NCBI RefSeq assembly: GCF_030908215.1
Contig: NZ_JAVFJK010000007.1
Location: 62,001-126,000 of the forward strand
DNA: 64,000 nt
Direction of reading: 5' to 3'
From: Sinomonas sp. ASV486
Lineage (GTDB): Bacteria; Actinomycetota; Actinomycetes; Actinomycetales; Micrococcaceae
Shown piece after piece: positions 1-64,000 of the stretch (position 1 is the stretch's first letter; every line of letters starts with the position of its first letter). Both the position numbers and the translations under genes were made by a program. Below the pieces are notes generated by a model. That model was not told where the DNA came from, did not search any database, and saw only the letters and a list, made by a program, of their open reading frames with translations.

Positions 1-570
1 CTCGATGATGGCCAGGTGCTGGGGCAGGGAGACCTGGGGGCGTCCGGGGCGCAGCGAGAGCTGGAACTGGTGGCGCACGATCTGGGACCGCAGCCTGTGG
101 ATCAGGTCGGCAGCGACCTGCTGGTCGCCGATGTCCGCTACCAGGGCATGCAGCTGGGAATCCAGCCGGGGCAGGGCGGTGACCTCCCCGGCCTCGACGG
201 CTTCCTTCATCCTCTCGCCGATGTCCCTGAGCCTGCGGGCCTGGTCCTCATCCACGCGCTGGGCGGCACGGGCGGCGATCAGGCCCTCGAGGACGCCTCG
301 GCACTCCAGGATCGCCACTGCCTCCTCGAGCGAGACCCGGCGGACCCTTGCGCCGCGGTTCGGGATGCGCTCGACCAGCCCCTCTGCGGCGAGGTCCTCG
401 AAGGCGGAGCGGACGCTGCCCCGTGTCACGCCGAACATCTCCATGAGCTCGGCTTCGACGAGACGCTGGCCGGGGGACATCTCTCCGCGCAGGATCGCGG
501 CCCGCACGCCCTCGACCACATGGCCTCGCGCCTCGGCGCCCTGGCGGACGCCGCCGCTGTCTCCCCGCAT
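1..570 (-). CDS. GntR/FCD-family transcriptional regulator (partial, C-terminus beyond the left edge)
   Basis: The reading frame is open from an ATG at 570 to the left edge, so at least 190 residues are present and the end is missing. The N-terminus carries a GntR-type winged helix: a segment with VVEGVRAAILRGEMSPGQ, then LVEAELMEMFGVTRGSVR and a wing near RIPNRGARVR. The rest is helical with acidic and histidine residues, as in the FCD effector domain. A GGGAGGA ribosome site lies just before the start, which supports 570. FadR/FCD regulators usually bind organic acids or sugar acids and repress nearby catabolic genes. It lies downstream of, and on the same strand as, the broken FUSC gene, with a small palindrome between them. 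The effector cannot be read from the sequence. Confidence 0.88.
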   Translation of the reverse strand, partial: MRGDSGGVRQGAEARGHVVEGVRAAILRGEMSPGQRLVEAELMEMFGVTRGSVRSAFEDLAAEGLVERIPNRGARVRRVSLEEAVAILECRGVLEGLIAARAAQRVDEDQARRLRDIGERMKEAVEAGEVTALPRLDSQLHALVADIGDQQVAADLIHRLRSQIVRHQFQLSLRPGRPQVSLPQHLAIIE

Positions 571-598
571 CGGGATCCTCCCAGTCCAGGAAAGTCGG

Positions 599-617
599 AC
601 AATATTGTTGCCAACAA
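599..617. promoter_or_regulatory. Candidate GntR operator (two overlapping palindromes)
   Basis: ACAATATTGT at 599-608 is a perfect 10-bp palindrome. It overlaps TTGTTG-C-CAACAA at 605-617, a perfect inverted repeat around a single base. The site lies 29-47 bp upstream of the GntR start, where an autoregulatory operator would be expected. FCD-type GntR sites are short palindromes of this kind, but binding is inferred. Confidence 0.45.
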
Positions 618-653
618 GTCTAGGCGGGCGCCGGCGCGCCCGAGGGCCTGCAG

Positions 654-1716
654 TCAGCTCGGGCCCCGCGGGCCGCGGATGCGCGTGGCCAGCAGGATTG
701 CCACGGCGGCAGAGACACCGAGCAGGGACTTGTCGAGCCGTCCGCCGATGAGCGCGTCCACGGGCGCGGGCGAGCCCAGCTCGGTCAGGAGGAGCGCCAG
801 CGGCGTGATGCAGATGACGGCAATGCCGTAGTGGCGCGTCACGAGCAGTTCGGTCGCGACCTGGAGGGCGCCTATGGCGAGCACAAGGACCGCCGCAGGC
901 GGGTGCGCCGCCAGCAGGGACAGCGCGAGGAGGCAGCCCACCAGGGTCCCGGCGAGCCTGTGGGCTGCCCGCGCCAGCTGTGCCGCGAGGGTGCTGCCGA
1001 CCAGGGGGACGGTGGCAGCCACCGCCGCCCAGTGGGGATGGCCCAGGCCCATGACGGTGACGGCGGAACCTGCAGCGAGCGGACCCATCGCGTGCTGCAG
1101 GAGCTGCCTGCCCAGGCCATGATGGGGCCAGCGGGGGAAGTCGGTGCTCGACGACGCCGGCCGGTGCCCTTCCGAAGAGGTTCCCGAGCCGGCCGATCTG
1201 GCCGAGCCCGGCACTGGCCACCACGGCGGTGGCCGCAACCGCGGCACCCAGGGCCACGTCGGACCAGCCGTGGGGCGCCGAGGAGGCCGTTCCGGCAGCG
1301 AGGACGAAGAACAGGGCGGGATTCGGGAGCCAGCCCGAGACCCTGGTCGCCAGCACGCCGGCGGCGGACATCGCAGCCATCACCGCCACAGCGGCGGCCG
1401 ATCCCGGTCCTGACATGGCGCTGGCGGCGGTCCCGGCCGCGAGGGCGAGGACGAGCCCGCCGCCCATGCCCAGCTGGGCGCGGAGACGGCCTCCGCGGTC
1501 AGAACGCTTCCCGTACACGGAGCACAGGGACCCGCATACGGCGTAGACGGCCCAGCCAGGACGGCCGAGGGCGAGCACCACCCCGAGCGCGGCCGCGACA
1601 GAGAGACCGACCCGGACCGCGCCCCAGCGCGTGCCCGCTCCCGGGCGCACCGCGAGGAACTCGTCCCACCAGAGCCTGGCGAACGATCTGCGCGATCGGG
1701 GCTCGGCGACGGCCAA
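654..1716 (-). pseudogene. FUSC-like (fusaric acid resistance type) membrane protein, frameshifted
   Basis: Two halves of one membrane protein lie in different frames. The N-terminal half starts at TTG 1716 behind an AGAGGAG ribosome site (1721-1727). It reads as several hydrophobic helices, including the typical segment GWAVYAVCGSLCSVYGKR, down to about 1120. The C-terminal half, in a frame shifted by one base, reads from about 1120 to the stop at 654. It contains the family-typical GLGHPHWAAVAATVPLVG segment and more helices. One extra base (or two missing bases) in the linker near 1100-1145, which contains a run of five C, would join them into about 353 residues, normal for the family. It may be a real pseudogene or a sequencing indel. 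Intact members are inner-membrane proteins linked to aromatic acid export. Confidence 0.7.
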
Positions 1717-1885
1717 GGCACTCCTCTGCTGTGCTCTTGCTCCTCCCGGGCCGTCACGTCGGAGGAGCCGGGGCCGCCCGTGCGGCGGACTGGTGCCACG
1801 AATCGTACGGGAATCGCACCTTTTGCGCCTCCCGATCCCGGATTATCATTTAGGAAGTGAATCATCGGTCCTAGGAGGCAACAGC

Positions 1886-3112
1886 ATGGCGCATGAGCTC
1901 GGGAACCAGGGTGGGCAGGGCGTCCGGCAGGCGAACGTCCGGAAGGTGCTGGACGCACTGCGGCTGGAAGGCCCGTCCTCCCAGGCCTCCCTGGCGCGGA
2001 AGACCGCCCTGTCGCCGGCGACGGTGAACAACATCGTCAGGCGGCTGCGGGAAGACGGCCAGGCCGAGGTGAGGCCGGTGAACGGCAGGGAGTCCCTTGT
2101 GGCACTCGTGTCGACCCAGGGGGCCGTGGCCTCGATCCAGGTCAATGTCGGGTCCGTGCACGGCGCACTGTTCGACTTCGCCCGCGGCCTGCGGTTCGAG
2201 GGCCAGGTGGACCTGGAGGAGGGGACGGACCAGGAGGGCGGCAGCCCCGAGCTCGTCGCCGACCTCGTACGCTCCCTCGCCGCCGAGGCAGGGCTGGGGC
2301 TGGCCGATCTGGACGGGGTGGCAGTGGCCATGCAGGGCCCCATCAGCACGTCCTCGGGGACGGTGATGTCATGGGCACGGCGGCAGCTCCCGAAATGGGA
2401 GGGCGTCGCCATCGAAACCGTGCTCGAGAAGGAGCTCGGCGTCCCCGTGCTCGCGGAGAACGACGCGAACCTCGGCGCCCTGGCCGAATGGACCTGGGGA
2501 GCGGGGAAGGGGTCCTCGGAGTTCCTCTACGTGGCGTGCTCCGCGGGCATCGGCGGGGGCTTCGTCCTCGACGGCAACATCTACCGGGGCAGCGACGGGA
2601 TGGCCGGGGAGATCGGGCACATGGTGATCGAGCCCAACGGGCCCGTGTGCTTCTGCGGGAGCCGAGGATGCCTGAACACCTTCGCCTCGGAGCGCTCGGT
2701 GCTCCTGGCGCTTCGCGGCTACAGCGGCACGATGCGCTCGCTCGCCGAGGTCATCGACTCCGCCCGGCGCAAGGACCCTGCGTGCCAGCGCGTCCTCTTC
2801 GAGGCCGGGCGGTACCTCGGCCGCGCCCTGGCGAACACGGCCAAGGCGATGGCCCCCAGCGTGGTGGCCATCGGAGGCGAGCTGGCCAGCGCCGGCCCGC
2901 TGGTGTTCGACAGCATGAGGTCCTCGGTGGAGCTGAACAGCCTCATGGCAGCCTCGCCCTCCATCCGCTTCCGCCAGGCCCGGCTCGGGGACGACGCCAC
3001 CCTTCTCGGAGGGGTCGCGGCCGTGCACAAGAAGCTCGGCCAAGGGGCCAGCTCGCTTCCGGGATGGATGGTGAAGAAGGACACATTGGACAAGCCGGTG
3101 CGCAGTGCGTAG
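1886..3112 (+). CDS. ROK-family transcriptional regulator
   Basis: The protein has 408 residues. The start at 1886 has a perfect AGGAGG ribosome site seven bases upstream. An N-terminal winged helix (about residues 17-70) contains QASLARKTALSPATVNNIVRRL. It is followed by a ROK (repressor, ORF, kinase) domain. Visible are an actin-like GWxG-type segment around AEWTWGAGKGSSEF, the glycine-rich SAGIGGGFVLDG, and the zinc-binding CFCGSRGC near residue 253. ROK regulators of this architecture repress sugar catabolic operons and release DNA on binding a sugar or sugar phosphate. It is transcribed divergently from the FUSC remnant and immediately precedes the glycoside cluster, so it is the obvious candidate regulator for that cluster. 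The inducer is unknown. Confidence 0.92.
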   Translation: MAHELGNQGGQGVRQANVRKVLDALRLEGPSSQASLARKTALSPATVNNIVRRLREDGQAEVRPVNGRESLVALVSTQGAVASIQVNVGSVHGALFDFARGLRFEGQVDLEEGTDQEGGSPELVADLVRSLAAEAGLGLADLDGVAVAMQGPISTSSGTVMSWARRQLPKWEGVAIETVLEKELGVPVLAENDANLGALAEWTWGAGKGSSEFLYVACSAGIGGGFVLDGNIYRGSDGMAGEIGHMVIEPNGPVCFCGSRGCLNTFASERSVLLALRGYSGTMRSLAEVIDSARRKDPACQRVLFEAGRYLGRALANTAKAMAPSVVAIGGELASAGPLVFDSMRSSVELNSLMAASPSIRFRQARLGDDATLLGGVAAVHKKLGQGASSLPGWMVKKDTLDKPVRSA

Positions 3113-3237
3113 GCGTAACTATTCAAATATGGATGTATTCGAGCATGTGACCCTTGACGGATGATTTGATTTCCGTACGCTGAAGATCCCTGGACCGTTG
3201 ACCATTCACGGGCCGAATAGTTCAAGAAGGATCCTCA
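3113..3237 (+). promoter_or_regulatory. Promoter and candidate operator region of the glycoside cluster
   Basis: A plausible promoter is TTGACG (3154-3159), a 16-bp spacer and TACGCT (3176-3181). AACTATTC at 3117-3124 has its exact reverse complement GAATAGTT at 3215-3222, so the promoter is bracketed by an inverted pair about 90 bp apart. The nonamer ACCATTCAC (3201-3209) recurs at 11926-11934 upstream of the ABC importer genes. These are reasonable half-sites for the adjacent ROK regulator, but this is inference. Confidence 0.4.
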
Positions 3238-4554
3238 ATGATGAGTGTCAACTCTGTCGCCGACAACGACCCCTCGACGTCATCGTCCCTTCCCGACGAC
3301 GTCACCGTCCGCGGCCACAAGGGCGTGTTCGTGCGCCTGACCGCCATGATGCTGCTCGAGTTCGTGGTGTTCGGCTCGTGGTTCGCCACCCTCGGCCTCG
3401 TGCTCGCCACCAACAACCTGCCCGCCATCATCGGCACCGCGTACTCGCTGGCCGCCGTCGCCGCCATCGTCTCGCCGATGTTCCTGGGAGCGATCGGGGA
3501 CCGGTTCCTCTCCTCGCAGAAGGTCCTCGCGCTCGCGCACCTGGCCGGAGGGGTCGTCATGCTCTTCCTCCCCGCGGTCGTCAGCGCCGGCAACGGGTCC
3601 CTCGCGCTGGTCCTGATCTTCGTGTACATGCTCTTCTTCCAGCCCACCCTGGGTCTGGCCAACTCGATCGCCTTCCGGCACGTGGGCACGAACCAGCGCG
3701 CGTTCCCCTACATCCGCGTCTTCGGCACGATCGGCTGGGTCATCGCCGGACTCCTGGTGGGAGGCCTGGGCCTGTCCGCGTCCTCCGGCATCTTCTACGT
3801 CACCGCCGCGGCCAGCCTGCTGTTCGGCCTGTACTCCTTCACGCTGCCCCACACCCCGGCCCCCGCCAAGGGTGCGCGCTTCGCCCTCGGCGACGTCATC
3901 GGCGCCAAGGCGTTCAGGCTCTTCCGGCACCGGAACTTCGTCGTCCTGATGATCTGCGCCGTCCTGACCTCCATCTCGCTGGGCGTCTACAACACGTTCT
4001 CCTCCCCGTACCTGGGGGCCCTGGGAATCTCCAATGTCGCCGGCGTCCTGGCCATCGGCCAGGCTTCCGAGGTCGCGTTCATCATCACGATCCCCTGGGT
4101 CCTGTCCAAGGTGGGCATGAAGTGGGGGCTCTTCTTCGGCATGGTCCTCTGGGGCGTCCGCTTCGCGCTGTTCATCGCCGCGGCCGGGGACAGCCTGAGC
4201 TGGCTCGCCATCGTCGCCATCGCCATGCACGGAATCTGCAACGACTTCTTCCTGGTCCTCGCCGCCATGTACATCGACCGGGTCGCCCCCGTCGACCTCA
4301 CCGCCCAGGCGCAGAGCATGCTCATCCTCGTCATCTCCGGCATCGGCGCCTTCGTCGGCGCCACGGTATCCGGGACGATCTTCGGCGAGGTCGTCGCCCC
4401 CAATGCCGCCGCCGGGCCCGCGGCCTGGACGCCCATCTGGCTGGTCCCCATCGGCACCGCCATCCTCACCGCCTTCGTCTGGACCATCTTCTTCCGCTAC
4501 TCGCGCAATCACGAGATCGTCCGCATGGAGCCCTCCGCAGCCCAGGCAAAGTAA
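3238..4554 (+). CDS. MFS transporter, nucleoside:H+ symporter (NupG/XapB-like) type
   Basis: This integral membrane protein has 438 residues and about twelve hydrophobic helices. The start is one of two adjacent ATGs (3238, 3241) behind AAGGAT. The first helix region (LTAMMLLEFVVFGSWFATL) and the segment FPYIRVFGTIGWVIAGL are typical of the nucleoside:proton symporter branch of the MFS. Members of this branch are often found in bacterial sugar and glycoside clusters, where they probably carry the glycoside or its sugar product. It is the first gene of the plus-strand run and is followed 48 bp later by a GMC oxidase. The substrate cannot be assigned; a small sugar, keto-sugar or glycoside is likely from context. 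Confidence 0.85.
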   Translation: MMSVNSVADNDPSTSSSLPDDVTVRGHKGVFVRLTAMMLLEFVVFGSWFATLGLVLATNNLPAIIGTAYSLAAVAAIVSPMFLGAIGDRFLSSQKVLALAHLAGGVVMLFLPAVVSAGNGSLALVLIFVYMLFFQPTLGLANSIAFRHVGTNQRAFPYIRVFGTIGWVIAGLLVGGLGLSASSGIFYVTAAASLLFGLYSFTLPHTPAPAKGARFALGDVIGAKAFRLFRHRNFVVLMICAVLTSISLGVYNTFSSPYLGALGISNVAGVLAIGQASEVAFIITIPWVLSKVGMKWGLFFGMVLWGVRFALFIAAAGDSLSWLAIVAIAMHGICNDFFLVLAAMYIDRVAPVDLTAQAQSMLILVISGIGAFVGATVSGTIFGEVVAPNAAAGPAAWTPIWLVPIGTAILTAFVWTIFFRYSRNHEIVRMEPSAAQAK

Positions 4555-4602
4555 GGCCCCCACCCGTCGCAGCTGGGCTGCGCAGCAATGAGGAGAAGAC
4601 CC

Positions 4603-6150
4603 ATGAACGACAAGTACGACGTCGTCGTCGTCGGCAGCGGACCCGCGGGAGCGGCCTATGCCCGGGTGGTGAAGGACGCCAACCCCGCCGCGCGCATCCT
4701 GATGGTCGAATCGGGGCCCATCGTCTCGGAACCCCTCGGTACGCATGTGCGCACCATCAAGGACCCCCGGGAGCGCCTCGCGGCCCAGTTCGCCTCGCAG
4801 GGCCCCGAGGCGAACCCGTCAGACTACGACGAGCGGGTCGCTCGCGCCCTCTCGCCCTCCCGCGGCCGTTCCAGCGAGATCCTGGCCCGTCCGGGGACCT
4901 GGCTGCTCGGGGCCGGCCCTCTGTCCGAGGGCGAGGAGGGCTTCCCCGCCGCTGCCCTGTCGAGCAACGTCGGCGGGATGGGCGCGCACTGGTCTGGGGC
5001 GTGTCCGTGGCCTGCCCAGGGGGAGGTCAGCAAGGACCTCGACCCGGAGCAGTTCCGGTCGGGCCTGGACACTGCCCGTCGCCTCCTGCAGGTGAGCCAG
5101 CGCGCCTTCGAGGGGGCACCACTCGGCGGCGAGGTCAGGCGCCTGCTCGGAGCCCACTACGACACCGGCCGGCCCTCCGACCGAGTCGTCCAGGCGATGC
5201 CCCTGGGCATGGAAGTCCGGCCCAATGGAGAACGCTACTGGACCGGCCCGGGGGCCATGCTCGGCGACCTCCTGGGCCCAGATCCCGCCGCTGGCTTCGA
5301 GCTGCGTCCCGAGACCATCGCCAAGCGGATCCTGACCAAGGCCGGCCGAACCCAGGGAGTGCTCCTGCACGACCGGCGCGAGAACCGCGACTACGAGGTC
5401 GGTGCCCGCTTCGTCGTCGTGGCAGCCGACTCGCTCCGCTCCCCGCAGCTGCTCAGCGCCTCCGGCATCCGGCCCACCGCTCTGGGGCACTACCTCAATG
5501 AGCACACCATGACGACCAGCACGATCCAGCTCGGCCCAGCGCTGCGCTCCGCCACCGCCGGGCTCCGCAAGACCAGCGAAGGCGCCGTGGACTACCTCGC
5601 CGGTGTCAGCTGGGTCCCGTACTACGAGCCGACCTTCCCCTTCCACGGCCAGATCACCCAGTGGGACGCATCCCCGATCCCAGTCGACAAGAGCTTCGAG
5701 GCGTGGCCGGGCTCCGTCGTGGAGTGCTCCGTGTTCATGGGCAAGGCCGACGTCCGGTTCGAGGACTACGTCGAATTCGACGAGTCATCCCCGGACTTCT
5801 TCGGGATGCCCGCCATCAGGATCCACTACACCTTCACCGCGAACGACCGCGAGCGGCTCGCGCTGGCCGTCACCGAGGCCAAGCGCATGGGCTCGCTCCT
5901 GGGCGAGCCCATCAACGGCCTCGAGCCCACGGTGATGCCGCACGGCGCGTCACTCCACTACCAGGGGACGATGCGCCTCGGAGCCGATGACACGACCAGC
6001 GTCCTGGACACCTCCATGCGCGTCTGGGGCAACGACACCGTCTACGCCGGCGGCAACGGCACGATCGCCACCCCCGCCGCGTGTAACCCCACCCTGACCA
6101 ACGTTGCCCTCTCAGTGCTGGGTGCCCGCGACCTCGCCGGCCGGATCTGA
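4603..6150 (+). CDS. GMC-family FAD oxidoreductase, candidate glycoside 3-oxidase (CarA-like)
   Basis: The protein has 515 residues. The ATG at 4603 is preferred over 4588 because GAGGAG lies between them at the right distance. The FAD-binding Rossmann motif GSGPAGAAYA is at about residues 10-19. The C-terminal GMC domain has the expected catalytic pair, His452 (LHYQGTMRLG) and Asn495 (ACNPTLTN). The next two genes encode C-glycoside deglycosidase-like subunits. In known C-glycoside catabolism (CarA of Microbacterium, with CarB and CarC) a pyranose-oxidase-like GMC enzyme oxidises C3 of the glucose so the C-C bond can be broken by elimination. The order here matches that pathway. Alternatives are a general O-glycoside 3-dehydrogenase or a pyranose 2-oxidase; sequence alone does not decide. 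Confidence 0.82.
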   Translation: MNDKYDVVVVGSGPAGAAYARVVKDANPAARILMVESGPIVSEPLGTHVRTIKDPRERLAAQFASQGPEANPSDYDERVARALSPSRGRSSEILARPGTWLLGAGPLSEGEEGFPAAALSSNVGGMGAHWSGACPWPAQGEVSKDLDPEQFRSGLDTARRLLQVSQRAFEGAPLGGEVRRLLGAHYDTGRPSDRVVQAMPLGMEVRPNGERYWTGPGAMLGDLLGPDPAAGFELRPETIAKRILTKAGRTQGVLLHDRRENRDYEVGARFVVVAADSLRSPQLLSASGIRPTALGHYLNEHTMTTSTIQLGPALRSATAGLRKTSEGAVDYLAGVSWVPYYEPTFPFHGQITQWDASPIPVDKSFEAWPGSVVECSVFMGKADVRFEDYVEFDESSPDFFGMPAIRIHYTFTANDRERLALAVTEAKRMGSLLGEPINGLEPTVMPHGASLHYQGTMRLGADDTTSVLDTSMRVWGNDTVYAGGNGTIATPAACNPTLTNVALSVLGARDLAGRI

Positions 6151-6183
6151 GCCCCGGCAGCCAACTGCAATCGAAGGTGAGCC

Positions 6184-6651
6184 ATGTTCGACAACTTCCT
6201 GATCCGGCCCGACAGCCTCCGCAACGAGACCCGTGACGGGCACACGGTGGGCTTCACCCTCGCGGTGCGCCACGCCAACTACCGCGGTGTCTTCCTCTCC
6301 CTCCACAACGGCTACTTCATCGAAGTCGACGGCGTCGAGTACCCCACCGGCGCCCAGACCTTCGAGATCAACGGGCAGCGCCCGCGCACCTTCGAAGAAA
6401 CCCGCACGGCGGTGCACGAGCACTGGGACTACGACGACGAGGCCATCCTCCACGTCGCCGCCCCCGGCGGCCTCACACCGGGCGAGCACAGCATCCGCTT
6501 CCAGCAGTCGGTCCTGGCCGCCTACGGCTACCTGCCCACCGACGAGGAATGGGTCAAGAATCCGCCCACGCCGGGCACCGGCGCCGGCTCTGACAAGGCC
6601 CCCGACATCGTCACCTACACGCTCGCGCTCAACGACAAGGAAGAGAACTGA
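6184..6651 (+). CDS. C-glycoside deglycosidase beta-subunit-like protein (DUF6379)
   Basis: The protein has 155 residues and no signal peptide or membrane helix. The opening MFDNFLIRPDSLRN, followed by a beta-rich body (YRGVFLSLHNGYFIEVDG) and GGLTPGEHSIRF, is characteristic of the small beta subunit of C-glycoside deglycosidases (CarB type, DUF6379). In that family it forms a heteromer with a TIM-barrel alpha subunit and helps to form the active site. The stop codon overlaps the start of the alpha-like gene by one base (TGATG), which supports coupled translation and fixed subunit ratio. The C-terminal tail after about residue 120 (EEWVKNPPTPGTG and beyond) seems longer than in members I can recall. 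Family membership is fairly secure; substrate is inferred. Confidence 0.82.
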   Translation: MFDNFLIRPDSLRNETRDGHTVGFTLAVRHANYRGVFLSLHNGYFIEVDGVEYPTGAQTFEINGQRPRTFEETRTAVHEHWDYDDEAILHVAAPGGLTPGEHSIRFQQSVLAAYGYLPTDEEWVKNPPTPGTGAGSDKAPDIVTYTLALNDKEEN

Positions 6652-7775
6652 TGGCCATCAAGCGCGGAGTCTCCCTCTACAGCTACCAGCAGTCCCAGTT
6701 CTTCAAGGAACTCGACCTCGAAGCCCAGATCCGCGAGGTCGGCCAGAACCTCCACGGAGCCGAGGGCATCGAGATCATCGACGAGATGTCCCTGCGCTAC
6801 CCGGACCCCGGCGAAGACTTCACGCGCAGATGGTTCGAGTGGATGGACGCCTACGGCACCACGCCGGTCGCCATGGACGTGGGCATGGACGTGCTGCAGT
6901 TCCGGGACCACGTCATGACGATCGAGGAGTGCGCGGACCGGCTCCGCCACGACATCACGCTCGCCAAGTCCCTCGGCTTCCCCAACGTCCGCGTCCTGTC
7001 CGTCGTCCCGGTCGAGGTCCTGACCTCGGCGCTGCCCTACGCCGAGGAGCTCGACATCAGGCTGGGGAAGGAGGTCCACCAGCCGATGCCCCTGGAGGGC
7101 CAGCAGGTCACCGAGATCCTCGATGTCATCGAGCGCACCGGAACCCGCCACCTCGGCATCGTCCCGGACCTCGGCATCTTCCAGTTCCGGCCCTCCGAAG
7201 TCCTCCTCGCCTCGCTCGAGCGGCGGGGGGCCAAGAAGGCCGCATCCGATGCCTCGGTCGAGCTGGCCATCCGCCTCCAGCGCGGCGAGGCTCCCTTCGG
7301 GCACATCGACATGTCCTTCCACACCGCCGGAAACCTCCGCGCCGACTTCAACAGGTTCCTGAAGTCCGGAGCATGCGACGACACCTTCGTGGAGGCCTTC
7401 ACGGGCGTTAAGGAGTACACGGAGGAGCACGTCGAGGACCCCCAGGACGTCGACTACCGGGCGGCGTCCGAAGCCCTCATGCTCTCGCACACCTCCGGCG
7501 ACACCCTCCGCGAACTCGCCCCGCACGTGGTCCACGTCCACGGGAAGTTCAACAACATGTCACCGGTCCCGGACCGGCCGGGCGAGTTCCTGGAGATCTC
7601 CATCGACTATGCAACAGCCATCCGCGCCCTCAAGGAGGGCGGCTTCGACGGGTACATCAACTCCGAATACGAAGGCCAGCGGTACTTCCAGGACCGCGGC
7701 CGCGAGGACATGATGGACGAGGTGGACCAGGTGCGCCGGCACCAGGAGATGCTGCGGAGGCTCCTGTCAGCATGA
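6651..7775 (+). CDS. C-glycoside deglycosidase alpha-subunit-like TIM-barrel lyase
   Basis: The protein has 374 residues and the fold of sugar-phosphate isomerase/epimerases (xylose-isomerase-like TIM barrel). Likely divalent metal ligands can be seen in order: Glu in GIEIIDEM, Asp in GIVPDLGIFQF, His in VVHVHGKFNN and Glu in YINSEYEG. In the CarC/DgpB-type enzymes this subunit, with the beta subunit, uses a metal to enolise a 3-keto-glycoside and expel the aglycone by elimination. It overlaps the beta gene by one base and the next gene by four (ATGA), so all are translated together. The family as a whole also contains O-glycoside 3-keto lyases and hydratases, so the bond broken (C-C or C-O) is an open question. 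Confidence 0.78.
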   Translation: MAIKRGVSLYSYQQSQFFKELDLEAQIREVGQNLHGAEGIEIIDEMSLRYPDPGEDFTRRWFEWMDAYGTTPVAMDVGMDVLQFRDHVMTIEECADRLRHDITLAKSLGFPNVRVLSVVPVEVLTSALPYAEELDIRLGKEVHQPMPLEGQQVTEILDVIERTGTRHLGIVPDLGIFQFRPSEVLLASLERRGAKKAASDASVELAIRLQRGEAPFGHIDMSFHTAGNLRADFNRFLKSGACDDTFVEAFTGVKEYTEEHVEDPQDVDYRAASEALMLSHTSGDTLRELAPHVVHVHGKFNNMSPVPDRPGEFLEISIDYATAIRALKEGGFDGYINSEYEGQRYFQDRGREDMMDEVDQVRRHQEMLRRLLSA

Positions 7776-8992
7776 ACGCCCACCCTGCTCCCGACGGAAC
7801 CGCGCACACAGTGCCCCGGCTCATCGCCTACGTGGGCTCGTACGCGACCCAGACCCCCGGCTCCGGCGGCATCTTCGCCCTCGGAGTCAGCAGCGACGGC
7901 ACCGCCCTGGCCCATCTGGGCCGGTCCCCGGAACCGCAGCAGGCAGGCTACCTCGCCTACGCCCCGACCACCGGCACCCTCTACGCCGTCGACGAGCGCA
8001 AGAACGACGGCAGGGGACCGGTCGAGCCGCCGGCAGCAGTCCACGCCTACTCCGTCGGCCCGCACGACGCGAAGCTCTCATGGCTGAACACCCTGCCGGC
8101 CCCCGGCCCGCGTCCGACGTTCCTCTCCGTCGACGAGGAGAAGAAGCTCCTCGTCACGGCGAACCACGGGGACTTCGACCACGTCGAGCGGGTCGTGCGC
8201 ACCGACGACGGGGGCTGGACCGTCGAGTACGTCTACGACGACTCGACCGTCCTTCTCTACGCCCTGCAGCCAGACGGCGCACTCGCGAAGCTCCTCGACG
8301 TGAAGGTCATGGACGGCCACGGCCAGGACCCCAACTCCTCCCCACAGGCCGGCGGACACGGCCAGTCCGGCGCCCACGCCCACTCGGCCGTGATCGACCC
8401 CTCAGGCCAGTACGTCCTCGTGGGGGACAAGGGCACCGACCAGATCCGCGTCTATGCCCTCGGCACGGCGCTCGAGCCCGTGTCCGAGTACCAGTTCCCG
8501 CCCGAGACCGGGCCCCGCCACATCGCCTTCGACCCACAGACCGGCAACGCCTTGGTCACGTGCGAGTTCGCCTCCGACCTCGCCTCCCTCAGCTTCGACC
8601 GGAACAGCGGAAAGCTGCGCCTCCTCGACCAGGTCCCCGCCGTCGGGCAGGCGCACGAGGGGCTGAACGAGCCTGCCGAGGTCCGCGTGCACCCGAACGG
8701 CCGCTTCGCGTACGTGAACAACCGGGGCGAGGACTCCCTGGCGTGGTTCAGCATCACCGAGGGAGGCCGGCTGGAACGGCGCGGCCACGTGCCGCTGGCT
8801 CCCTCCGTCCACCCGGGCCTGGCGGCGCGAAGCTTCGCCTTCGCCCCAGGCGGCGCCTTCATCCTCCTGGCCGACAGGCCCGCCAACACCGTCCGCTCCT
8901 ATGCAGTCGACCCCGAGACCGGCGCGCTGGCCGAGCTGGCCGAGACCGCGGTCCCCGAAGCCGCATACATCGAGTTCGTGGAGCTCCCATGA
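7772..8992 (+). CDS. Lactonase-family seven-bladed beta-propeller protein
   Basis: The 406-residue protein belongs to the Pgl-type lactonase family (PF10282). Repeated blades are visible, with conserved segments such as IAYVGSYATQTPGSGGI, GPRPTFLSVDEEKK, ETGPRHIAFDPQTGN and RVHPNGRFAYVNNRGEDS. The founding member hydrolyses 6-phosphogluconolactone, but many relatives sit in sugar oxidation clusters and open other sugar lactones or have unknown roles. No signal peptide is apparent, so it is probably cytoplasmic. It overlaps its neighbours on both sides by ATGA. Within this pathway it could hydrolyse a lactone formed by side oxidation of the sugar; this is inference from position. Confidence 0.85.
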   Translation: MNAHPAPDGTAHTVPRLIAYVGSYATQTPGSGGIFALGVSSDGTALAHLGRSPEPQQAGYLAYAPTTGTLYAVDERKNDGRGPVEPPAAVHAYSVGPHDAKLSWLNTLPAPGPRPTFLSVDEEKKLLVTANHGDFDHVERVVRTDDGGWTVEYVYDDSTVLLYALQPDGALAKLLDVKVMDGHGQDPNSSPQAGGHGQSGAHAHSAVIDPSGQYVLVGDKGTDQIRVYALGTALEPVSEYQFPPETGPRHIAFDPQTGNALVTCEFASDLASLSFDRNSGKLRLLDQVPAVGQAHEGLNEPAEVRVHPNGRFAYVNNRGEDSLAWFSITEGGRLERRGHVPLAPSVHPGLAARSFAFAPGGAFILLADRPANTVRSYAVDPETGALAELAETAVPEAAYIEFVELP

Positions 8993-10146
8993 CAACCACC
9001 AGTACCCACCCCTTCCCGGCAGAACAAGGACGAGGCACGACCGGGCGGACAGGACCACGCATCGCGATCCTGGGCACCGGCATGATCGGCGCCGTCCACC
9101 GCCGGGCTGCCCTGCTGGCCGGCGCGGAGCTGGTCGGGGCCATGGCCTCGACCCCCGACCGCTCCGCCGAGGCCGCAGCCCAGTGGGGGACCGAACCCCT
9201 CAGCCGGCCCGAGGACCTCCAGCGCCTCCGGCCCGACGTCGTCCATGTCTGCAGCCCCAACGGACTCCATGCCGAGCACGTCGAAGCCGCGCTGGAGGCC
9301 GGGGCACACGTCATCTGCGAGAAGCCGCTCTCCGTGGACAGTGCACAGGCGATCCGCCTCGCCCGGCTCGCCTCGGAGCACGGGAAGGTCGCCACCGTCC
9401 CCTTCGTCTACCGGTTCCACCCACTCGTCCGCGAGATCAGGGCACGCGCGGCACAAGGCGAATTCGGCCCCTGGCAGATCCTCCACGGCAGCTACCTCCA
9501 GGATTGGCTGCTCTCACCCGCATCGACCAGCTGGCGCGTCGGAGCGTCCACCGGGGGTCCTTCCAGGGCCTTCGCGGACATCGGCTCCCACTGGTGCGAC
9601 CTGATGGAATTCGTCACCGGAGAGCGGATCTCCTCGGTCCTTGCCGAGATGACCACCACCGTGCCAGAGCGGCCCTCGCCTGGCCGCTCCGATGAGCCGC
9701 CGGTGCCGGTCGACACCGAGGATGCGGCAGCGGTCGTCTTCAGGACCGATTCCGGGGTCCTCGGACAGGTCACGGTCTCCCAGGTCTCTGCCGGCAGGAA
9801 GAACCGCCTGTGGTTCGAATTCGACGGCGCGCACAAGTCGGCCGTCTTCGACCAGGAGAATCCCGAGACCGTATGGCTCGGCTCCGAGGAACGCGCCGAG
9901 GTCGTCCCGAGGGACCCGGCCCGCGGATCCGCAGAACAGCGCCGCCTCTCGGTCCTGCCCGCAGGCCACCCGCAGGGCTACGCCCAATGTTTCGAGAACT
10001 TCATCGCCGACACCTACGCAGTCGTCGGCGGAGAGGAGCGCCAAGGACTGCCCACCTTCGCAGACGGGGTGCGATCCGCCTGCATCGTCGACGCCGTGAT
10101 CGAGTCCGCGCGCACCAGGACATGGACAGAGGTATCTCCCGTCTGA
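8989..10146 (+). CDS. Gfo/Idh/MocA-family NAD(P)-dependent oxidoreductase
   Basis: The protein has 385 residues. Its ATG at 8989 overlaps the previous stop. An unusual 20-residue polar leader precedes the Rossmann motif AILGTGMIGAVHRRAA. The family-typical ICEKPLSVD gives the Lys-Pro pair, and the C-terminal alpha/beta domain carries the catalytic-region histidine in FADIGSHWCDL. The family interconverts sugars, inositols and keto-sugars. In the 3-keto glycoside pathway a Gfo/Idh/MocA enzyme reduces 3-keto-glucose back to glucose, or acts as the oxidising partner. Here it is probably the reductase that closes the pathway, since oxidation is provided by the flavoprotein. This assignment is inferred. 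Confidence 0.88.
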   Translation: MTTTSTHPFPAEQGRGTTGRTGPRIAILGTGMIGAVHRRAALLAGAELVGAMASTPDRSAEAAAQWGTEPLSRPEDLQRLRPDVVHVCSPNGLHAEHVEAALEAGAHVICEKPLSVDSAQAIRLARLASEHGKVATVPFVYRFHPLVREIRARAAQGEFGPWQILHGSYLQDWLLSPASTSWRVGASTGGPSRAFADIGSHWCDLMEFVTGERISSVLAEMTTTVPERPSPGRSDEPPVPVDTEDAAAVVFRTDSGVLGQVTVSQVSAGRKNRLWFEFDGAHKSAVFDQENPETVWLGSEERAEVVPRDPARGSAEQRRLSVLPAGHPQGYAQCFENFIADTYAVVGGEERQGLPTFADGVRSACIVDAVIESARTRTWTEVSPV

Positions 10147-10175
10147 ACGGGGAGCGGACTTGAGGAAAGGGCGCC

Positions 10176-10385
10176 ATGGAAAATCTCCGCCACGCTGATC
10201 AGAACTGGCAGGACCTCCGCGGCAAGCGGGTCGAGGTCCATGCCCACGGCAGGATCGTGGACCGCGGCCTCGTAGAAGCAGCCACCGATGACGGTTCCAT
10301 CCTCTGGCTCGCAGCCGAGGGCATCACCCCGCGCCGGATCATCGAACGCGCCGCGATCTCGGCCATCGTGATCATCCCCGCATAG
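10176..10385 (+). CDS. Small conserved-looking protein A (69 aa), function unknown
   Basis: The start at 10176 follows an AGGAAAGG ribosome site. The 69-residue product has no signal peptide, cysteines or membrane helix. Its alternating hydrophobic pattern (GKRVEVHAHGRIVDRGLV, then SILWLAAEG) suggests a small beta barrel of SH3 or PRC type. It aligns by eye with the 67-residue product at 11439-11642: NW/DW near the start, a G-K/R pair, HGR/LGR, RGL/SGL, a DDGS/DNGT turn followed by LW, and a hydrophobic C-terminus. The two copies bracket the second TIM-barrel gene. I do not recognise a named family. A role as accessory subunit or regulator of the sugar enzymes is a guess from position. Confidence 0.7.
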   Translation: MENLRHADQNWQDLRGKRVEVHAHGRIVDRGLVEAATDDGSILWLAAEGITPRRIIERAAISAIVIIPA

Positions 10386-10413
10386 AACCGACCCGGAAGG
10401 AAGGACTTCCCCG

Positions 10414-11418
10414 ATGCCCCGCCCGTTCACCCTGTTCACCGGCCAGTGGGCCGACCTCAAGTTCGAGGAGGTCGCCGAGCTCGCGGCCGGCTGGGGCTAC
10501 GACGGCCTCGAGATCGCCGTCTCCGGCGAGCACCTCGACGCCGCCCGCTGGGACGATCCCGCCTACATCGCCGAGCGCCTCGCCATCCTCGACAGACACG
10601 GCCTGAAGCTCTACGCGATCTCCAACCACCTCAAGGGCCAGGCCGTCTGCGACGACCCGATCGACTTCCGCCACCAGGGGATCGTCGGCTCCGCCGTGTG
10701 GGGCGACGGCGACCCCGAGGGCGTGCGCACCCGCGCCGCCGAGGAGCTCAAGGACACAGCGCGCCTGGCCAGGGCCCTCGGGGTCAAGACCGTCGTCGGG
10801 TTCACCGGCTCGGGCATCTGGCAGTACGTGGCCATGTTCCCGCCCGTCCCCGCCTCCGTCATCGACGCCGGCTACCAGGACTTCGCCGACCGCTGGAACC
10901 CCATCCTGGACGTCTTCGACGAATGCGGGGTCCGGTTCGCCCACGAGGTCCACCCCTCCGAGATCGCCTACGACTACTGGTCCACGAAGCGCGCGCTCGA
11001 GGCCATCGGACACCGGGCCGCGTTCGGCCTGAACTGGGACCCCTCCCACATGATGTGGCAGGGACTGGACCCGGTCGCGTTCATCACCGACTTCGCCGAG
11101 AGGATCTACCACGTGGACTGCAAGGACACCCGCATGCGCATGGGCAACGGCCGCGCCGGCATCCTCTCCTCCCACCTGCCCTGGGGCGACCCCCACCGCG
11201 GCTGGGACTTCGTCTCCGCCGGGCGCGGCGACGTCCCCTGGGAGGACTGCTTCCGTGCCCTGACCGCCATCGGCTACGACGGGCCCATCTCCGTCGAGTG
11301 GGAGGACGCCGGCATGGACCGCCTCGTCGGCGCCCCCGAAGCCCTCGCCGCCCTGAAGAAGTTCGACTTCGCCCCCGCCACCGCCTCCTTCGACGCCGCC
11401 TTCACCAACCAAGGCTGA
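10414..11418 (+). CDS. Sugar phosphate isomerase/epimerase-type TIM-barrel enzyme
   Basis: The protein has 334 residues and a good AAGGAAGG ribosome site. Metal-site candidates are clear: Glu in AHEVHPSEIAYDYW, Asp and His in NWDPSHMMWQG, His and Asp in YHVDCKDTRM, and Glu in ISVEWEDAG. This is the AP-endonuclease-2/xylose-isomerase-like family commonly found with Gfo/Idh/MocA oxidoreductases. Known relatives act as isomerases, epimerases, dehydratases or as 3-keto-glycoside lyases or hydratases. It is not closely similar to the deglycosidase-like alpha subunit at 6651, so the two probably do different steps. One consistent reading is that this one hydrates the 2-hydroxy-3-keto-glucal released by the lyase, giving 3-keto-glucose. 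That is inference. Confidence 0.85.
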   Translation: MPRPFTLFTGQWADLKFEEVAELAAGWGYDGLEIAVSGEHLDAARWDDPAYIAERLAILDRHGLKLYAISNHLKGQAVCDDPIDFRHQGIVGSAVWGDGDPEGVRTRAAEELKDTARLARALGVKTVVGFTGSGIWQYVAMFPPVPASVIDAGYQDFADRWNPILDVFDECGVRFAHEVHPSEIAYDYWSTKRALEAIGHRAAFGLNWDPSHMMWQGLDPVAFITDFAERIYHVDCKDTRMRMGNGRAGILSSHLPWGDPHRGWDFVSAGRGDVPWEDCFRALTAIGYDGPISVEWEDAGMDRLVGAPEALAALKKFDFAPATASFDAAFTNQG

Positions 11419-11438
11419 CCACGGATACCGCACCGGAG

Positions 11439-11642
11439 ATGATGACCAAGAGCAACGACTGGGCTGCCGCCACGGGCCGACAGGCCGAGATCCGACTCGG
11501 CAGGAGCGTGATCTGCTCCGGGCTCGCGGGAGCGGTCAACGACAACGGCACCCGCCTCTGGATCCAGCCCTATTCCGGCCAGCGCCGCGCATTCAGCAAG
11601 GCGGACGGCTACGAGGTCTGGATCGCAGTGCGCCCCTTCTGA
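11439..11642 (+). CDS. Small protein B (67 aa), apparent paralogue of the protein at 10176
   Basis: The start is ATG 11439 or, with better ribosome-site spacing from CCGGAG, ATG 11442. The product is short and basic with aromatic residues (RLWIQPYSGQRRAF, EVWIAVRPF). It shares with small protein A the order D/NW, GR, GL, acidic-N-G turn and LW, and similar length. It lies 20 bp after the second TIM-barrel gene and is the last gene of the run. The region is short, so similarity could be partly chance; a profile alignment would settle it. Function unknown. Confidence 0.6.
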   Translation: MMTKSNDWAAATGRQAEIRLGRSVICSGLAGAVNDNGTRLWIQPYSGQRRAFSKADGYEVWIAVRPF

Positions 11643-12092
11643 GCCACCAGGCTTCCACAGCGCGCTGAAGGACCGACTGCAGCCGGGTCCCGGATGCACA
11701 GCTGGGCGTCGACTGTCGCCCGAGCCGGATCAATCACGTCGGGCGATGGACTCGGACGCCCGCTGCGGCCGGTGCGTCAGGGGCCTGTCTGAGAACCCCT
11801 ATGCTGCGCAGCCAGGCCGAGGAGTCCGACGACCAGCTCCGGCCGGTGCCCCACATGATCGCCGCGACCACGGGCATCTGCGCTGGCCGCCACAGCCACA
11901 GGCGGCTCAGGGGCCTGCGATGTAAACCATTCACAATTGATGATGTTTGAGTAGTTTTTGGAACAAATCATTGCCAATTTTGCTGACTTGACCTTAGCTT
12001 GAAGGACAGTGCACGCCGTGACGGCGATCTCAGCACCTCCCAAACAGCAGACTTTCGTCGGGGCAGAGCCGCCCCCAGGAGGCATGAAGAAG
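11643..12092 (+). promoter_or_regulatory. Intergenic region with candidate promoter of the ABC importer
   Basis: About 450 bp without a convincing gene. The last 150 bp are strikingly AT-rich for this genome. ACCATTCAC at 11926-11934 repeats a nonamer found before the MFS gene. A possible promoter is TTGCCA (11971-11976), a 17-bp spacer and TTAGCT (11994-11999). The shared nonamer suggests common control of both operons by the ROK protein. The ribosome site AGGAGG is at 12077-12082. Confidence 0.35.
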
Positions 12093-13367
12093 ATGTCCAT
12101 GATCCGAGGACGCCGCCGTATGATCGCGGCCCTTGTAGCTACCGCAGCTTGTCTGGCCCCGGGATTGGCGGCCTGCAGTGGCGGGAACGCGACTGGCGCG
12201 AGCAGCGACGGCCCGAGCGGGACCATCAAATTCCTGGGCCACACGGGCATCCAGGCCTCGATGGATCCGGTCATCAAATCGTTCGAGGCCGCGTACCCGA
12301 ATATTCACGTCCAGACCCAGTACGCGCCCTCGGGGCCGACCTACACCCAGACGGTGGTCACGCAGATCCAAGGGGGCAACGCCCCGGATGTCTTCTACAG
12401 CAACGGCGGCACCGGGTCGTCCTTCTCGATCAGCCCCCTGGCGAAGTCGGGGAAGATCCTCGACCTGTCGGACCAGTCGTGGGCATCCACCATTCCCTCG
12501 GACGCGACCGACATGTACAAGATCGACGGGAAGACGTACGGGCTGAACCTGGACGAGTCGCCCTCGGGCATCCTCTACAACGTCGGCACGTTCTCCAAGA
12601 TGGGCCTCCGGGCCCCCAAGACCTTCTCGGATGTGCTCCAGGTCTGCTCGACGGCGCGTTCGCAGGGCAGGTACGGCATCGCACTCCCAGGCCAGAACGC
12701 CGGGTTCGCGGCCGAGATCGTCGCCGGCAGCATCGTGTACAGTTCCACACCCGACTGGGATGCCCAGCGGAACGCGGGCAAGACCACCTTCGCCGGAACG
12801 GCAGGGTGGCAGCAGACGCTGAGCCGGTTCCAGCAGATGCAGAATGCCGAGTGCTTCCAGCCGGGGGCAGCCTCAGCGAGCTCGCCCCAGGCCATCCAGG
12901 CGATGACCACAGGCCAGGCCTTGATGACCATCGTCCCGTCGGGAACCATCGGCTCGGTGGCCAACGGCAAGCCCAACGACTGGGCGATGGCCCCGTTCCC
13001 CGGTGACTCCGAGTCCCAGACCCGCGCCACCATCGGCTACCAGGATGCCCTCGCCGTCTCCTCCACCACCAAGAACAAGGCTGCTGCCCTCGCATTCCTG
13101 AACTACCTCGCAGGCCCGGCTGCCTCCACCTACGCCAACGCAAGCGGCACCGTGTCCCTCGCCGACGCGAAGTCCGGCACGCTTTCCCAGCCCCTCCAGG
13201 GCGTCAAGCCGTACTTCGACAACAAGACGACGATCTCACGGCCCGCCGACCGCTGGCCCGGCGGCGGAGCGCTGAACACCCTGAGCACGGCCGTCGTCTC
13301 CTCAATGACAGGACAGAGCAGCATCGACGACGCCCTCAAGAGCGTCGACCAGGCGTGGGGCAAGTAG
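12093..13367 (+). CDS. ABC sugar transporter, extracellular solute-binding lipoprotein
   Basis: The protein has about 424 residues and belongs to the family 1 sugar-binding proteins. A basic start, a hydrophobic stretch and the lipobox LAAC, followed by SGGN, mark a lipoprotein signal. AGGAGG at 12077-12082 is too close to the ATG at 12084, so the ATG at 12093 (spacing 10) is preferred. The mature part starts GTIKFLGHTG and contains the usual PAYT-like binding-fold segments (FEAAYPNIHVQ, GNAPDVFYSNGG). It is anchored outside the membrane and delivers a sugar or glycoside to the two permeases that follow directly. No ATPase gene is present, so a shared MsiK-type ATPase encoded elsewhere probably drives import, as is common in actinobacteria. 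Confidence 0.9.
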   Translation: MSMIRGRRRMIAALVATAACLAPGLAACSGGNATGASSDGPSGTIKFLGHTGIQASMDPVIKSFEAAYPNIHVQTQYAPSGPTYTQTVVTQIQGGNAPDVFYSNGGTGSSFSISPLAKSGKILDLSDQSWASTIPSDATDMYKIDGKTYGLNLDESPSGILYNVGTFSKMGLRAPKTFSDVLQVCSTARSQGRYGIALPGQNAGFAAEIVAGSIVYSSTPDWDAQRNAGKTTFAGTAGWQQTLSRFQQMQNAECFQPGAASASSPQAIQAMTTGQALMTIVPSGTIGSVANGKPNDWAMAPFPGDSESQTRATIGYQDALAVSSTTKNKAAALAFLNYLAGPAASTYANASGTVSLADAKSGTLSQPLQGVKPYFDNKTTISRPADRWPGGGALNTLSTAVVSSMTGQSSIDDALKSVDQAWGK

Positions 13368-13368
13368 G

Positions 13369-14388
13369 ATGCGCGAGCAGCGGACCCAAGCTGTCGCCCC
13401 TCGGGGGGCGGGTGCGTCCGAACCCCCCTCGGCCGCACCGGTAATGGGGCAGGCGCCGGTCGCGGGCTACCCGCCGGCGTCGAGGCTGAGAGCACCGAAG
13501 GCCAGTTCCGGGCGAGCCTCCAGACGCCTTGCGATGTCCTTCCTGTGGGCAGTCCCGGGTGTCGCGATCGCCGTGGGGGTCCACCTGGTAGCCGTCGGGG
13601 CAGGTGCGGTCTATGCCTTCACCGACTGGAACGGAACCAGCGCAGGTGCGAACTGGATCGGAATCGACAACTTCCGCGAGATCTTCAGCAGCCCCGACGC
13701 CAGGGACGCCCTCATCACCACGATCGAGTTGTCGGTCGCGGCGGTCATCCTGTCGAACGTCATCGGGATTGCCCTCGCGCTCGGGCTGCACCGCACCCTG
13801 CGCTCGCGCAACGTGCTCCGCGCAGTGTTCTTCGCACCGTTCGTCCTGAGCCCGCTCGCCGTCTCCTATATCTGGCAGTTCATCTTCGACGCTCAAGGGC
13901 CCTTGAACAAGGTGCTCGGCGACGTGGGACTGGGCACGGTGGCGCAGCCGTGGCTCGCCAGCCCAACGTGGGCGAGATGGACCATCCTGGTCGTCCTCAT
14001 CTGGCAGTACTCGGGCCTCGCCATGGCCTTCTACCTCGCCGGGCTTCAGAGCATCCCGGAGGAGGTCGAAGAGGCCGCCGCCGTCGACGGCGCCTCGACG
14101 GTCCGCAGGCTGCGGACGATCACCCTGCCGCTTCTCGCCCCCGCGATCACGGCCAGCGTCAGCATCACGACGGTCTTCAGCCTGAGGGTCTTCGACCAGG
14201 TCCTCGCCCTCACCGGCGGCGGCCCCGGGTCGGCGTCCGAGACGCTCGCGACCCAGGTCTACAAGCAGACCTTCGTCTCCGGACGATTCGGCTACGGCGC
14301 CGCACTCGCGCTCGTCCTTACTGCGCTCGTCGCCATCGTCTCAGTCCTGCAGATCGTGATCCTGCGGGCCGGCGAGAGGAAGATCTGA
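13369..14388 (+). CDS. ABC sugar transporter permease (MalF/LacF type)
   Basis: The ATG at 13369 lies one base after the previous stop. The 339-residue protein has a long polar leader (about 55 residues) and six hydrophobic helices. The EAA loop that contacts the ATPase reads PEEVEEAAAVDGAS followed by a hydrophobic stretch. LTGGGPGSASETLATQVYKQ near the end is typical of MalF-type sugar permeases. It forms a heterodimer with the next gene product and works with the binding lipoprotein. Start choice is uncertain because the leader is weakly conserved in such proteins. Confidence 0.92.
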   Translation: MREQRTQAVAPRGAGASEPPSAAPVMGQAPVAGYPPASRLRAPKASSGRASRRLAMSFLWAVPGVAIAVGVHLVAVGAGAVYAFTDWNGTSAGANWIGIDNFREIFSSPDARDALITTIELSVAAVILSNVIGIALALGLHRTLRSRNVLRAVFFAPFVLSPLAVSYIWQFIFDAQGPLNKVLGDVGLGTVAQPWLASPTWARWTILVVLIWQYSGLAMAFYLAGLQSIPEEVEEAAAVDGASTVRRLRTITLPLLAPAITASVSITTVFSLRVFDQVLALTGGGPGSASETLATQVYKQTFVSGRFGYGAALALVLTALVAIVSVLQIVILRAGERKI

Positions 14389-14390
14389 CC

Positions 14391-15221
14391 TTGTTCAAGT
14401 ACAGCTACCGCACGTTCGGCCGGGAACTCGTGTTCCTCCTCGCCGCCGCCGCATGGGCAGTGCCCTTCGTCATCCTGGTCATGATCGCCCTGAAGCCCGG
14501 GGACGAAATGCTCACGGACCCGACTTCCCTCCCTCAGCAGCTGGACTTCAGCAGCTTCCCACAGGCCTGGGAGGGCAGCAGCGGGGTGAGTCTGGGCGCA
14601 GCCCTCCTGAACAGCACCGTCATCACGGTCGGCAGTGTCATCGCCCTCGTGGCGATCGGCTCGATCTGCGCCTACGTCGTCGTCCGGCGGGAGGGCCGGA
14701 TGGGCAAGGGCATATACGGCCTCTTCGTCGCGGGCATCATCCTCCCATTCCAGCTGGGCATCGTCCCGGCCTACGCAGTCCTGCGAGAGCTCGGCCTCGC
14801 AGGAACCTACCCGGGGATGATCCTGCTGTACACGGGGCTCCTGATGCCCCTCACCGTATTCCTGTACACCGGCTTCGTCCGCACCCTGCCCAAGGACTAC
14901 GAGGAGGCGTCCTACGTCGACGGCGCTTCGCGCATCCAGACCTTCATAAGGATCGTCTTCCCCCTCCTGCGGCCGATCACGGCAACTGTTGCAGTCCTCA
15001 CCGGTGTGATGGTCTGGAACGACTTCTTCGTCCAGCTCATCTTCCTCTCCGGGAGCCCGCTCCAGACCCTGCCTGTCGCGGTCTACTCGTTCGTCGGCGA
15101 GTACGTCTCCCAATGGAACGTCATCTTCGCCGCGGTCGTGATAGCCATCCTGCCCGTCCTGGCCTTCTACCTGATCGCACAGAAACAGCTGATCCAGGGT
15201 TTCACAGGAGGAATCAAGTAG
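14391..15221 (+). CDS. ABC sugar transporter permease (MalG/LacG type)
   Basis: The reading frame continues directly from the upstream permease with only two bases between. No ATG or GTG is available near the expected N-terminus, so the TTG at 14391 is taken as the start, giving 276 residues. Six helices are visible, and the EAA loop reads PKDYEEASYVDGAS. The C-terminus FTGGIK matches the usual end of MalG-like permeases (QGLTAGAVKG type). Translation is presumably coupled to the preceding gene. The transported compound is likely the glycoside or oligosaccharide processed by the upstream enzymes. Confidence 0.9.
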   Translation: MFKYSYRTFGRELVFLLAAAAWAVPFVILVMIALKPGDEMLTDPTSLPQQLDFSSFPQAWEGSSGVSLGAALLNSTVITVGSVIALVAIGSICAYVVVRREGRMGKGIYGLFVAGIILPFQLGIVPAYAVLRELGLAGTYPGMILLYTGLLMPLTVFLYTGFVRTLPKDYEEASYVDGASRIQTFIRIVFPLLRPITATVAVLTGVMVWNDFFVQLIFLSGSPLQTLPVAVYSFVGEYVSQWNVIFAAVVIAILPVLAFYLIAQKQLIQGFTGGIK

Positions 15222-15510
15222 CGCTTCCCGCTGCCCACACTTTCCCGGCGCCACAGGAGGAGTTCCCCGCACGCAGGCTGGGGGGGGGACTCCTACGCCC
15301 CCCGCGGAGCCCTCCATGAGCCGACGGAAGAGCCCCTTCTCCCAAGGCCCACTGCGATGACCTGGGTCTGCTCCCGGCAGTCGGGCCGGTCGAACCCCAA
15401 CCTCAGACAATTCAAAAACGAATGATCAACTTCCCAGTTTGATGTTGCCGGAGTCCATCGTCTCCGGCTGCGGGCGGCACAGGGAGTGGTCAAGGACCTT
15501 GGAGCAAGAA
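15222..15510 (+). promoter_or_regulatory. Intergenic region before the second GMC gene
   Basis: No gene is apparent. ATTC-N6-GAAT at 15410-15423 is a perfect short inverted repeat resembling the ATTC boxes before the MFS gene (3121-3124 and 3137-3140). It sits in a locally AT-rich stretch 88 bp before the start at 15511, a reasonable operator position. A nine-G run at about 15281 is unusual. No clear minus 10 or minus 35 was found. Confidence 0.3.
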
Positions 15511-17208
15511 ATGACGGATTCAAAGAGCAAGCGCTATGACGCGCTTGTGGTCGGGTCGGGTGCTGCCGGAAGCATCGCGGTGAAGGAACTGACCGAGCGT
15601 GGCCTCGAGGTTCTCCTTCTGGAGGCCGGGCGTGACATCACCGAGGAAGATTTCACCCCGGCGCCTCCTACCGCGCCGGCGGCGATGAGTATCAGTCTGG
15701 GCGCTCGGATCAGGTCGACCCTGAAGGGTCAGCCCATTCAGTCGCGGCGGGCAATGTTCCAAGAGCAGAAGAACCGCTTCCTGGTCAATGACCTCCAGCA
15801 CCCGTACTCGAGCCGCGGGGGCGACTTCCTGTGGATCCGCGGGCAGATCCTCGGCGGCCGCCTGCATTCCTACGGCCGGGTGCTGCTGCGGGCCTCCGAC
15901 CACGAGTTCAAGGCCGCCAGCATGGGCATCAAGGACGGCCAGGACTGGCCGATCTCCTATGCGGACCTAGAGCCGTACTACGACCGGCTCGAGGAGTTCC
16001 TCGGGCTGTACGGCACAGCTGACGGCATCCCGAATCTCCCTGACGGCAAGTACCGCGGCCCCTCGCTCCTCACGGAGGCAGAGAAGCACTTCAAGAGCAC
16101 GGTCGAGGGCAAATGGGGCAACCGCCACGTGATCCCATGGCGCTACGCCGCCCCGAACCTGCACCGCGTGCCGCTTGGCATCGTCGCGGCCCGTGAGACC
16201 GGACGGCTCACGACACGAACGGATGCCATCGTGCGGAAGGTGACGATCGATCCAAAGACGGGCCTGGCAGACGGGGCTGTGTTCGTTGACCGGCGCACCA
16301 AGGAAGAGCATCGCGTCCATGCTGACGTGGTCGTGCTGTGCGCCTCCACGATCGAGTCCATCCGGCTGCTGCTGAACTCAGCGACCGACGGCCATCCCGA
16401 CGGGCTGGGCAACTCCTCCGGGTTGCTGGGCAAGTACTTCATGGATCAGACGCCGAGCCTGCTGTTCGGCGACGACCCGAGCCATCCCGGATTCGACCGG
16501 ATCGATCCCGCCCCGGCCGATCCGTACTACCCACCGGTCGGAGGCATCTACATCCCTCAGTTCGAAAACGTTGAGGGCGTCACGAATTCGGACTTCGCGC
16601 ACGGATGGGCCATGCAGGGCACGGTCGGACGCCTGCCCGTCCCTGAAGGACACCCAGGTACTGTCGGCCTCATGGGCTTTGGGGAGATCCCCCCGTACAA
16701 AGAGAATCAGGTCACCCTCCACCCGAGACGGAAGGATGCGTGGAACATCCCCATCCCCCGGATCCGCCTCGGCATCACCGACAACGAGCGCGCCCTCATG
16801 CGCGCCCAAGTGGCCGGGCTCAAGGAGATGGCCCTAGCGAGCGGATACACCATCAACTTCGCCGGCTCCTCCCTGGGACTGGACTCTAAGGAGGTGTGGC
16901 CGAATGCGGATCCGATCAGCCGTGCCCTGTTCGTCTCCTTCTTCACGAAGAGCCTGGCCATGGGCGCCGCGATCCACGAGTGCGGCGGCGCCCGCATGGG
17001 AGAGGACCCCAGGACATCGGTGCTCAACGGACGAAACCAGAGCTGGGACGTGCCCAACCTCTTCGTCACCGACGGAAGTGCCTACGTCACCAACGGCGCC
17101 GTCGGCCCGACGCTGACGATCATGGCCATGACGGCCCGGGCATGCGAATACATCGCCGAGGAGCATGCCTCGGGGAACCTGCACAAGAAGGAGTCCTCTC
17201 GACCCTGA
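15511..17208 (+). CDS. GMC-family FAD oxidoreductase (second copy in the locus)
   Basis: The protein has 565 residues. The ATG at 15511 is preceded by GGAG with a six-base gap; the longer frame from 15439 has no support. The FAD motif GSGAAGSIAVKEL lies near the N-terminus. The middle contains a gluconate/sorbitol-dehydrogenase-like segment (WPISYADLEPYYDRLEEFLG), and the C-terminal domain has HECGGARMG with His489. Most relatives have Asn in an NPxLT motif as the second catalytic residue. Here the segment reads AVGPTLTIMA, with Gly at that place (about residue 532). No signal peptide or cytochrome subunit is seen, so an oxidase or a partnered dehydrogenase are both possible. It probably oxidises a sugar hydroxyl, complementing the first GMC enzyme for another substrate. 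Confidence 0.83.
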   Translation: MTDSKSKRYDALVVGSGAAGSIAVKELTERGLEVLLLEAGRDITEEDFTPAPPTAPAAMSISLGARIRSTLKGQPIQSRRAMFQEQKNRFLVNDLQHPYSSRGGDFLWIRGQILGGRLHSYGRVLLRASDHEFKAASMGIKDGQDWPISYADLEPYYDRLEEFLGLYGTADGIPNLPDGKYRGPSLLTEAEKHFKSTVEGKWGNRHVIPWRYAAPNLHRVPLGIVAARETGRLTTRTDAIVRKVTIDPKTGLADGAVFVDRRTKEEHRVHADVVVLCASTIESIRLLLNSATDGHPDGLGNSSGLLGKYFMDQTPSLLFGDDPSHPGFDRIDPAPADPYYPPVGGIYIPQFENVEGVTNSDFAHGWAMQGTVGRLPVPEGHPGTVGLMGFGEIPPYKENQVTLHPRRKDAWNIPIPRIRLGITDNERALMRAQVAGLKEMALASGYTINFAGSSLGLDSKEVWPNADPISRALFVSFFTKSLAMGAAIHECGGARMGEDPRTSVLNGRNQSWDVPNLFVTDGSAYVTNGAVGPTLTIMAMTARACEYIAEEHASGNLHKKESSRP

Positions 17209-17550
17209 CCAGCTGCCCCGTCGCACTCTGGACGACGAACACGACCGCGACGAAGCTGCTTCGGGCGAGCAGGAGCGATCGTGAATAAGTCGGCTCGCCC
17301 CGCCTCATTTCGGTGGGGGTCGGGCGGACCGCTCGCCGGCGCGGGCTCGACCCGGCCCCGTGCGCTGCCTCCAGCTTCTGTCGGGTTTCCGAGACCCAGC
17401 AAAGGAATCGCCGGGCTCCTACTTTACATAATCCCCGTTCTCGGCAGAGCTGTAGCACAAGCCGAAACAGGTGCCGGGACTCCGCAATGGGGCCCAGACC
17501 GCGGGCATGAAGGAGCGAGAGCGACCAGGCAACCCAACCGACAACTCGAC
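17209..17550. other. Non-coding stretch between the glycoside locus and IS remnants
   Basis: No supported gene. Open frames here have no family features. At about 17414 a sequence starting GGCTCCTAC resembles the start of the ISL3 terminal repeat found at 17697 (GGCTCTTCG). It could be the outer end of the older, broken ISL3 copy described next, but this is weak. Confidence 0.4.
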
Positions 17551-17688
17551 GTGGACCACTTGTACTTTGTCGAGCCCGGTGCGCTGTCGTGCGTGCAGGC
17601 CGATGCTCTGTTCAACCATCTCCGACCCGCACGTGCTGGGCGTCCTCGACCGGCCGTCAACCAGCCGACCGCCACCGAGGCTGGAGAA
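17551..17688 (+). pseudogene. Fragment of an older ISL3-family transposase (5' end only)
   Basis: From GTG 17551 the translation VDHLYFVEPGALSCVQADAL parallels the start of the intact transposase on the other strand (VDHCTCGPGARWCARADAL). After a frame change it continues as HVLGVLD against HVLGVCAD. The DNA just upstream (GCGACCAGGCAA and CTCGACGTGGACCAC) also matches the leader of the intact element. The similarity ends near 17650, and the intact IS is inserted about 40 bp further on. This is a decayed relative of the neighbouring element in opposite orientation, not a duplicate created by its insertion. Confidence 0.7.
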
Positions 17689-17696
17689 CGTTTTGT
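17689..17696. repeat. Target site duplication, left copy
   Basis: CGTTTTGT here is identical to 19156-19163 on the far side of the insertion sequence. Eight-base duplications are normal for ISL3-family elements, and a perfect copy argues for fairly recent insertion. Confidence 0.93.
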
Positions 17697-17720
17697 GGCT
17701 CTTCGGATCTAAGCATGGTT
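17697..17720 (+). repeat. IS left inverted repeat
   Basis: Twenty-four bases starting GGCTCTTCGG, an exact reverse complement of 19132-19155. Confidence 0.95.
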
Positions 17721-19040
17721 TGGGGTTCTCCATGGGCGGTGGCCGCCTGCGGATAGCAGGCATCTGAGTCTGTAGTTTTCGAAGTTGCGGAAGCCGCGGG
17801 CGATGCGACGGGTGGTCTCGATGACGCCGTTGACGGCCTCGGTGGGCCCGTTGGATGAGCCCTTGGTGTCGAAGTAGGCCAGGAATGCGGCACGCCAGCG
17901 GCGCAGGGTCTTCCCGAGCCGGGCGATCTCGGGGATCGGGCAGGACGGGAACGCGGCGATGACGTGCTCGGCGGTCCACCTGCCGGCGGCAGGGTCGGTA
18001 GCGGTGTAGACGGACCGGAGCTGCTGCGCGCAGGCCCAGGCGAGCTCGACCTCGAAATGCCCGCTGTGGGCGTCGAACGCCGTGGCGAGACGGCCGTTCT
18101 GCTTCTCGGTGAGCCGCTCGGCGCCGCAGCGCAGGGTGCGCTGGATGCCGTAGAGCGGGTCGCCCTTGTGCCGGCGGTGGCCGAGGGTGGCCTGCTGGAC
18201 GCAGCGGCGGACCTCGTCCACCGCCGCGGTGCCCAGCTTCACGACGTGGAACGCATCGAGCACCGCCACGGCGTCTTCGAGCTGGTCGTCAATGGCGTTC
18301 TTGTAGCCCTGGAAGGGGTCCAGGGCGGCGACCTCCACACCCTTGCGGAAAGCGTCGCCGCGGTCCTTGAGCCAGTCCCGGTAGACCGGCCCGGACCGGC
18401 CAGGCACGAGATCCAGCAGCCTGGCCCGGGGCTTCCCATCCGGGCCGCGGGTGTGGTCCACGATCCCTGTGACCATCCCGGATCCGGGTGGGTCGGTGTG
18501 CGACCAGAGATGCTCGTCCACACCGAGCGCGTCGATCCCGGCAAGCCGTCCAGGATCGGCGAGGCGCCGCCGGGTCTCTGCCGCGACCGGGTCCCAGACT
18601 GTGCCCCAGTCGACCCCGAGGTGACGGGCCAGTGCCGAGACGGACGTGTCGTCGCGCTCGAGGGCATCCGTGGCCCAGGAGACTGCCCGGACGCTGAGCT
18701 TGGCTCGCGGGGCCGCGAACGGGTGGGCCTCGGAGAAGGTCTTCTTCGGGCACGCCGGCTCCGGGCAGCGCCAAATCCTCTTGAGCCATCGGATCCGCAC
18801 CGGGGTCCCGAAGCAGGGCGTGTCCGCGACGGTGTGGACGCGGCGTCCGTGCCCGACAGCGACGCATCCGCATCCCGGGCACCCACCGACGTCGGCGTCG
18901 GTCTCCACCGTCACCGTCAGGCTGAAGCCGCCGCCTGAATCATCGGCGCACACGCCGAGCACGTGCAGGCCCGGGAAATGGAAGAGCGCATCAGCCCGTG
19001 CGCACCAGCGCGCACCGGGCCCACAAGTACAGTGGTCCAC
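17709..19040 (-). CDS. ISL3-family transposase
   Basis: The 443-residue protein starts at GTG 19040. An N-terminal zinc-ribbon has CPGCGC and CPEPACPKKTF (zf-ISL3 type). A helix-turn-helix follows around VSALARHLGVDWGTVW. The DDE catalytic core is visible: Asp in GIDALGVDEHLWSH, Asp in VAALDPFQGYKNAI, and Glu in the C-terminal segment GPTEAVNGVIETTRR. No internal stop or frameshift is present. It catalyses cut-and-paste or replicative movement of its own element and should act on the 24-bp ends. Confidence 0.96.
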   Translation of the reverse strand: MDHCTCGPGARWCARADALFHFPGLHVLGVCADDSGGGFSLTVTVETDADVGGCPGCGCVAVGHGRRVHTVADTPCFGTPVRIRWLKRIWRCPEPACPKKTFSEAHPFAAPRAKLSVRAVSWATDALERDDTSVSALARHLGVDWGTVWDPVAAETRRRLADPGRLAGIDALGVDEHLWSHTDPPGSGMVTGIVDHTRGPDGKPRARLLDLVPGRSGPVYRDWLKDRGDAFRKGVEVAALDPFQGYKNAIDDQLEDAVAVLDAFHVVKLGTAAVDEVRRCVQQATLGHRRHKGDPLYGIQRTLRCGAERLTEKQNGRLATAFDAHSGHFEVELAWACAQQLRSVYTATDPAAGRWTAEHVIAAFPSCPIPEIARLGKTLRRWRAAFLAYFDTKGSSNGPTEAVNGVIETTRRIARGFRNFENYRLRCLLSAGGHRPWRTPNHA

Positions 19041-19131
19041 GTCGAGGTCTTCTCATCAGATTGCTTGGTCGCTTCTGATCCTGAAGACCTCGACCCCATC
19101 AGCCCCGCACCGCCACGCCGCCGGATCCCTC

Positions 19132-19155
19132 AACCATGCTTAGATCCGAAGAGCC
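19132..19155 (-). repeat. IS right inverted repeat
   Basis: Exact reverse complement of the 24-bp left end at 17697-17720. Confidence 0.95.
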
Positions 19156-19163
19156 CGTTTTGT
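19156..19163. repeat. Target site duplication, right copy
   Basis: CGTTTTGT, identical to the left copy at 17689-17696. Confidence 0.93.
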
Positions 19164-19392
19164 CATATTTTTGATCATCGACTATCAAATAGGACCGTCT
19201 TCAGTCATTGACGAAATCACCGTTAGGGAATAAAACGAACATGTGACACCAGTGCATCAGAACAGTAGGGTCTGGCCCTTCGTCGGTGATCTTCGAGGTG
19301 TCAAATTCGTCAAAGAAGTTCAGCGTCGACTGTACGAGTTCAGAAAAATGCACGTGACGGGTCCGGGAACCAGACACAGATAGAGACTCATT
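19164..19392 (+). promoter_or_regulatory. AT-rich leader and candidate promoter of the membrane protein/hydrolase pair
   Basis: TTGACG (19208-19213), a 17-bp spacer and TAAAAC (19231-19236) form a reasonable vegetative promoter. The stretch is far richer in A and T than the neighbouring chromosome. About 150 bp of untranslated leader would precede the start at 19393. No clear operator was seen. Confidence 0.45.
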
Positions 19393-20262
19393 ATGGACAG
19401 CGACAAAGTCACTTATGCATTACCCACGCGGAGGCGATATCCCTCGCTGGCAGATGCCTTCTGGTTCTGTCTGGATGTGCTACCCGTTCTTGTGATAGCT
19501 TGTGTCATCCTATTATCGTACCTCATCGATGGAACGAAACTTGGATCAGTAGACTTGGCTTCGCTCGCCGGAACCGTTGTGATGTCAGGCTTGCTGAGCT
19601 GTGCAGTTCTTGAGACGGCAAAACGGCTTCTTAGAATCCGCGGGCTCTATCAGCAACGTCAAGCTCGCCTCTGGTTTGCGGCCCAAACCAGAAATCAGGT
19701 GGAAAACGAGATGATTCGAGGGAACCCCGATGACTTATACTTCGATCCGAGTGGCAAGACCGCGATTATGGAGCTCCTCAGCGTTGCAGGGGTCGTGGGC
19801 TACCAGCAAATTTCCAAATATTACACACGGGGTAGAAGTTTTGGGACCGTCTTGGAAGGTCTAATAGTCTTCGACCTGCCGATCGAACAACTAACGGCTC
19901 AAGTGGCGCAGGCGGCGGATGCCGCCTTGGAACATCCCCAGGGTTACCCGGCATTGACCGTGGCTTTGTTTGGATCCCCCCGATCCTTGGAAGCTGATTC
20001 AGAAAATATCGATCTGTCAGCGGCGGTGTCAATTCGTCGCAGCCTTGACCTTTTCCAGATTTCGATTGGTCAGCGTTGGCGTCGATACATTTCCGCCAGT
20101 CCCTTGGCGCTCAGTGGCTTGTTCGCCCTGGCAATGACATCTCTTGGCCCCCGGAATTCGAACGGATTCTTCCTTACGACCGTTGCGGCTGTCTTTATCG
20201 GCGGCTATCTCTCATGGCTGACCCGTGACCTCAGCGCCGGGATCGAGCGCTGGCGGCGGTGA
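19393..20262 (+). CDS. Membrane protein with two N-terminal and two C-terminal helices, function unknown
   Basis: The 289-residue protein starts at ATG 19393. Hydrophobic helices lie at about residues 22-44, 52-73, 236-251 and 258-277. Between them is a soluble domain of about 160 residues, starting with a basic segment (KRLLRIRGLYQQRQARLW) and probably cytoplasmic. The domain contains GNPDDLYFDPSGKTAIMELL and a later FGSPRSLEAD, which I do not recognise. Codon use is clearly less GC-rich than the flanking catabolic genes, a sign of transfer. It is followed after three bases by an alpha/beta hydrolase, so the two are probably co-translated and may work together at the membrane. A role in defence, lipid turnover or signalling would be guesswork. 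Confidence 0.75.
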   Translation: MDSDKVTYALPTRRRYPSLADAFWFCLDVLPVLVIACVILLSYLIDGTKLGSVDLASLAGTVVMSGLLSCAVLETAKRLLRIRGLYQQRQARLWFAAQTRNQVENEMIRGNPDDLYFDPSGKTAIMELLSVAGVVGYQQISKYYTRGRSFGTVLEGLIVFDLPIEQLTAQVAQAADAALEHPQGYPALTVALFGSPRSLEADSENIDLSAAVSIRRSLDLFQISIGQRWRRYISASPLALSGLFALAMTSLGPRNSNGFFLTTVAAVFIGGYLSWLTRDLSAGIERWRR

Positions 20263-20265
20263 CAG

Positions 20266-21123
20266 GTGGACGCCTGGACTGTGAGATCTTCTCGGACCGG
20301 AGATCTGGTTGCCGGTGAAGTCCATCATATGGACGAAAGGGGCTTGCGTATCGATGATACGAACAGGTTCTCTGCAACTCGATTCAAAAGGCTTGTCATC
20401 CTGGTACATGGCTTCAATGTTTCAGACGAAGATGCTACGCAAGCGTATCGACAGCATCTAAGAGCCCTAAGAATTGCCATGGCTTATCGTGAACCCAAAA
20501 GACTCGGAGAATTTATTGGGTTTCATTGGCCTGGCGATCATCCTGATCCGCTTCTCTCAAAGCTAACGTTCGCGGCCCGGCCGCCAGACGCGATACGCTC
20601 GGGTGAGCGCCTCGTGGAGTACCTGGAAGAGATTAAGCCCCAACCAGAGGTCGTTATCATCGCCCACTCCCTTGGATGTTTGGTTGCTTTAGCTGCATTG
20701 AATCGAATTAGCACGAAGGCCAGACGCGTTGGCTATCTTCCGCCCCGGATTACTCACCTTTTTCTTATGGCCCCAGCCGTCCAAATAGATGCATGCAGAA
20801 ATACCGGGGCATATGCCGCCAGAATCTGCGATGAGCGTATTTTCTTCTCTGATAAGGACCGTACCCTGGAGAAGGTTTTCAAACTTGGGGGATACCTGTA
20901 TGACGGCGTCAAATCTGACGCCGTCGGATACCTCGGCTTGCCAACGTGGGGGAGATGGAGCTGGCGCTACCGAGAGCAATTGGATCACGGAGAATACTGG
21001 TCCAGTACACGCGTTGCCGGCGATATCGTCGACTGTCTTTTAGCGAAGCCCTCTTTGGAGTTACCCGAGATGGCGCCTTCCCCCGAGCACAGGCTGCCCA
21101 GCCACCCCGGCCCGCATGGCTAA
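20266..21123 (+). CDS. Alpha/beta hydrolase, serine-hydrolase type, paired with the upstream membrane protein
   Basis: The frame starts at GTG 20266, three bases after the previous stop, and encodes 285 residues. The alpha/beta hydrolase pattern is good: a strand ending in VILVHGF (oxyanion region, about 44-50), the nucleophile elbow AHSLG with Ser135, an acid candidate at Asp196 or Asp198 (FSDKD), and His241 (LDHGEYWSS). The elbow has Ala instead of the first Gly. The layout, with polar N-terminal strands and FIGFHWPGD, recalls DUF900-type hydrolases found in accessory regions. No signal peptide is present, so it should be cytoplasmic, possibly recruited by the membrane protein. The substrate could be a lipid ester, protein ester or small molecule. 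Confidence 0.8.
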   Translation: MDAWTVRSSRTGDLVAGEVHHMDERGLRIDDTNRFSATRFKRLVILVHGFNVSDEDATQAYRQHLRALRIAMAYREPKRLGEFIGFHWPGDHPDPLLSKLTFAARPPDAIRSGERLVEYLEEIKPQPEVVIIAHSLGCLVALAALNRISTKARRVGYLPPRITHLFLMAPAVQIDACRNTGAYAARICDERIFFSDKDRTLEKVFKLGGYLYDGVKSDAVGYLGLPTWGRWSWRYREQLDHGEYWSSTRVAGDIVDCLLAKPSLELPEMAPSPEHRLPSHPGPHG

Positions 21124-21740
21124 GAGCAGAAGCTTGCATATTTTAGATTCACGCGACCGAGTCGGTTGCTGTCCACCTAGTCGGCCGGTGAGTCTCGCAG
21201 TTCCCAAGGAGGAGATGGGAATGCGAGGAGGGGTGGTTCCGACGGTGGCGCTCACGATGCCCAGCGACCCTGAAAGACAACCTCGGGCCGCGTATAAGGA
21301 GTGGGGACACCGCATCCAGCCTGACTCGTGCCATCTACATGGGGTCCTTGGCCTTGCGGGGCCCTACTCACCCTCGTCCGGCTTCACGAGCCGGACGCGC
21401 TTGGCGATCGGGCTGCGGGGTGCATGCCGAGGTCTTCGTTGCACTTGGGCGTTCGCGGTTGCGGCGGGCGATCATCTTCTACACTGGTGTTCTGCTTGAC
21501 GTCCGATGATACCGAGGGGTAGAGGCTGGTGGTGGAGGCGTAGTCGTGCCCCCCACCTAGGTGTTTCGCGGCCGGAACGGGAGCCCTCGCACCAGATGCA
21601 ACTCGTCCCACTCAACCGCCGATAACTGGCCTTATGTCCCATCAAGTGCTTCATGTCTTGGACTCTCTGCGCCAATCGACGGCCCGGAAGAACAGCCGCC
21701 CCTGCGCTTGAACGCTGTGCCTCCCGGCCTGCTGTGCTCG
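21124..21740. other. Non-coding or fully decayed stretch
   Basis: No gene can be supported. Short open frames on both strands lack family features and change frame often. It lies between the lower-GC pair and recognisable conjugation remnants, so it is probably decayed mobile-element DNA. Confidence 0.5.
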
Positions 21741-22016
21741 GGGGTGGCGCCCGCAGCGGTGGAAGCATGCCGGAGCGATCAGCCGTCTGGAAGATCTCTC
21801 TGGCGGGCCCGGGAGTTCCTGCGCCGGGACGGCACTACTGGCATGGGCGTGTGGTGGCGTGACCACGCCGACCACTCCATGTCCGCGCTGTCGGCCGACG
21901 GGCCGTTCAAGGGCTGCAGCCCCGACGACGGCCACCGCTCCAAGCTGGTTCCACTGCCGTATGAGGAGCCACCGGCAGCCCTGTTCTCGGGCAATCGGAG
22001 CAGCGCGTTCGGTTGA
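21741..22016 (+). pseudogene. Remnant of a DUF4913 gene from a conjugative element
   Basis: The translation contains GTTGMGVWWRDHADHSMSAL, then GPFKGCSPDDGH and PYEEPPAALF, the core of DUF4913 proteins of actinobacterial plasmids. The preceding part (RWKHAGAISRLEDL) is in a different frame, so a one- or two-base shift near 21795 broke the gene. Intact genes of this type commonly lie just before a MobF relaxase gene, and that is what follows here. Function of the family is unknown. Confidence 0.72.
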
Positions 22017-22119
22017 AGCGAACGGATCGCCACGCGTCTTGCAGATGAGGCCCGCGCAGTCACTGGCCGCGTCAGAGGTGCCGGGCTGTTGTTGCTCACC
22101 CGACCGTCGAGGAGGCGGG

Positions 22120-22960
22120 GTGAGGGTTTCGATGCGCGTGATGAGTGCGGGGGACGGGTACAGGTACCTGCTGCGCACGGTGGCCGCCGCTGCCGGTGAT
22201 CGGTCGCTGTCGATACCTCTGACACGCTCCTACGCCGAAGCGGCGAACCCGCCGGACCGTCGGCTCGGCAGCGGCCTGCCTGCCCTGGGCGCGGGTCGGT
22301 TGCGTGCCGGCGACGAGGTCTCCGAGCCTCAGCTGCAGCTGCTGGTCGGGATGGGCGCACCCGCTCACCGGCGAACCCGCCGGACCGTCGGCTCGGCAGC
22401 GGCCTGCCTGCCCTGGGCGCGGGTCGGTTGCGTGCCGGCGACGAGGTCTCCGAGCCTCAGCTGCAGCTGCTGGTCGGGATGGGCGCACCCGCTCACCGGC
22501 GAACCCTTGGACCGCGCCTATCCCGAGTGCCGGCCGGTTTCTGAGCGGGTCGCCCATCGAGTGGGAGGGCTCGATCCTGAACTGGGCCTGCTCAGGGGGC
22601 CGGCGCTGTCGCTGAGATCGAGGCGGAGGAGGACGCGCGGGGGAGACGTGCCGAGCGGTTGCGGGCTTCGACTACACGTTCTCGATCCCGAAGTCCGCGA
22701 GCATCCTGTGGGCGGTGGCCGACGCGGGGACGCAGGCGCCGACCGCGCACGCGCATCGCGCGGCGGTTGCGGAGGCGGTTGCGTTCGTCGAGCGTGAGGT
22801 TGCAGCGACCCGGATCGGCGCAACCGGAGCCGATGGGGCGGTTGCGCAGGTCGAGGCCGCCGGGGTGAGTCGCGACCGCGTTCGACCACCACAACTCGCG
22901 GGAGGAGTGCCTCAGTTCAGGCCCGTGGCCGAACTCCCGCGATGGAGAGACGCGATTCAC
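22120..22960 (+). pseudogene. Remnant of a MobF-family (TraA/TrwC-like) relaxase, N-terminal part
   Basis: Relaxase signatures appear in order but in changing frames. First is the start SAGDGYRYLLRTVAAAAGDR, then RLGSGLPALG, AGDEVSEPQLQLLVGMG, and TGEPLDRAYPE. Later come FDYTFSIPKSASILWAVAD and AVAEAVAFVEREVAATR, and finally a segment equivalent to the catalytic histidine region (frame-shifted, near 22870-22900). A 128-bp tandem duplication near the start is not a multiple of three and disrupts the frame. The helicase part is absent. Intact enzymes nick oriT and lead DNA transfer during conjugation, so this marks a dead plasmid or integrative element. Confidence 0.82.
22241..22496 (+). repeat. 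128-bp tandem duplication inside the relaxase remnant
   Basis: Positions 22241-22368 and 22369-22496 appear identical by eye. A partial third start (CGGCGAACCC) at 22497 shows where the junction lies. The unit is coding-derived relaxase sequence, so this is a recent slip or recombination event, not a functional repeat. Confidence 0.9.
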
Positions 22961-23194
22961 CCGCGCGGCGCTCGTCTGCGCCCGGGCATCGGACAGCGGC
23001 CCGACGCCAGCTTCCCTGATCTCAGTCCGTGTGGGGTCCGCAGCCGCAGACTCATCAAATACCCATCCCAATCGCCCGGCACCGACCGCCACCGACCGGG
23101 TACACTCGGACCAAGCGAACCGCCCGGTTCCCCGTCAGCACAAGGGAACCCGCGAGTTCCCGAGACAACCGGGGAGACCCCGGATTCGCCCCGA

Positions 23195-23236
23195 CCCTCC
23201 AGAGGGTCGCCGGTTCGAATCCGGCAGGGGGCTCCG
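23195..23236 (+). other. tRNA 3'-end-like sequence, possible attachment site remnant
   Basis: GCCGG-TTCGAAT-CCGGC at 23209-23225 is a perfect tRNA T-arm, followed by AGGGGGC that could be the 3' acceptor strand. The 75 bases upstream contain no matching GCCCCCT, D-arm or anticodon arm, so it is not a complete tRNA gene. Integrative elements of actinobacteria often leave such 3' ends at their attachment sites, and relaxase remnants lie just upstream. No second copy was seen in the window. Confidence 0.45.
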
Positions 23237-23431
23237 AGGAAGAGGCGGGCAGTGCCGGGCCTGCGCTTTGGGTCTGCCCCATTCTGGCCTTAGCTCAACA
23301 CGGGGTTCGGTATTGCCGAGAGCGTGATCGCCGCGGGCTTTCTACAGCTGAAGGGCAGCCCACCTGCGGAGCGCCCCACCGCGCCGGGTAGCATTCCCAA
23401 CGACTGGCAAACTACGGGAGGGGGCCGTGTC

Positions 23432-23638
23432 ATGCGGTATGTCGTCTTGCAGGTGATCCTCAAGGAGAAGCTCTGGGGGACGGGTTCAGGGAACCTGACC
23501 GAGCTCGAGCGGGTCATCAACGACCAGGCCTCGAAAGGCTACCGGCTCCACACCATCACCACCGCCAGCAGCGGTAGCAAGGGTCTCGGCGGCGGCGACC
23601 GCGTCCAGGCGACGATGGTGTTCGAGAGCCTCTCCTAG
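23432..23638 (+). CDS. DUF4177-like small protein (68 aa)
   Basis: ATG 23432 follows GGGAGGGG with suitable spacing. The 68-residue product (MRYVVLQVILKEKLWG, then LERVINDQASKGYRLHTITT, ending in TMVFES) has the alternating strand/helix pattern of DUF4177 proteins, which are small cytoplasmic proteins of unknown role. It stands alone between decayed conjugation genes and the fic gene. It appears intact. Confidence 0.78.
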   Translation: MRYVVLQVILKEKLWGTGSGNLTELERVINDQASKGYRLHTITTASSGSKGLGGGDRVQATMVFESLS

Positions 23639-23981
23639 CCGCCCGCCAGTCAGTCGTCGGCCGGTCCGACCCCGACCGGCAGCCGGGGAGCTGCGGCCGA
23701 GCCGGGACCGTCTGCTTCACGCCCCTGGTACTCCCTGGGTGCTCCACGGTGCCGGCGACCGTGATTGTGCGCGCGCCGAGGAGGGCAAGCCCGACGTGGC
23801 CATGCCGGGCGCGCAGAAGCTGCTCAACGTCGTCCCGCGCGGCGCAGCGATCCCGAAGCGTGCCGCCGATGCGTTCGTGCAGCCGCTCTTTCGCGCTCGG
23901 TACGTGGTCGTGGTCGCGGCCTGAGCAGTCCGCCGAGCGGGGAGGACCGGCCGTGGGGCCGGCCCTCCCCGCTGCCGCATC
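23639..23981. other. Stretch without a supported gene upstream of the fic control region
   Basis: A short frame at 23739-23924 gives KLLNVVPRGAAIPKRAADAF, which looks like decayed coding sequence but is not recognised. A GC-rich hairpin-like segment (GGACCGGCCGTGGGGCCGGCC) lies near 23943-23963. Nothing else is supported. Confidence 0.4.
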
Positions 23982-24061
23982 TGGAACAGTACACGTCGCA
24001 CGTGTTCCAACTCAGGAATCAGTTGGAACAAGACAGATCATCCTTGTTCCAATTGGAACAA
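23982..24061. promoter_or_regulatory. Array of TTGGAAC/GTTCCAA operator-like repeats before fic
   Basis: TTGTTCCAATTGGAACAA at 24044-24061 is a perfect 18-bp palindrome. TGTTCCAACT (24003-24012) and AGTTGGAACA (24021-24030) form a perfect 10-bp inverted repeat with an 8-bp spacer. A further half-site TGGAACA lies at 23982-23988. Five half-sites within 80 bp, 39 bp before the fic start, indicate an operator. No separate regulator gene is adjacent, so the winged helix of Fic itself is a candidate ligand. Confidence 0.65.
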
Positions 24062-24099
24062 AACCCGATCTCGGGTTCTTACTTACGCGGAGGGGCACC

Positions 24100-25305
24100 A
24101 TGGCAGCTGAGCAGTTCCCCGTCGTAGGCTGGCCCCCCGTCTCGCACGAGTCGCTCGAGTGGACGAGCCGGTACGAGTTCGGCCCGCGCGCTTCGCTGGG
24201 CGAGCGGACCGAGCGGTACAGCGCCGCCGTGCCCGCGCTGATCGGGACGGCCCCATACACGCCGCCCGGGTCGCTCGCTGCGGAGCTCGAGGACGCAGCT
24301 GTCGCCTTGCGGGAGTTCGACACCGAGCTTGGGGCCGGAATTGCGCCCTTCGCCTCCGTCCTACTGCGCACCGAATCGATGTCCTCATCCATGATCGAGA
24401 ACGTCACCGCCAACGCCCGCAGCGTCGCGATGGCCGAACTCGGCGACACGTCCACGCGCAACGCCATGCTCGTCGTGGACAACGGCTCGGCCATGAAGGC
24501 CGCCCTAGCCGCGGCCGACGACACCACCCCCGGGGGCATCCTCGCCATGCACCGGGCCCTCATGGCGCACTCCGACCCCGACCAGGCCGGGAAGTGGCGG
24601 CAGGAACCGGTGTGGATCGGCACCAGCGCCAAGAGTCCTGTCGGGGCTGACTACGTCGCGCCCCGGTACGAGCGCGTCCCGGGCCTCATCGAGGATCTCG
24701 CCGACTTCGTCCGCCGCAACGACCTCCAGGTGCTCGCGCACGCGATGCTCGCCCACGCCCAGTTCGAGACCATCCACCCGTTCACGGACGGCAACGGCCG
24801 CACCGGGCGTGCGCTGCTGCAGGCGATCCTGCGCGGGAAGGGACTGACCCGGAACGTGACCGTGCCGATCTCCGCCGGGCTGCTCGTCGACGTGCTCGCC
24901 TACCACCGGGCGCTGGACGCCTACCGCGATGGAGACCCGGACGAGATCGTCCGGATGGGCTCGACGGCAGCGTTTCTGGCCATAGAGAACGGCCGCCGCC
25001 TGGCCGCCGACATCCGCAGCGCCCGGGAGGGCTGGGACGGGAAGGTCACGGCCAGGGCCGACAACGCCGTCTGGAGGGTCATGGACCTGCTGGAGCGCCA
25101 GCCCGTGGTGACCTCGCGGGTCTTGGAAGATGAGCTCGGGCTCGCCCGCAATACCGTCTGGCGCGCGATGGGCCTGCTGGAGGAGGCCGGCGTCGTCCTC
25201 GGGGTGAACAAGCACAGGATGGGCCGCAACTGGCGCTCCGAGGAGGTCCTCGCGGCGCTGGACGCCTTCGCGCAGCGCGCGGAGCGCCGCGGCCGCGCCG
25301 ACTGA
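24100..25305 (+). CDS. Fic-family protein (class II) with C-terminal winged helix
   Basis: The 401-residue protein starts at ATG 24100 behind GGAGGGG. The Fic motif HPFTDGNGRTGR is complete at residues 226-237 with His226. An inhibitory motif of the form S-x3-E-N is present before it (Ser96 to Asn101 in SSMIEN), making it a class II enzyme that inhibits itself. A C-terminal winged helix (about residues 325-385, with RVLEDELGLARNTVWRAMGLLE) follows, an arrangement common in this family. Fic enzymes transfer AMP or another nucleotide part to hydroxyl groups of target proteins. The DNA-binding domain plus the palindromes upstream suggest autoregulation. It sits at the edge of mobile-element remnants; targets unknown. 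Confidence 0.92.
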   Translation: MAAEQFPVVGWPPVSHESLEWTSRYEFGPRASLGERTERYSAAVPALIGTAPYTPPGSLAAELEDAAVALREFDTELGAGIAPFASVLLRTESMSSSMIENVTANARSVAMAELGDTSTRNAMLVVDNGSAMKAALAAADDTTPGGILAMHRALMAHSDPDQAGKWRQEPVWIGTSAKSPVGADYVAPRYERVPGLIEDLADFVRRNDLQVLAHAMLAHAQFETIHPFTDGNGRTGRALLQAILRGKGLTRNVTVPISAGLLVDVLAYHRALDAYRDGDPDEIVRMGSTAAFLAIENGRRLAADIRSAREGWDGKVTARADNAVWRVMDLLERQPVVTSRVLEDELGLARNTVWRAMGLLEEAGVVLGVNKHRMGRNWRSEEVLAALDAFAQRAERRGRAD

Positions 25306-25342
25306 GCGCCGCTGAGCGCCGCTGAGCGCCGCTGAGCGCCGC
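25303..25342 (+). repeat. Four perfect 10-bp tandem repeats at the fic stop codon
   Basis: TGAGCGCCGC is repeated four times without change, and the first unit supplies the TGA stop of fic. A degenerate fifth copy (CGAGTGCCGG) follows. In each unit TGA is out of frame with the next, since 10 is not a multiple of three. Copy number is likely to vary between strains. No function is evident. Confidence 0.9.
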
Positions 25343-25393
25343 CGAGTGCCGGTGTGCGACGCCGGCTGCGAGCCGGTTTCGAGGTGTTTCGGC

Positions 25394-27319
25394 CTATGCG
25401 GTGTGCGCCCGTAGCCACACGAACTCCTGTGGTGGCAGGGTGATCCCGTCCCCGAGCAGGATGGTTTGGCCGGTGAAGAGGTCGGTGGACGCCGTTGTGA
25501 AGCCCGAGAGCGTGAGCGGCGTGACGTGCTGCGGTTCATCGGAGAAGTTGGCGAGGACCACGACGACGCCGCGCTCGCCGGGGCGCTGGTAGCCGAGCAC
25601 GTGGCGGTTGCCGGTACCGAAGCCGATGAGCCGGTTTCCGGCAAGCTCGGGCGTACGTTCCCGCACCGCGAGCATCTTCTTCAGGCCGGCATAGATGGCG
25701 CCCTCGGGCGTCCACGGGTCGTTGCGGTGCGCATATCGCTCGGCGGGGTAGTGGGGGCGGTTGACCCAGCGCGAATCGGCGCCGTGGCCGGGCTCGTCCG
25801 CGTAGCCGTAGTCGTTGAGCTGGCCCACCTCGTCTCCGAGGTAGATCAGTGGGATGCCGCCGGTGCTGATGGCGACCGAGTGCGCGAGGAGGATGCGTCG
25901 CACGGCGGCTGAGTCCCCGGCGTCGGTGACGTCCTCGAGGCCGGCGAGTGACGCCGTCGTGCCCGAGATGCGGCAGTCGCCGGTGCGGGGGTTGTCCTGG
26001 AAGGGGATTCCCCGCGCGAAGCTGCCGGGGTAGCGGTTCACGTAGAACCGGTTGAGGAAGCGGCGGTGGTCGAACCCGTTGATGCCGAACTCCGCGGCGT
26101 CCTCGTCGGCGAAGGTCCAGCCGATATCGTCGTGGCTGCGCACGTAGTTGACCCATGCGGTCCCGTCGGGGAGGTTGTGGCGGCGCTCGAGCGCCTGGGC
26201 GAGGAGCCGGGCGTCCCGCGTGGCCAGGGCCTCCCATGTGAGGGCCATCTCGAGCGGATTGTAGGAGATCTGGCACTCGGCCGGATCGATGTACTGCACC
26301 ACCTCGTCAGGGTGCACGATCGCCTCGGACTTGAACAGGAGCGACGGCGCGGCGAGCCGGCACACCGCATTGAACGCACGCAGGAGCCAGTGCGCCTCGG
26401 GAAGGCTCTCGCACACGGTTCCCAGCTGCTTCCAGATGAAGGCGACGGCGTCCATGCGCAGGATCTCGACGCCCTGGTTGGCGAGGAAGAGCATCTCCCC
26501 GGCCATGGCGCGGAACACCGCGGGGTTGGAGTAGTTCAGGTCCCACTGGAAGGTGTGGAACGTGGCCCACACCCAGCGCCCGTCCGGCATCGGCACGAAC
26601 GAGCCCGGGTGATCGTCGGGGAAGATCTCCCGGACCGTCCGCTCATAAGCGTCCGGCATGGTCCTGTCGGGGAAGATCCAGAAGTAGTCCTCGAACTCCT
26701 GCTCGCCCGCAGCCGCACGGCGGGCCCACTCGTGCTCGTTGGAGGTGTGGTTGAAGATGAAGTCCAGCACGAGGCTGATGCCGTGTTCGCGAAGGTCGGC
26801 CGCGAGTTCCCGCAGCTGGGACATCGTGCCGAGCCTCGGGTTGACCTCACGGTAGCTCGAGACGGCATAGCCGCCGTCCGAGTTGGGCTCCGGGGCGAGG
26901 AAGAGCGGCATAAGGTGCAGGTACGTGAGGCCCAGCTCCGCGAAGTAGGGGATGCGTGCCCGGAGCCCCTCGAGGTCCTCCGCATAGCGGTCCACGTAGC
27001 AGACCCCGCCGAGCATGCGCCCGGACTGGAACCAGTCCGGGTTGGCGTCGCGGCGCGCGTCGAGCGCCTTGAGCTCGCTCGGGCGCCGCTGCCACGATGC
27101 CGCGCACTCGACGACGAGCTGCGCAAGGTGGTCCCTCCAGTCGCCGCGCTCGCCGTAGAGGCGTTCGAAGAGGTTTGCGAGCTCGCCGAAATGCGCATCG
27201 AAACGCTGCCGGAAGGCCTCCCACTCGGGTCCGGTGCGGTCGACGCCGGGCGCGGCCTCGAGCGCCGCGAGCACGTGGTCTCGGGGCGGCTGGTTCACCG
27301 TCAGAGCGTCGTCCGGCAC
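25394..27319 (-). CDS. Amylosucrase-like GH13 enzyme
   Basis: GTG 27319 is chosen as the start because GAGGAGG lies four bases before it; this gives 641 residues. The amylosucrase N-terminal helical domain (about 15-90) precedes a GH13 barrel. Conserved region I is DFIFNHTS (186-193). The nucleophile Asp290 is in LRMDAVAF, the acid/base Glu332 in FKSEAIV, and region IV reads VRSHDDIGW (393-401). A C-terminal beta domain ends the protein. Amylosucrase makes alpha-1,4-glucan from sucrose with release of fructose; close relatives act as sucrose hydrolases or trehalose synthase-like enzymes. No signal peptide is seen. It faces fic tail to tail, and starts 18 codons later than the longest open frame. 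Confidence 0.88.
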
Positions 27320-27395
27320 GGGTCCTCCTCGGTTCACAGCCGGCCGCCCCTACGGCGGACCGTGTGGCCCAGATTACTGTCTGCCGGGCCGTAAG

Positions 27396-27414
27396 GGGAT
27401 GGGTTGATCATCCC
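27396..27414 (-). terminator. Hairpin after the MBL hydrolase gene
   Basis: GGGATG-N7-CATCCC forms a short perfect stem downstream of the MBL gene and upstream of amylosucrase, both on the minus strand. There is no U tract, so it may be a weak or Rho-assisted terminator. Confidence 0.35.
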
Positions 27415-27440
27415 GTCACGGCCTGCATACGCTGCAGGGT

Positions 27441-28175
27441 TCAGCGGGCCGCCGAGCCTTCGGAGGCAACGCGCTCGACGGCGTCGATCGCCGCCGCCAC
27501 GCCGTCCGACCACGGGGTCCCGTGCCCCGGCAGCACCCATCGCGCGTTGGTGCCCCGCAGCCGCTCGAGCGAGGCGATGGCCTCCACCGGATCGTCGGTG
27601 AAGGGCGCCGGCTGGGGACCCCTCCGGCCAGTGAGGACATGGCGGGTCGTGAGCGCGTCCCCCACGAACACGGCGTCGACTGACGGCACATGGATCGCGA
27701 TGCTGCCGGGGGAGTGGCCCGGCATGGGGATGATGCGCGGCTGTCCCGGCAGGTCGAGCACGTCCCCGCCGGCCACGTGGCGCACCTCGGCCAGGTATTC
27801 GGGACGTTTCAGGCCGCCCTTCGCGATCGCATACGCGATGAACTGCACAGTGGCTCCGAGCTTCATGGGCCCCCACGCGGGCTTGGTTGACTCGAGCCCC
27901 CGCGCCCGGGCGCTGTCTCCGGCACCGACGAACACCGGCACGCCGTGGTCCCGGCGGAGCCGTTCGGCGAAGCCGATGTGGTCGCTGTCGCCGTGCGTGA
28001 GGACGACGCCGCGGATGTCCCCGAGCGTCCGCCCCAGCGCGGTGAGCTCAGCCTTGAGGTCCTTCCACTGGCCGGGCACGCCCGCGTCGATGAGCGTGAT
28101 TCCAGCGGGGTCCATGACGAGGTATGCCGCGACGATGTCATTTCCGATGCGGTGCAGTCCCGGTGCAAGTTCCAT
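27441..28175 (-). CDS. MBL-fold metallo-hydrolase
   Basis: The metal-binding motif THGDSDHIGF is present, with later ligands in MPGHSPGSIAIH, VFVGDALT and LPGHG. All are typical of a dinuclear zinc metallo-beta-lactamase-fold hydrolase of the glyoxalase II/quorum-lactonase type. The start is taken at ATG 28175 (MELAPGLHRIG, 244 residues). A longer form from 28187 would place the start inside an operator box. It is transcribed divergently from a TetR regulator with shared repeats between them, so the substrate or a related compound probably induces it. Activity within this very broad family cannot be named. Confidence 0.88.
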   Translation of the reverse strand: MELAPGLHRIGNDIVAAYLVMDPAGITLIDAGVPGQWKDLKAELTALGRTLGDIRGVVLTHGDSDHIGFAERLRRDHGVPVFVGAGDSARARGLESTKPAWGPMKLGATVQFIAYAIAKGGLKRPEYLAEVRHVAGGDVLDLPGQPRIIPMPGHSPGSIAIHVPSVDAVFVGDALTTRHVLTGRRGPQPAPFTDDPVEAIASLERLRGTNARWVLPGHGTPWSDGVAAAIDAVERVASEGSAAR

Positions 28176-28179
28176 GATG

Positions 28180-28222
28180 GCTATCATACGTAGCTATCAT
28201 GGCTAAGTGCAATAGCTATGAT
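28180..28222. promoter_or_regulatory. Candidate TetR operator between MBL hydrolase and TetR genes
   Basis: GCTATCAT occurs as a direct repeat at 28180-28187 and 28193-28200. ATCATGGCTA (28196-28205) and TAGCTATGAT (28213-28222) form an inverted repeat with one mismatch around a 7-bp spacer. The boxes cover the start region of the MBL gene and lie 33 bp before the TetR start, as expected for a divergent, autoregulated pair. Confidence 0.6.
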
Positions 28223-28254
28223 GGAGAGTGAACGTCCCTGCGAGAGGGGGATCC

Positions 28255-28926
28255 GTGCCCACACCCGAGCGCACCAACCTGACCCAGATCGTTGAGGCGG
28301 CGAAGACCATCCTCGAGGAGTCAGGGCTTGCGGGCCTCACGATGTCCGCGGTCGCCGCCCGGGTGGGCGTGCGGGCGCCGTCCCTCTACAAGCGGGTGGG
28401 CGGCCGTGATGAGCTCCTCGGTCTCGTGGCCGACGCGACCGTCCTCGACCTCGCCGGGCGCATCGACGCCGCGATGCACGGCGGGGCGGAGACGGGCCAG
28501 GGAGCCGCCCCGACAGGGGGGTCCGGGCGAGAAACGCCCAGCGGCGCGGCGAACGGGGCCGTGTTGCCCGGCGGAGCGGCGCACGACGGCGGGGCGGAAC
28601 CGCGCGCTGCCCTCTCCCGGATGGTGCGGGCCTACCGCGATTTCGCCAAGGAGCGGCCTGCCGCGTATCAGCTCGTCTTCACGCAGGCGCCGCGCGAGGC
28701 GCGGCCGCGGCCAGAGTCCCTCGCGAAGGCGGTCGCGCCCGCGCTCGCGGCCGCTGAGCGGCTCGTCGGACCTGAACACGCCCTCGACGCCGCCCGCCTC
28801 CTCACCGCGTGGACCCACGGCTTCGTGACGATGGAGCTCAGCGGCTCGTTCCGCCTCGCCGGAGGTGTCGACGCTGCCTTCGAGTACGGGCTCTCCGCGC
28901 TCGCCGAAACACTAGGCCGGGACTGA
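28255..28926 (+). CDS. TetR-family transcriptional regulator
   Basis: GTG 28255 has AGAGGGGG five bases upstream and is preferred over GTG 28228. The 223-residue protein has a TetR helix-turn-helix (about residues 8-50, with LTMSAVAARVGVRAPSLYKRVG) and a C-terminal ligand domain of the WHG type. A low-complexity glycine/alanine-rich insert of about 45 residues (near 78-122) separates them, which is unusual. It very likely represses itself and the divergent MBL hydrolase gene through the ATAGCTAT boxes. Ligand unknown. Confidence 0.9.
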   Translation: MPTPERTNLTQIVEAAKTILEESGLAGLTMSAVAARVGVRAPSLYKRVGGRDELLGLVADATVLDLAGRIDAAMHGGAETGQGAAPTGGSGRETPSGAANGAVLPGGAAHDGGAEPRAALSRMVRAYRDFAKERPAAYQLVFTQAPREARPRPESLAKAVAPALAAAERLVGPEHALDAARLLTAWTHGFVTMELSGSFRLAGGVDAAFEYGLSALAETLGRD

Positions 28927-28968
28927 AAGGCCCCCGGGTGTCGGCGAGCCCGTCAGCCGGCGTGCCCG

Positions 28969-29586
28969 TCAGTAGCCGGAGGGGAAGGTGTACGAGGCGG
29001 GGAGGTCCGCCGGGGCGGACCCGTGGACGAGGGCGATCTCCGCATGGCCCGCCAGCACCATGCTGCGGGGGTCACCGGACTGCTTGGCACCGTTGATGTA
29101 CACCGACCACTCGCTGATGGTCGAGCCGGGCATCGAACCGTTCGAGCCGAGGACACCCCATTCGGTGAGCACCTGGCCGACCGTGTAGGTGAGACCGGCG
29201 ACGGGGGCCTCGACGTGGACGATGCCAGTGGTGTCATGCGTGTGCAGCGCCGAGATCCCATTGGGCTGTCCGTCGGCACCGAAGCTGAAGCCGATGTCGG
29301 CAGGCACCGGGACGTGCGAACCATCGGAGTACACGTCGAGGTGCGCGTGGTAGTGCTCTGCACTCCCCTCGCTCGTGAGGACCTCGAGCCCTGCGGCCTT
29401 GATGTTGGCGGCCCCGTTGGCGGGGACGAGGGCCCATCCCGTGGCGGCACCCGCTGCCCCTGAGGCGGAGGAGGCGGACTGCGCCGACTGGCCGGGCGTG
29501 GCCGGGGCCGCGGCAGGGGCCGAACAGGCGGCGGAGGCGCACGCGAGGGCAACGAGGATGAGCCCCAAGGCCCTTGGCTTCTTCAC
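28969..29586 (-). CDS. Histidine-rich lipoprotein of unknown function
   Basis: The 205-residue protein has a lipoprotein signal (MKKPRALGLILVALACASA) with lipobox SAAC. An Ala/Ser-rich linker follows. The globular part carries spaced histidines: EHYHAHLDVYSDG, ALHTHDTTGIVHVE and GHAEIALVHG. Two similar segments are suggested, each with a strand and an H-x-H motif, which would suit binding of a metal such as copper or zinc outside the membrane. The middle segment GQVLTEWGVLG recurs in actinobacterial hypothetical proteins of this kind, as far as I recall. It is convergent with the TetR gene and divergent from a dienelactone hydrolase. Metal binding is inferred from residues only. Confidence 0.75.
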   Translation of the reverse strand: MKKPRALGLILVALACASAACSAPAAAPATPGQSAQSASSASGAAGAATGWALVPANGAANIKAAGLEVLTSEGSAEHYHAHLDVYSDGSHVPVPADIGFSFGADGQPNGISALHTHDTTGIVHVEAPVAGLTYTVGQVLTEWGVLGSNGSMPGSTISEWSVYINGAKQSGDPRSMVLAGHAEIALVHGSAPADLPASYTFPSGY

Positions 29587-29670
29587 TCTGGCAGCTTTCG
29601 ACGTCCGGCGGGAACCACGCGTTCGATACTAGCCCGATCGTTGCGGAGGTCCGCTCGATATCCTGTGGCC

Positions 29671-30426
29671 ATGCCTACCGAGCTCATCCGCATTCCCGCC
29701 CCAGCCGGCACCGCCGAGGCCGTCGTTGCCCGCCCGTCCGCCGGAAACGGCCCGTTCCCTGGCGTCATCCTGTACATGGACGCCTTCGGGATCCGCCCGC
29801 GCATCGAGGAGATGGCCCAGCGCGTCGCCGATTGGGGCTACGTGGTCCTGGCCCCGAACGTGTTCTACCGTGACGGGACGGTCGAGGAACTGGCGCCGCA
29901 CGTGGACATGACGACGCCGGAGGGTCGCGCAGAGGCAGGCAAGGCCGCCTTCCCACGCGTCGGCACCCTGACGGCAGACAAGGCGCTCGCGGACATCGAC
30001 GTGTGGGTCGCGGCGCTCGAGGGTCTCGACGGCGTCGCGCCAGGTCCCATCGGCACCACCGGCTACTGTATGGGCGCGCGTCTGGCCGTCCGCACCGCGA
30101 ACGCGCACCCCGAGGTCGCGGCCTGCGGCGGCTTCCACGGCGGTGGCCTCGCCACCGACGCCGAGGACAGCCCCCACCTCGGGCTGTCCAACGCCCGAGC
30201 GCGCTTCGTGTTCGGCCATGCCGATCAGGACAGGAGCATGGATTCGGAAGCCGTGGCACGCCTCGGCGAGGCGCTCGCCGAAGCCGGCCTCACGGCGTCG
30301 AACGTCATCTACCCCGGCGCGGCGCACGGCTACTCCATGGCGGACACCGCGTCCTACCACGAGGAGGCCGCCGAGCGGCACTTCCGCGAGCTCCGCGGTC
30401 TCCTCGACGCAACGCTCAAGGCGTGA
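29671..30426 (+). CDS. Dienelactone hydrolase family protein
   Basis: The 251-residue alpha/beta hydrolase starts at ATG 29671. The nucleophile elbow is GYCMGA, so the nucleophile is Cys as in classical dienelactone hydrolase. Asp in FGHADQDRSM and His in GAAHGYSM complete the triad. The dienelactone enzyme opens lactones in the chlorocatechol pathway, but most relatives in actinobacteria have unknown physiological substrates. No aromatic degradation genes are nearby. The next gene, an Lrp regulator, starts two bases after its stop and is probably co-transcribed. Confidence 0.9.
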   Translation: MPTELIRIPAPAGTAEAVVARPSAGNGPFPGVILYMDAFGIRPRIEEMAQRVADWGYVVLAPNVFYRDGTVEELAPHVDMTTPEGRAEAGKAAFPRVGTLTADKALADIDVWVAALEGLDGVAPGPIGTTGYCMGARLAVRTANAHPEVAACGGFHGGGLATDAEDSPHLGLSNARARFVFGHADQDRSMDSEAVARLGEALAEAGLTASNVIYPGAAHGYSMADTASYHEEAAERHFRELRGLLDATLKA

Positions 30427-30427
30427 G

Positions 30428-30859
30428 GTGGCCGAGCTGACCGAGCTCGACCGCAGACTCCTCTCGGCCCTGCGCGAGGACGGCCGAGAATCCGTGGCCA
30501 ACCTCGCGCGGCGGCTGGGGGTCACGCGCGCCACCGTGAGCAGCCGGATCGAGAAGCTGGTCGCATCGGGGACCATCGTCGGGTTCACCGCGCGGGTCCG
30601 TGACGAGGTGGACCCGCTCGCGATCCACGCGGTGACCCTCATCGAGGTCGAGGGAAGGAGTGCGGACACGGTGATCGGCGCGCTCCGGGGCCTTCCCGAG
30701 ATCACCGCACTCCACACCACGAACGGACGGTGGGACCTCGTGGCCGAGCTCCGCACCGACAGCCTGCGCGACTTCGACGCGCTCCTGGGCCGGATCCGCG
30801 GCATCGAGGGGATCGTCAACAGCGAATCCAGCCTGCTCTTGAGCTCCGTGCTCCGCTGA
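30428..30859 (+). CDS. Lrp/AsnC-family transcriptional regulator
   Basis: GTG 30428, two bases after the previous stop, starts a 143-residue protein. An N-terminal helix-turn-helix (NLARRLGVTRATVSSRIEKL) is followed by the RAM/AsnC ligand-binding domain (VTLIEVEGRS, then ITALHTTNGRWDLVAELR). Such regulators sense amino acids and often control an adjacent amino-acid gene. The next gene on the same strand is ornithine cyclodeaminase, so arginine, ornithine or proline is the likely effector. It presumably acts at the promoter in 30860-30997. Confidence 0.92.
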   Translation: MAELTELDRRLLSALREDGRESVANLARRLGVTRATVSSRIEKLVASGTIVGFTARVRDEVDPLAIHAVTLIEVEGRSADTVIGALRGLPEITALHTTNGRWDLVAELRTDSLRDFDALLGRIRGIEGIVNSESSLLLSSVLR

Positions 30860-30997
30860 GTGGGCACAATGAACAGAGAACTCCGTCAGAATGCTCACTG
30901 ACTGCCCATAAGTGATCCATTCCGGCCATTGCAGATGCAGATCGCCGATCCGTACCGTGGGTGGGTACCCCCCAGATCCACTGAAGGAGCCCACGCG

Positions 30998-32029
30998 ATG
31001 GCGCGTTTCGTCGATGTCCGAACCATGGTCGCCTGGACCGCAGACCGTGGCCCGGAGGAGATCATGGCCGGCATGATCGACTACCTCGAGGAGGACTTCC
31101 GCCGCTGGGAGTCCTTCGACAAGACCCCGCGCGTTGCGAGCCACACCCCGTTCGGCGTCATCGAGCTCATGCCCACGAGCACCGACGAGGAGTACGGCTT
31201 CAAGTACGTCAACGGGCACCCGTCCAACCCGGCCCGCGGCTACCAGACCGTCACCGCCTTCGGCGTCCTTGCGGATGTCCACAATGGCTACCCGACGTTC
31301 CTCTCCGAGATGACGGTCCTCACGGCTCTGCGGACCGCGGCGACCTCGGCCATGTTCGCGAAGCACCTCGCCCGCCCGGACTCCAAGGTCCTCGCCCTCA
31401 TCGGCGCCGGAACCCAGTCCGAGTTCCAGGCCCTCGCGTTCCGCAGTGCGCTCGGTATCTCGTCCTTCCGCGTCTGGGACACGGACGCGGCGGCGATGGA
31501 GAAGTTCGCGCGCAACATGGCTCCTCACGGCGTCGAGATCGTCGTCACGGGCTCCGCTGCTGAGTGCGTCGAGGGCGCGGACATCATCACGACCTGCACG
31601 GCGGACAAGACCAACGCGACCATCCTCACGGCTGACCTCGTCCGCCCGGGCGTCCACATCAACGCGATCGGGGGCGACTGCCCCGGCAAGACCGAGCTCG
31701 ATGCGAAGATCCTCGAGCTGGGCGAGGTGTTCGTCGAATACACGCCGCAGACCCGCATCGAGGGCGAGATCCAGCAGGTGGCCCCCGCCTTCCCGGTCAC
31801 CGAATTCTGGGAGGTCCTCCTCGGACGCCAAGCCGGCCGCACTTCGCCCGAGCAGGTCACGATCTTCGACTCTGTCGGCTTCGCGGTCGAGGACTTCTCG
31901 GCGCTGCGCTACGTGCGCGATGCTGTCGCCGGCACCGAGTTCGGCGAGGAGATCGACCTCGTCGCGGCCCCTGAGGACCCCAAGGACCTCTACAGTCTCG
32001 TCGCCGCCGTGGCGCCGGCTCACCTGTAG
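30998..32029 (+). CDS. Ornithine cyclodeaminase
   Basis: ATG 30998 has GAAGGAG eight bases upstream; the longer frame from 30929 has no ribosome site. The 343-residue protein matches the ornithine cyclodeaminase/mu-crystallin family. The Rossmann motif ALIGAGTQSEFQ binds NAD, and the active-site region NAIGGDCPGKTELD carries the acidic residue used in catalysis. The enzyme converts L-ornithine to L-proline and ammonia. The N-terminal substrate region (HTPFGVIELMPTSTD, YVNGHPSNPARG) is of the longer Pseudomonas-type class. Control by the preceding Lrp protein is likely from position. Confidence 0.9.
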   Translation: MARFVDVRTMVAWTADRGPEEIMAGMIDYLEEDFRRWESFDKTPRVASHTPFGVIELMPTSTDEEYGFKYVNGHPSNPARGYQTVTAFGVLADVHNGYPTFLSEMTVLTALRTAATSAMFAKHLARPDSKVLALIGAGTQSEFQALAFRSALGISSFRVWDTDAAAMEKFARNMAPHGVEIVVTGSAAECVEGADIITTCTADKTNATILTADLVRPGVHINAIGGDCPGKTELDAKILELGEVFVEYTPQTRIEGEIQQVAPAFPVTEFWEVLLGRQAGRTSPEQVTIFDSVGFAVEDFSALRYVRDAVAGTEFGEEIDLVAAPEDPKDLYSLVAAVAPAHL

Positions 32030-32074
32030 CGGCACTCGCCGCGGGTGCCGCGGCAGCAGTCCCCGCGGAAGGAG

Positions 32075-32110
32075 GCGCACGACGGCGGGCGCGCACCCGG
32101 CGTCGTGCGT
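32075..32110. terminator. Hairpin between convergent ocd and penicillin-binding protein genes
   Basis: GCACGACGGCGGG and CCCGGCGTCGTGC pair almost completely around a short loop, followed by TTTT after about 12 bp. It lies between convergent genes, so it may stop transcription from both sides. The left arm is a copy of the dispersed GCGCACGACGGCG motif. Confidence 0.6.
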
Positions 32111-32140
32111 CACCCGTGCTTTTGGAGCGGCTTGCGGACC

Positions 32141-34312
32141 CTACTTCTTCCCGGGCGTGATCAGGCTGGGGGGCGGAGCGTCGAACGGGCCGCGATCGTA
32201 GAGCCCGATGGCCTTCTGCATGTAGTAGGCCCACTGCGGGCCGGCGATGTACGCGCCGTCGACCACGGGCCAGAAGCGCCCGTTGACGATCACATTCCGG
32301 CCGAGGTGATCCTCGGGGTTCCCCAGCGCCTCGCCGAAGTAGGATGCGGTCGCGAGGCCCCGCGTGTAGCCAATGACCCAGGTCTCGCTGTTGAACTCGT
32401 TCGTGCCGGTCTTGGCGGCGTCGGGCACGCCGAGGTAGATGGTCTTGCCGGCGTTGTCCTTGATGTTGTAGCCCGAGCCCTTGGTCAGCACATCCTGCAG
32501 GACGTTCGTCACGGCCTTTGCCACGTCAGGCTTGATGGACCCGGGCTGGCATGCCTGGGCCTGGCCGCCGATCCGCTTGCCGTGCGAGTCGGTGACGTCA
32601 GTGATCGACCACGGCGCGCAGTACGTACCGTTCGCCGCGAACGTGGCGTAGGCGGAGGCCATCGTCAGGGGGGCGATGTTCGGGCCGCCGAGCAGGTTGC
32701 CGAGCACGGACATGTCGAGCTTCGCGCCAGCGCCCTCGCCGTTGTGCATCCCGAGCGCGTCGGCGGCGCGCTGGATGTCGCAGAAGTCATTCAGGCCCGC
32801 CGCCGAGGCGAAGGTGGCCGTGTTGATGGACTGGTAGACGCCCTCGCGGACCGTCATGGGGCGGTACCACTGGGGCTCGTCATTCTGGAGGTCCCCCGAG
32901 GTCCCGAGGCTGGCAACGGTAGAGGAGTCGTAGGCGCCGATGACCCGTGTGCACGTGTCCCGCCACGGGTGGTTGAGGGGGTAGCGCCGCTGCCCGGCGT
33001 TGACGATCTGGTCCGTGGGCTTTCCCTCGCCGAGCCACGCGGCGAGCGTCACGGGCTTCATCGCCGAGCCCGGCTGGAATCCGCCCGCGCCACCGAGGTC
33101 GTTGCCGTTGGCATCCGTACGGTCCACGCCGAAGTTGTAGCTCGTGACGAAGTCCTTGCCCTGGCCAGGGAGTATGCGCGTGTTCTGCGCCATCGAGAGG
33201 ACCCTGCCCGTGCCCGGCTGCACGGTGACCAGAGCGGTGCCCCATTTGTCCGGGTTGGGGCCCGCAGTCGAGTCGACCTGCGCCTGGGCGGGGCCCTGGA
33301 GGCGAGGATCGAGGGTCGTGGTGATCGTGAGGCCGCTGCGGGTGACCTTCTGGTAGCGCTCGTCCGGGCTCGCCCCGTACGCGGGGTCGTTGAGGATCTG
33401 GTGCAGCACGAAGTCGCAGAAGTATTGGGCCTGGACGGCGTAGGCGCACCCCTGCCGCGGCGGATTGACCTTGAGCTCAAGCGGAGTCGCGACCGCGTCG
33501 TCGTGCTCCTTCTGGCTGATGTAGCCGTGCTTGAGCATCGCATCGAGCACGAGGTTGCGCCGCTCGACCGAGGGGCCCGGGCGGGCTGTCGGGTCGTAGA
33601 CGCTCGGGCCGTTGACCACTCCCGCGAGGAGTGCCGCCTGGGGGAGCGTGAGGTCCTTCGCGTTGACCGAGAAGAAGTACTGGCTCGCGGCCTGGATGCC
33701 GTACGCATGCGTGTTGAAGAAGACGATGTTGAGGTAGCCGGCGAGGATGTCGTCCTTCGAGTTCTTCTTCTCGAGGGCGATAGAGAGCTTCATCTCGCGC
33801 AGCTTGTCGCCGATGCTCTTCTGGCCGTTCAGCACCACGGTGGGATCCTGGCCCTGGGCCAGCAGGTTCTCCTTGAGAACGTTGGCCACGTACTGCTGCG
33901 TGAGCGTGGAGGCACCCTGCCTGTCGCCCTTGACGTTGGCGATGACGGCGCGCAGGACCCCTGCGGTGTCGATGCCTCCGTGATCGTAGAACCGGTAGTC
34001 CTCGACCGCGATGATCGCGTTCTTGATGTTGGGGGACATCGCATCGAGGCTTACCGGCGTTCGGTTCTCGTTGTAGAGGGTCGCGATTTCCGAGCCGTCG
34101 GCCGCCACCATCTTGGTCACGAGGTCCGGTGGGGAGACGCTGAGCTCGCTCGGCAGGTTGTCGAAGAACTGGACGGTGCCGTTCGTGGCGCCCCAAGTCG
34201 CGGCCGCGACCGGCATGAAGATCCCCGCCACGAGTGCTCCGCACAGGCCACTGACCGCGAGGAAGGCGATGAGTCGCCCGAAGGCGGCGGATGCGTCCTT
34301 GGCTCTCCCCAT
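32141..34312 (-). CDS. Class A penicillin-binding protein (transglycosylase/transpeptidase)
   Basis: The 723-residue protein has an N-terminal membrane anchor (about 12-38) and then a GT51 glycosyltransferase domain. Its key Glu and motifs are visible in AVEDYRFYDHGGID and GASTLTQQYVANVL. The transpeptidase domain has the SxxK motif SAMK, the SxN motif in YQSINTATF and the KTGT motif. It polymerises lipid II and cross-links the glycan chains outside the membrane. A basic residue precedes KTG as AAKTGTNEF, normal for the family. The protein ends shortly after the transpeptidase domain (PSLITPGKK) without a PASTA domain. Confidence 0.95.
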   Translation of the reverse strand: MGRAKDASAAFGRLIAFLAVSGLCGALVAGIFMPVAAATWGATNGTVQFFDNLPSELSVSPPDLVTKMVAADGSEIATLYNENRTPVSLDAMSPNIKNAIIAVEDYRFYDHGGIDTAGVLRAVIANVKGDRQGASTLTQQYVANVLKENLLAQGQDPTVVLNGQKSIGDKLREMKLSIALEKKNSKDDILAGYLNIVFFNTHAYGIQAASQYFFSVNAKDLTLPQAALLAGVVNGPSVYDPTARPGPSVERRNLVLDAMLKHGYISQKEHDDAVATPLELKVNPPRQGCAYAVQAQYFCDFVLHQILNDPAYGASPDERYQKVTRSGLTITTTLDPRLQGPAQAQVDSTAGPNPDKWGTALVTVQPGTGRVLSMAQNTRILPGQGKDFVTSYNFGVDRTDANGNDLGGAGGFQPGSAMKPVTLAAWLGEGKPTDQIVNAGQRRYPLNHPWRDTCTRVIGAYDSSTVASLGTSGDLQNDEPQWYRPMTVREGVYQSINTATFASAAGLNDFCDIQRAADALGMHNGEGAGAKLDMSVLGNLLGGPNIAPLTMASAYATFAANGTYCAPWSITDVTDSHGKRIGGQAQACQPGSIKPDVAKAVTNVLQDVLTKGSGYNIKDNAGKTIYLGVPDAAKTGTNEFNSETWVIGYTRGLATASYFGEALGNPEDHLGRNVIVNGRFWPVVDGAYIAGPQWAYYMQKAIGLYDRGPFDAPPPSLITPGKK

Positions 34313-34352
34313 GGTTCGATCCTAGGGGGCCAGTGTGAGGTGGACGATAACT

Positions 34353-34829
34353 TTACGGCCTCTCTTCGCCCTGCCGCTTCAGGTAGGTCTCGAGATCGTA
34401 GGGGTTGCCGCGGTCTGGCCTCCGCGGCTCGGCCCGGGGCTCCGGGGGCGGGAGGGAGGACGCCCGCGCGGGGCCATCACGCATGTCCGGCCCCGGGTAC
34501 CACGGGCGCCCGAGCAGCCGGCGCCGTCGACCTCGCGCCACCCTGGAACCGGTCCATACCAGAACGATCAGGACGAGCGGGACCCCGGCGACGCGCGCGA
34601 CGTCGAGCACCGCCAGACAAAGGATCGCGACGATGAGCCACCTGGCCGCGAGGGACGCCACGGCCACAATCCTCCGCGGACGAGGCCATGCGACGACGGA
34701 ATACGGTGCTCGCTCCTGATGACTTGGGGCCTCCGGGCGCGGAACCGGCACCGGGCGTGCCGGAGCGGTGGAGCGGCGGTACGGTCGGACGTGCCGCAGG
34801 CCCCGGACTCTGTAGCGCTGGTGTCCCAC
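34353..34829 (-). CDS. Small basic membrane protein, function unknown
   Basis: GTG 34829 has a strong GAGGAGG ribosome site and gives 158 residues. An arginine-rich N-terminal part is followed by one long or two short hydrophobic helices (about residues 65-95) and a proline/arginine-rich cytoplasmic tail ending in YDLETYLKRQGEERP. It lies upstream of the penicillin-binding protein gene on the same strand with a 40-bp gap, so they may be co-transcribed. No family is recognised. Confidence 0.7.
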   Translation of the reverse strand: MGHQRYRVRGLRHVRPYRRSTAPARPVPVPRPEAPSHQERAPYSVVAWPRPRRIVAVASLAARWLIVAILCLAVLDVARVAGVPLVLIVLVWTGSRVARGRRRRLLGRPWYPGPDMRDGPARASSLPPPEPRAEPRRPDRGNPYDLETYLKRQGEERP

Positions 34830-34929
34830 GGGGACCTCCTCAAGGCTTCTTCCATTGTAGGAGCGCCTACCCTTGAGGCAGACGGTCCGTGGACAGACGC
34901 GGAAGGCCAACAGACAGAGGAAGGTGCAC

Positions 34930-35394
34930 ATGCCCACGCTCAAGGAGCGGCTCCAGGCCGACGTCGTGACCCACATGAAGTCCGGCAACAAGACCGCACT
35001 GATCACAGTGCGCAACGTGCTCGGCGAGATCGAGACGCGGGAGAAGTCGGGGAAGGAGCCGGTGACGCTCGACGACGCCCAGCTCACCTCGCTGCTGCAG
35101 AAGGAGGCGTCCAAGCGCCGCGAGACCGCGGAGATCTACGCCACGGCGGGGGAGGACGACCGCGCGGCCGCGGAGGTGGCCGAGGCCGAGGTCATCGAGG
35201 CCTACCTGCCGGCCCCGCTCACGCGCGAGGACGTCGAGAAGATCGTCGATGACGCCATCGCGGCCCTGGCCGCGGACGGCACCGAGCCCACCATGCGGCA
35301 GATGGGCCAGGTCATGAAGCCCGTCACCGCCGAGGTGGCCGGCCGATTCGACGGCAAGGCGGTCAGTGAGATCGTCCGGGCGAAGCTCGCCTAG
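34930..35394 (+). CDS. GatB/YqeY domain protein
   Basis: ATG 34930 follows AGAGGAAGG. The 154-residue protein (MPTLKERLQADVVTHMKSGN at the start, later VIEAYLPAPLTREDVEKIV) is a stand-alone YqeY protein, an all-helical fold related to the tail of the GatB amidotransferase subunit. In many bacteria it is a small conserved protein whose precise role is unknown, possibly in tRNA-dependent amidation. Its position next to the penicillin-binding protein gene is a common actinobacterial arrangement. Confidence 0.92.
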   Translation: MPTLKERLQADVVTHMKSGNKTALITVRNVLGEIETREKSGKEPVTLDDAQLTSLLQKEASKRRETAEIYATAGEDDRAAAEVAEAEVIEAYLPAPLTREDVEKIVDDAIAALAADGTEPTMRQMGQVMKPVTAEVAGRFDGKAVSEIVRAKLA

Positions 35395-35490
35395 GCTCAG
35401 CTCAGCTTCTTCTCGCGGAGCCCGGCGACGCCTATCATCGCGTCAGGGACCTCACCCCAATGGTCCCGCCCGCTGCGAGAAGGGCACACC

Positions 35491-36423
35491 GTGGCTGCTT
35501 CAGAAGCTGTTCGCCGTACCGCATACGCTGTCTCCGCGCTCCTCCTCGCAGCCGTCCTGGCTGCGCCCAGCGCAACGGCGGCGCGGCCGGAACCCGATCC
35601 GGCAGGCAACGCGCACGTGAGCCTTGCACGCGGTGTTCCGCCGCGGCAGGCCCGCGCCACCCAGTCGCCCGATATGACCTACCACGGCGGCACCATCCTG
35701 GACGTTGTGCCGGATGTTCGCGCCATCTTCTGGGGGACGACGTGGCCGACCGACGCGGGCGATAAGATCTCGGGCCTCGACCGTTTCTATGGCGGCATGA
35801 GCGCGAGCGAGTACGCGCGCACCTCGGACGAGTACACGCAGTCCGGGCCAGTCGCGGTGACGTCCACCATGACGTACAACGGGCACGTGCAGGACAGCTC
35901 GCCCGCCTCGTCCTCGCAGTCCGCGGTCCTCGCCGAGGTCGGGAGGGCCATCACCAACCCGGATACGTCCGGTCGCGGCTACTACGCCGTCTACACCGAC
36001 ATTCCCCGGGGCCGCGCTCGGTACTGCGCGTGGCACTCCGACGGGACCGTCAACGGTTTCCATGTCCAGTACGCCTTCTTCTTCAAGCTCGACGGCGACC
36101 CGGGCTGCGACCCGAACTCCACGGTCAGCGGCGAGAGCCAAGGCCTCCAGGCGCTAGCGAACGTGAGCGGGCACGAGCTGAGCGAGGCTCGGACGGACCC
36201 CAACCTCAACGCCTGGTATGACGGGTCAGGGAGCGAGAACGCGGACAAGTGCGCCTGGTCCTTCGGCTCGGACTACGTGACGTTCGCGAACAAGACCCAA
36301 TGGAAGATCCAGGGGAACTGGAGCAACTGGGCCTACGACAACCAGAAGGGCTACGCCAATCTGTCTGGTCAGAACGGCTGCCTCGACGGCGGAGGCTACA
36401 GACTGTCGGCCTCATTCGGCTGA
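35491..36423 (+). CDS. Secreted Exordium/PHI-1-like protein
   Basis: GTG 35491 follows GAGAAGG. A signal peptide (about 30 residues, ending near PSATA) marks it as exported; 310 residues in total. The body contains MTYHGGTILDVV, IFWGTTW, and the typical segment VSGHELSEARTDPNLNAWYDG. The HELSE motif is characteristic of the Exordium/phosphate-induced protein family first known in plants, and looks like a modified metallopeptidase helix. Four to six cysteines could form disulfides outside the cell. Biological role in bacteria is not established. It converges on the YciO gene, with a perfect hairpin between. Confidence 0.78.
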   Translation: MAASEAVRRTAYAVSALLLAAVLAAPSATAARPEPDPAGNAHVSLARGVPPRQARATQSPDMTYHGGTILDVVPDVRAIFWGTTWPTDAGDKISGLDRFYGGMSASEYARTSDEYTQSGPVAVTSTMTYNGHVQDSSPASSSQSAVLAEVGRAITNPDTSGRGYYAVYTDIPRGRARYCAWHSDGTVNGFHVQYAFFFKLDGDPGCDPNSTVSGESQGLQALANVSGHELSEARTDPNLNAWYDGSGSENADKCAWSFGSDYVTFANKTQWKIQGNWSNWAYDNQKGYANLSGQNGCLDGGGYRLSASFG

Positions 36424-36442
36424 CGCGCACGGCGTCCGGTGA

Positions 36443-36478
36443 GCGCACGACGGCGGGTGGGCACCCGCCGTCGTGCGC
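36443..36478. terminator. Perfect 16-bp-stem hairpin between convergent genes
   Basis: GCGCACGACGGCGGGT (36443-36458) and its exact reverse complement (36463-36478) enclose a GGGC loop. It lies between convergent genes and probably ends both transcripts. Both arms are copies of the dispersed motif GCGCACGACGGCG. There is no T tract. Confidence 0.75.
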
Positions 36479-36509
36479 GCCTCCCGGCTGCGGCTATTGG
36501 ACGCTGTGG

Positions 36510-37130
36510 CTATTCGAAGCGGCTCGGGTCGCCGGCACCGTAGCGGGCGATCTCGGCGGCACCGGAGGTGAAGTCAACCACGGTAGTGGGCTCCGACCCG
36601 CACTCGCCGGCGTCGATCACGGCGTCCAGGACGTTGTCGAGCCGTTCCTTGATCTCCCAGCCATCCGTGAGCGGATCCTCATCCCCCGGCAGGAGCAGGG
36701 TCGAGGAGAGGAGGGGCTCGCCGAGCTCCCTCAGCAGTGCCCGGACCACGGAGTGGTCGGGGATACGCACGCCCACCGACTTCTTCTTGGGGTGCAGCAT
36801 GCGCTTGGGAACCTCCCGCGTAGCCGGGAGGATGAACGTATAGGGGCCCGGCGTAACGGCCTTGATGGCCCTGAACACGTCGTTGGGCATCTCGACGAGC
36901 TGCCCGAGCTGGGCGAATTCGGCGCACACGAGCGTGAAGTGGTGCTTGTCGTCGAGATGCCTGATCTGGCGGATCCGGTCCAGTGCCTCGCGGTTGCCCA
37001 TCATCGCCCCGAGGGCATAGCACGAGTCCGTCGGATAGGCGATGAGACCCCCCTCCCGCAGGATCTGCACGACCTGGGCTATCGACCGGGGCTGCGGATC
37101 GACCGGGTGGACATCGAAGAATCTGGCCAT
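36510..37130 (-). CDS. YciO/Sua5-type L-threonylcarbamoyladenylate synthase family protein
   Basis: Starting at ATG 37130 (MARFFDVHP) it has 206 residues. The Sua5/YrdC/YciO fold is shown by QVVQILREGGLIAYPTDSCY, then the KHHFTLVC and PGPYTFILPATR segments and VGVRIPDHSV. The family makes threonylcarbamoyl-AMP for the t6A modification of tRNA. The DKHHF sequence (in place of RPxxKP types) and short length point to the YciO branch, whose exact reaction is less certain than that of TsaC. Confidence 0.9.
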   Translation of the reverse strand: MARFFDVHPVDPQPRSIAQVVQILREGGLIAYPTDSCYALGAMMGNREALDRIRQIRHLDDKHHFTLVCAEFAQLGQLVEMPNDVFRAIKAVTPGPYTFILPATREVPKRMLHPKKKSVGVRIPDHSVVRALLRELGEPLLSSTLLLPGDEDPLTDGWEIKERLDNVLDAVIDAGECGSEPTTVVDFTSGAAEIARYGAGDPSRFE

Positions 37131-37212
37131 GGCGGCCAGCCTACGCCAGCGAATCCGCAACTCTCCGAGACCGCGGACGAGAAATGTCGGACCCCGTCTC
37201 TAGCCTCGTTGT

Positions 37213-37467
37213 ATGAGCACAGCAGCAGTCGCCAACCCCGCCTCGAGCGACGTCAGGACCCGCCCGGGCGCCGGGCATACAGAGCGCCCTCGTCTCTCCC
37301 TCCTCGAGGAAGCCTGCAGCGACTGCGGCCGTGCCCTAGCCCTGTTGGAGGATGCGGTGTGCGCGAGCTGTGCCGATCTCGCTGCCCACTCGTGGTGTCG
37401 GGACTGCGGCGCAGTGCTGGCCGATGGCGACCTCGAGGCCGGCGCATGCGCCGATTGCACGGCCTGA
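37213..37467 (+). CDS. Small zinc-ribbon-like protein (84 aa)
   Basis: ATG 37213 starts an 84-residue protein. Four C-x2-C pairs lie in the second half (CSDCG, CASC, CRDCG, CADC), consistent with two small zinc ribbons. The N-terminal third is polar and probably disordered. No ribosome site is strong. No family is recognised; such proteins may bind nucleic acid or act as scaffold. It lies divergently from YciO. Confidence 0.65.
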   Translation: MSTAAVANPASSDVRTRPGAGHTERPRLSLLEEACSDCGRALALLEDAVCASCADLAAHSWCRDCGAVLADGDLEAGACADCTA

Positions 37468-37538
37468 GCTCCGCCCATGGAAGACTCCGAACCACCGTCC
37501 CGTCGCTTTCCTAGCCCTTGGGATCAGGCCCCCGCACG

Positions 37539-38414
37539 ATGATGGGGCCCCACCACGCGGCCTGTGGCGCAGCAGCCTGGGTCGCGTTGACTACGCGTGT
37601 CCACTACGACCTGACGTTCGTGACGGCGCTGTTCCCTCCCGAGGCGGGCCTTGGGAAGGTGGCGTTCGACATCGGGTGGCCGATCTTCGAGGGGACCCCC
37701 ACGAGCGTCATCGTGGGCGCCCTCGTCACGGCCGGCGCCGCCCTCCTGCCCGACGCAGACCACCGCAGCGCGACGATCGCCCAGTCGCTCCCGCCCGTCT
37801 CGAACGTGGTGTGCGCGAGCGTCGGGGCGATCGCCGGTGGTCATCGCAATGGCACGCACTCCCTTGTGGGCATCGCCGCGTTCGTTGCGATGGCGTGGTT
37901 CGCCGGCCGCTGGACGGTCGAGACACCGCTGTGGGGCACGGTGTACGTCGGGACCGGACTCGTCTCGCTCCTGCTGGTCTCGTTCGCGGCGAAGGTCCTC
38001 GGCATCCTTCCGGACGGCGTGAAGAAGCTTCCCTGGGTCCTTTCCCTGCCGCTGGCCGCCTTCGTCGCCCTCAATGCGCCCGACCAGCAGGACTGGTTCC
38101 CGCTCGCCGTCGGCATCGGCGCGGCCGTGCACATTGCCGGGGACCTGCTGACCACCGGGGGCTGCAACCTGATCTGGCCGCTGCGCTTCCGACGGCCCAC
38201 GTTCATGCACAAGACCCCGATCATCCGGACGGTGTGGCGGCGGGGTGGCCACCTCTCCCTCCCGATCCTCGGCGACGCGGGCTCGTGGCGGGAGTGGCTC
38301 ATGCTGGTCCCCGTCAGCCTGTACGCGATCATCGGCGTTGGCACCGCCGTCGCGGAGCTCGGCCGCGGAGGCCTCGTGTGGGCCAGCGCCCTGTGGGGGA
38401 TCGTGTCCCGATGA
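37539..38414 (+). CDS. YdjM-type membrane-bound metal-dependent hydrolase
   Basis: Two adjacent ATGs (37539, 37542) are possible starts; about 291 residues. Several membrane helices carry conserved histidines and acids typical of the YdjM/DUF457 family: MGPHHAACGAAAW at the start, LLPDADHRSATIAQ, GGHRNGTHSLVG, and HIAGDLLTTGGCN. These are proposed to bind metal at the membrane. The E. coli relative is induced by DNA damage, but the activity is unknown. The stop is 58 bp before the Tex gene. Confidence 0.85.
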   Translation: MMGPHHAACGAAAWVALTTRVHYDLTFVTALFPPEAGLGKVAFDIGWPIFEGTPTSVIVGALVTAGAALLPDADHRSATIAQSLPPVSNVVCASVGAIAGGHRNGTHSLVGIAAFVAMAWFAGRWTVETPLWGTVYVGTGLVSLLLVSFAAKVLGILPDGVKKLPWVLSLPLAAFVALNAPDQQDWFPLAVGIGAAVHIAGDLLTTGGCNLIWPLRFRRPTFMHKTPIIRTVWRRGGHLSLPILGDAGSWREWLMLVPVSLYAIIGVGTAVAELGRGGLVWASALWGIVSR

Positions 38415-38472
38415 CGGCAGCCATCGCGAGCGACGGTCGAGCAATGTCGGTGGAGTAGGGCACAGTAGAACG

Positions 38473-41055
<2,583 letters not shown>

Positions 41056-41122
41056 CGGGCCGGCAAGGTCAGGAGGGGAGAGCGTTCGCCTGCCGTTTCC
41101 GGAGGGCTTGTATGGTGGGGCG

Positions 41123-41764
41123 GTGACCGACCCTGTGCTCCTTACCGGCTCCCGCGTGATCCTGCGGGACTGGACGCCCCGCGACATCGAGGCGTTGCGT
41201 CACTGGATCGTCCCGCCCCCGACCGGCATGCACGACTGGCAGCTCTACGACGGCCCCTACTACTCCCGCTGGACGGCCGAGGGCGCGGACGGATGGTGCG
41301 CCTCGCTCGCGAAGCGCGCGCACGACGGCGACTGGCCGGCCGTGCGCGAGCACCTCGCCATTGCGGACGCGGCCTCGGGCGAGTTCATCGGTCAGGTCTC
41401 CTGGTACTGGCACGAGCGGCCGAGTGCGGGGTCAGAGGACGGCACCGCTCTCCTGCCGTGGCGGCGCCTCGGGCTCGCCATCTACGACCCCGCCCACTGG
41501 TCCGGCGGCTATGGCACCGAGGCCCTGACCTTGTGGACCGGCTACCTGTTCGGGGCCACGGACAGTGACCGGCTCGACTTCGCCACCTGGAGCGGCAATG
41601 AGGGCATGTGCCGCATCGGGGTGAAGCTTGGGTTCACCGAGGAGGCCCGGTTCAGGAAGGCCCGCAAGGTGCGGGGCGAGCTCTTCGACGACGTGGTCTT
41701 CGGCGTGCTGCGCGAGGAGTGGGAGGCCCGCGGAGTAGAAAGGATGGGCAACAGTGTTGGCTGA
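41123..41764 (+). CDS. GNAT-family N-acetyltransferase (RimJ/RimL-like)
   Basis: GTG 41123 follows GGTGGGG; 213 residues. The acetyl-CoA site lies in the segment YDPAHWSGGYGTEAL, and N-E-G-M-C-R-I-G-V-K-L-G-F matches the usual C-terminal helix of RimJ/RimL proteins. These transfer an acetyl group to the N-terminus of ribosomal proteins or to small amines. It contains one copy of the dispersed GCGCACGACGGCG motif inside the coding region. It overlaps the next gene by eleven bases. Confidence 0.88.
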   Translation: MTDPVLLTGSRVILRDWTPRDIEALRHWIVPPPTGMHDWQLYDGPYYSRWTAEGADGWCASLAKRAHDGDWPAVREHLAIADAASGEFIGQVSWYWHERPSAGSEDGTALLPWRRLGLAIYDPAHWSGGYGTEALTLWTGYLFGATDSDRLDFATWSGNEGMCRIGVKLGFTEEARFRKARKVRGELFDDVVFGVLREEWEARGVERMGNSVG

Positions 41765-42500
41765 CGAGCTTGGTTTGGTGACCGAGGAACTGCCAGTCGT
41801 CGAGGCTACGAGCGCTACACCGGCCGCGGGTGGTTCAGTGGGAGCGGAGGCGCCGCGACGGCCGCGGGCAGCTGGCCCCCGGGTCAAGCCGACGGTGTGG
41901 GTGGTCTCGGCCTCAGCCGTTGCCCTCGTCTGCGTGGGGATCGCCCTTGCACCCGTGGCTGTGATTGTCGCCGCGGCGATCGTGCTCGGGACAGCCCTGT
42001 TCTGGAAGTCGCACGCCCAACGGTCGGTTGGCGCCACGTTCGTCCCGACGGCCGCGATCTGGAGTGCCCTGATCGCGATCCTGCTCGCCGTCGGCGCCGT
42101 CTCGTTCCAGGCCTTCGCCGGGACGTGGAACTCGGCGCTCGCCGGTACTGCCGTGGGCAGCCGGTTGCCGTCGGGCTCGTCCGCAACGCAGGGATCCGTC
42201 CCTTCGCCGTCGTCCTCCGCAACCGCGACCGGACTGACCACCGCGACCGCGCTCAACCCTCCCACGAGCGTTGCGACCCCTAGCCCGTCGGTCCCAGCAG
42301 TTCCCGTCGGGGTGGCGCCCCCGGCCCCGACGCCCGCGGCCGTCGCGCCCGTCCCGGCAGCCACGCCCCAGCCCACTCCGAGCTACCGGAACTGCAAAGC
42401 CGTGCACGCAGCGGGCATCGCATCGCTCTTGCCCGGCGACCCCGGCTACAGCACCAGGCTGGACGTGAACAACAACGGTGTGGCCTGCGCCGGCGACTGA
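41754..42500 (+). CDS. Membrane protein with C-terminal Excalibur calcium-binding domain
   Basis: GTG 41754 is behind AAAGGA; 248 residues. Two to three membrane helices lie at about residues 45-90 and 98-120. An extended Pro/Ser/Thr/Ala linker follows (about 125-205). The last 38 residues (YRNCKAVHAAGIASL to GVACAGD) have two cysteines and the acidic loop LDVNNNGVACAG of the Excalibur domain, an extracellular calcium-binding module. It probably anchors this domain outside the membrane. Role unknown, often in cell-surface or nuclease contexts. Confidence 0.82.
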   Translation: MLADELGLVTEELPVVEATSATPAAGGSVGAEAPRRPRAAGPRVKPTVWVVSASAVALVCVGIALAPVAVIVAAAIVLGTALFWKSHAQRSVGATFVPTAAIWSALIAILLAVGAVSFQAFAGTWNSALAGTAVGSRLPSGSSATQGSVPSPSSSATATGLTTATALNPPTSVATPSPSVPAVPVGVAPPAPTPAAVAPVPAATPQPTPSYRNCKAVHAAGIASLLPGDPGYSTRLDVNNNGVACAGD

Positions 42501-42676
42501 CATCCGCCGCACGGCACGTCTGCGCAGCACTGCACGTCCGGGGCCCGGTGCTGGACGCCCGCTGACCACGTGGCCAGGATCACAGATGAACACTCGGATC
42601 TGCGATCATTTCGAGGATTTGGCGCGTCAGAATTGACGTGGGTCCCAACTGGGTGGGGCCTAGAGTGAGTGGAGCC

Positions 42677-42865
42677 ATGTTCGAGTTCAACCTTCAGACC
42701 GCCGTTTTCTTCGGCACCGTCGCCCTCGGGGCGCTGCTATTCGTGACCGGCGTCGTGGCCTTCGTCGGCACGGCAGTGATGCTGGGTGCGTTCCGCGCCC
42801 TCAAGCGTTCCACGGAGGCGTTGCGGGGGCGGCTTCACCACGACCAGTCCCGGATAGCAGGCTGA
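42677..42865 (+). CDS. Small single-helix membrane protein (62 aa)
   Basis: ATG 42677 begins a 62-residue product with one long hydrophobic segment (residues 8-36) and a basic, polar C-terminus. GTGAGTGGAG is directly upstream. No family is recognised. It lies alone before a GC homopolymer region. Confidence 0.55.
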   Translation: MFEFNLQTAVFFGTVALGALLFVTGVVAFVGTAVMLGAFRALKRSTEALRGRLHHDQSRIAG

Positions 42866-42895
42866 GCTGCCCGCATAGGTCCGTCATCGAGAGGA

Positions 42896-43046
42896 GGGGC
42901 CCCCCACCCCCCCGCGCGGGGCCCCGCCCACCGGGGGGGTGAGGGGTGGGGCCCGGGCCGGGCCGGGGGGGGGGTGCCGTGCCCGCTTGGGCGCCTCCGG
43001 TCTTGGGGGGCCCCGCCCCCCCCCGGCGCGGCGCCCCTCCATCGTT
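42896..43046. other. Extreme G/C homopolymer tract with inverted repeats
   Basis: About 150 bp are almost entirely G and C in long runs, including nine to ten G near 42965 and ten C near 43015, and blocks such as GGGCCCC and CCGCGCGGGG. GGGGCCCC...ACCCC segments can pair with GGGGTGGGGCCC downstream. It lies between convergent genes and could be a terminator, but the runs are also typical of assembly or base-calling error. Confidence 0.5.
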
Positions 43047-43056
43047 CGATAGCAGG

Positions 43057-45564
43057 TTAGCGGCCGTCGCCGTCCGGGTCGGAGGCGGTCGGCGGGGTGC
43101 CGGAGCCGATCACGTTGTGCTGCGGCTCGGGCATGGTTGAGTCAGCACCCTTGACTGATTTCCAGATTGCCTCGTTGAAGGTTCGCTCGTTGATCTGGTC
43201 CTCCTTCGTCAGGTCCTGGGCGGACGACTGCGCGGCGAGCGGGGCCGTGGCCGCGTTGAGCGTGCCCATGAGGTAGCTCGGCTTGATCGCGGTGTACGCC
43301 TCCATCCGGGGCTGTCCGGTGAATGAGGCGTTCATCGGCGTCGCGTAGGCGTCGAACTGGGTCAGCGGCTTGAAGCCGGCGATGAGACCGATGGTGCGGA
43401 TCATCGACGCGGTCGAGTAGAACGTCGAGTCGACCTTGCCCGTCTGGGTGTACGGGCTGATGGCCAGTGCGAGGGTGCGGTGGGCGTCGACGTGGTCGGC
43501 GCCGTTCTGGGCGTCGTCCTCCGTCACGAAGATCGCGGTGTCCTTCCACATCTCGGAGTGCGAGACCGCGTCCACGAGCCGTCCGAGCGCGTAGTCGTTG
43601 TCCGCGACGTAGGCCTGCGGCGTCGGGGCGCCGACCCTTGTGCCCTGGGTGTGGTCGTTCGGCAGGCGCACGAACTGGACCGCGGGAACGGTGCCGGCCT
43701 TGGCGCGGGCGCCGAAATCGTTGATCCATTCGTCGATGCGCGGCGTCGTGCAGGTCGGCTTGGCGATCGCGACTGTCCCGGACGAATCGGGGCAGTTCAT
43801 GTCGTAGCCACGGTAGGCATGGTCCGTCTGGGCGTTGAGCACGGGGTCGGCCGCGACGGCACCGCCCGCGGTGTTGCTGACGAAGAACCCGTAGTTGCGG
43901 AAGCTCACGCCGGCCTTGTCGAGGCGCTGCCACACGTAGGCTTCGCTGGGATTCTGCGACGCGATCTCCGGGGTGTTGTTCTCAGATGGGTACACGCGGG
44001 ATCGGCCGGAGTAGTTCTGCGGCCACATCTGCTCGGCGTACGGGTTCGAGTTGGCCTGCGTGACCCAGTTCCAGCCGTTCGCGCTGACCTCGGCGTCGGC
44101 GTAGAAGTTGTCGATCGTGGTGAACTGCCTCGCAAGCGCACGGGTGTTCGGGGCGGAATCGTCGCCAAACAGGTTCAGGCTGGCCTCGCCGTTGCCCTTC
44201 CCGAGGTTGCCGAGCACCTGATCGTACGTGCGGTTCTCCTTGACTACGTAGATCACGTGCTTGATCGGGGTCTCACCGCCGGGCTGGGCGGGCACCACGG
44301 CGCCGACGCCGGCCTTGGAGGGCCGGTTGTTGTTCTTGACCTGCTCGGTGGCCTTCTGAAGCTGGCCGCCGTCGGGGACCTCATAGCTTGACAGAGTGCC
44401 CTTGATCATCGATCCCGAGTACTGGTTCTCGGCGGGGAAGCCCGGGACGGTGGGATCCGGGTGGCCCGCGCCATCGTTGGGCCCGGCCCCAAGGCCCTTC
44501 GCGTTGGTCACGAGGAGCGTGCCATCGCGAAACGCGAGCGAGGACGGGTACCACGCGCTCGGGATCACGCCCGTGACCCTGTGGTCGCCGAGGCTGATCA
44601 CCGCGACGTCGTTATTGCCCGAGTTCGCCACGAACAGGCGACCGTCCTTCTCGTCGAGGGCAAGGCCTGTGGGGTTCGTGCCGACGGGCGCATCCTGGGA
44701 CGGGGCAAGGCTGATGCTCCTCGCCGTCCCGCTCGCGGTGTCGATCGCGCTCACTGTGTCGTCGTCGGCGTTCGCGACGAAGAGGGTCGCGCCGTCCGCG
44801 GTGAGCGCGGCCTTGTTCGGGTGCAGGCCCGCAGTGAGCGTGCGCACGACGGCGGGCTGAGCGCCGGAGACGTCCACCACGCTGACGCTCGACTCGCCCT
44901 GATTGGTCACGTAGGCGGTCTTCCCGTCCGAGGACAGCACGACGCCGACCGGCCGGTTCCCGGCCGCAGCCGTGTGGACCGCGCCGCTCGCCGCGTCGAC
45001 AACCGAGACCGCGTTGCCGAGCTGGTCTGCCACCACGATCCGCTTCCCGTCTGGCGTTACTGCAAGCCCCGCCGGGTAGAGGGTGAGTGGTTTGCCGTCG
45101 GGGGTTGTGGTCGGGAGGGCGAGGGGCGCGCCCTCGGTCAGCTTTCCGCCCGCATACGTGTAGGTGCGGATCTTGGAGTTCGCCGCGGCGCTCGCGTACG
45201 CCTTCGTGCCATCCGGGCTCCAGGCGAGGCCCACGTAGACCGATTCGGGGGACTTGTACGGAAGCGTCTGCTCAACCTCATGATCGCCGACGTCCACGAG
45301 TTGGATCGACTGCGTCCCCTGGCCGTTGTTCGTCACGAGGAGGTGCTTGCCGTCGGGGGAGAGTGCCGAGTTGAGGGGGAGGTCCCCGAGCACGGTCTGG
45401 GTGCCCCACGGGGTCACGCGCTGTCCAGCCGGAGTGATGGCGGTGCCGTCTGTCGAGGGGCCCGCGACGAGCGGGCCTACAGCTACAGCAATGCCCCCGC
45501 CGGCAAGAGCGAGGGCGGTGGTGGCGACGATGGTTCTTCGCGTGGTCTTTGAGAGTCTCGTCAT
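43057..45564 (-). CDS. Secreted YncE-type beta-propeller fused to a phosphoesterase domain
   Basis: The 835-residue protein starts at ATG 45564. An N-terminal Tat-like or Sec signal region is followed by a propeller with repeated DG blades (residues about 60-390; ALSPDGKHLLVTNNGQGTQS, AVTPDGKRIVVADQLGNAVS). The C-terminal part is an alkaline-phosphatase-superfamily phosphoesterase (PF04185): VIYVVKENRTYDQVLG, SENNTPEIAS-type and FVRLPNDHTQGTRVG, then VTEDDAQNGADHVDAHRT. Related enzymes are acid phosphatases or phospholipase C. The propeller may bind substrate or cell-wall polymer. The protein ends with a short acidic tail. Release of phosphate outside the cell is the likely role. Confidence 0.9.
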   Translation of the reverse strand: MTRLSKTTRRTIVATTALALAGGGIAVAVGPLVAGPSTDGTAITPAGQRVTPWGTQTVLGDLPLNSALSPDGKHLLVTNNGQGTQSIQLVDVGDHEVEQTLPYKSPESVYVGLAWSPDGTKAYASAAANSKIRTYTYAGGKLTEGAPLALPTTTPDGKPLTLYPAGLAVTPDGKRIVVADQLGNAVSVVDAASGAVHTAAAGNRPVGVVLSSDGKTAYVTNQGESSVSVVDVSGAQPAVVRTLTAGLHPNKAALTADGATLFVANADDDTVSAIDTASGTARSISLAPSQDAPVGTNPTGLALDEKDGRLFVANSGNNDVAVISLGDHRVTGVIPSAWYPSSLAFRDGTLLVTNAKGLGAGPNDGAGHPDPTVPGFPAENQYSGSMIKGTLSSYEVPDGGQLQKATEQVKNNNRPSKAGVGAVVPAQPGGETPIKHVIYVVKENRTYDQVLGNLGKGNGEASLNLFGDDSAPNTRALARQFTTIDNFYADAEVSANGWNWVTQANSNPYAEQMWPQNYSGRSRVYPSENNTPEIASQNPSEAYVWQRLDKAGVSFRNYGFFVSNTAGGAVAADPVLNAQTDHAYRGYDMNCPDSSGTVAIAKPTCTTPRIDEWINDFGARAKAGTVPAVQFVRLPNDHTQGTRVGAPTPQAYVADNDYALGRLVDAVSHSEMWKDTAIFVTEDDAQNGADHVDAHRTLALAISPYTQTGKVDSTFYSTASMIRTIGLIAGFKPLTQFDAYATPMNASFTGQPRMEAYTAIKPSYLMGTLNAATAPLAAQSSAQDLTKEDQINERTFNEAIWKSVKGADSTMPEPQHNVIGSGTPPTASDPDGDGR

Positions 45565-45650
45565 GGGCGTGAGGGTACTCCGGAGCCTGTTAACCGAGAG
45601 CCATCTTCAGGTGACGATCAGGTGCACAGATGCTTGGAGTCAGCTGGGAG

Positions 45651-45697
45651 TTGACAGGATCATCCAGATACAGATACTTAAGCATGTGATTAAGTAT
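45651..45697 (+). promoter_or_regulatory. Promoter and operator of the ArsR/SRPBCC pair
   Basis: TTGACA (45651-45656) is followed 16-17 bp later by GATACT/ATACTT (45673-45679). ATACTTAA (45674-45681) and TTAAGTAT (45690-45697) form a perfect inverted repeat with 8-bp spacer overlapping the minus 10 region. The position fits repression by the ArsR protein encoded immediately downstream. Transcription would start near 45686, which is itself a GTG, so the mRNA may be leaderless. Confidence 0.68.
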
Positions 45698-46042
45698 TCG
45701 GACGGTGAGGTGGACGGGCTCGACGCCGCGTTCCATGCGCTGTCCGATCCGCGCCGCAGGGCGATCGTGACCCGCCTCTGCGAAGGGCCCGCCTCCGTGA
45801 GTGCCCTCGCCGCCCCGCTCGGGGTGAGCCTCCCCGCCGTCGTCCAGCATCTCGCCGTCCTCGAGGGAGCTGGCCTCATCACGACGGCGAAGTCCGGCCG
45901 GGTGCGCACGTGCACCCTCGCGCCGGACGCCCTCCGTGCGGCCGAGTCCTGGCTGCACGCGCGGCGCCTGCGGCAGGAGCGCGCCGTCGACCGCCTCGAG
46001 GCCTTCCTCGAGGCGACCTCCCACCCGAAGGAATCATCATGA
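45686..46042 (+). CDS. ArsR-family transcriptional regulator (SRPBCC-partner type)
   Basis: The start is GTG 45686 (118 residues, leaderless) or GTG 45710. A winged helix covers most of it: HALSDPRRRAIVTRLCEGPA, SVSALAAPLGVSLPAVVQHLAVLEGAG in parts, and TTAKSGRVRTCTLAPDALRAAE. No arsenic- or metal-binding cysteine pair is present. This is the subgroup found upstream of AHSA1/SRPBCC proteins and thought to sense a small organic ligand. It overlaps the next gene by ATGA. The perfect palindrome at its promoter is very likely its own operator. Confidence 0.92.
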   Translation: MIKYSDGEVDGLDAAFHALSDPRRRAIVTRLCEGPASVSALAAPLGVSLPAVVQHLAVLEGAGLITTAKSGRVRTCTLAPDALRAAESWLHARRLRQERAVDRLEAFLEATSHPKESS

Positions 46043-46500
46043 GCCAGCAGCTCCAGTCCACCTTCACCGTCACGCGCACGCTCGCAGCACCGCCTGAGCG
46101 CGTCTTCGCAGCCTTCTCCGATCTGGAGGAGAAGATGCAGTGGTTCGTCGGCCCCTCCGACTGGATCCAGAAGGACCCATCCATGGACTTCCGCCCTGGT
46201 GGGTCCGAGGTCAACATCGGAGGGCCCGACGAAGAGCACCTGAGCGAGTTCCACTGCCACTACTACGACATCGTCGAGAACGAGCGGATTGTCTACACCT
46301 ACGAGATGTCCTTCGCGGGCGCGAAGCTCTCCGTCTCGCTCGCGACCATCGAGCTCGCCCCCGCGGGCGACGGCACGCTGCTGACGCTCACTGAGCACGG
46401 CGTCTACCTCGACGGCCACGAGGACCCGGCCCTGCGCGAGGAGGGCACGCGGGGCCTCGTCGATCAGCTCGCGGCCTACCTCGAGCGCGTCCGCGCCTGA
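46039..46500 (+). CDS. SRPBCC (AHSA1-like) domain protein
   Basis: The 153-residue protein starts at ATG 46039 within the previous stop. The fold is indicated by FTVTRTLAAPPERVFAAFSD at the start, WFVGPSDW, the central EFHCHYYDIVENERIVYTYE and the last helix GLVDQLAAYLERV. Proteins of this class have a hydrophobic cavity that binds lipids or aromatic molecules, and often detoxify or sense them. With the ArsR gene it forms an autoregulated two-gene unit. Confidence 0.92.
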   Translation: MSQQLQSTFTVTRTLAAPPERVFAAFSDLEEKMQWFVGPSDWIQKDPSMDFRPGGSEVNIGGPDEEHLSEFHCHYYDIVENERIVYTYEMSFAGAKLSVSLATIELAPAGDGTLLTLTEHGVYLDGHEDPALREEGTRGLVDQLAAYLERVRA

Positions 46501-46503
46501 CAC

Positions 46504-46556
46504 ACGGACGCCGCCGCCCGGTTGCCGAACGTTCGGTTTGCCCCGGCGGCGTCCGT
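46504..46556. terminator. Bidirectional hairpin between SRPBCC and efeB
   Basis: ACGGACGCCGCC (46504-46515) pairs perfectly with GGCGGCGTCCGT (46545-46556). Within the loop, CCGAACGTTCGG at 46525-46536 is another perfect palindrome. Convergent genes lie on both sides. Confidence 0.75.
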
Positions 46557-47794
46557 CAAGCGAAGAGGCCTTCACCGAGGAAGCCGTCCTGCTTTGGCAC
46601 CCCCGGCACCACGAAGAAGTACCCGCCGCCGAATGGCTCGATGTAGTCGGTCATCGGCTCGTCGGCGAGTCGGGTCTGGGTCGCCTCGAACTGCTCCTGG
46701 ATGTTCTGTTGGAAGCACGTGAAGATGAGCCCGGCCTGCAGGTTGCCATTCATATCCACGCCCAGGTCGTAGTTGTAGCCCCGGCGGAGCATGCGCGAAC
46801 CCGCGGTCTCCTTGGTCCGCGGGTTCGCGAGGCGGATGTGGGCGTCAAGGGGGATGGTCTTGCCGTCCGGGTCAGAGGCATAGTCGGGCGTGTCCGTCTC
46901 GGCCGACTGGCCAAGGGGTGCGCCGTTCCCGCGGTGGCGCCCGATCATGCCGTCCTGCTCGCCGAGGCCCACCCGGTCCCAGAACTCGACGAGCATGCGG
47001 ATCATCCTCACGACCATGAACGTGCCGCCCTCGGCCCACGCCGGCTGGCCCGGGCCACTGCCGAGCCACACGAGCTCTTCGCTTTCGGCGGGGTTGACGA
47101 TCCCGTCCTTGTACCCGAACAGGTTTCTGGGCGCGCCGCCGGGCCGGGGCCGGTTGTGGAAACCGTTGATCTTCCACTGAAGCTGGAGCTGTCCCCGAGT
47201 GGCCTTCATGATGTCGCGCAGCGCGTAATGGACCATGTCAGACGACTCGGCGCACAGCTGGAGGATGAGGTCGCCGCCGGTCCACTCGGCCTCGATCTGG
47301 TCCTTCGGGAAGACCTTCATGTCGGTGAGGCCGTTCGGCTTCTTCGCGGCGAGACCGTATGCAGGATTGTCGAAGAGGCTGCTTGCGAGGCCGAGCGTCA
47401 TGGTGAAGCCGGCGGCGGGCACGTCCTCGCCCATGACCCCGGAGTTCACGGGCGGAGCGCCGTCGACGCCGCTCTGCTCCACCGCAGGAAGCGCCGCCGA
47501 AGACTTGTGGCCGGCTCCGAGGACGGTCCCCTTGACGGTCAGCCTCTTCAGTAGCGCCTCGAGCTCGGCTGCGTCCCGGCACAGGACCCTGAAGGCGGCA
47601 AAGCACGCGGCCTGTTGCTGTGGCGCGGGACGGTAGACGCCGGCCTGGTTCGTGCCGAGGAATTCGACGACGTCGGTGCCCTCCGCGGGGGCCGCAGGGA
47701 CCTGTCCGGCGGCCGCGTTGGCGGCGGCTCCGATAAGGCCGCCGGCGGCCACGCCTGAGGCGCCGATGAGGAAGGTGCGTCGCTCGATCTGCAT
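46556..47794 (-). CDS. efeB: Dyp-type heme peroxidase EfeB
   Basis: ATG 47794 (MQIERRTFLIGASG) gives 412 residues with a Tat signal (twin Arg, then a hydrophobic stretch to about residue 35). Dyp-type peroxidase features are the GxxDG motif in NLFGYKDGIVNP and the proximal-heme His region LDAHIRLANPR. EfeB oxidises ferrous iron or releases it from heme outside the membrane in the EfeUOB iron system. It follows efeO on the same strand after 89 bp. The permease gene efeU is not in this cluster. The GC-rich start region has a poor ribosome site, so the exact start is a little uncertain. Confidence 0.9.
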   Translation of the reverse strand: MQIERRTFLIGASGVAAGGLIGAAANAAAGQVPAAPAEGTDVVEFLGTNQAGVYRPAPQQQAACFAAFRVLCRDAAELEALLKRLTVKGTVLGAGHKSSAALPAVEQSGVDGAPPVNSGVMGEDVPAAGFTMTLGLASSLFDNPAYGLAAKKPNGLTDMKVFPKDQIEAEWTGGDLILQLCAESSDMVHYALRDIMKATRGQLQLQWKINGFHNRPRPGGAPRNLFGYKDGIVNPAESEELVWLGSGPGQPAWAEGGTFMVVRMIRMLVEFWDRVGLGEQDGMIGRHRGNGAPLGQSAETDTPDYASDPDGKTIPLDAHIRLANPRTKETAGSRMLRRGYNYDLGVDMNGNLQAGLIFTCFQQNIQEQFEATQTRLADEPMTDYIEPFGGGYFFVVPGVPKQDGFLGEGLFA

Positions 47795-47883
47795 GGGGAT
47801 GAGGCTTTCGGATCGGCGGCTCGGAGCCGCGGGTTCGGAAGAGGGGGCTGCGTCGGGAAGGCCGGGGGCTTCGGGGTCTGCCG

Positions 47884-48648
47884 TCAGTCGGTGGAGAAGA
47901 GCGCCGGAACGAGGGCGAGCGACTCGAGGGCCCTGCCCATCGCGGCGTTGACTTGCTGCCTCTGGGGAAGGGGAACGCTGGGAAAGGGGGTCCACACGCC
48001 ATCGGCACGGGTCGCGTCGATGGCGGACGAGAGGGCGGCGAGTTCGCCGTCAAGCTTTGCGGGGAAGCCCCGCTTGAGGTTCTCGAGGAGTCCTCGGATC
48101 AGGTCGAGTACCTCCTTGGTGGCGTCGACGTCGGCGCGCGTCAGGGCGAGGGCGAGGCCCGAGCCCTGGTCGCCGCGGCCCGAAAGGTGGTCACGCTGGG
48201 CGTCCTCGAGGATTTCGTGGGCGCGCAGGGGCATGTCCGCTGGATCGACGGCGGCCTCGGGCAGCTTGGCCTCGAGGGCGGCGAGGTCAGAGAGAAGCTC
48301 GTCGACCACGGGCACGAGCTCGCCGGCGCCCTGGCCGTGCCACAGGCCGTATTCGATCCGGCGCAGGCCTTTGAAGCCGGGATCCGCGGCACCCTGCTGG
48401 AGTCCCCGCGATCCCGGCGCGATCGCCCCACCGAGCTCACCGAAGCTGCCGTAGGCGGCGCCGACGCGCTGCCACGCCTGCTGGGCGGCGAGCCACTCCG
48501 TGCGCGCCGTGTCGGCCGCCCCGTTGCCGATCGCGGCACGCATTGAGGTGGCATGATCGCGCAACTCTGAGAGGCGGTCGGCGGCGTAGCTGTGGTAGGC
48601 GGCAACGGCGTCCGCCATCGTCTCGGGCGCGGCGGGTGCGGGCATCAT
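47884..48648 (-). CDS. efeO: EfeO/EfeM-type imelysin (M75) iron-uptake protein
   Basis: About 254 residues from ATG 48648 (or 48645). The M75/EfeO domain shows YHSYAADRLSELRDHATSM, GLRRIEYGLWHGQG and the HxxE motif in AHEILEDAQRD. The N-terminal cupredoxin domain found in longer EfeO proteins is absent. No classical signal peptide follows this start, which is odd for a protein expected outside the membrane. A start further upstream, or an indel near the N-terminus, may hide it: another frame reads SLGSPCFAFSLAARP. It binds iron and hands it to the transporter. A DtxR/IdeR-type box lies 43 bp upstream. Confidence 0.8.
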   Translation of the reverse strand: MMPAPAAPETMADAVAAYHSYAADRLSELRDHATSMRAAIGNGAADTARTEWLAAQQAWQRVGAAYGSFGELGGAIAPGSRGLQQGAADPGFKGLRRIEYGLWHGQGAGELVPVVDELLSDLAALEAKLPEAAVDPADMPLRAHEILEDAQRDHLSGRGDQGSGLALALTRADVDATKEVLDLIRGLLENLKRGFPAKLDGELAALSSAIDATRADGVWTPFPSVPLPQRQQVNAAMGRALESLALVPALFSTD

Positions 48649-48690
48649 GGTCCTCGGAAGTGGGTCGGGCAGCCAGGCTGAAGGCGAAGC

Positions 48691-48710
48691 AAGGTGAGCC
48701 TAAGCTAACC
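48691..48710 (-). promoter_or_regulatory. DtxR/IdeR-type iron box upstream of efeO
   Basis: AAGGTGAGCCTAAGCTAACC matches the consensus TTAGGTTAGGCTAACCTAA well in its left half and reasonably in the right. It lies 43-62 bp before the EfeO start and is therefore well placed to block the promoter when iron is plentiful. The divergent gcv operon has its own leader. Confidence 0.7.
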
Positions 48711-48876
48711 ACAATTAGGACGCAAGAACGTTGCGTAATGGACGGCGAGACGGGCTGTTTGCTCTGTGACGTCGCGCACGGCACAATAGGAACGTCCCGT
48801 TCTGCCCGTGAAGCCGGTGCTCGCACCCTTCGCACTGGCGGGCGGACACCAGACAACTGAATACAGCCTTTGATCT

Positions 48877-49058
48877 GCGGCGGGAGAGTCCTGCGAGCAT
48901 GAGCAAGCGGGCGCCGTAGGAGCAACACCTCCCCAGGAATCTCTCAGGCACCTGTACCGCCGCGGAAAGGCAACTCTGGAAAGCGACGTCCCCCATGGAC
49001 GTTCACCGACGGTGCAAGCCGGATTCGTCCGGCGGAATCTCTCAGGTCCGATACAGAG
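48877..49058 (+). ncRNA. Tandem glycine riboswitch
   Basis: Two aptamers are visible. In the first, GCGGCGG (48877-48883) pairs with CCGCCGC (48957-48963), and GGAGAG at the start and CAGGAATCTCTCAGGCAC mark the glycine-binding core. In the second, CTCTG (48974-48978) pairs with CAGAG (49054-49058), with GGCGGAATCTCTCAGGTCC as its core. A short linker joins them, as is typical of cooperative switches. It leads directly into gcvP. In actinobacteria glycine binding turns such operons on. Confidence 0.93.
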
Positions 49059-49122
49059 CGGGGAGGAACTGGAGTCAAAAGCCGGCCCTCCGTGGCTGGC
49101 CTGATTGATGGAGTTCCCCGTG

Positions 49123-52038
49123 ATGGACCTTTCCCCCGCAGCGTTCGTCGACCGGCACATCGGTGCTCGGCGCGATGCTGACATCAAGCACATGCTCAAC
49201 GCCGTCGGCTTCGACAGCGTGGACGCCCTCGCGGCGACGGCGGTGCCCGACGACATCAAGCAGGACGCACCGCTCGAGCTCGGCAAGGCACTCAGCGAGC
49301 CTGAGGCACTTGCGGCCCTGCGTGCCCTCGCGGCGAAGAACAAGCCCCGCGTGCAGATGATCGGCCAGGGCTACTACGACACCGTCACGCCGCCGGTGAT
49401 CCGCAGGAACGTCGTCGAGGATCCCGCCTGGTACACGGCGTACACCCCGTACCAGCCCGAGATCTCCCAGGGCCGCCTCGAGGCCCTCCTGAACTTCCAG
49501 ACCGCTGTCGAGGACCTCACGGGCCTCGCGATCGCCAACGCGTCCCTGCTGGACGAGGCCACCGCGGTCGTGGAGGCCGTGCTGCTCATGCGCCGTGCGA
49601 ACAAGGACAAGGCCGTCACCAAGGCACCGGGCGGCGGCAAGACCGTGCTCGACGCGGACCTCTTCCCGCAGTCGATCGCTGTCGTCAAGGGCCGCGCGGC
49701 GGCGCTCGGCTTCGAGGTCGAGATCGCGGACCTGAGCCAGGGCCTGCCCGAGGGGCCGATCAACGGCGTCGTGATCCAGCAGCCCGGCGCCTCGGGCCTC
49801 GTCGCCGACGCGACGGCGCTCATCGCGGAGGCCAAGCAGCGCGGCGCGATGGTCACGATCGCGGCCGACCTCCTCGCGCTCACCCTCATCAAGTCCCCGG
49901 GCGAGCAGGGCGCGGACATCGCCGTCGGATCGGCCCAGCGCTTCGGCGTCCCGCTCTTCTACGGCGGCCCCCACGCGGCCTTCATGTCCGTCCACAAGGG
50001 CCTCGAGCGCCAGCTCCCGGGGCGCCTCGTGGGCGTTTCGAAGGACGACGCCGGCCTCCCGGCCTACCGCCTGGCCCTCCAGACCCGCGAGCAGCACATC
50101 CGCCGCGAGAAGGCCACGTCCAACATCTGCACCGCGCAGGCCCTCCTCGCGATCGTCGCCTCGATGTACGCCGTGTACCACGGCCCCGAGGGGCTCAAGG
50201 CGATCGCCCAGGGCGCGCATGCCCGCGCGCGCTCGCTCGCAGCGGCCCTCTCGGGCGCCGGGGTCGAGATCGCCCACACGAGCTTCTTCGACACCGTCAC
50301 GGCCCGCGTCCCCGGGCGCGCCGCGGCGCTCGTCGGGAAGGCCGAGAAGCAGGGCATCAACCTGCGCCTCGTCGACGCCGACACCGTCGGTATCTCATGC
50401 GACGAGACCACGACGGCGGACCACGTCGCCACGGTTGCCGGCGTCTTCGGCGCTGGCGCTGCGGGTGACGGCACCGACGGCACGGATGCCGCCACCGGCT
50501 TTGCGATCGAGGCCGCGGCGGTGCGCACGAGCACGTACCTGACCCACCCCGTCTTCCACACGTACCGCTCCGAGACCCAGATGCTGCGCTACCTCCGCAA
50601 GCTCTCGGACCGCGACCTCGCCCTCGACCGGACGATGATCCCGCTCGGCTCGTGCACCATGAAGCTCAACGCGACGGTCGAGATGGAGGCCATGACCTGG
50701 CCCGAGTTCGCAGGCATCCACCCGTTCGCGCCGGACACCCAGACCGAGGGCTGGCGGGAACTCATCGCGGGCCTCGAGGCTGACCTCGCCGCGATCACGG
50801 GCTACGACCAGGTCTCGCTCCAGCCGAACGCAGGCTCCCAGGGCGAGCTCGCGGGCCTCCTCGCGATCCGCGGCTACCACCAGTCCCGTGGGGAGGGCCA
50901 GCGCACCGTGTGCCTGATCCCCGCCTCGGCCCACGGCACCAACGCGGCGTCGGCCGTGCTCGCCGGCATGAAGGTGGTCGTCGTCGCCACCGCGGCCGAT
51001 GGCACGATCGACCATGGCGACCTCGAGGCCAAGATCGAGGCGAACCGCGAGGACCTCGCCGCGATCATGATCACCTACCCGTCCACGCACGGCGTCTACG
51101 ACGCCGACGTGCGCGAGGTCTGCGACGCCGTCCACGCGGCCGGCGGCCAGGTCTACATCGACGGCGCGAACATGAACGCCCTCGTCGGCCTCGCCCAGCC
51201 GGGCAAGTTCGGCGGCGACGTCTCCCACCTGAACCTGCACAAGACGTTCTGCATCCCGCACGGCGGCGGCGGCCCCGGCGTCGGCCCGGTCGCGGCCCGC
51301 GCGCACCTCGCACCGTTCATGCCGGGCGATGCCGCGGTCTGGCAGGGCGCTGCAGATGAGCACGACGTGCCTGTCTCGGCCTCGCGCTTCGGCTCCGCCG
51401 GCGTCCTGCCGATCTCGTGGGCCTACGTCAAGCTCATGGGCGGCGACGGCCTGACCGAGGCTACGAAGTCCGCACTCCTTGCGGCGAACTACATCGCCAA
51501 GCGCCTCGACTCCTCCTTCCCGGTCCTCTACACGGGCGAGGGCGGTCTCGTGGCCCACGAGTGCATCCTCGACCTGCGTGAGCTCACTGCCAAGACGGGC
51601 GTGACCGCGGAGGACGTCGCGAAGCGCCTCATCGACTACGGCTTCCACGCCCCGACGCTCGCCTTCCCGGTGCCCGGCACTCTCATGGTCGAGCCCACCG
51701 AGTCCGAGGACCTCGTCGAGATCGACCGTTTCATCGACGCGATGATCTCGATCCGCGCGGAGATCGACCAGGTCGCCCACGGCGACTTCGACGTCAAGGA
51801 CTCGCCGCTGCGCCTTGCCCCGCACACGGCCGCCGCGGTCGTCTCGAGCGAGTGGGACCGCGCGTACACCCGCGAGGTGGCCGCGTTCCCGGGCAAGGCC
51901 GCGCATGCGACCAAGACACAGGACAAGTACTTCGCCCCGGTCGGCCGCATTGACGGCGCCGGCGGCGACAGGAACCTGATCTGCGCGTGTCCTCCGCTCG
52001 AAGCATTCGAGGAGAGCACGGCAGCGTTCCAGGACTGA
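49123..52038 (+). CDS. gcvP: Glycine dehydrogenase (decarboxylating), P-protein
   Basis: ATG 49123 is chosen because GGAG lies nine bases upstream; starts at 49105 and 49108 are possible. The single-chain P-protein has 971 residues. PLP is bound by the Lys in [17 protein letters not shown], with the glycine-rich loop after it. The N-terminal half carries [15 protein letters not shown] and the [13 protein letters not shown] segment. It decarboxylates glycine and passes the aminomethyl group to the lipoyl arm of GcvH. First gene of the gcvPTH-glyA-sdaA run and under the glycine riboswitch. Confidence 0.97.
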
Positions 52039-52055
52039 CCGCCCGCGCTGGTTGA

Positions 52056-52096
52056 GCGGAGTCGAAACCCGACTTCGACGGGGGTTTCGACTCCGC
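52056..52096. repeat. Inverted repeat between gcvP and gcvT
   Basis: GCGGAGTCGAAACCC (52056-52070) and its exact reverse complement (52082-52096) enclose an 11-bp loop. The sequence GGTTGAGCGGAGTCGAAACC recurs, as far as I recall, in genomes of Arthrobacter relatives as a dispersed element. Here it may lower transcription between gcvP and gcvT. Confidence 0.75.
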
Positions 52097-52151
52097 CTCT
52101 CCGCCTCGACCTCGCTCGACGACCATCGCTGGACCCCTTAGGAGACTTCCC

Positions 52152-53324
52152 ATGACTGAAACGACCACAGGTCAGAACACCGATGAGAAGCGCACCGCAC
52201 TCTACGACGAGCACGCGGCCCTCGGCGCTTCCTTCACCGACTTCGGCGGGTGGCAGATGCCGCTCAAGTACGGCTCGGAGCTCGCAGAGCACCGCGCCGT
52301 CCGCGAGTCGGCCGGCCTCTTCGACCTCTCCCACATGGGCGAGGTCTGGGCCACCGGCCCGAACGCGGCCGCCTTCCTCGACTACGCGCTCGTGGGCAAG
52401 CTGTCCGCGATCGCCGTCGGCAAGGCCAAGTACTCGCTCATCTGCGCCGAGGACGGAGGGATCATCGACGACCTCATCGTCTACCGCGTCGCCGAGCAGG
52501 ACTTCCTCGTCGTGCCGAATGCGGGCAACGCGGCGACCGTCGCGGCGGAACTCGAGGCGCGCCGTCGTGCCTTCGGTGCTGGCGCCGAACCCGAGGGCAT
52601 TGCGCTGCGCGATGCCTCCGCCGAGACGTCGCTCATCGCAGTACAGGGCCCCAACGCCGAGGCGATCCTCCTCTCCGTGGCCGGCTCGGAGGACCACGAG
52701 GACATCCGCACGCTCAAGTACTACGCGGCCATCGAGGCGGATATCGCGGGCGTGCCGGTCCTGCTGGCCCGCACGGGCTACACGGGCGAGGACGGCTTCG
52801 AGCTGTTCGTCGGCAACGAGCTCGCTGCCCAGCTGTGGAAGGCGCTCGAGACCGCTGGCGAGGGCCACGGTCTGGTTCCGTGCGGCCTCGCCTCTCGCGA
52901 CTCGCTGCGCCTCGAGGCGGGCATGCCGCTCTACGGCAACGAGCTCTCGCGCGAGCGCTCGCCGTTCGCGGCGGGCCTCGGGGGCGTCGTCGCGCTCAAG
53001 AGCAAGGAGGGCGACTTCGTGGGCCGCGCCGCGCTGGCGGCGAAGAAGGACGACGGCGAGGGCACCACGAGCGGGCAGCGTCTCGTGGGTCTTCGCGGCC
53101 TCGGGCGACGCGCCGCGCGCTCGCACTACGCGGTCATGAAGGACGGCGTGCAGGTCGGTGAGATCACCTCCGGCCAGCCGAGCCCGACCCTCGGCTACCC
53201 GGTGGCGCTCGCGTACGTCGACATCGCACACTCTGCCGTGGGCACGAAGCTCGACGCCGATCTGCGCGGCAAGGCCGAGCCGTTCGAGGTCATCGAGCTG
53301 CCGTTCTACAAGCGCCAGAAGTAG
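52152..53324 (+). CDS. gcvT: Aminomethyltransferase, T-protein of glycine cleavage
   Basis: ATG 52152 follows TAGGAGA; 390 residues. Typical sequence features are [36 protein letters not shown], the folate site region [14 protein letters not shown] and [20 protein letters not shown]. The enzyme transfers the methylene group from the lipoyl-bound intermediate to tetrahydrofolate and releases ammonia. It works with P, H and the dihydrolipoamide dehydrogenase, whose gene is not in this window. A short CDS-internal insert ([12 protein letters not shown]) near residue 300 is of no clear import. Confidence 0.96.
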
Positions 53325-53391
53325 CTTTCTCACTGATTTCCCAGCCATTGTGCTGTTCTCCCCGTTCGACGAAGAAGAGGATCCACATTCC

Positions 53392-53772
53392 ATGAGCAAG
53401 GTCCAGACCGGTCTCCGGTACTCCGAAGAGCACGAGTGGCTCGACATCACTGCTGCGCCCGCCAAGATCGGCGTCTCCCAGGTCGCCGCCGATGCGCTCG
53501 GCGACGTCGTCTACCTCGACCTGCCCGAGGCCGGCAGCACCGTCACCGCCGGCGAGACCTGCGGCGAGATCGAGTCGACCAAGAGCGTCTCCGACCTCTA
53601 CTCACCCGTCTCCGGCACGGTGGCCGAGGTCAACCAGGACGCTATCGACAACCCGGCCCTCGTCAACGAGGACCCCTACGGCGCCGGCTGGCTCTTCACG
53701 GTCGAGGTCTCCGAGGAAGGCCCGCTCATGACCGCCGAGGAGTACGCCTCCAAGAATGGTGGCGAGCTGTGA
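53392..53772 (+). CDS. gcvH: Glycine cleavage system H protein
   Basis: ATG 53392 with GAAGAAGAGG about eleven bases before; 126 residues. The lipoylation lysine is in [15 protein letters not shown], the classic H-protein signature. EEHEWLD at the start and AGWLFTVEV near the end also match. It shuttles the aminomethyl group between P and T proteins. Stop and the glyA start overlap (GTGA). Confidence 0.97.
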
Positions 53773-55085
53773 GCGCCGCGACCGCCCAGTTCCAGCAGGT
53801 CCACTCGGCTTCGCTCGACGCCAACCTGGCCGATCTCGACCCCGAGATCGCCGCATCGATCGACGCCGAGGCCGCCCGCCAGCGCGGTGGCCTCGAGATG
53901 ATCGCGTCGGAGAACCACACGGCCGTCGCCGTCATGCAGGCGCAGGGCTCGGTCCTGACGAACAAGTACGCCGAGGGCTACCCGGGCAAGCGCTACTACG
54001 GCGGCTGCGAGCATGTGGACGTCGTCGAGCAGCTCGCGATCGACCGCGTCAAGGCGCTCTTCGGTGCCGAGTTCGCGAACGTCCAGCCGCACTCCGGTGC
54101 GCAGGCTAACGCTTCCGTCATGCACGCGCTGATCAAGCCGGGTGACACGGTCATGGGCCTGAACCTCGCCCACGGCGGCCACCTAACGCACGGCATGAAG
54201 ATCAACTTCTCCGGCAAGCTCTACAACATCGTTCCCTACCAGGTCCGCGAGGACGACCACCGGATCGACATGGCCGAGGTCGAGCGCCTCGCCCAGGAGC
54301 ACAGGCCGCAGCTCATCGTGGCCGGCTGGTCTGCGTACGCGCGCCAGCTCGACTTCGCCGAGTTCCGCCGCATCGCCGACGCCGTGGGCGCGTACCTCAT
54401 GGTGGACATGGCCCACTTCGCCGGCCTCGTGGCCGCGGGCCTGCACCCGTCGCCCGTGCCCCACGCCCACGTCACGACGTCTACCACGCACAAGACCCTG
54501 GCGGGCCCGCGCGGCGGTATCATCCTGACCAACGACGCGGCCATCGCGAAGAAGATCAACTCGGCCGTGTTCCCGGGCCAGCAGGGCGGCCCGCTCGAGC
54601 ACGTCATCGCGGGCAAGGCCGTCGCGTTCAAGATCGCCGGCTCGCCGGAGTTCAAGGAGCGCATGGAGCGCGTGCTCGCGGGCGCGAAGATCCTCGCCGA
54701 GCGACTCACGGCCGAGGACGTCAAGGCCGCCGGCATCGGCGTCGTCTCCGGGGGGACCGACGTGCACCTGGTCCTCGTGGACCTGCGCGACGCGGCGCTC
54801 GACGGCCAGCAGGCCGAGGACCGTCTCGCGGCGATCGACATCACCGTGAACCGCAACGCGGTCCCGTTCGACCCGCGTCCGCCGATGGTCACGTCCGGCC
54901 TGCGCATCGGCACCCCGGCGCTCGCGACGCGCGGCTTCGGCGAGGCCGCCTTCCGCGAGGTGGCGGACATCATCGCCGAGGCGCTCATCGCCGGGCCCGA
55001 CGAGGACCTCGCTCCCCTCAAGGCAAGGGTCGACGCACTCGCGGCGGCCCACCCGCTCTACCCGGGAGTGGCTGACCTCAGCTGA
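53769..55085 (+). CDS. glyA: Serine hydroxymethyltransferase
   Basis: GTG 53769 overlaps the gcvH stop; 438 residues. The PLP lysine is in [14 protein letters not shown]. Other marks are [46 protein letters not shown] and [14 protein letters not shown]. It interconverts glycine and serine with tetrahydrofolate, so with the cleavage system glycine can be turned into serine, and the next gene removes serine to pyruvate. Part of the riboswitch-controlled operon. Confidence 0.97.
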
Positions 55086-55090
55086 TCTCG

Positions 55091-55190
55091 TTGTGGGGTC
55101 TCTGGCGCCCGGTTGCGGGGTCTCTGGCACGCCAGAGACCCGCAAGGTCCCGCCAGAGACCCCGCAAGGTCCCGCCAGAGACCCCGCAAC
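55091..55190. repeat. Cluster of GGGTCTCTGGC inverted and direct repeats
   Basis: Two forward copies of GGGGTCTCTGGC are followed by three reverse copies of GCCAGAGACCC. Units CGCAAGGTCCCGCCAGAGAC at 55141 and 55163 repeat with a period of 22 bp. The segment can fold into several alternative hairpins. It lies between glyA and sdaA and may modulate transcription read-through; such palindromic clusters can also be dispersed repeats of the genus. Confidence 0.8.
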
Positions 55191-55227
55191 GGCGGGTCAG
55201 TACAGCTTCAGGAAAGGAACCAAGGCC

Positions 55228-56655
55228 ATGGCCGTCGGCGTCTTTGAACTGTTTTCCGTGGGCATCGGCCCTTCCAGCTCCCACACGGTGGGGCCCATGC
55301 GCGCGGGCGCGGTGTTCGCCCGCGAACTGCGCGATCAGGGTCTCCTCGAAAGCGTCACGTCGTTGCGCGTCGACCTGTACGGGTCCCTCGCGGCAACCGG
55401 CCACGGCCACGGCACCTTCACGGCCGTGCTCCTGGGCCTCGAGGGCTTCGAGCCCGAGGCGATCCTCCCCGAGCAGGTCGAGGAACGCCTGGCCACGATC
55501 GCCGAGACCGGCACGCTGACCCTCGCCGGGTCGGTCGAGCTTCCCTACTCGGTCGAGGAGATGGTGCTCCACCCGCTCACTGTGCTGCCAAGGCACACGA
55601 ACGGCATGAAGTTCCAAGTGTTCGGTGATGCAGGCGCCGACGGGTCCCTGGATCCTGACGGCGTGACCGTTCTGCACGAGGCCACCTTCTACTCCGTGGG
55701 CGGCGGCTTCATTGTCCGCGACGGCGAGGAGGATTCGGCCCGCAAGGAGCTCGAGGAGTCCAAGAAGGAGCTCCCGTTCCCGTTCCGCACGGCGGCAGAG
55801 CTCCTCGGCCGCTGCTCATCCAAGGGCCTGTCCATCAGCGACATCATGCTCGTCAACGAGAAGGCCTCGCGCCCCGAGGCCGAGATCCGCGAGGGGCTGC
55901 TGCACATCTGGTCCGTCATGGAGGACTGCGTCGAGTCCAGCCTCAAGCGCGAGGGAATCCTGCCCGGCGGACTCAAGGTGCGCCGTCGTGCGCCCGACTG
56001 GCACGAGCGGCTTCTCAAGGAGGACAAGGACCGCGACCCAATGTACTGGCAGGAGTGGGTCAACCTCATCGCGCTCGCCGTGAACGAGGAGAACGCGTCC
56101 GGAGGGCGTGTCGTGACCGCCCCGACCAACGGCGCTGCGGGCATCATCCCGGCAGTCTTGTACTACGCGCTCAACTACGCCCCCGGGATGGAGAACGCGA
56201 CCCAGGAGGACAAGGACGACGTCGTCGTGAAGTTCCTCCTCGCCGCCGGTGCCGTCGGCGTGCTGTACAAGGAGCAGGCCTCCATCTCCGGCGCCGAGGT
56301 GGGCTGCCAGGGGGAGGTCGGGTCGGCGTCGTCCATGGCCGCGGCGGGCCTCGCCGAGGTCATGGGCGGCTCGCCCGCCCAGGTCGAGAACGCCGCCGAG
56401 ATCGCGATGGAGCACAACCTCGGCCTCACGTGCGATCCCATCGGCGGGCTCGTGCAGGTCCCGTGCATCGAGCGCAACGCGATCGCCGCCGCGAAGGCGA
56501 TCAACGCCGCCAAGATGGCCCTGTGGGGCGATGGCACGCACCGCGTCTCGCTTGACGAGGTGATCGTGACCATGCGCGAGACCGGCAGGGACATGAGCCA
56601 CAAGTACAAGGAGACCGCGATGGGGGGCCTCGCCGTCAACGTCGTGGAGTGCTGA
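55228..56655 (+). CDS. sdaA: L-serine ammonia-lyase (iron-sulfur type)
   Basis: ATG 55228 with GGAAAGGA upstream; 475 residues in one chain, alpha and beta domains fused. The start [20 protein letters not shown] is typical. The 4Fe-4S cysteines are in [20 protein letters not shown] and VPCIERN. The enzyme converts serine to pyruvate and ammonia. As last gene of the glycine/serine operon it drains the serine formed by GlyA, completing conversion of glycine into central carbon. Confidence 0.96.
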
Positions 56656-56768
56656 GAGCGGCGGTCGCGGCGTCACCGCGGCGCCGCGCCGTCAGGTCCA
56701 CTGACTAGACTGGGCGACGGCCAACGTTGCCATGCCGGCAGCACCTCCAGGGAAGGAAACCAGCCTTC

Positions 56769-57893
56769 GTGACCAGTTCCAGCGTCCAGACCGTGACCCG
56801 CTTCCAAGCGCGTTTCGCCACCACAGACGAGATCGGGCACTGGGACAAGCACGTCACCGCGAACCCCAACGGCGGCAACCTGCTGCAGTCGGAGGCCTTC
56901 GCGGCGGTCAAGCGGAACTTCGGCTGGGAGGTCCGGTACCTCGTACTTGAGCCGGGCGGGGCCGCATCAGGGGATACCGCACAGGCGAGCTACAACCTGG
57001 TCCTCGAGAAGTCCTTCCCGCTCCTGGGCCGCTTCTGGTACCTCATCAAGGGCCCGGACGTCGCCGACGTCACCGAGGTGCCCGCGGCCCTCGAGGCGAT
57101 CAAGGGCCTCGTGGTTCGGGAGCGGCTGGGCGTGTTCGCCGTCAAGGTGGAGCCGGACATCATCGATTCCGAGGAGGCCCGCGGCGTCCTCGGCGCTGCC
57201 GGGTTTGTGAAGGTTCCGAACCTCCAGCCCAACGATTCGACCGCGATCCTGGACATCGCCCCCGAGCCCAGGCTCGTGCTCAAGAGCCTCCACTCCCGCG
57301 GCCGCAACGCCGTGCGCCGCGCCGAGCGCGAGGGCGTGGAGGTGGTCGAGGCGGAGCCAACGCTCGCCAACTACCGCACGATGCACGCCCTCATGACGGG
57401 CACGCTCAACGCCAAGTCCAACACGGGCGCCCGGGTGCGCGGATTCGAGTACTACCGGCAGTTCTGGACCGAGTTCACGTCCCGCGGGCAGGGTCGGCTC
57501 TACTTCGTCTACGAGAACGGCCGGCCGTCCGTGGGTGCGTTCGTGATCAACTACGGGCGCAAGGGCACGTACAAGGACGGGGGTTCGCTCCAGAAGCGCG
57601 CCCAGTACGGCGACTCGCACCTCATCCAGTGGACCGCGATCAACCACATGAAGGATCTCGGCTGCATCGAGTACGACTTCTGCGGCACCCCGCCGGCGGA
57701 CCGGCTGAAAGACACCTCGCACCCGTTCCATGGACTGGGCCTGTTCAAGACGTCGTTCACCAAGACGGTCACGGACTTCGTGGGCTGCTGGGACTACGTG
57801 ATCGACCCGCTGCGCTACAGGGCGTGGACCACGGCTGGCGAGCGCGTTGCCCGCCAGCTCTACACCCGCCGCACCGGCCAGCAGTTCTACTGA
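56769..57893 (+). CDS. FemAB-like peptidoglycan bridge-forming aminoacyltransferase
   Basis: GTG 56769, 374 residues. The FemAB double-GNAT fold is indicated by FGWEVRYLVLEPG and YNLVLEKSFPLLGRFWYLIKGP, LKSLHSRGRNAVRRAEREGV, FEYYRQFWTEFTSRGQGRLYF and ALVPGTLAMY-like Y-D-F-C-G-T-P-P-A-D. A long helical arm is not obvious. These enzymes add amino acids from aminoacyl-tRNA to the side chain of lipid II, making interpeptide bridges. The neighbour genes (serine enzymes, ThrE exporter) are only suggestive of Ser/Gly/Thr/Ala use. Confidence 0.88.
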   Translation: MTSSSVQTVTRFQARFATTDEIGHWDKHVTANPNGGNLLQSEAFAAVKRNFGWEVRYLVLEPGGAASGDTAQASYNLVLEKSFPLLGRFWYLIKGPDVADVTEVPAALEAIKGLVVRERLGVFAVKVEPDIIDSEEARGVLGAAGFVKVPNLQPNDSTAILDIAPEPRLVLKSLHSRGRNAVRRAEREGVEVVEAEPTLANYRTMHALMTGTLNAKSNTGARVRGFEYYRQFWTEFTSRGQGRLYFVYENGRPSVGAFVINYGRKGTYKDGGSLQKRAQYGDSHLIQWTAINHMKDLGCIEYDFCGTPPADRLKDTSHPFHGLGLFKTSFTKTVTDFVGCWDYVIDPLRYRAWTTAGERVARQLYTRRTGQQFY

Positions 57894-57907
57894 TCCAGAG
57901 CCCGGCG

Positions 57908-59695
57908 ATGGCCGAGTCGGAGCACACATCGGAACCGGCGCCAGGAGGCGTGCCGGACGCGGACGGGTACGACCCGCACGGGGACATCCCCGCCGGCGCG
58001 ATCCCGCAGATCACCCCCGTCGCCTTCACGGACGCGCCAGCCGTTCCCCCTGGCCCGGCACCGGGCAGGGCGGCCGGGGGCACCCCCGGTGCAGGCACGC
58101 GCACGACGGCGGGCGGCCCGGCGCCGTCGTCCGCCTCGCCTTCCGCCGGGGTGCCGTCGGCAGACTCCGGCACGGCGCGCACGGCCCCACCCACGGCACC
58201 CACGGCCACGCCCGCAGCCCCGACCGCGGTACCGGAGCCCGCCCAGGGCTCCGCGGTGCCGACGACCCAGCCCATCACAGCGTCCCAGATCCGCGCCAAC
58301 GCGGCCGCCAAGCGCGTCCTGGCAAGGCTCATCCGCGGCGAAAACCCACCCACGGCACCCATGAGCATCGTGGACCGGCTCGCCGGAAGCCCGTACGCGA
58401 ATCCCACCATCCCTGCCGCGCCGGACGAGTCGGTGCGGCGCACACTCGACTTCGCGCTCGAGCTCGCGGAGACGATGTTCCGCTATGGTGCTGGCGCGCT
58501 CGAGGTCGAGACGTCGATGATCGCGGTGACCACGGCCCTCGGGCTGCGCCACGTCGATGTGGACATCACCAACCAGTCGGTCACGATCAACTACGCACCC
58601 AAGGAGGGCACGCCGAGCTCGCTCCTGCGCGTCGTGCGGTCGTGGACGTCGAACTACGCCGGCCTCGTGCTCGTGCACCAGCTGGTCACCGAGATCGCCG
58701 CGGGCGGCGTCGGCCTCAACGAGGCGTCCCGGCGGCTCCAGGGCATCTCGCGGCGGGCCAAGCCGTTCCCCAAATGGGCCGTGACGGCCGCGTTCGGCGT
58801 GTTCGCAGCCGTCTTCGTGGGCGTGCTCGGGGGAGGGCAGCTGGCCTCCCTCATCGCCTTCGGCTCGAACCTGCTCGTTTCCCTCGTGGCGCGCGTGTTC
58901 GGCACGTGGCGTGTCCCGGACTTCTTCACCACGCTGGCCAGCTCGTTCCTCGTGACGATGATCGCGCTGCTCCTGTTCGCCGCGCAGCTCACCATCGCGC
59001 CCGCGATCGTCGTGGTGGGCGGGATCCTCCTGCTCCTGCCGACCGCAAGGCTCGTCTCCGCCACCCAGGATGCGATCAACGGCTTCCCGGTCACGGCCGC
59101 AGGCCGATACCTCTCGGCGTTCCTGACGTTCGCGGCACTCGTGGCCGGCATCTCCGTCGCCACCGCGGCGGGCGAGATGCTCGGGATCGAGCGCATCGAC
59201 GTGACCGAGACCTTCCCGCCCGCCTACCCCTATGTGGTCGAGGTGCTCCTCATCGGCGCGGCGGTGGCCGCGATCGCCGTCACCGAGCAGACGTCGCGGC
59301 GGCTCGTCCTCCCGACGGCGGCGGTCGGCGTGGCGGGGTATCTGGCACTGACCGGGGCAGGGCTCATCGGTGTGGGCGACCGGCTCGCACCGGCGGTGAG
59401 CGCGGTGGTCATGGGGTTCCTCGCCCGGATTGTCGCGCTGCGGATGGGCGCGCCGCAGCTCGTCGTCGCGGTGCCTGCGGCGCTCATCCTGCTGCCCGGT
59501 CTGACGATCTTCCGGTCCATGTACATCGTGACGGTCGACGCCGCGCAGATTGCCGGGGGCGCCGGGGGCATGCTCACGGCGATGGCCACGATCCTCGGCG
59601 CCGCGGCCGGGATCGTTCTCGGCGACAACCTCGCGCGCCCGTTCACGCGCAGCGCGACGTTCCTCGAACGACGCCGCCGGGCCCGGCGGCGCTGA
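57908..59695 (+). CDS. ThrE-type threonine/serine exporter family protein
   Basis: ATG 57908, 595 residues. A long disordered Pro/Ala/Thr-rich N-terminal part (to about residue 130) is followed by the ThrE domain: a hydrophilic section (LELAETMFRYGAGALEVETSM, SRRLQGISRRAKPFPKWA) and about ten hydrophobic helices. The Corynebacterium relative exports threonine and serine. The gene starts 15 bp after the FemAB-like gene. The initial tail contains one copy of the GCGCACGACGGCGGG motif in its DNA. Confidence 0.92.
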   Translation: MAESEHTSEPAPGGVPDADGYDPHGDIPAGAIPQITPVAFTDAPAVPPGPAPGRAAGGTPGAGTRTTAGGPAPSSASPSAGVPSADSGTARTAPPTAPTATPAAPTAVPEPAQGSAVPTTQPITASQIRANAAAKRVLARLIRGENPPTAPMSIVDRLAGSPYANPTIPAAPDESVRRTLDFALELAETMFRYGAGALEVETSMIAVTTALGLRHVDVDITNQSVTINYAPKEGTPSSLLRVVRSWTSNYAGLVLVHQLVTEIAAGGVGLNEASRRLQGISRRAKPFPKWAVTAAFGVFAAVFVGVLGGGQLASLIAFGSNLLVSLVARVFGTWRVPDFFTTLASSFLVTMIALLLFAAQLTIAPAIVVVGGILLLLPTARLVSATQDAINGFPVTAAGRYLSAFLTFAALVAGISVATAAGEMLGIERIDVTETFPPAYPYVVEVLLIGAAVAAIAVTEQTSRRLVLPTAAVGVAGYLALTGAGLIGVGDRLAPAVSAVVMGFLARIVALRMGAPQLVVAVPAALILLPGLTIFRSMYIVTVDAAQIAGGAGGMLTAMATILGAAAGIVLGDNLARPFTRSATFLERRRRARRR

Positions 59696-59715
59696 CCGCT
59701 CGCCCCGGGAAGGGG

Positions 59716-60585
59716 CTAGATCTGGCCGACCGGGAGCTTCTTCTCGGCCTGGAACTGGTCCTCGGCGCGGCCGTGCGCCCAGTAGCCGGAAAGTGAGAGC
59801 TTCTCGCGGGGCACGCCGCGGGCCTTGAACACGGCCCTGAGCTCCTTCATCGCGCCGCGCTCGCCGTGGGCGAAGACGTTGGGCGTTCCCGGGAGCCACT
59901 CCGCCTCGGACACGGCCTCGGCAAGGATGACCGTCTCGCCAGCAGGGTCGCCGTCGCGGGACAGCCACTGCACGTCGATGCCGACCGGCACGGTGAGGTC
60001 GAGGACATCGGTGCCCGAGCCGACCTCAAGGAACGCGATGCCGCGGGCTTGCGCCGGGAGGGCATCGATCGCCGCAGCGATGGCGGGGAGCGCGGACTCG
60101 TCGCCCGCGAACAGGTACCACTCGGCGTCGGAGGCGGGGGAGTAGGCGCCACCCGGCCCGCTGCACACGAGCCTGTCGCCCGGCTTCGCCGCGGCAGCCC
60201 AGGGCCCGGCGAGCCCCTCGTCGCCGTGCACCACGAAGTCGAGGGTGAGCTCCCGGGCCTCGGCGTCGAACGAGCGGACGGTGTAGGTGCGGGTCACGGG
60301 CCACTGCTCGCGCGGCAGCTGCTCCTTGAGGGCCACGAGGTCGACGGGCCCGTCGGGCCAAGCTCCGCCGGGAAGCTCGGTGGGGAAGGAGATCTTGACG
60401 TACTTGTCGGTGAATCCGTTGTCCTCGAACGCGTCGAATCCGGCGCCCCCCACGACCACCCGCACCATGTGCGCTCCGAGCTGTTCGGTGCGGACCACCA
60501 CTAGATCGAGCGTCGGGCGGGGCTTCTTGGCCGGTCGCGGGGACGGGGTGGGAGCATCCGGGGCGCTCCCGGCGGGCGACGTCAT
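59716..60585 (-). CDS. Siderophore-interacting protein (FAD-dependent ferric siderophore reductase)
   Basis: ATG 60585 (MTSPAGSAPDAPTPS) gives 289 residues; the longer open frame is not needed. An FAD-binding domain is seen around VTRTYTVRSFDAEARELTLDFVVHGDEGLAGPW, followed by NAD(P)-binding C-terminal domain WYLFAGDESALPAIAAAI. The end, SGYWAHGRAEDQFQAEK, is typical. These proteins reduce ferric iron in siderophores in the cytoplasm. It is convergent with ThrE; no iron box was found before it. Confidence 0.94.
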   Translation of the reverse strand: MTSPAGSAPDAPTPSPRPAKKPRPTLDLVVVRTEQLGAHMVRVVVGGAGFDAFEDNGFTDKYVKISFPTELPGGAWPDGPVDLVALKEQLPREQWPVTRTYTVRSFDAEARELTLDFVVHGDEGLAGPWAAAAKPGDRLVCSGPGGAYSPASDAEWYLFAGDESALPAIAAAIDALPAQARGIAFLEVGSGTDVLDLTVPVGIDVQWLSRDGDPAGETVILAEAVSEAEWLPGTPNVFAHGERGAMKELRAVFKARGVPREKLSLSGYWAHGRAEDQFQAEKKLPVGQI

Positions 60586-60638
60586 GCGCCCCAGACTATC
60601 GGGTCGGGGCGCGGTTTCGGCTTCGCTCACCCACTGGG

Positions 60639-61430
60639 TCAGACCCAGCGGACCGGGTCCGCGCCCTGGGCGGCGAGCAGCGCGTTGGCCCGGCTGAAGG
60701 GCCGCGATCCGAAGAAGCCCCGGGAAGCGCTCAGGGGAGACGGATGGGCGGAGGCGATGACTGGCGTCGTGCCCAGGAGCGGCGCGACCGACTGGGCGTC
60801 CTTGCCCCAGAGGATCGCCACGAGCGGCGCGCCGCGGCCCACGACGGCCCGCACGGCCGCGTCGGTGACCTCCTCCCAGCCGAGCCGGCGATGCGACCCT
60901 GCAGACCCGGCCCGCACAGACAGGACTCTGTTCAGGAGCAGCACTCCCTCGTCCGCCCACGGAGAGAGGTCGCCGTTGGCGGGGGCCGGGGCGCCGAGGT
61001 CAGAGACGAGCTCGCGGTAGATGTTCGCGAGGCTGCGGGGCAGGGGCCGCACCGAGGCGTCGCACGCGAACGAGAGCCCGATCGCGTGCCCGGGCGTCGG
61101 GTAGGGGTCCTGGCCGAGCAGGAGGACCTTGACCCCGCTCAGCGGGCGACTGAACGCCCGCAGAAGGCGGGATGGAGCGGGAAGGATTGCGACGCCGTCG
61201 TGCGCCTGGGCCGCGAGCGATCGCAGCGCGGCCCGCAGTGCCGACTCGCAGGGTGCGAGCGCCGGCGCCCACTCGGGGTGCACGAGGCTGGCGAGCGGCT
61301 CGCCGGCCATGGCGTCAAGCTCGCGGGCGCTGTCGTCGGGGGACACGGCGCACGACGCCGAGCGGTCGCCGCCCGCGGCCGCCTCGCCGCCGGGGGTGAT
61401 CGGCAGGTCGAAGAGCGGTTCAGCGTCCAT
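60639..61430 (-). CDS. ung: Uracil-DNA glycosylase
   Basis: ATG 61430, 263 residues (or GTG 61433). The family 1 motifs are complete: catalytic-water motif [11 protein letters not shown] and the DNA-binding [13 protein letters not shown]. It removes uracil from DNA in base-excision repair. An N-terminal extension of about 45 residues precedes the conserved core. It lies divergently from the DUF3263 gene, as in other Micrococcaceae. Confidence 0.96.
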
Positions 61431-61553
61431 CACGCAAGCCAGTGTGCCAGAAGCTCAGGCGGGAACAAGCAGCGCCTGCCGATACGGGGGAGATAGCGGC
61501 GGACATGCCCGGGAGAAATGACATCGCTGTAGTTCGGGCTTACGCTGGAGGGC

Positions 61554-61970
61554 ATGTCGGCAGCTGCACACCACGCCCACGCGCTCGATGAGGCTCGGCT
61601 CGATGACGCTCGGCTCGACGACGCTCGGCTCGACGATGCGCCGGAGACGTCGCGCTCCGCAGACGGCCTGAGCGATGCCCTGAGCACGGATGCCCTGAAG
61701 GCGGATGCCCTGAAGGCCGAAGGCCTGTCCGAGCGCGAAGTCCAGATGCTCGCGCTCGAGCGCGGGTGGTGGAAGTACGCGGGGGCCAAGGAACAGGCGA
61801 TCCGCGAGCTGTTCGATCTCTCCGCGACGCACTACTACCAGCTGCTCAACGCCCTGATCGATACCGAGGCGGCGCTGGCCCACGATCCGATGCTCGTGAA
61901 ACGGTTGCGTAGACTGAGGACGTCGCGGCAGCGTGCGCGCACTGCCCGCCGACTCGGCGGAGGCGCATGA
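61554..61970 (+). CDS. DUF3263 protein
   Basis: ATG 61554 follows CTGGAGGG; 138 residues. The DUF3263 domain spans about residues 55-120 (LSEREVQMLALERGWWKYAG, SATHYYQLLNALIDTEAA). It has the look of a small helix-turn-helix DNA-binding module, so a regulator role is likely. The N-terminal part holds short repeats: three LDDAR/LDDAP units and three DAL(K/S) units, coming from 15-bp DNA repeats. Confidence 0.9.
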   Translation: MSAAAHHAHALDEARLDDARLDDARLDDAPETSRSADGLSDALSTDALKADALKAEGLSEREVQMLALERGWWKYAGAKEQAIRELFDLSATHYYQLLNALIDTEAALAHDPMLVKRLRRLRTSRQRARTARRLGGGA

Positions 61971-62021
61971 CGCTGCGCGCCGTCCCCCCAGCCGGCCACC
62001 GACAAGGACCTTGACGCAGGC

Positions 62022-62639
62022 ATGAACATGTACTCCCGCGACGAATTCGATGCAATCCCCGAATCCCCCCGCAGACAGGGCGTGCACCGGACGCGCGGCG
62101 AGACGAGCGTCGAGGGCGGCGGCCAGTCCGGGCGCGGCCTCCGCTGGATCCTCGCCGCCGGGCTCATCGCGCTGGTGATCGGCGCCCTGGCCTTCTTCGT
62201 GCTGCCCCGGCTCGGCCTCTCGGGCACGACTGCCGCGGCCTCGAGCTCCCAGAAGCCGACTTCCGGCGCCCCGAGCGCTGCGCCCTCCTCGTCGGCCCCC
62301 AGCCAAGCGGCGTCATCCGCCGCCCCGCCGCCGTCCGCGAAGACGACTGCGCCGCCAGCGGCGGACAAGACCCTCGAGGTCGGGGTCTACAACGCGACTG
62401 CGACTGGGGGGCTCGGCACGCGTGCGGCCACGGCGGCCCGTTCGGCCGGGTGGGCCGTCTCGACCGTCGGCAACTGGGGCGGTGCGCCTGTGAGCGCTTC
62501 GGTCGTGTACTACAAGACCGCCGCCCAGGCTGACTCTGCGAAGGCCCTCGCGGCGGACCTCGGCATCGCCACCGTCCAGGAGGCGCCGGCGCTCGGCCTC
62601 CCCCTCGCCGTCGTGGTCGGGCCGGGATTCGGCGGCTGA
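62022..62639 (+). CDS. LytR_C domain membrane protein
   Basis: ATG 62022, 205 residues. A single membrane helix lies at about 42-62. A Ser/Ala/Pro-rich linker follows. The C-terminal LytR_C domain is at about 115-205 (LEVGVYNATATGGLGTRAAT, VVYYKTAAQADSAKALAADLG). These domains occur in cell-wall-associated proteins of actinobacteria, outside the membrane. It overlaps the next gene by one base (TGATG). Confidence 0.9.
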   Translation: MNMYSRDEFDAIPESPRRQGVHRTRGETSVEGGGQSGRGLRWILAAGLIALVIGALAFFVLPRLGLSGTTAAASSSQKPTSGAPSAAPSSSAPSQAASSAAPPPSAKTTAPPAADKTLEVGVYNATATGGLGTRAATAARSAGWAVSTVGNWGGAPVSASVVYYKTAAQADSAKALAADLGIATVQEAPALGLPLAVVVGPGFGG

Positions 62640-63880
62640 TGCAGGTGCGGGGGTCGCGACGGCTGCTGGGCGCGGTGGTGCTTGCGTCCGGGTTGGCCCT
62701 GACCTCCTGCACGGCCACCCCGGACGCGCGCAGCGCCACTCCCGCGGCGTCGGGCGACGGCGTGCTGCGCCTCGGCCTGCTGCTCGACTCGACGGGGGAC
62801 TCGCAGTACCTCAACGATGCCCAGCGCGCCGCCGTTGTCCTCGCGGTCCAGCAGGCCAACGCCGCCGGTGGGTTCGCGGGCAAGCCCGTTGAGCTCCTGC
62901 CCGCGGAAATAGGAACCGACACGGCCACCGGTGCCCGAAACCTTGCCAAGGCCGGGGCGGACGCCGTGATCGGCACGACCGACTCGAGCCGTGCACCGAA
63001 GGCCATCGACGTCCTCTCGACGGCGAAGATCCCGCTCATCTCGCCCGCCAACGCCTCCGCGGCGCTGAGCACCTACCGCAGCGGCGGGTTCTACTTCCGC
63101 ACGGCCGCCCCGGAGGGCGCGGAGGGTGCGGCGCTCATCGAGCTCGCCCGGCACTCGGGTGCGAAGAGCGTGGCGATCCTGCGTCAGGCCGGTGGCAAGG
63201 CAGAGGCGGATGCTGCCTCCGCGTCCGCCCGGGCTGCGGGTCTCACGGAGTCGGGAAGCGCCGAGTTCACCGGCACCGCGATCGGTTCTGCTGCCGCCGG
63301 GGCGAAGGGTGCCGACGCCGTCGTCGTCATCGCGCAGGGCGACGGCCAGCCGATCCTCGCGGCCACGGCGGATGCGGGCATCGCCGGCAGCAAGCTCCTG
63401 CTCTCAAGCGGGCTCATCGGCCACTACGGTTCAGCCCTCGCGAACCGGGCGCTCGAGGGCACCCGCGCGGTCGTGCCCGGCGTCTTCCCGACCCCCGAGT
63501 TCCAGTCCGCGCTCCTCGAGCATTCACCCGGCCTCAAGGACTTGACCTTCGCCGCCGAGGCGTACGACGCCGCGTCCCTCGCGGTCCTCGCGGCAGGTGA
63601 GGCGAAGGACGACGGCGGTGCCTCCATCGCGGCCAAGCTCACGGGCGTTTCGGGCGGGACCGTTCCCGGGCGAAGTCCGATGGAGGCCCGCGAGAAGTGC
63701 ACAGGCCTTCCCGACTGCCTAGCGCGGCAGGCCCGCGGCGCGACCGTTGACTACGATGGGATGTCCGGCCCGATCGCGTTCGATTCCCACGGGGACATCA
63801 CGACAGCGCGTTTCCTCGAGTTCGATTTCGGTGCTGACAACCAGCCGCACCGCGTCGGCGAGGTCACGGTCGCGCGATAG
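62639..63880 (+). CDS. LivJ-like periplasmic-binding lipoprotein
   Basis: ATG 62639 in TGATG overlap; 413 residues. A lipoprotein signal ends in LALTSC. The two-lobed type I binding fold of branched-chain amino-acid receptors is clear: LRLGLLLDSTGDSQYLNDAQ, ANAAGGFAGKPVELLPAE, ADAVIGTTDSSRAP, IPLISPANAS, and SGPIAFDSHGDITT near the end. No permease or ATPase gene is adjacent, so it may serve a transporter elsewhere or be a sensor. The start has no own ribosome site and is probably coupled. Confidence 0.9.
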   Translation: MQVRGSRRLLGAVVLASGLALTSCTATPDARSATPAASGDGVLRLGLLLDSTGDSQYLNDAQRAAVVLAVQQANAAGGFAGKPVELLPAEIGTDTATGARNLAKAGADAVIGTTDSSRAPKAIDVLSTAKIPLISPANASAALSTYRSGGFYFRTAAPEGAEGAALIELARHSGAKSVAILRQAGGKAEADAASASARAAGLTESGSAEFTGTAIGSAAAGAKGADAVVVIAQGDGQPILAATADAGIAGSKLLLSSGLIGHYGSALANRALEGTRAVVPGVFPTPEFQSALLEHSPGLKDLTFAAEAYDAASLAVLAAGEAKDDGGASIAAKLTGVSGGTVPGRSPMEAREKCTGLPDCLARQARGATVDYDGMSGPIAFDSHGDITTARFLEFDFGADNQPHRVGEVTVAR

Positions 63881-63902
63881 CGGCAGTCACTGGCCGCGAG
63901 AG

Positions 63903-63929
63903 CTTGCACTCGGGGTGGGCGAGTGCTAG
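63903..63929 (+). promoter_or_regulatory. CIRCE operator 1 (HrcA site)
   Basis: CTTGCACTC-N9-GAGTGCTAG fits the CIRCE consensus TTAGCACTC-N9-GAGTGCTAA at 15 of 18 positions, including both GCACTC/GAGTGC cores. HrcA binds such sites to repress groES/groEL. Confidence 0.85.
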
Positions 63930-63937
63930 AAATTGAG

Positions 63938-63964
63938 TTAGCACTCCTGCGTTCAGACTGCTAA
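63938..63964 (+). promoter_or_regulatory. CIRCE operator 2 (HrcA site)
   Basis: TTAGCACTC-N9-GACTGCTAA has a perfect left arm and one mismatch in the right arm. It lies 8 bp after operator 1. A ribosome-site-like AGGAGAC ends the window at about 63991-63997, so groES (or groESL) should start just beyond the right edge. Confidence 0.88.
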
Positions 63965-64000
63965 CAGCCGAGGCTGCGACCAGTTTGGCCAGGAGACAGG

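Follow-up and report, generated by a model that had tools for sequence, protein, structure and literature searches.

The four-step breakdown of glycosides by oxidation, elimination, hydration, and reduction is already published. In soil actinobacteria, the CarA/CarB/CarC, PsG3Ox, and PurA/PurBC systems combine an FAD-dependent GMC oxidase with a subsequent alpha/beta C-glycoside deglycosidase (CGD). The gut bacterial systems DgpA/B/C (PuCGE) and DfgA-E use a lyase of the same alpha/beta family, and their first oxidation is performed by a MocA-type enzyme. According to PMC10628242, an operon of Agrobacterium tumefaciens (GlycDH, AtOGE, AtHYD, Gfo) covers oxidation, elimination, hydration, and reduction. 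Another C-glucosyl deglycosidase originates from Deinococcus aerius (8qvc, 8umc); no paper on it was found in the literature searched. Here we describe a related cassette in a 64,000-nucleotide stretch of the Sinomonas sp. ASV486 genome (the window). It probably serves the non-hydrolytic catabolism of a lactonised aryl C-glucoside, with bergenin or a close relative as the most likely substrate.

The beta and alpha subunits of a CGD, a lactonase, a Gfo/Idh/MocA oxidoreductase, and a second TIM barrel form one run on the plus strand within window positions 3238–11642 (all features below are on the plus strand unless stated otherwise). The first-pass annotation had described a single run with overlaps of 1–4 bases; the measured overlaps were one base between beta and alpha, four between alpha and lactonase, and four between lactonase and MocA genes. 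Since most proteins of the run scored far over family cut-offs in profile searches and other phyla hold much the same gene set, the run is not due to chance. The genes lie as described earlier but the right end of the span was misplaced: the second TIM barrel stops at 11418, and the endpoint 11642 belongs to another, 67-aa ORF (11439–11642) with no Pfam match. This ORF weakly resembles (28% over 36 aa) a 69-aa ORF (10176–10385) between the MocA and second TIM barrel genes, which had neither a Pfam match nor a convincing match among relatives and possibly lies outside the pathway. A longer ORF in another frame (10446–11642) had no Pfam match at E 0.001. The earlier gene list was correct as far as it went, but the unit is larger. 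A ROK-family transcriptional regulator (1886–3112; Pfam ROK, 184.5 bits), with homologues of 45–64% identity in 10 of 14 chromosomal relatives, precedes the run. An ABC importer and a second GMC enzyme follow it, and an aromatic demethylation block sits just beyond the left window edge, outside the window. A GntR/FCD regulator (1–570, minus strand; Pfam GntR 60 bits, FCD 63 bits) runs past the same edge and was also present at the N. resinovorum locus. Promoter and terminator scans yielded no more than was obtained in shuffles.

The CGD-type lyase proposed earlier was supported by homology. Sequence, tree, and predicted fold all identify the alpha subunit (6651–7775), a TIM barrel with a Mn site and a candidate for beta-elimination of a 3-keto-C-glucoside, as a CGD, and it groups within the CGD family rather than outside all lyase clades. 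Directly beside it lies the gene of the beta subunit (6184–6651; Pfam CGDB, PF19906, 115.7 bits at a cut-off of 27.6). At the catalytic positions taken from PMC8563793 and PMC10628242, alpha keeps all metal ligands (E141, D173, H297, K299, E339), the base H143, and the supporting E341. Tyr33 of beta, the equivalent of PuCGE Tyr39, was kept in 31 of 31 alignment rows. The metal site, the catalytic His/Glu, and the beta tyrosine are features shared with DgpA/B/C and DfgA-E. AtOGE, in contrast, is an O-specific eliminase unrelated in sequence to the window CGD, and its operon has no CGD beta subunit.

The clade of alpha, in which no characterised member was found, spans Actinomycetota and Pseudomonadota, and alpha-type proteins, as judged by identity, also occur on a Bacillota plasmid. 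It differs from the clade of the CarA/CarB/CarC, PsG3Ox, and PurA/PurBC systems and from the tree branch of the Deinococcus enzyme. Flavone C-glucosides had been suggested as the specific substrate; this is without support, since alpha stands apart from the flavone-acting AgCGD2, and EuCGD, which also acts on flavones, is an outgroup to it with a long branch. Several residues were unlike those of most other CGDs, among them K140, H87, Q343, and N301 of alpha and H41 and H80 of beta. They were considered as carboxylate-binding residues peculiar to this clade, but K140, H87, Q343, H41, and H80 are common to the sister gut/rumen clade as well. A window-type lactonase was not found in that sister clade, and no lactonase family was detected among the ten neighbours scanned.

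For the comparison of gene content we used 18 window-clade loci, a set that leaves out L053 (cut by a contig end) and L048–L052 (sister clade), and 20 control stretches with other CGDs, which represent 17 of 26 other CGDB-bearing genomes (L080 and L081 come from neighbouring positions of a single genome). Homologues for all four steps were present in the window, as claimed earlier; the reactions, and the use of the MocA enzyme as a reductase, are putative assignments. The candidate for C3 oxidation named earlier is GMC1 (4603–6150, with 4588 as an alternative start), which resembles pyranose oxidases and glycoside 3-oxidases (7dve, E 1e-119; PsG3Ox 7qf8, E 9e-119) and belongs to the oxidase family of the soil actinobacterial systems. 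By sequence it falls in the actinobacterial POx/CGOx group, and the C-terminal His and Asn motifs are kept in the alignment; we take these aligned residues to be the catalytic His and Asn. Among relatives, the GMC1 type was found at 77% identity in L036 only and at 38–46% in 19 of 20 control stretches. The usual flavoenzyme of the window type of cassette is GMC2 (15511–17208; Pfam GMC_oxred_C, 80 bits), 51–81% identical in 11 of 14 relatives, with glucose and fructose dehydrogenases as the best solved matches. Both GMC enzymes are candidates for the first oxidation, unlike the MocA-type enzyme of DgpA/B/C and DfgA-E.

The second TIM barrel, HYD (10414–11418), matched 2zds (E 1e-158) and, over residues 17–315 and thus the whole barrel, AtHYD 8ro4 (E 5e-36), which supports its earlier designation as a hydratase, presumably of 2-hydroxy-3-keto-glucal. 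The MocA oxidoreductase (8989–10146) could, by homology, be the 3-keto-glucose reductase. Two importers, as stated before, were identified by homology. One is an MFS protein of the nucleoside:H+ symporter family (3238–4554; Pfam Nuc_H_symport, 300.7 bits), present in 12 of 14 chromosomal relatives, a count that leaves out an edge fragment in L034 passing a looser cut-off only. The other is the ABC importer (about 12084–15221; Pfam SBP_bac_1, BPD_transp_1), consisting of a binding protein (start uncertain, 12009–12120; end 13367) and two permeases (13369–14388 and about 14391–15221); a similar trio adjoins the cassette in L041.

The beta-propeller lactonase (7772–8992; Pfam Lactonase, PF10282, 234.5 bits at a cut-off of 21.7) had been listed without a role, although it marks the cassette. 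It was far under the NCBIfam cut-offs for 6-phosphogluconolactonase (87 vs. 500 and 79.5 vs. 370). Its assessment here is by alignment and co-occurrence. The gene was present in 14 of 14 chromosomal relatives and in 17 of 18 window-clade loci vs. 0 of 20 control stretches. The Niallia locus had no lactonase, and in L041 about 6.5 kb separate the lactonase (45% identity) from alpha. The word "lactonase" is absent from the main texts of PMC10646112, PMC8563793, and PMC12724307. In a general cassette for flavone, xanthone, or anthraquinone C-glycosides, the lactonase would belong to the sugar side, where its substrate would be a lactone arising from C1 oxidation of 3-keto-glucose or glucose by the MocA or a GMC enzyme. 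Its Pfam family is that of 6-phosphogluconolactonases, its solved relatives include the periplasmic gluconolactonase 6igb, the MocA relatives include L-glucose dehydrogenase 5ya8, and the two genes share four bases, all of which would suit such a role. We nevertheless consider it unlikely. At least four controls (L074, L075, L077, L080) have MocA- and HYD-like genes and no lactonase, which speaks for a lactonase that serves the substrate and not the sugar route. Besides, the clade carries aglycone genes specific to methoxylated or gallate-type rings, and a glucokinase within the cassette of Pantoea suggests that the product is glucose.

The conserved extra lactonase and the neighbouring gallate-type genes suggest bergenin as the target. 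Chemically, this compound is 4-O-methylgallic acid 2-C-glucoside in its lactone form (PMC11053098). In the order that we infer, the substrate would be imported via the MFS and/or ABC transporter, and the lactonase would open the delta-lactone that joins the aglycone carboxyl to the sugar, so that 4-O-methylgallate 2-C-glucoside results. GMC1 and/or GMC2 would then oxidise glucose C3, and the Mn-dependent alpha/beta complex would eliminate 4-O-methylgallate, leaving 2-hydroxy-3-keto-glucal, which HYD would hydrate to 3-keto-glucose and the MocA enzyme would reduce to glucose. Breakdown of the methoxylated aglycone would fall to the left block (demethylase, MTHFR, PurU, extradiol dioxygenase) together with further genes of the host. 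A truncated lactonase of the same subfamily, without a cassette, in Streptomyces sp. NBC_01450 counts against bergenin.

An O-demethylase, gallate dioxygenase, or related extradiol dioxygenase was found near 13 of 18 window-clade loci vs. 0 of 20 controls, by a criterion chosen after the loci had been viewed and with query proteins drawn from the same loci. Gallate dioxygenase matches reached 688, 731, and 749 bits (cut-off 412), and an annotated 4-oxalomesaconate tautomerase was present alongside on pSA2. In this genome, a LigM/DesA-like demethylase, MTHFR, PurU, and a C23O-like dioxygenase lie 0.3–4.5 kb left of the window. The demethylase was under the curated cut-offs (DesA 586 vs. 800, LigM 514 vs. 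580) and the dioxygenase just under its own (310 vs. 320); VanA_C was not found in this genome. The methoxy group of bergenin has a position unlike that known for LigM/DesA substrates. With three further LigM-like genes in the genome, four in all, the one nearby could be a coincidence. The cassette would then be as the first-pass annotation had it, placed near aromatic genes by coincidence within gene-rich catabolic islands. Five of the 18 loci (L036, L039, L041, L044, L101) had no aglycone gene, and sphingomonads are generally rich in aromatic genes. However, Actinomycetota, sphingomonads, and Pantoea all show the association, with differing demethylase types (LigM-like, VanA-like), and none of the controls does, which makes coincidence very improbable.

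Demethylases like those for vanillate and syringate would also fit O-glucosides or glucose esters of methoxylated benzoic acids (vanillate, syringate, gallate derivatives) as substrates, with the CGD as a dual O/C-eliminase; PuCGE cleaves 3-keto-O-glucosides too (PMC10628242). According to the same paper, C-glycosides require the beta subunit and its conserved tyrosine, and a plain O-glucoside leaves the conserved lactonase unexplained, so we regard these substrates as rather improbable. For the gut bacterial systems, PMC10772555 states that the D3dgpA-bearing strain failed to convert bergenin.

The proposed bergenin cluster thus co-locates the lactonase, C3-oxidase candidate, CGD, hydratase, and MocA genes with genes for methoxylated gallate-type aglycones. 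Bacterial cleavage of the C-glucosyl bond of bergenin has reportedly been described, a 1989 work by Hattori being cited for it; genes for bacterial bergenin breakdown were not found in the literature searched. We lean towards regarding this cassette as such a genetic route, and a mobile one: a dedicated lactone opener and the oxidise-eliminate-hydrate-reduce steps, linked to aryl demethylation and to cleavage of gallate-type rings, with exchangeable GMC1 or GMC2, distributed in Actinomycetota and Pseudomonadota and partly plasmid-borne. If this is right, the cassette names the genes for cleavage of the bergenin C-glucosyl bond and gives the lactonase subfamily a role. It would also define a lyase clade for gallate-type C-glucosides, with a possible use in their synthesis through the reverse reaction, which was shown for PuCGE (PMC13273386), and a way by which a drug-relevant plant C-glycoside may re-enter the carbon cycle.

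In the window, which spans bases 62001–126000 of contig C17, the host genome (4.28 Mb, 69% GC) carries a run of plus-strand genes, 1886–17208, with a ROK regulator at one end and the flavoenzyme GMC2 (15511–17208) at the other. Between them lie, in order, an MFS importer, GMC1 (pyranose-oxidase-like; 4603–6150), C-glycoside deglycosidase (CGD) beta (6184–6651) and alpha (6651–7775), a beta-propeller lactonase (7772–8992), a Gfo/Idh/MocA enzyme, a 69-aa ORF, a second TIM barrel (the candidate hydratase HYD), a 67-aa ORF, and an ABC importer. The run from GMC oxidase to second TIM barrel proposed in the first-pass annotation was thus recovered in full on one strand. The single GMC oxidase that it placed within 3238–11642 is GMC1, but GMC2, also encoded in the window, lies beyond those coordinates. 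The small ORFs inside the operon (10176–10385 and 11439–11642) are 28% alike over 36 residues, and neither a Pfam match nor a convincing match in the relatives' cassettes was found for them. Elsewhere in the window, tandem glycine riboswitch aptamers were detected at 48871–49066 (65.3 and 35.9 bits).

The beta gene is single-copy in the host genome; within the genus, 2 of the 15 genomes have it, host included. Searching genome contigs with alpha yielded 20 loci. In a tree of 42 alphas, in which the PDB sequences were partial, the window and 14 chromosomal loci formed one clade (support 97/97), sister (98/97) to five loci of Lachnospiraceae and similar genomes. AgCGD2 and the Deinococcus enzyme were placed elsewhere; EuCGD and 8qrz had long branches joining outside both clades. 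The 14 relatives come from Nocardia, Amycolatopsis, Streptomyces, Actinomycetospora, Subtercola, sphingomonads, a proteobacterial MAG, and Vibrio. An actinobacterial host is suggested by the nearest alphas together with the 69% GC. Plasmid alphas of Novosphingobium resinovorum, Pantoea piersonii, and Niallia (64, 62, and 56% identical to the window's, respectively) were assigned to the clade by identity, the tree having been built without them. The clade is rare: among 394 sampled genomes of the class, alpha had a match at E 1e-30 only in the window's own.

Several features of other CGD loci were recorded in passing. The sister loci, from gut- or rumen-type genomes, contain ABC permeases, and no GMC enzyme or lactonase was found in them. 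At the position of the metal-ligand His (H297 in the window), five control alphas (L062–L065, L069) and 8qrz have Gln, which may point to a CGD subgroup whose metal site differs. Several genomes of the family (G003, G230, G251, G314, G368, and others) have four or five beta copies each, mostly within a few tens of kb and often in long open frames of 430–560 codons.

Conservation of the cassette was counted over the 14 chromosomal relatives at E 1e-8. The lactonase (45–67% identical) and CGD beta were present in all 14, the MFS importer in 12, MocA (at least 46% identity) in 12, the ROK regulator (at least 45%) in 10, and HYD (at least 70%) in 11, with 26–31% identity in the remaining three. 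GMC2 occurred in 11/14 and GMC1 in 1/14 (L036); therefore, GMC2 is the usual flavoenzyme of the cassette. GMC1-type enzymes (38–46% identical to GMC1) were found in 19 of 20 control stretches. Gene order was variable, with MocA and HYD elsewhere in the locus in L036 and L039, and the lactonase in L041. A Bacillota form of the cassette, on the Niallia plasmid (L101, 13518–19712), has two MocA genes plus an Amidohydro_2 protein instead of GMC and lactonase; the amidohydrolase may act on the aglycone or be the enzyme that opens the lactone.

For comparison with other CGD loci, 18 window-clade loci (the 14 relatives, the window plus 20 kb to its left, and three 29-kb plasmid loci) were set against 20 control stretches, each spanning 19.5 kb around a CGD of another clade; these came from 17 same-family genomes. 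The lactonase was found in 17/18 loci vs. 0/20 controls (Fisher P = 6e-10), the sole exception being Niallia with its amidohydrolase. A locus was scored as having aglycone genes when it encoded a gallate dioxygenase, an aryl O-demethylase of the LigM or VanA type, or an extradiol dioxygenase sharing at least 60% identity with the Amycolatopsis one. Under this definition, set after the loci had been seen, such genes were found in 13/18 vs. 0/20 (P = 2e-6). Both P values are to be read with the loci being non-independent, the stretch lengths unequal, and the queries drawn from the window, L038, L042, and L045, which match by construction. By this definition, aglycone genes were not found in L036 (an MTHFR-like gene only), L039, L041, L044, or L101. 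Distant extradiol matches (29–32%) occurred in five controls, and four (L074, L075, L077, L080) had genes resembling MocA and HYD but no lactonase.

Outside the cassette, no lactonase relative was found at E 1e-50 in 393 other genomes of the class, in a search whose first pass scores at most a few candidates per genome. Any lactonase match was present in 124 plasmid records. Two cassette plasmids encode it at 54–58% identity over nearly full length; other full-length plasmid matches reached at most 33%, among the matches listed. In a Streptomyces sp. NBC_01450 plasmid record the match (66%) was confined to the final 140 residues, and no further cassette gene lay within 10 kb of it; this piece is taken as an orphan remnant.

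The aglycone genes varied among loci. Sphingomonads had gallate dioxygenases (688, 731, and 749 bits; cut-off 412). Plasmid pSA2 of N. resinovorum had VanB, a Rieske oxygenase and, by annotation, a 4-oxalomesaconate tautomerase ~14 kb from alpha. Other loci encoded either demethylases of the LigM/DesA-like type, in some cases alongside MTHFR, or VanA_C Rieske oxygenases together with reductases. In the host, a minus-strand block just left of the window (contig C17, 55986–61710) encodes an MFS protein, a catechol 2,3-dioxygenase-like protein (60% identical to that of Amycolatopsis, under the curated family cut-off), PurU (364 bits; cut-off 286), an MTHFR-like protein, and a LigM/DesA-like demethylase under the curated cut-offs of named families. 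PurU and MTHFR would fit a tetrahydrofolate-dependent demethylase. Elsewhere in the host genome, a LigB-type dioxygenase shares 42% identity with the gallate dioxygenase of Sphingobium; LigB-type genes lie at C12:228146 and C3:80659, and three further LigM/DesA-like demethylases within 8 kb (C1:550504–558508). The Pantoea cassette includes a glucokinase, which fits glucose as a product.

The same-species genome G011 had no beta gene. The comparison with it covered 20 kb left of the window and the window from 12001 on; up to 21339 only paralog-like or short matches were found, followed by 83–87% matches from 21340 and 96% synteny again from 21577. An ISL3 transposase (17709–19040) and a resolvase (L082, neighboring DNA, 13101–13853) border the block. 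Judged from this one genome, the cassette appears to lie in a mobile region.

The conserved lactonase and the aglycone genes would call for a methoxylated C-glucoside that contains a lactone and whose ring resembles that of gallate. In bergenin, 4-O-methylgallic acid 2-C-glucoside is closed into a lactone (PMC11053098). Elimination by itself would leave its sugar and aglycone joined through the ester, so a lactone-opening step would be needed. The gut enzyme D3dgpA oxidizes bergenin (PMC11239390), but its strain does not convert it (PMC10772555), which would fit a need beyond an oxidoreductase and a standard CGD. On balance, we favor bergenin as the predicted substrate of the cassette. The sequence of oxidation, elimination, hydration, and reduction has been published (PMC10628242, PMC13273386), as has the oxidase–CGD pairing in soil actinobacteria (PMC10646112, PMC12724307). 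The word "lactonase" was not found in the main texts of the pathway papers searched for it, nor was a report of bergenin catabolic genes in the open-access literature, most subscription journals being outside this scope. The cassette would therefore be a variant of the known pathway, to which it adds the lactonase and the predicted use of bergenin.
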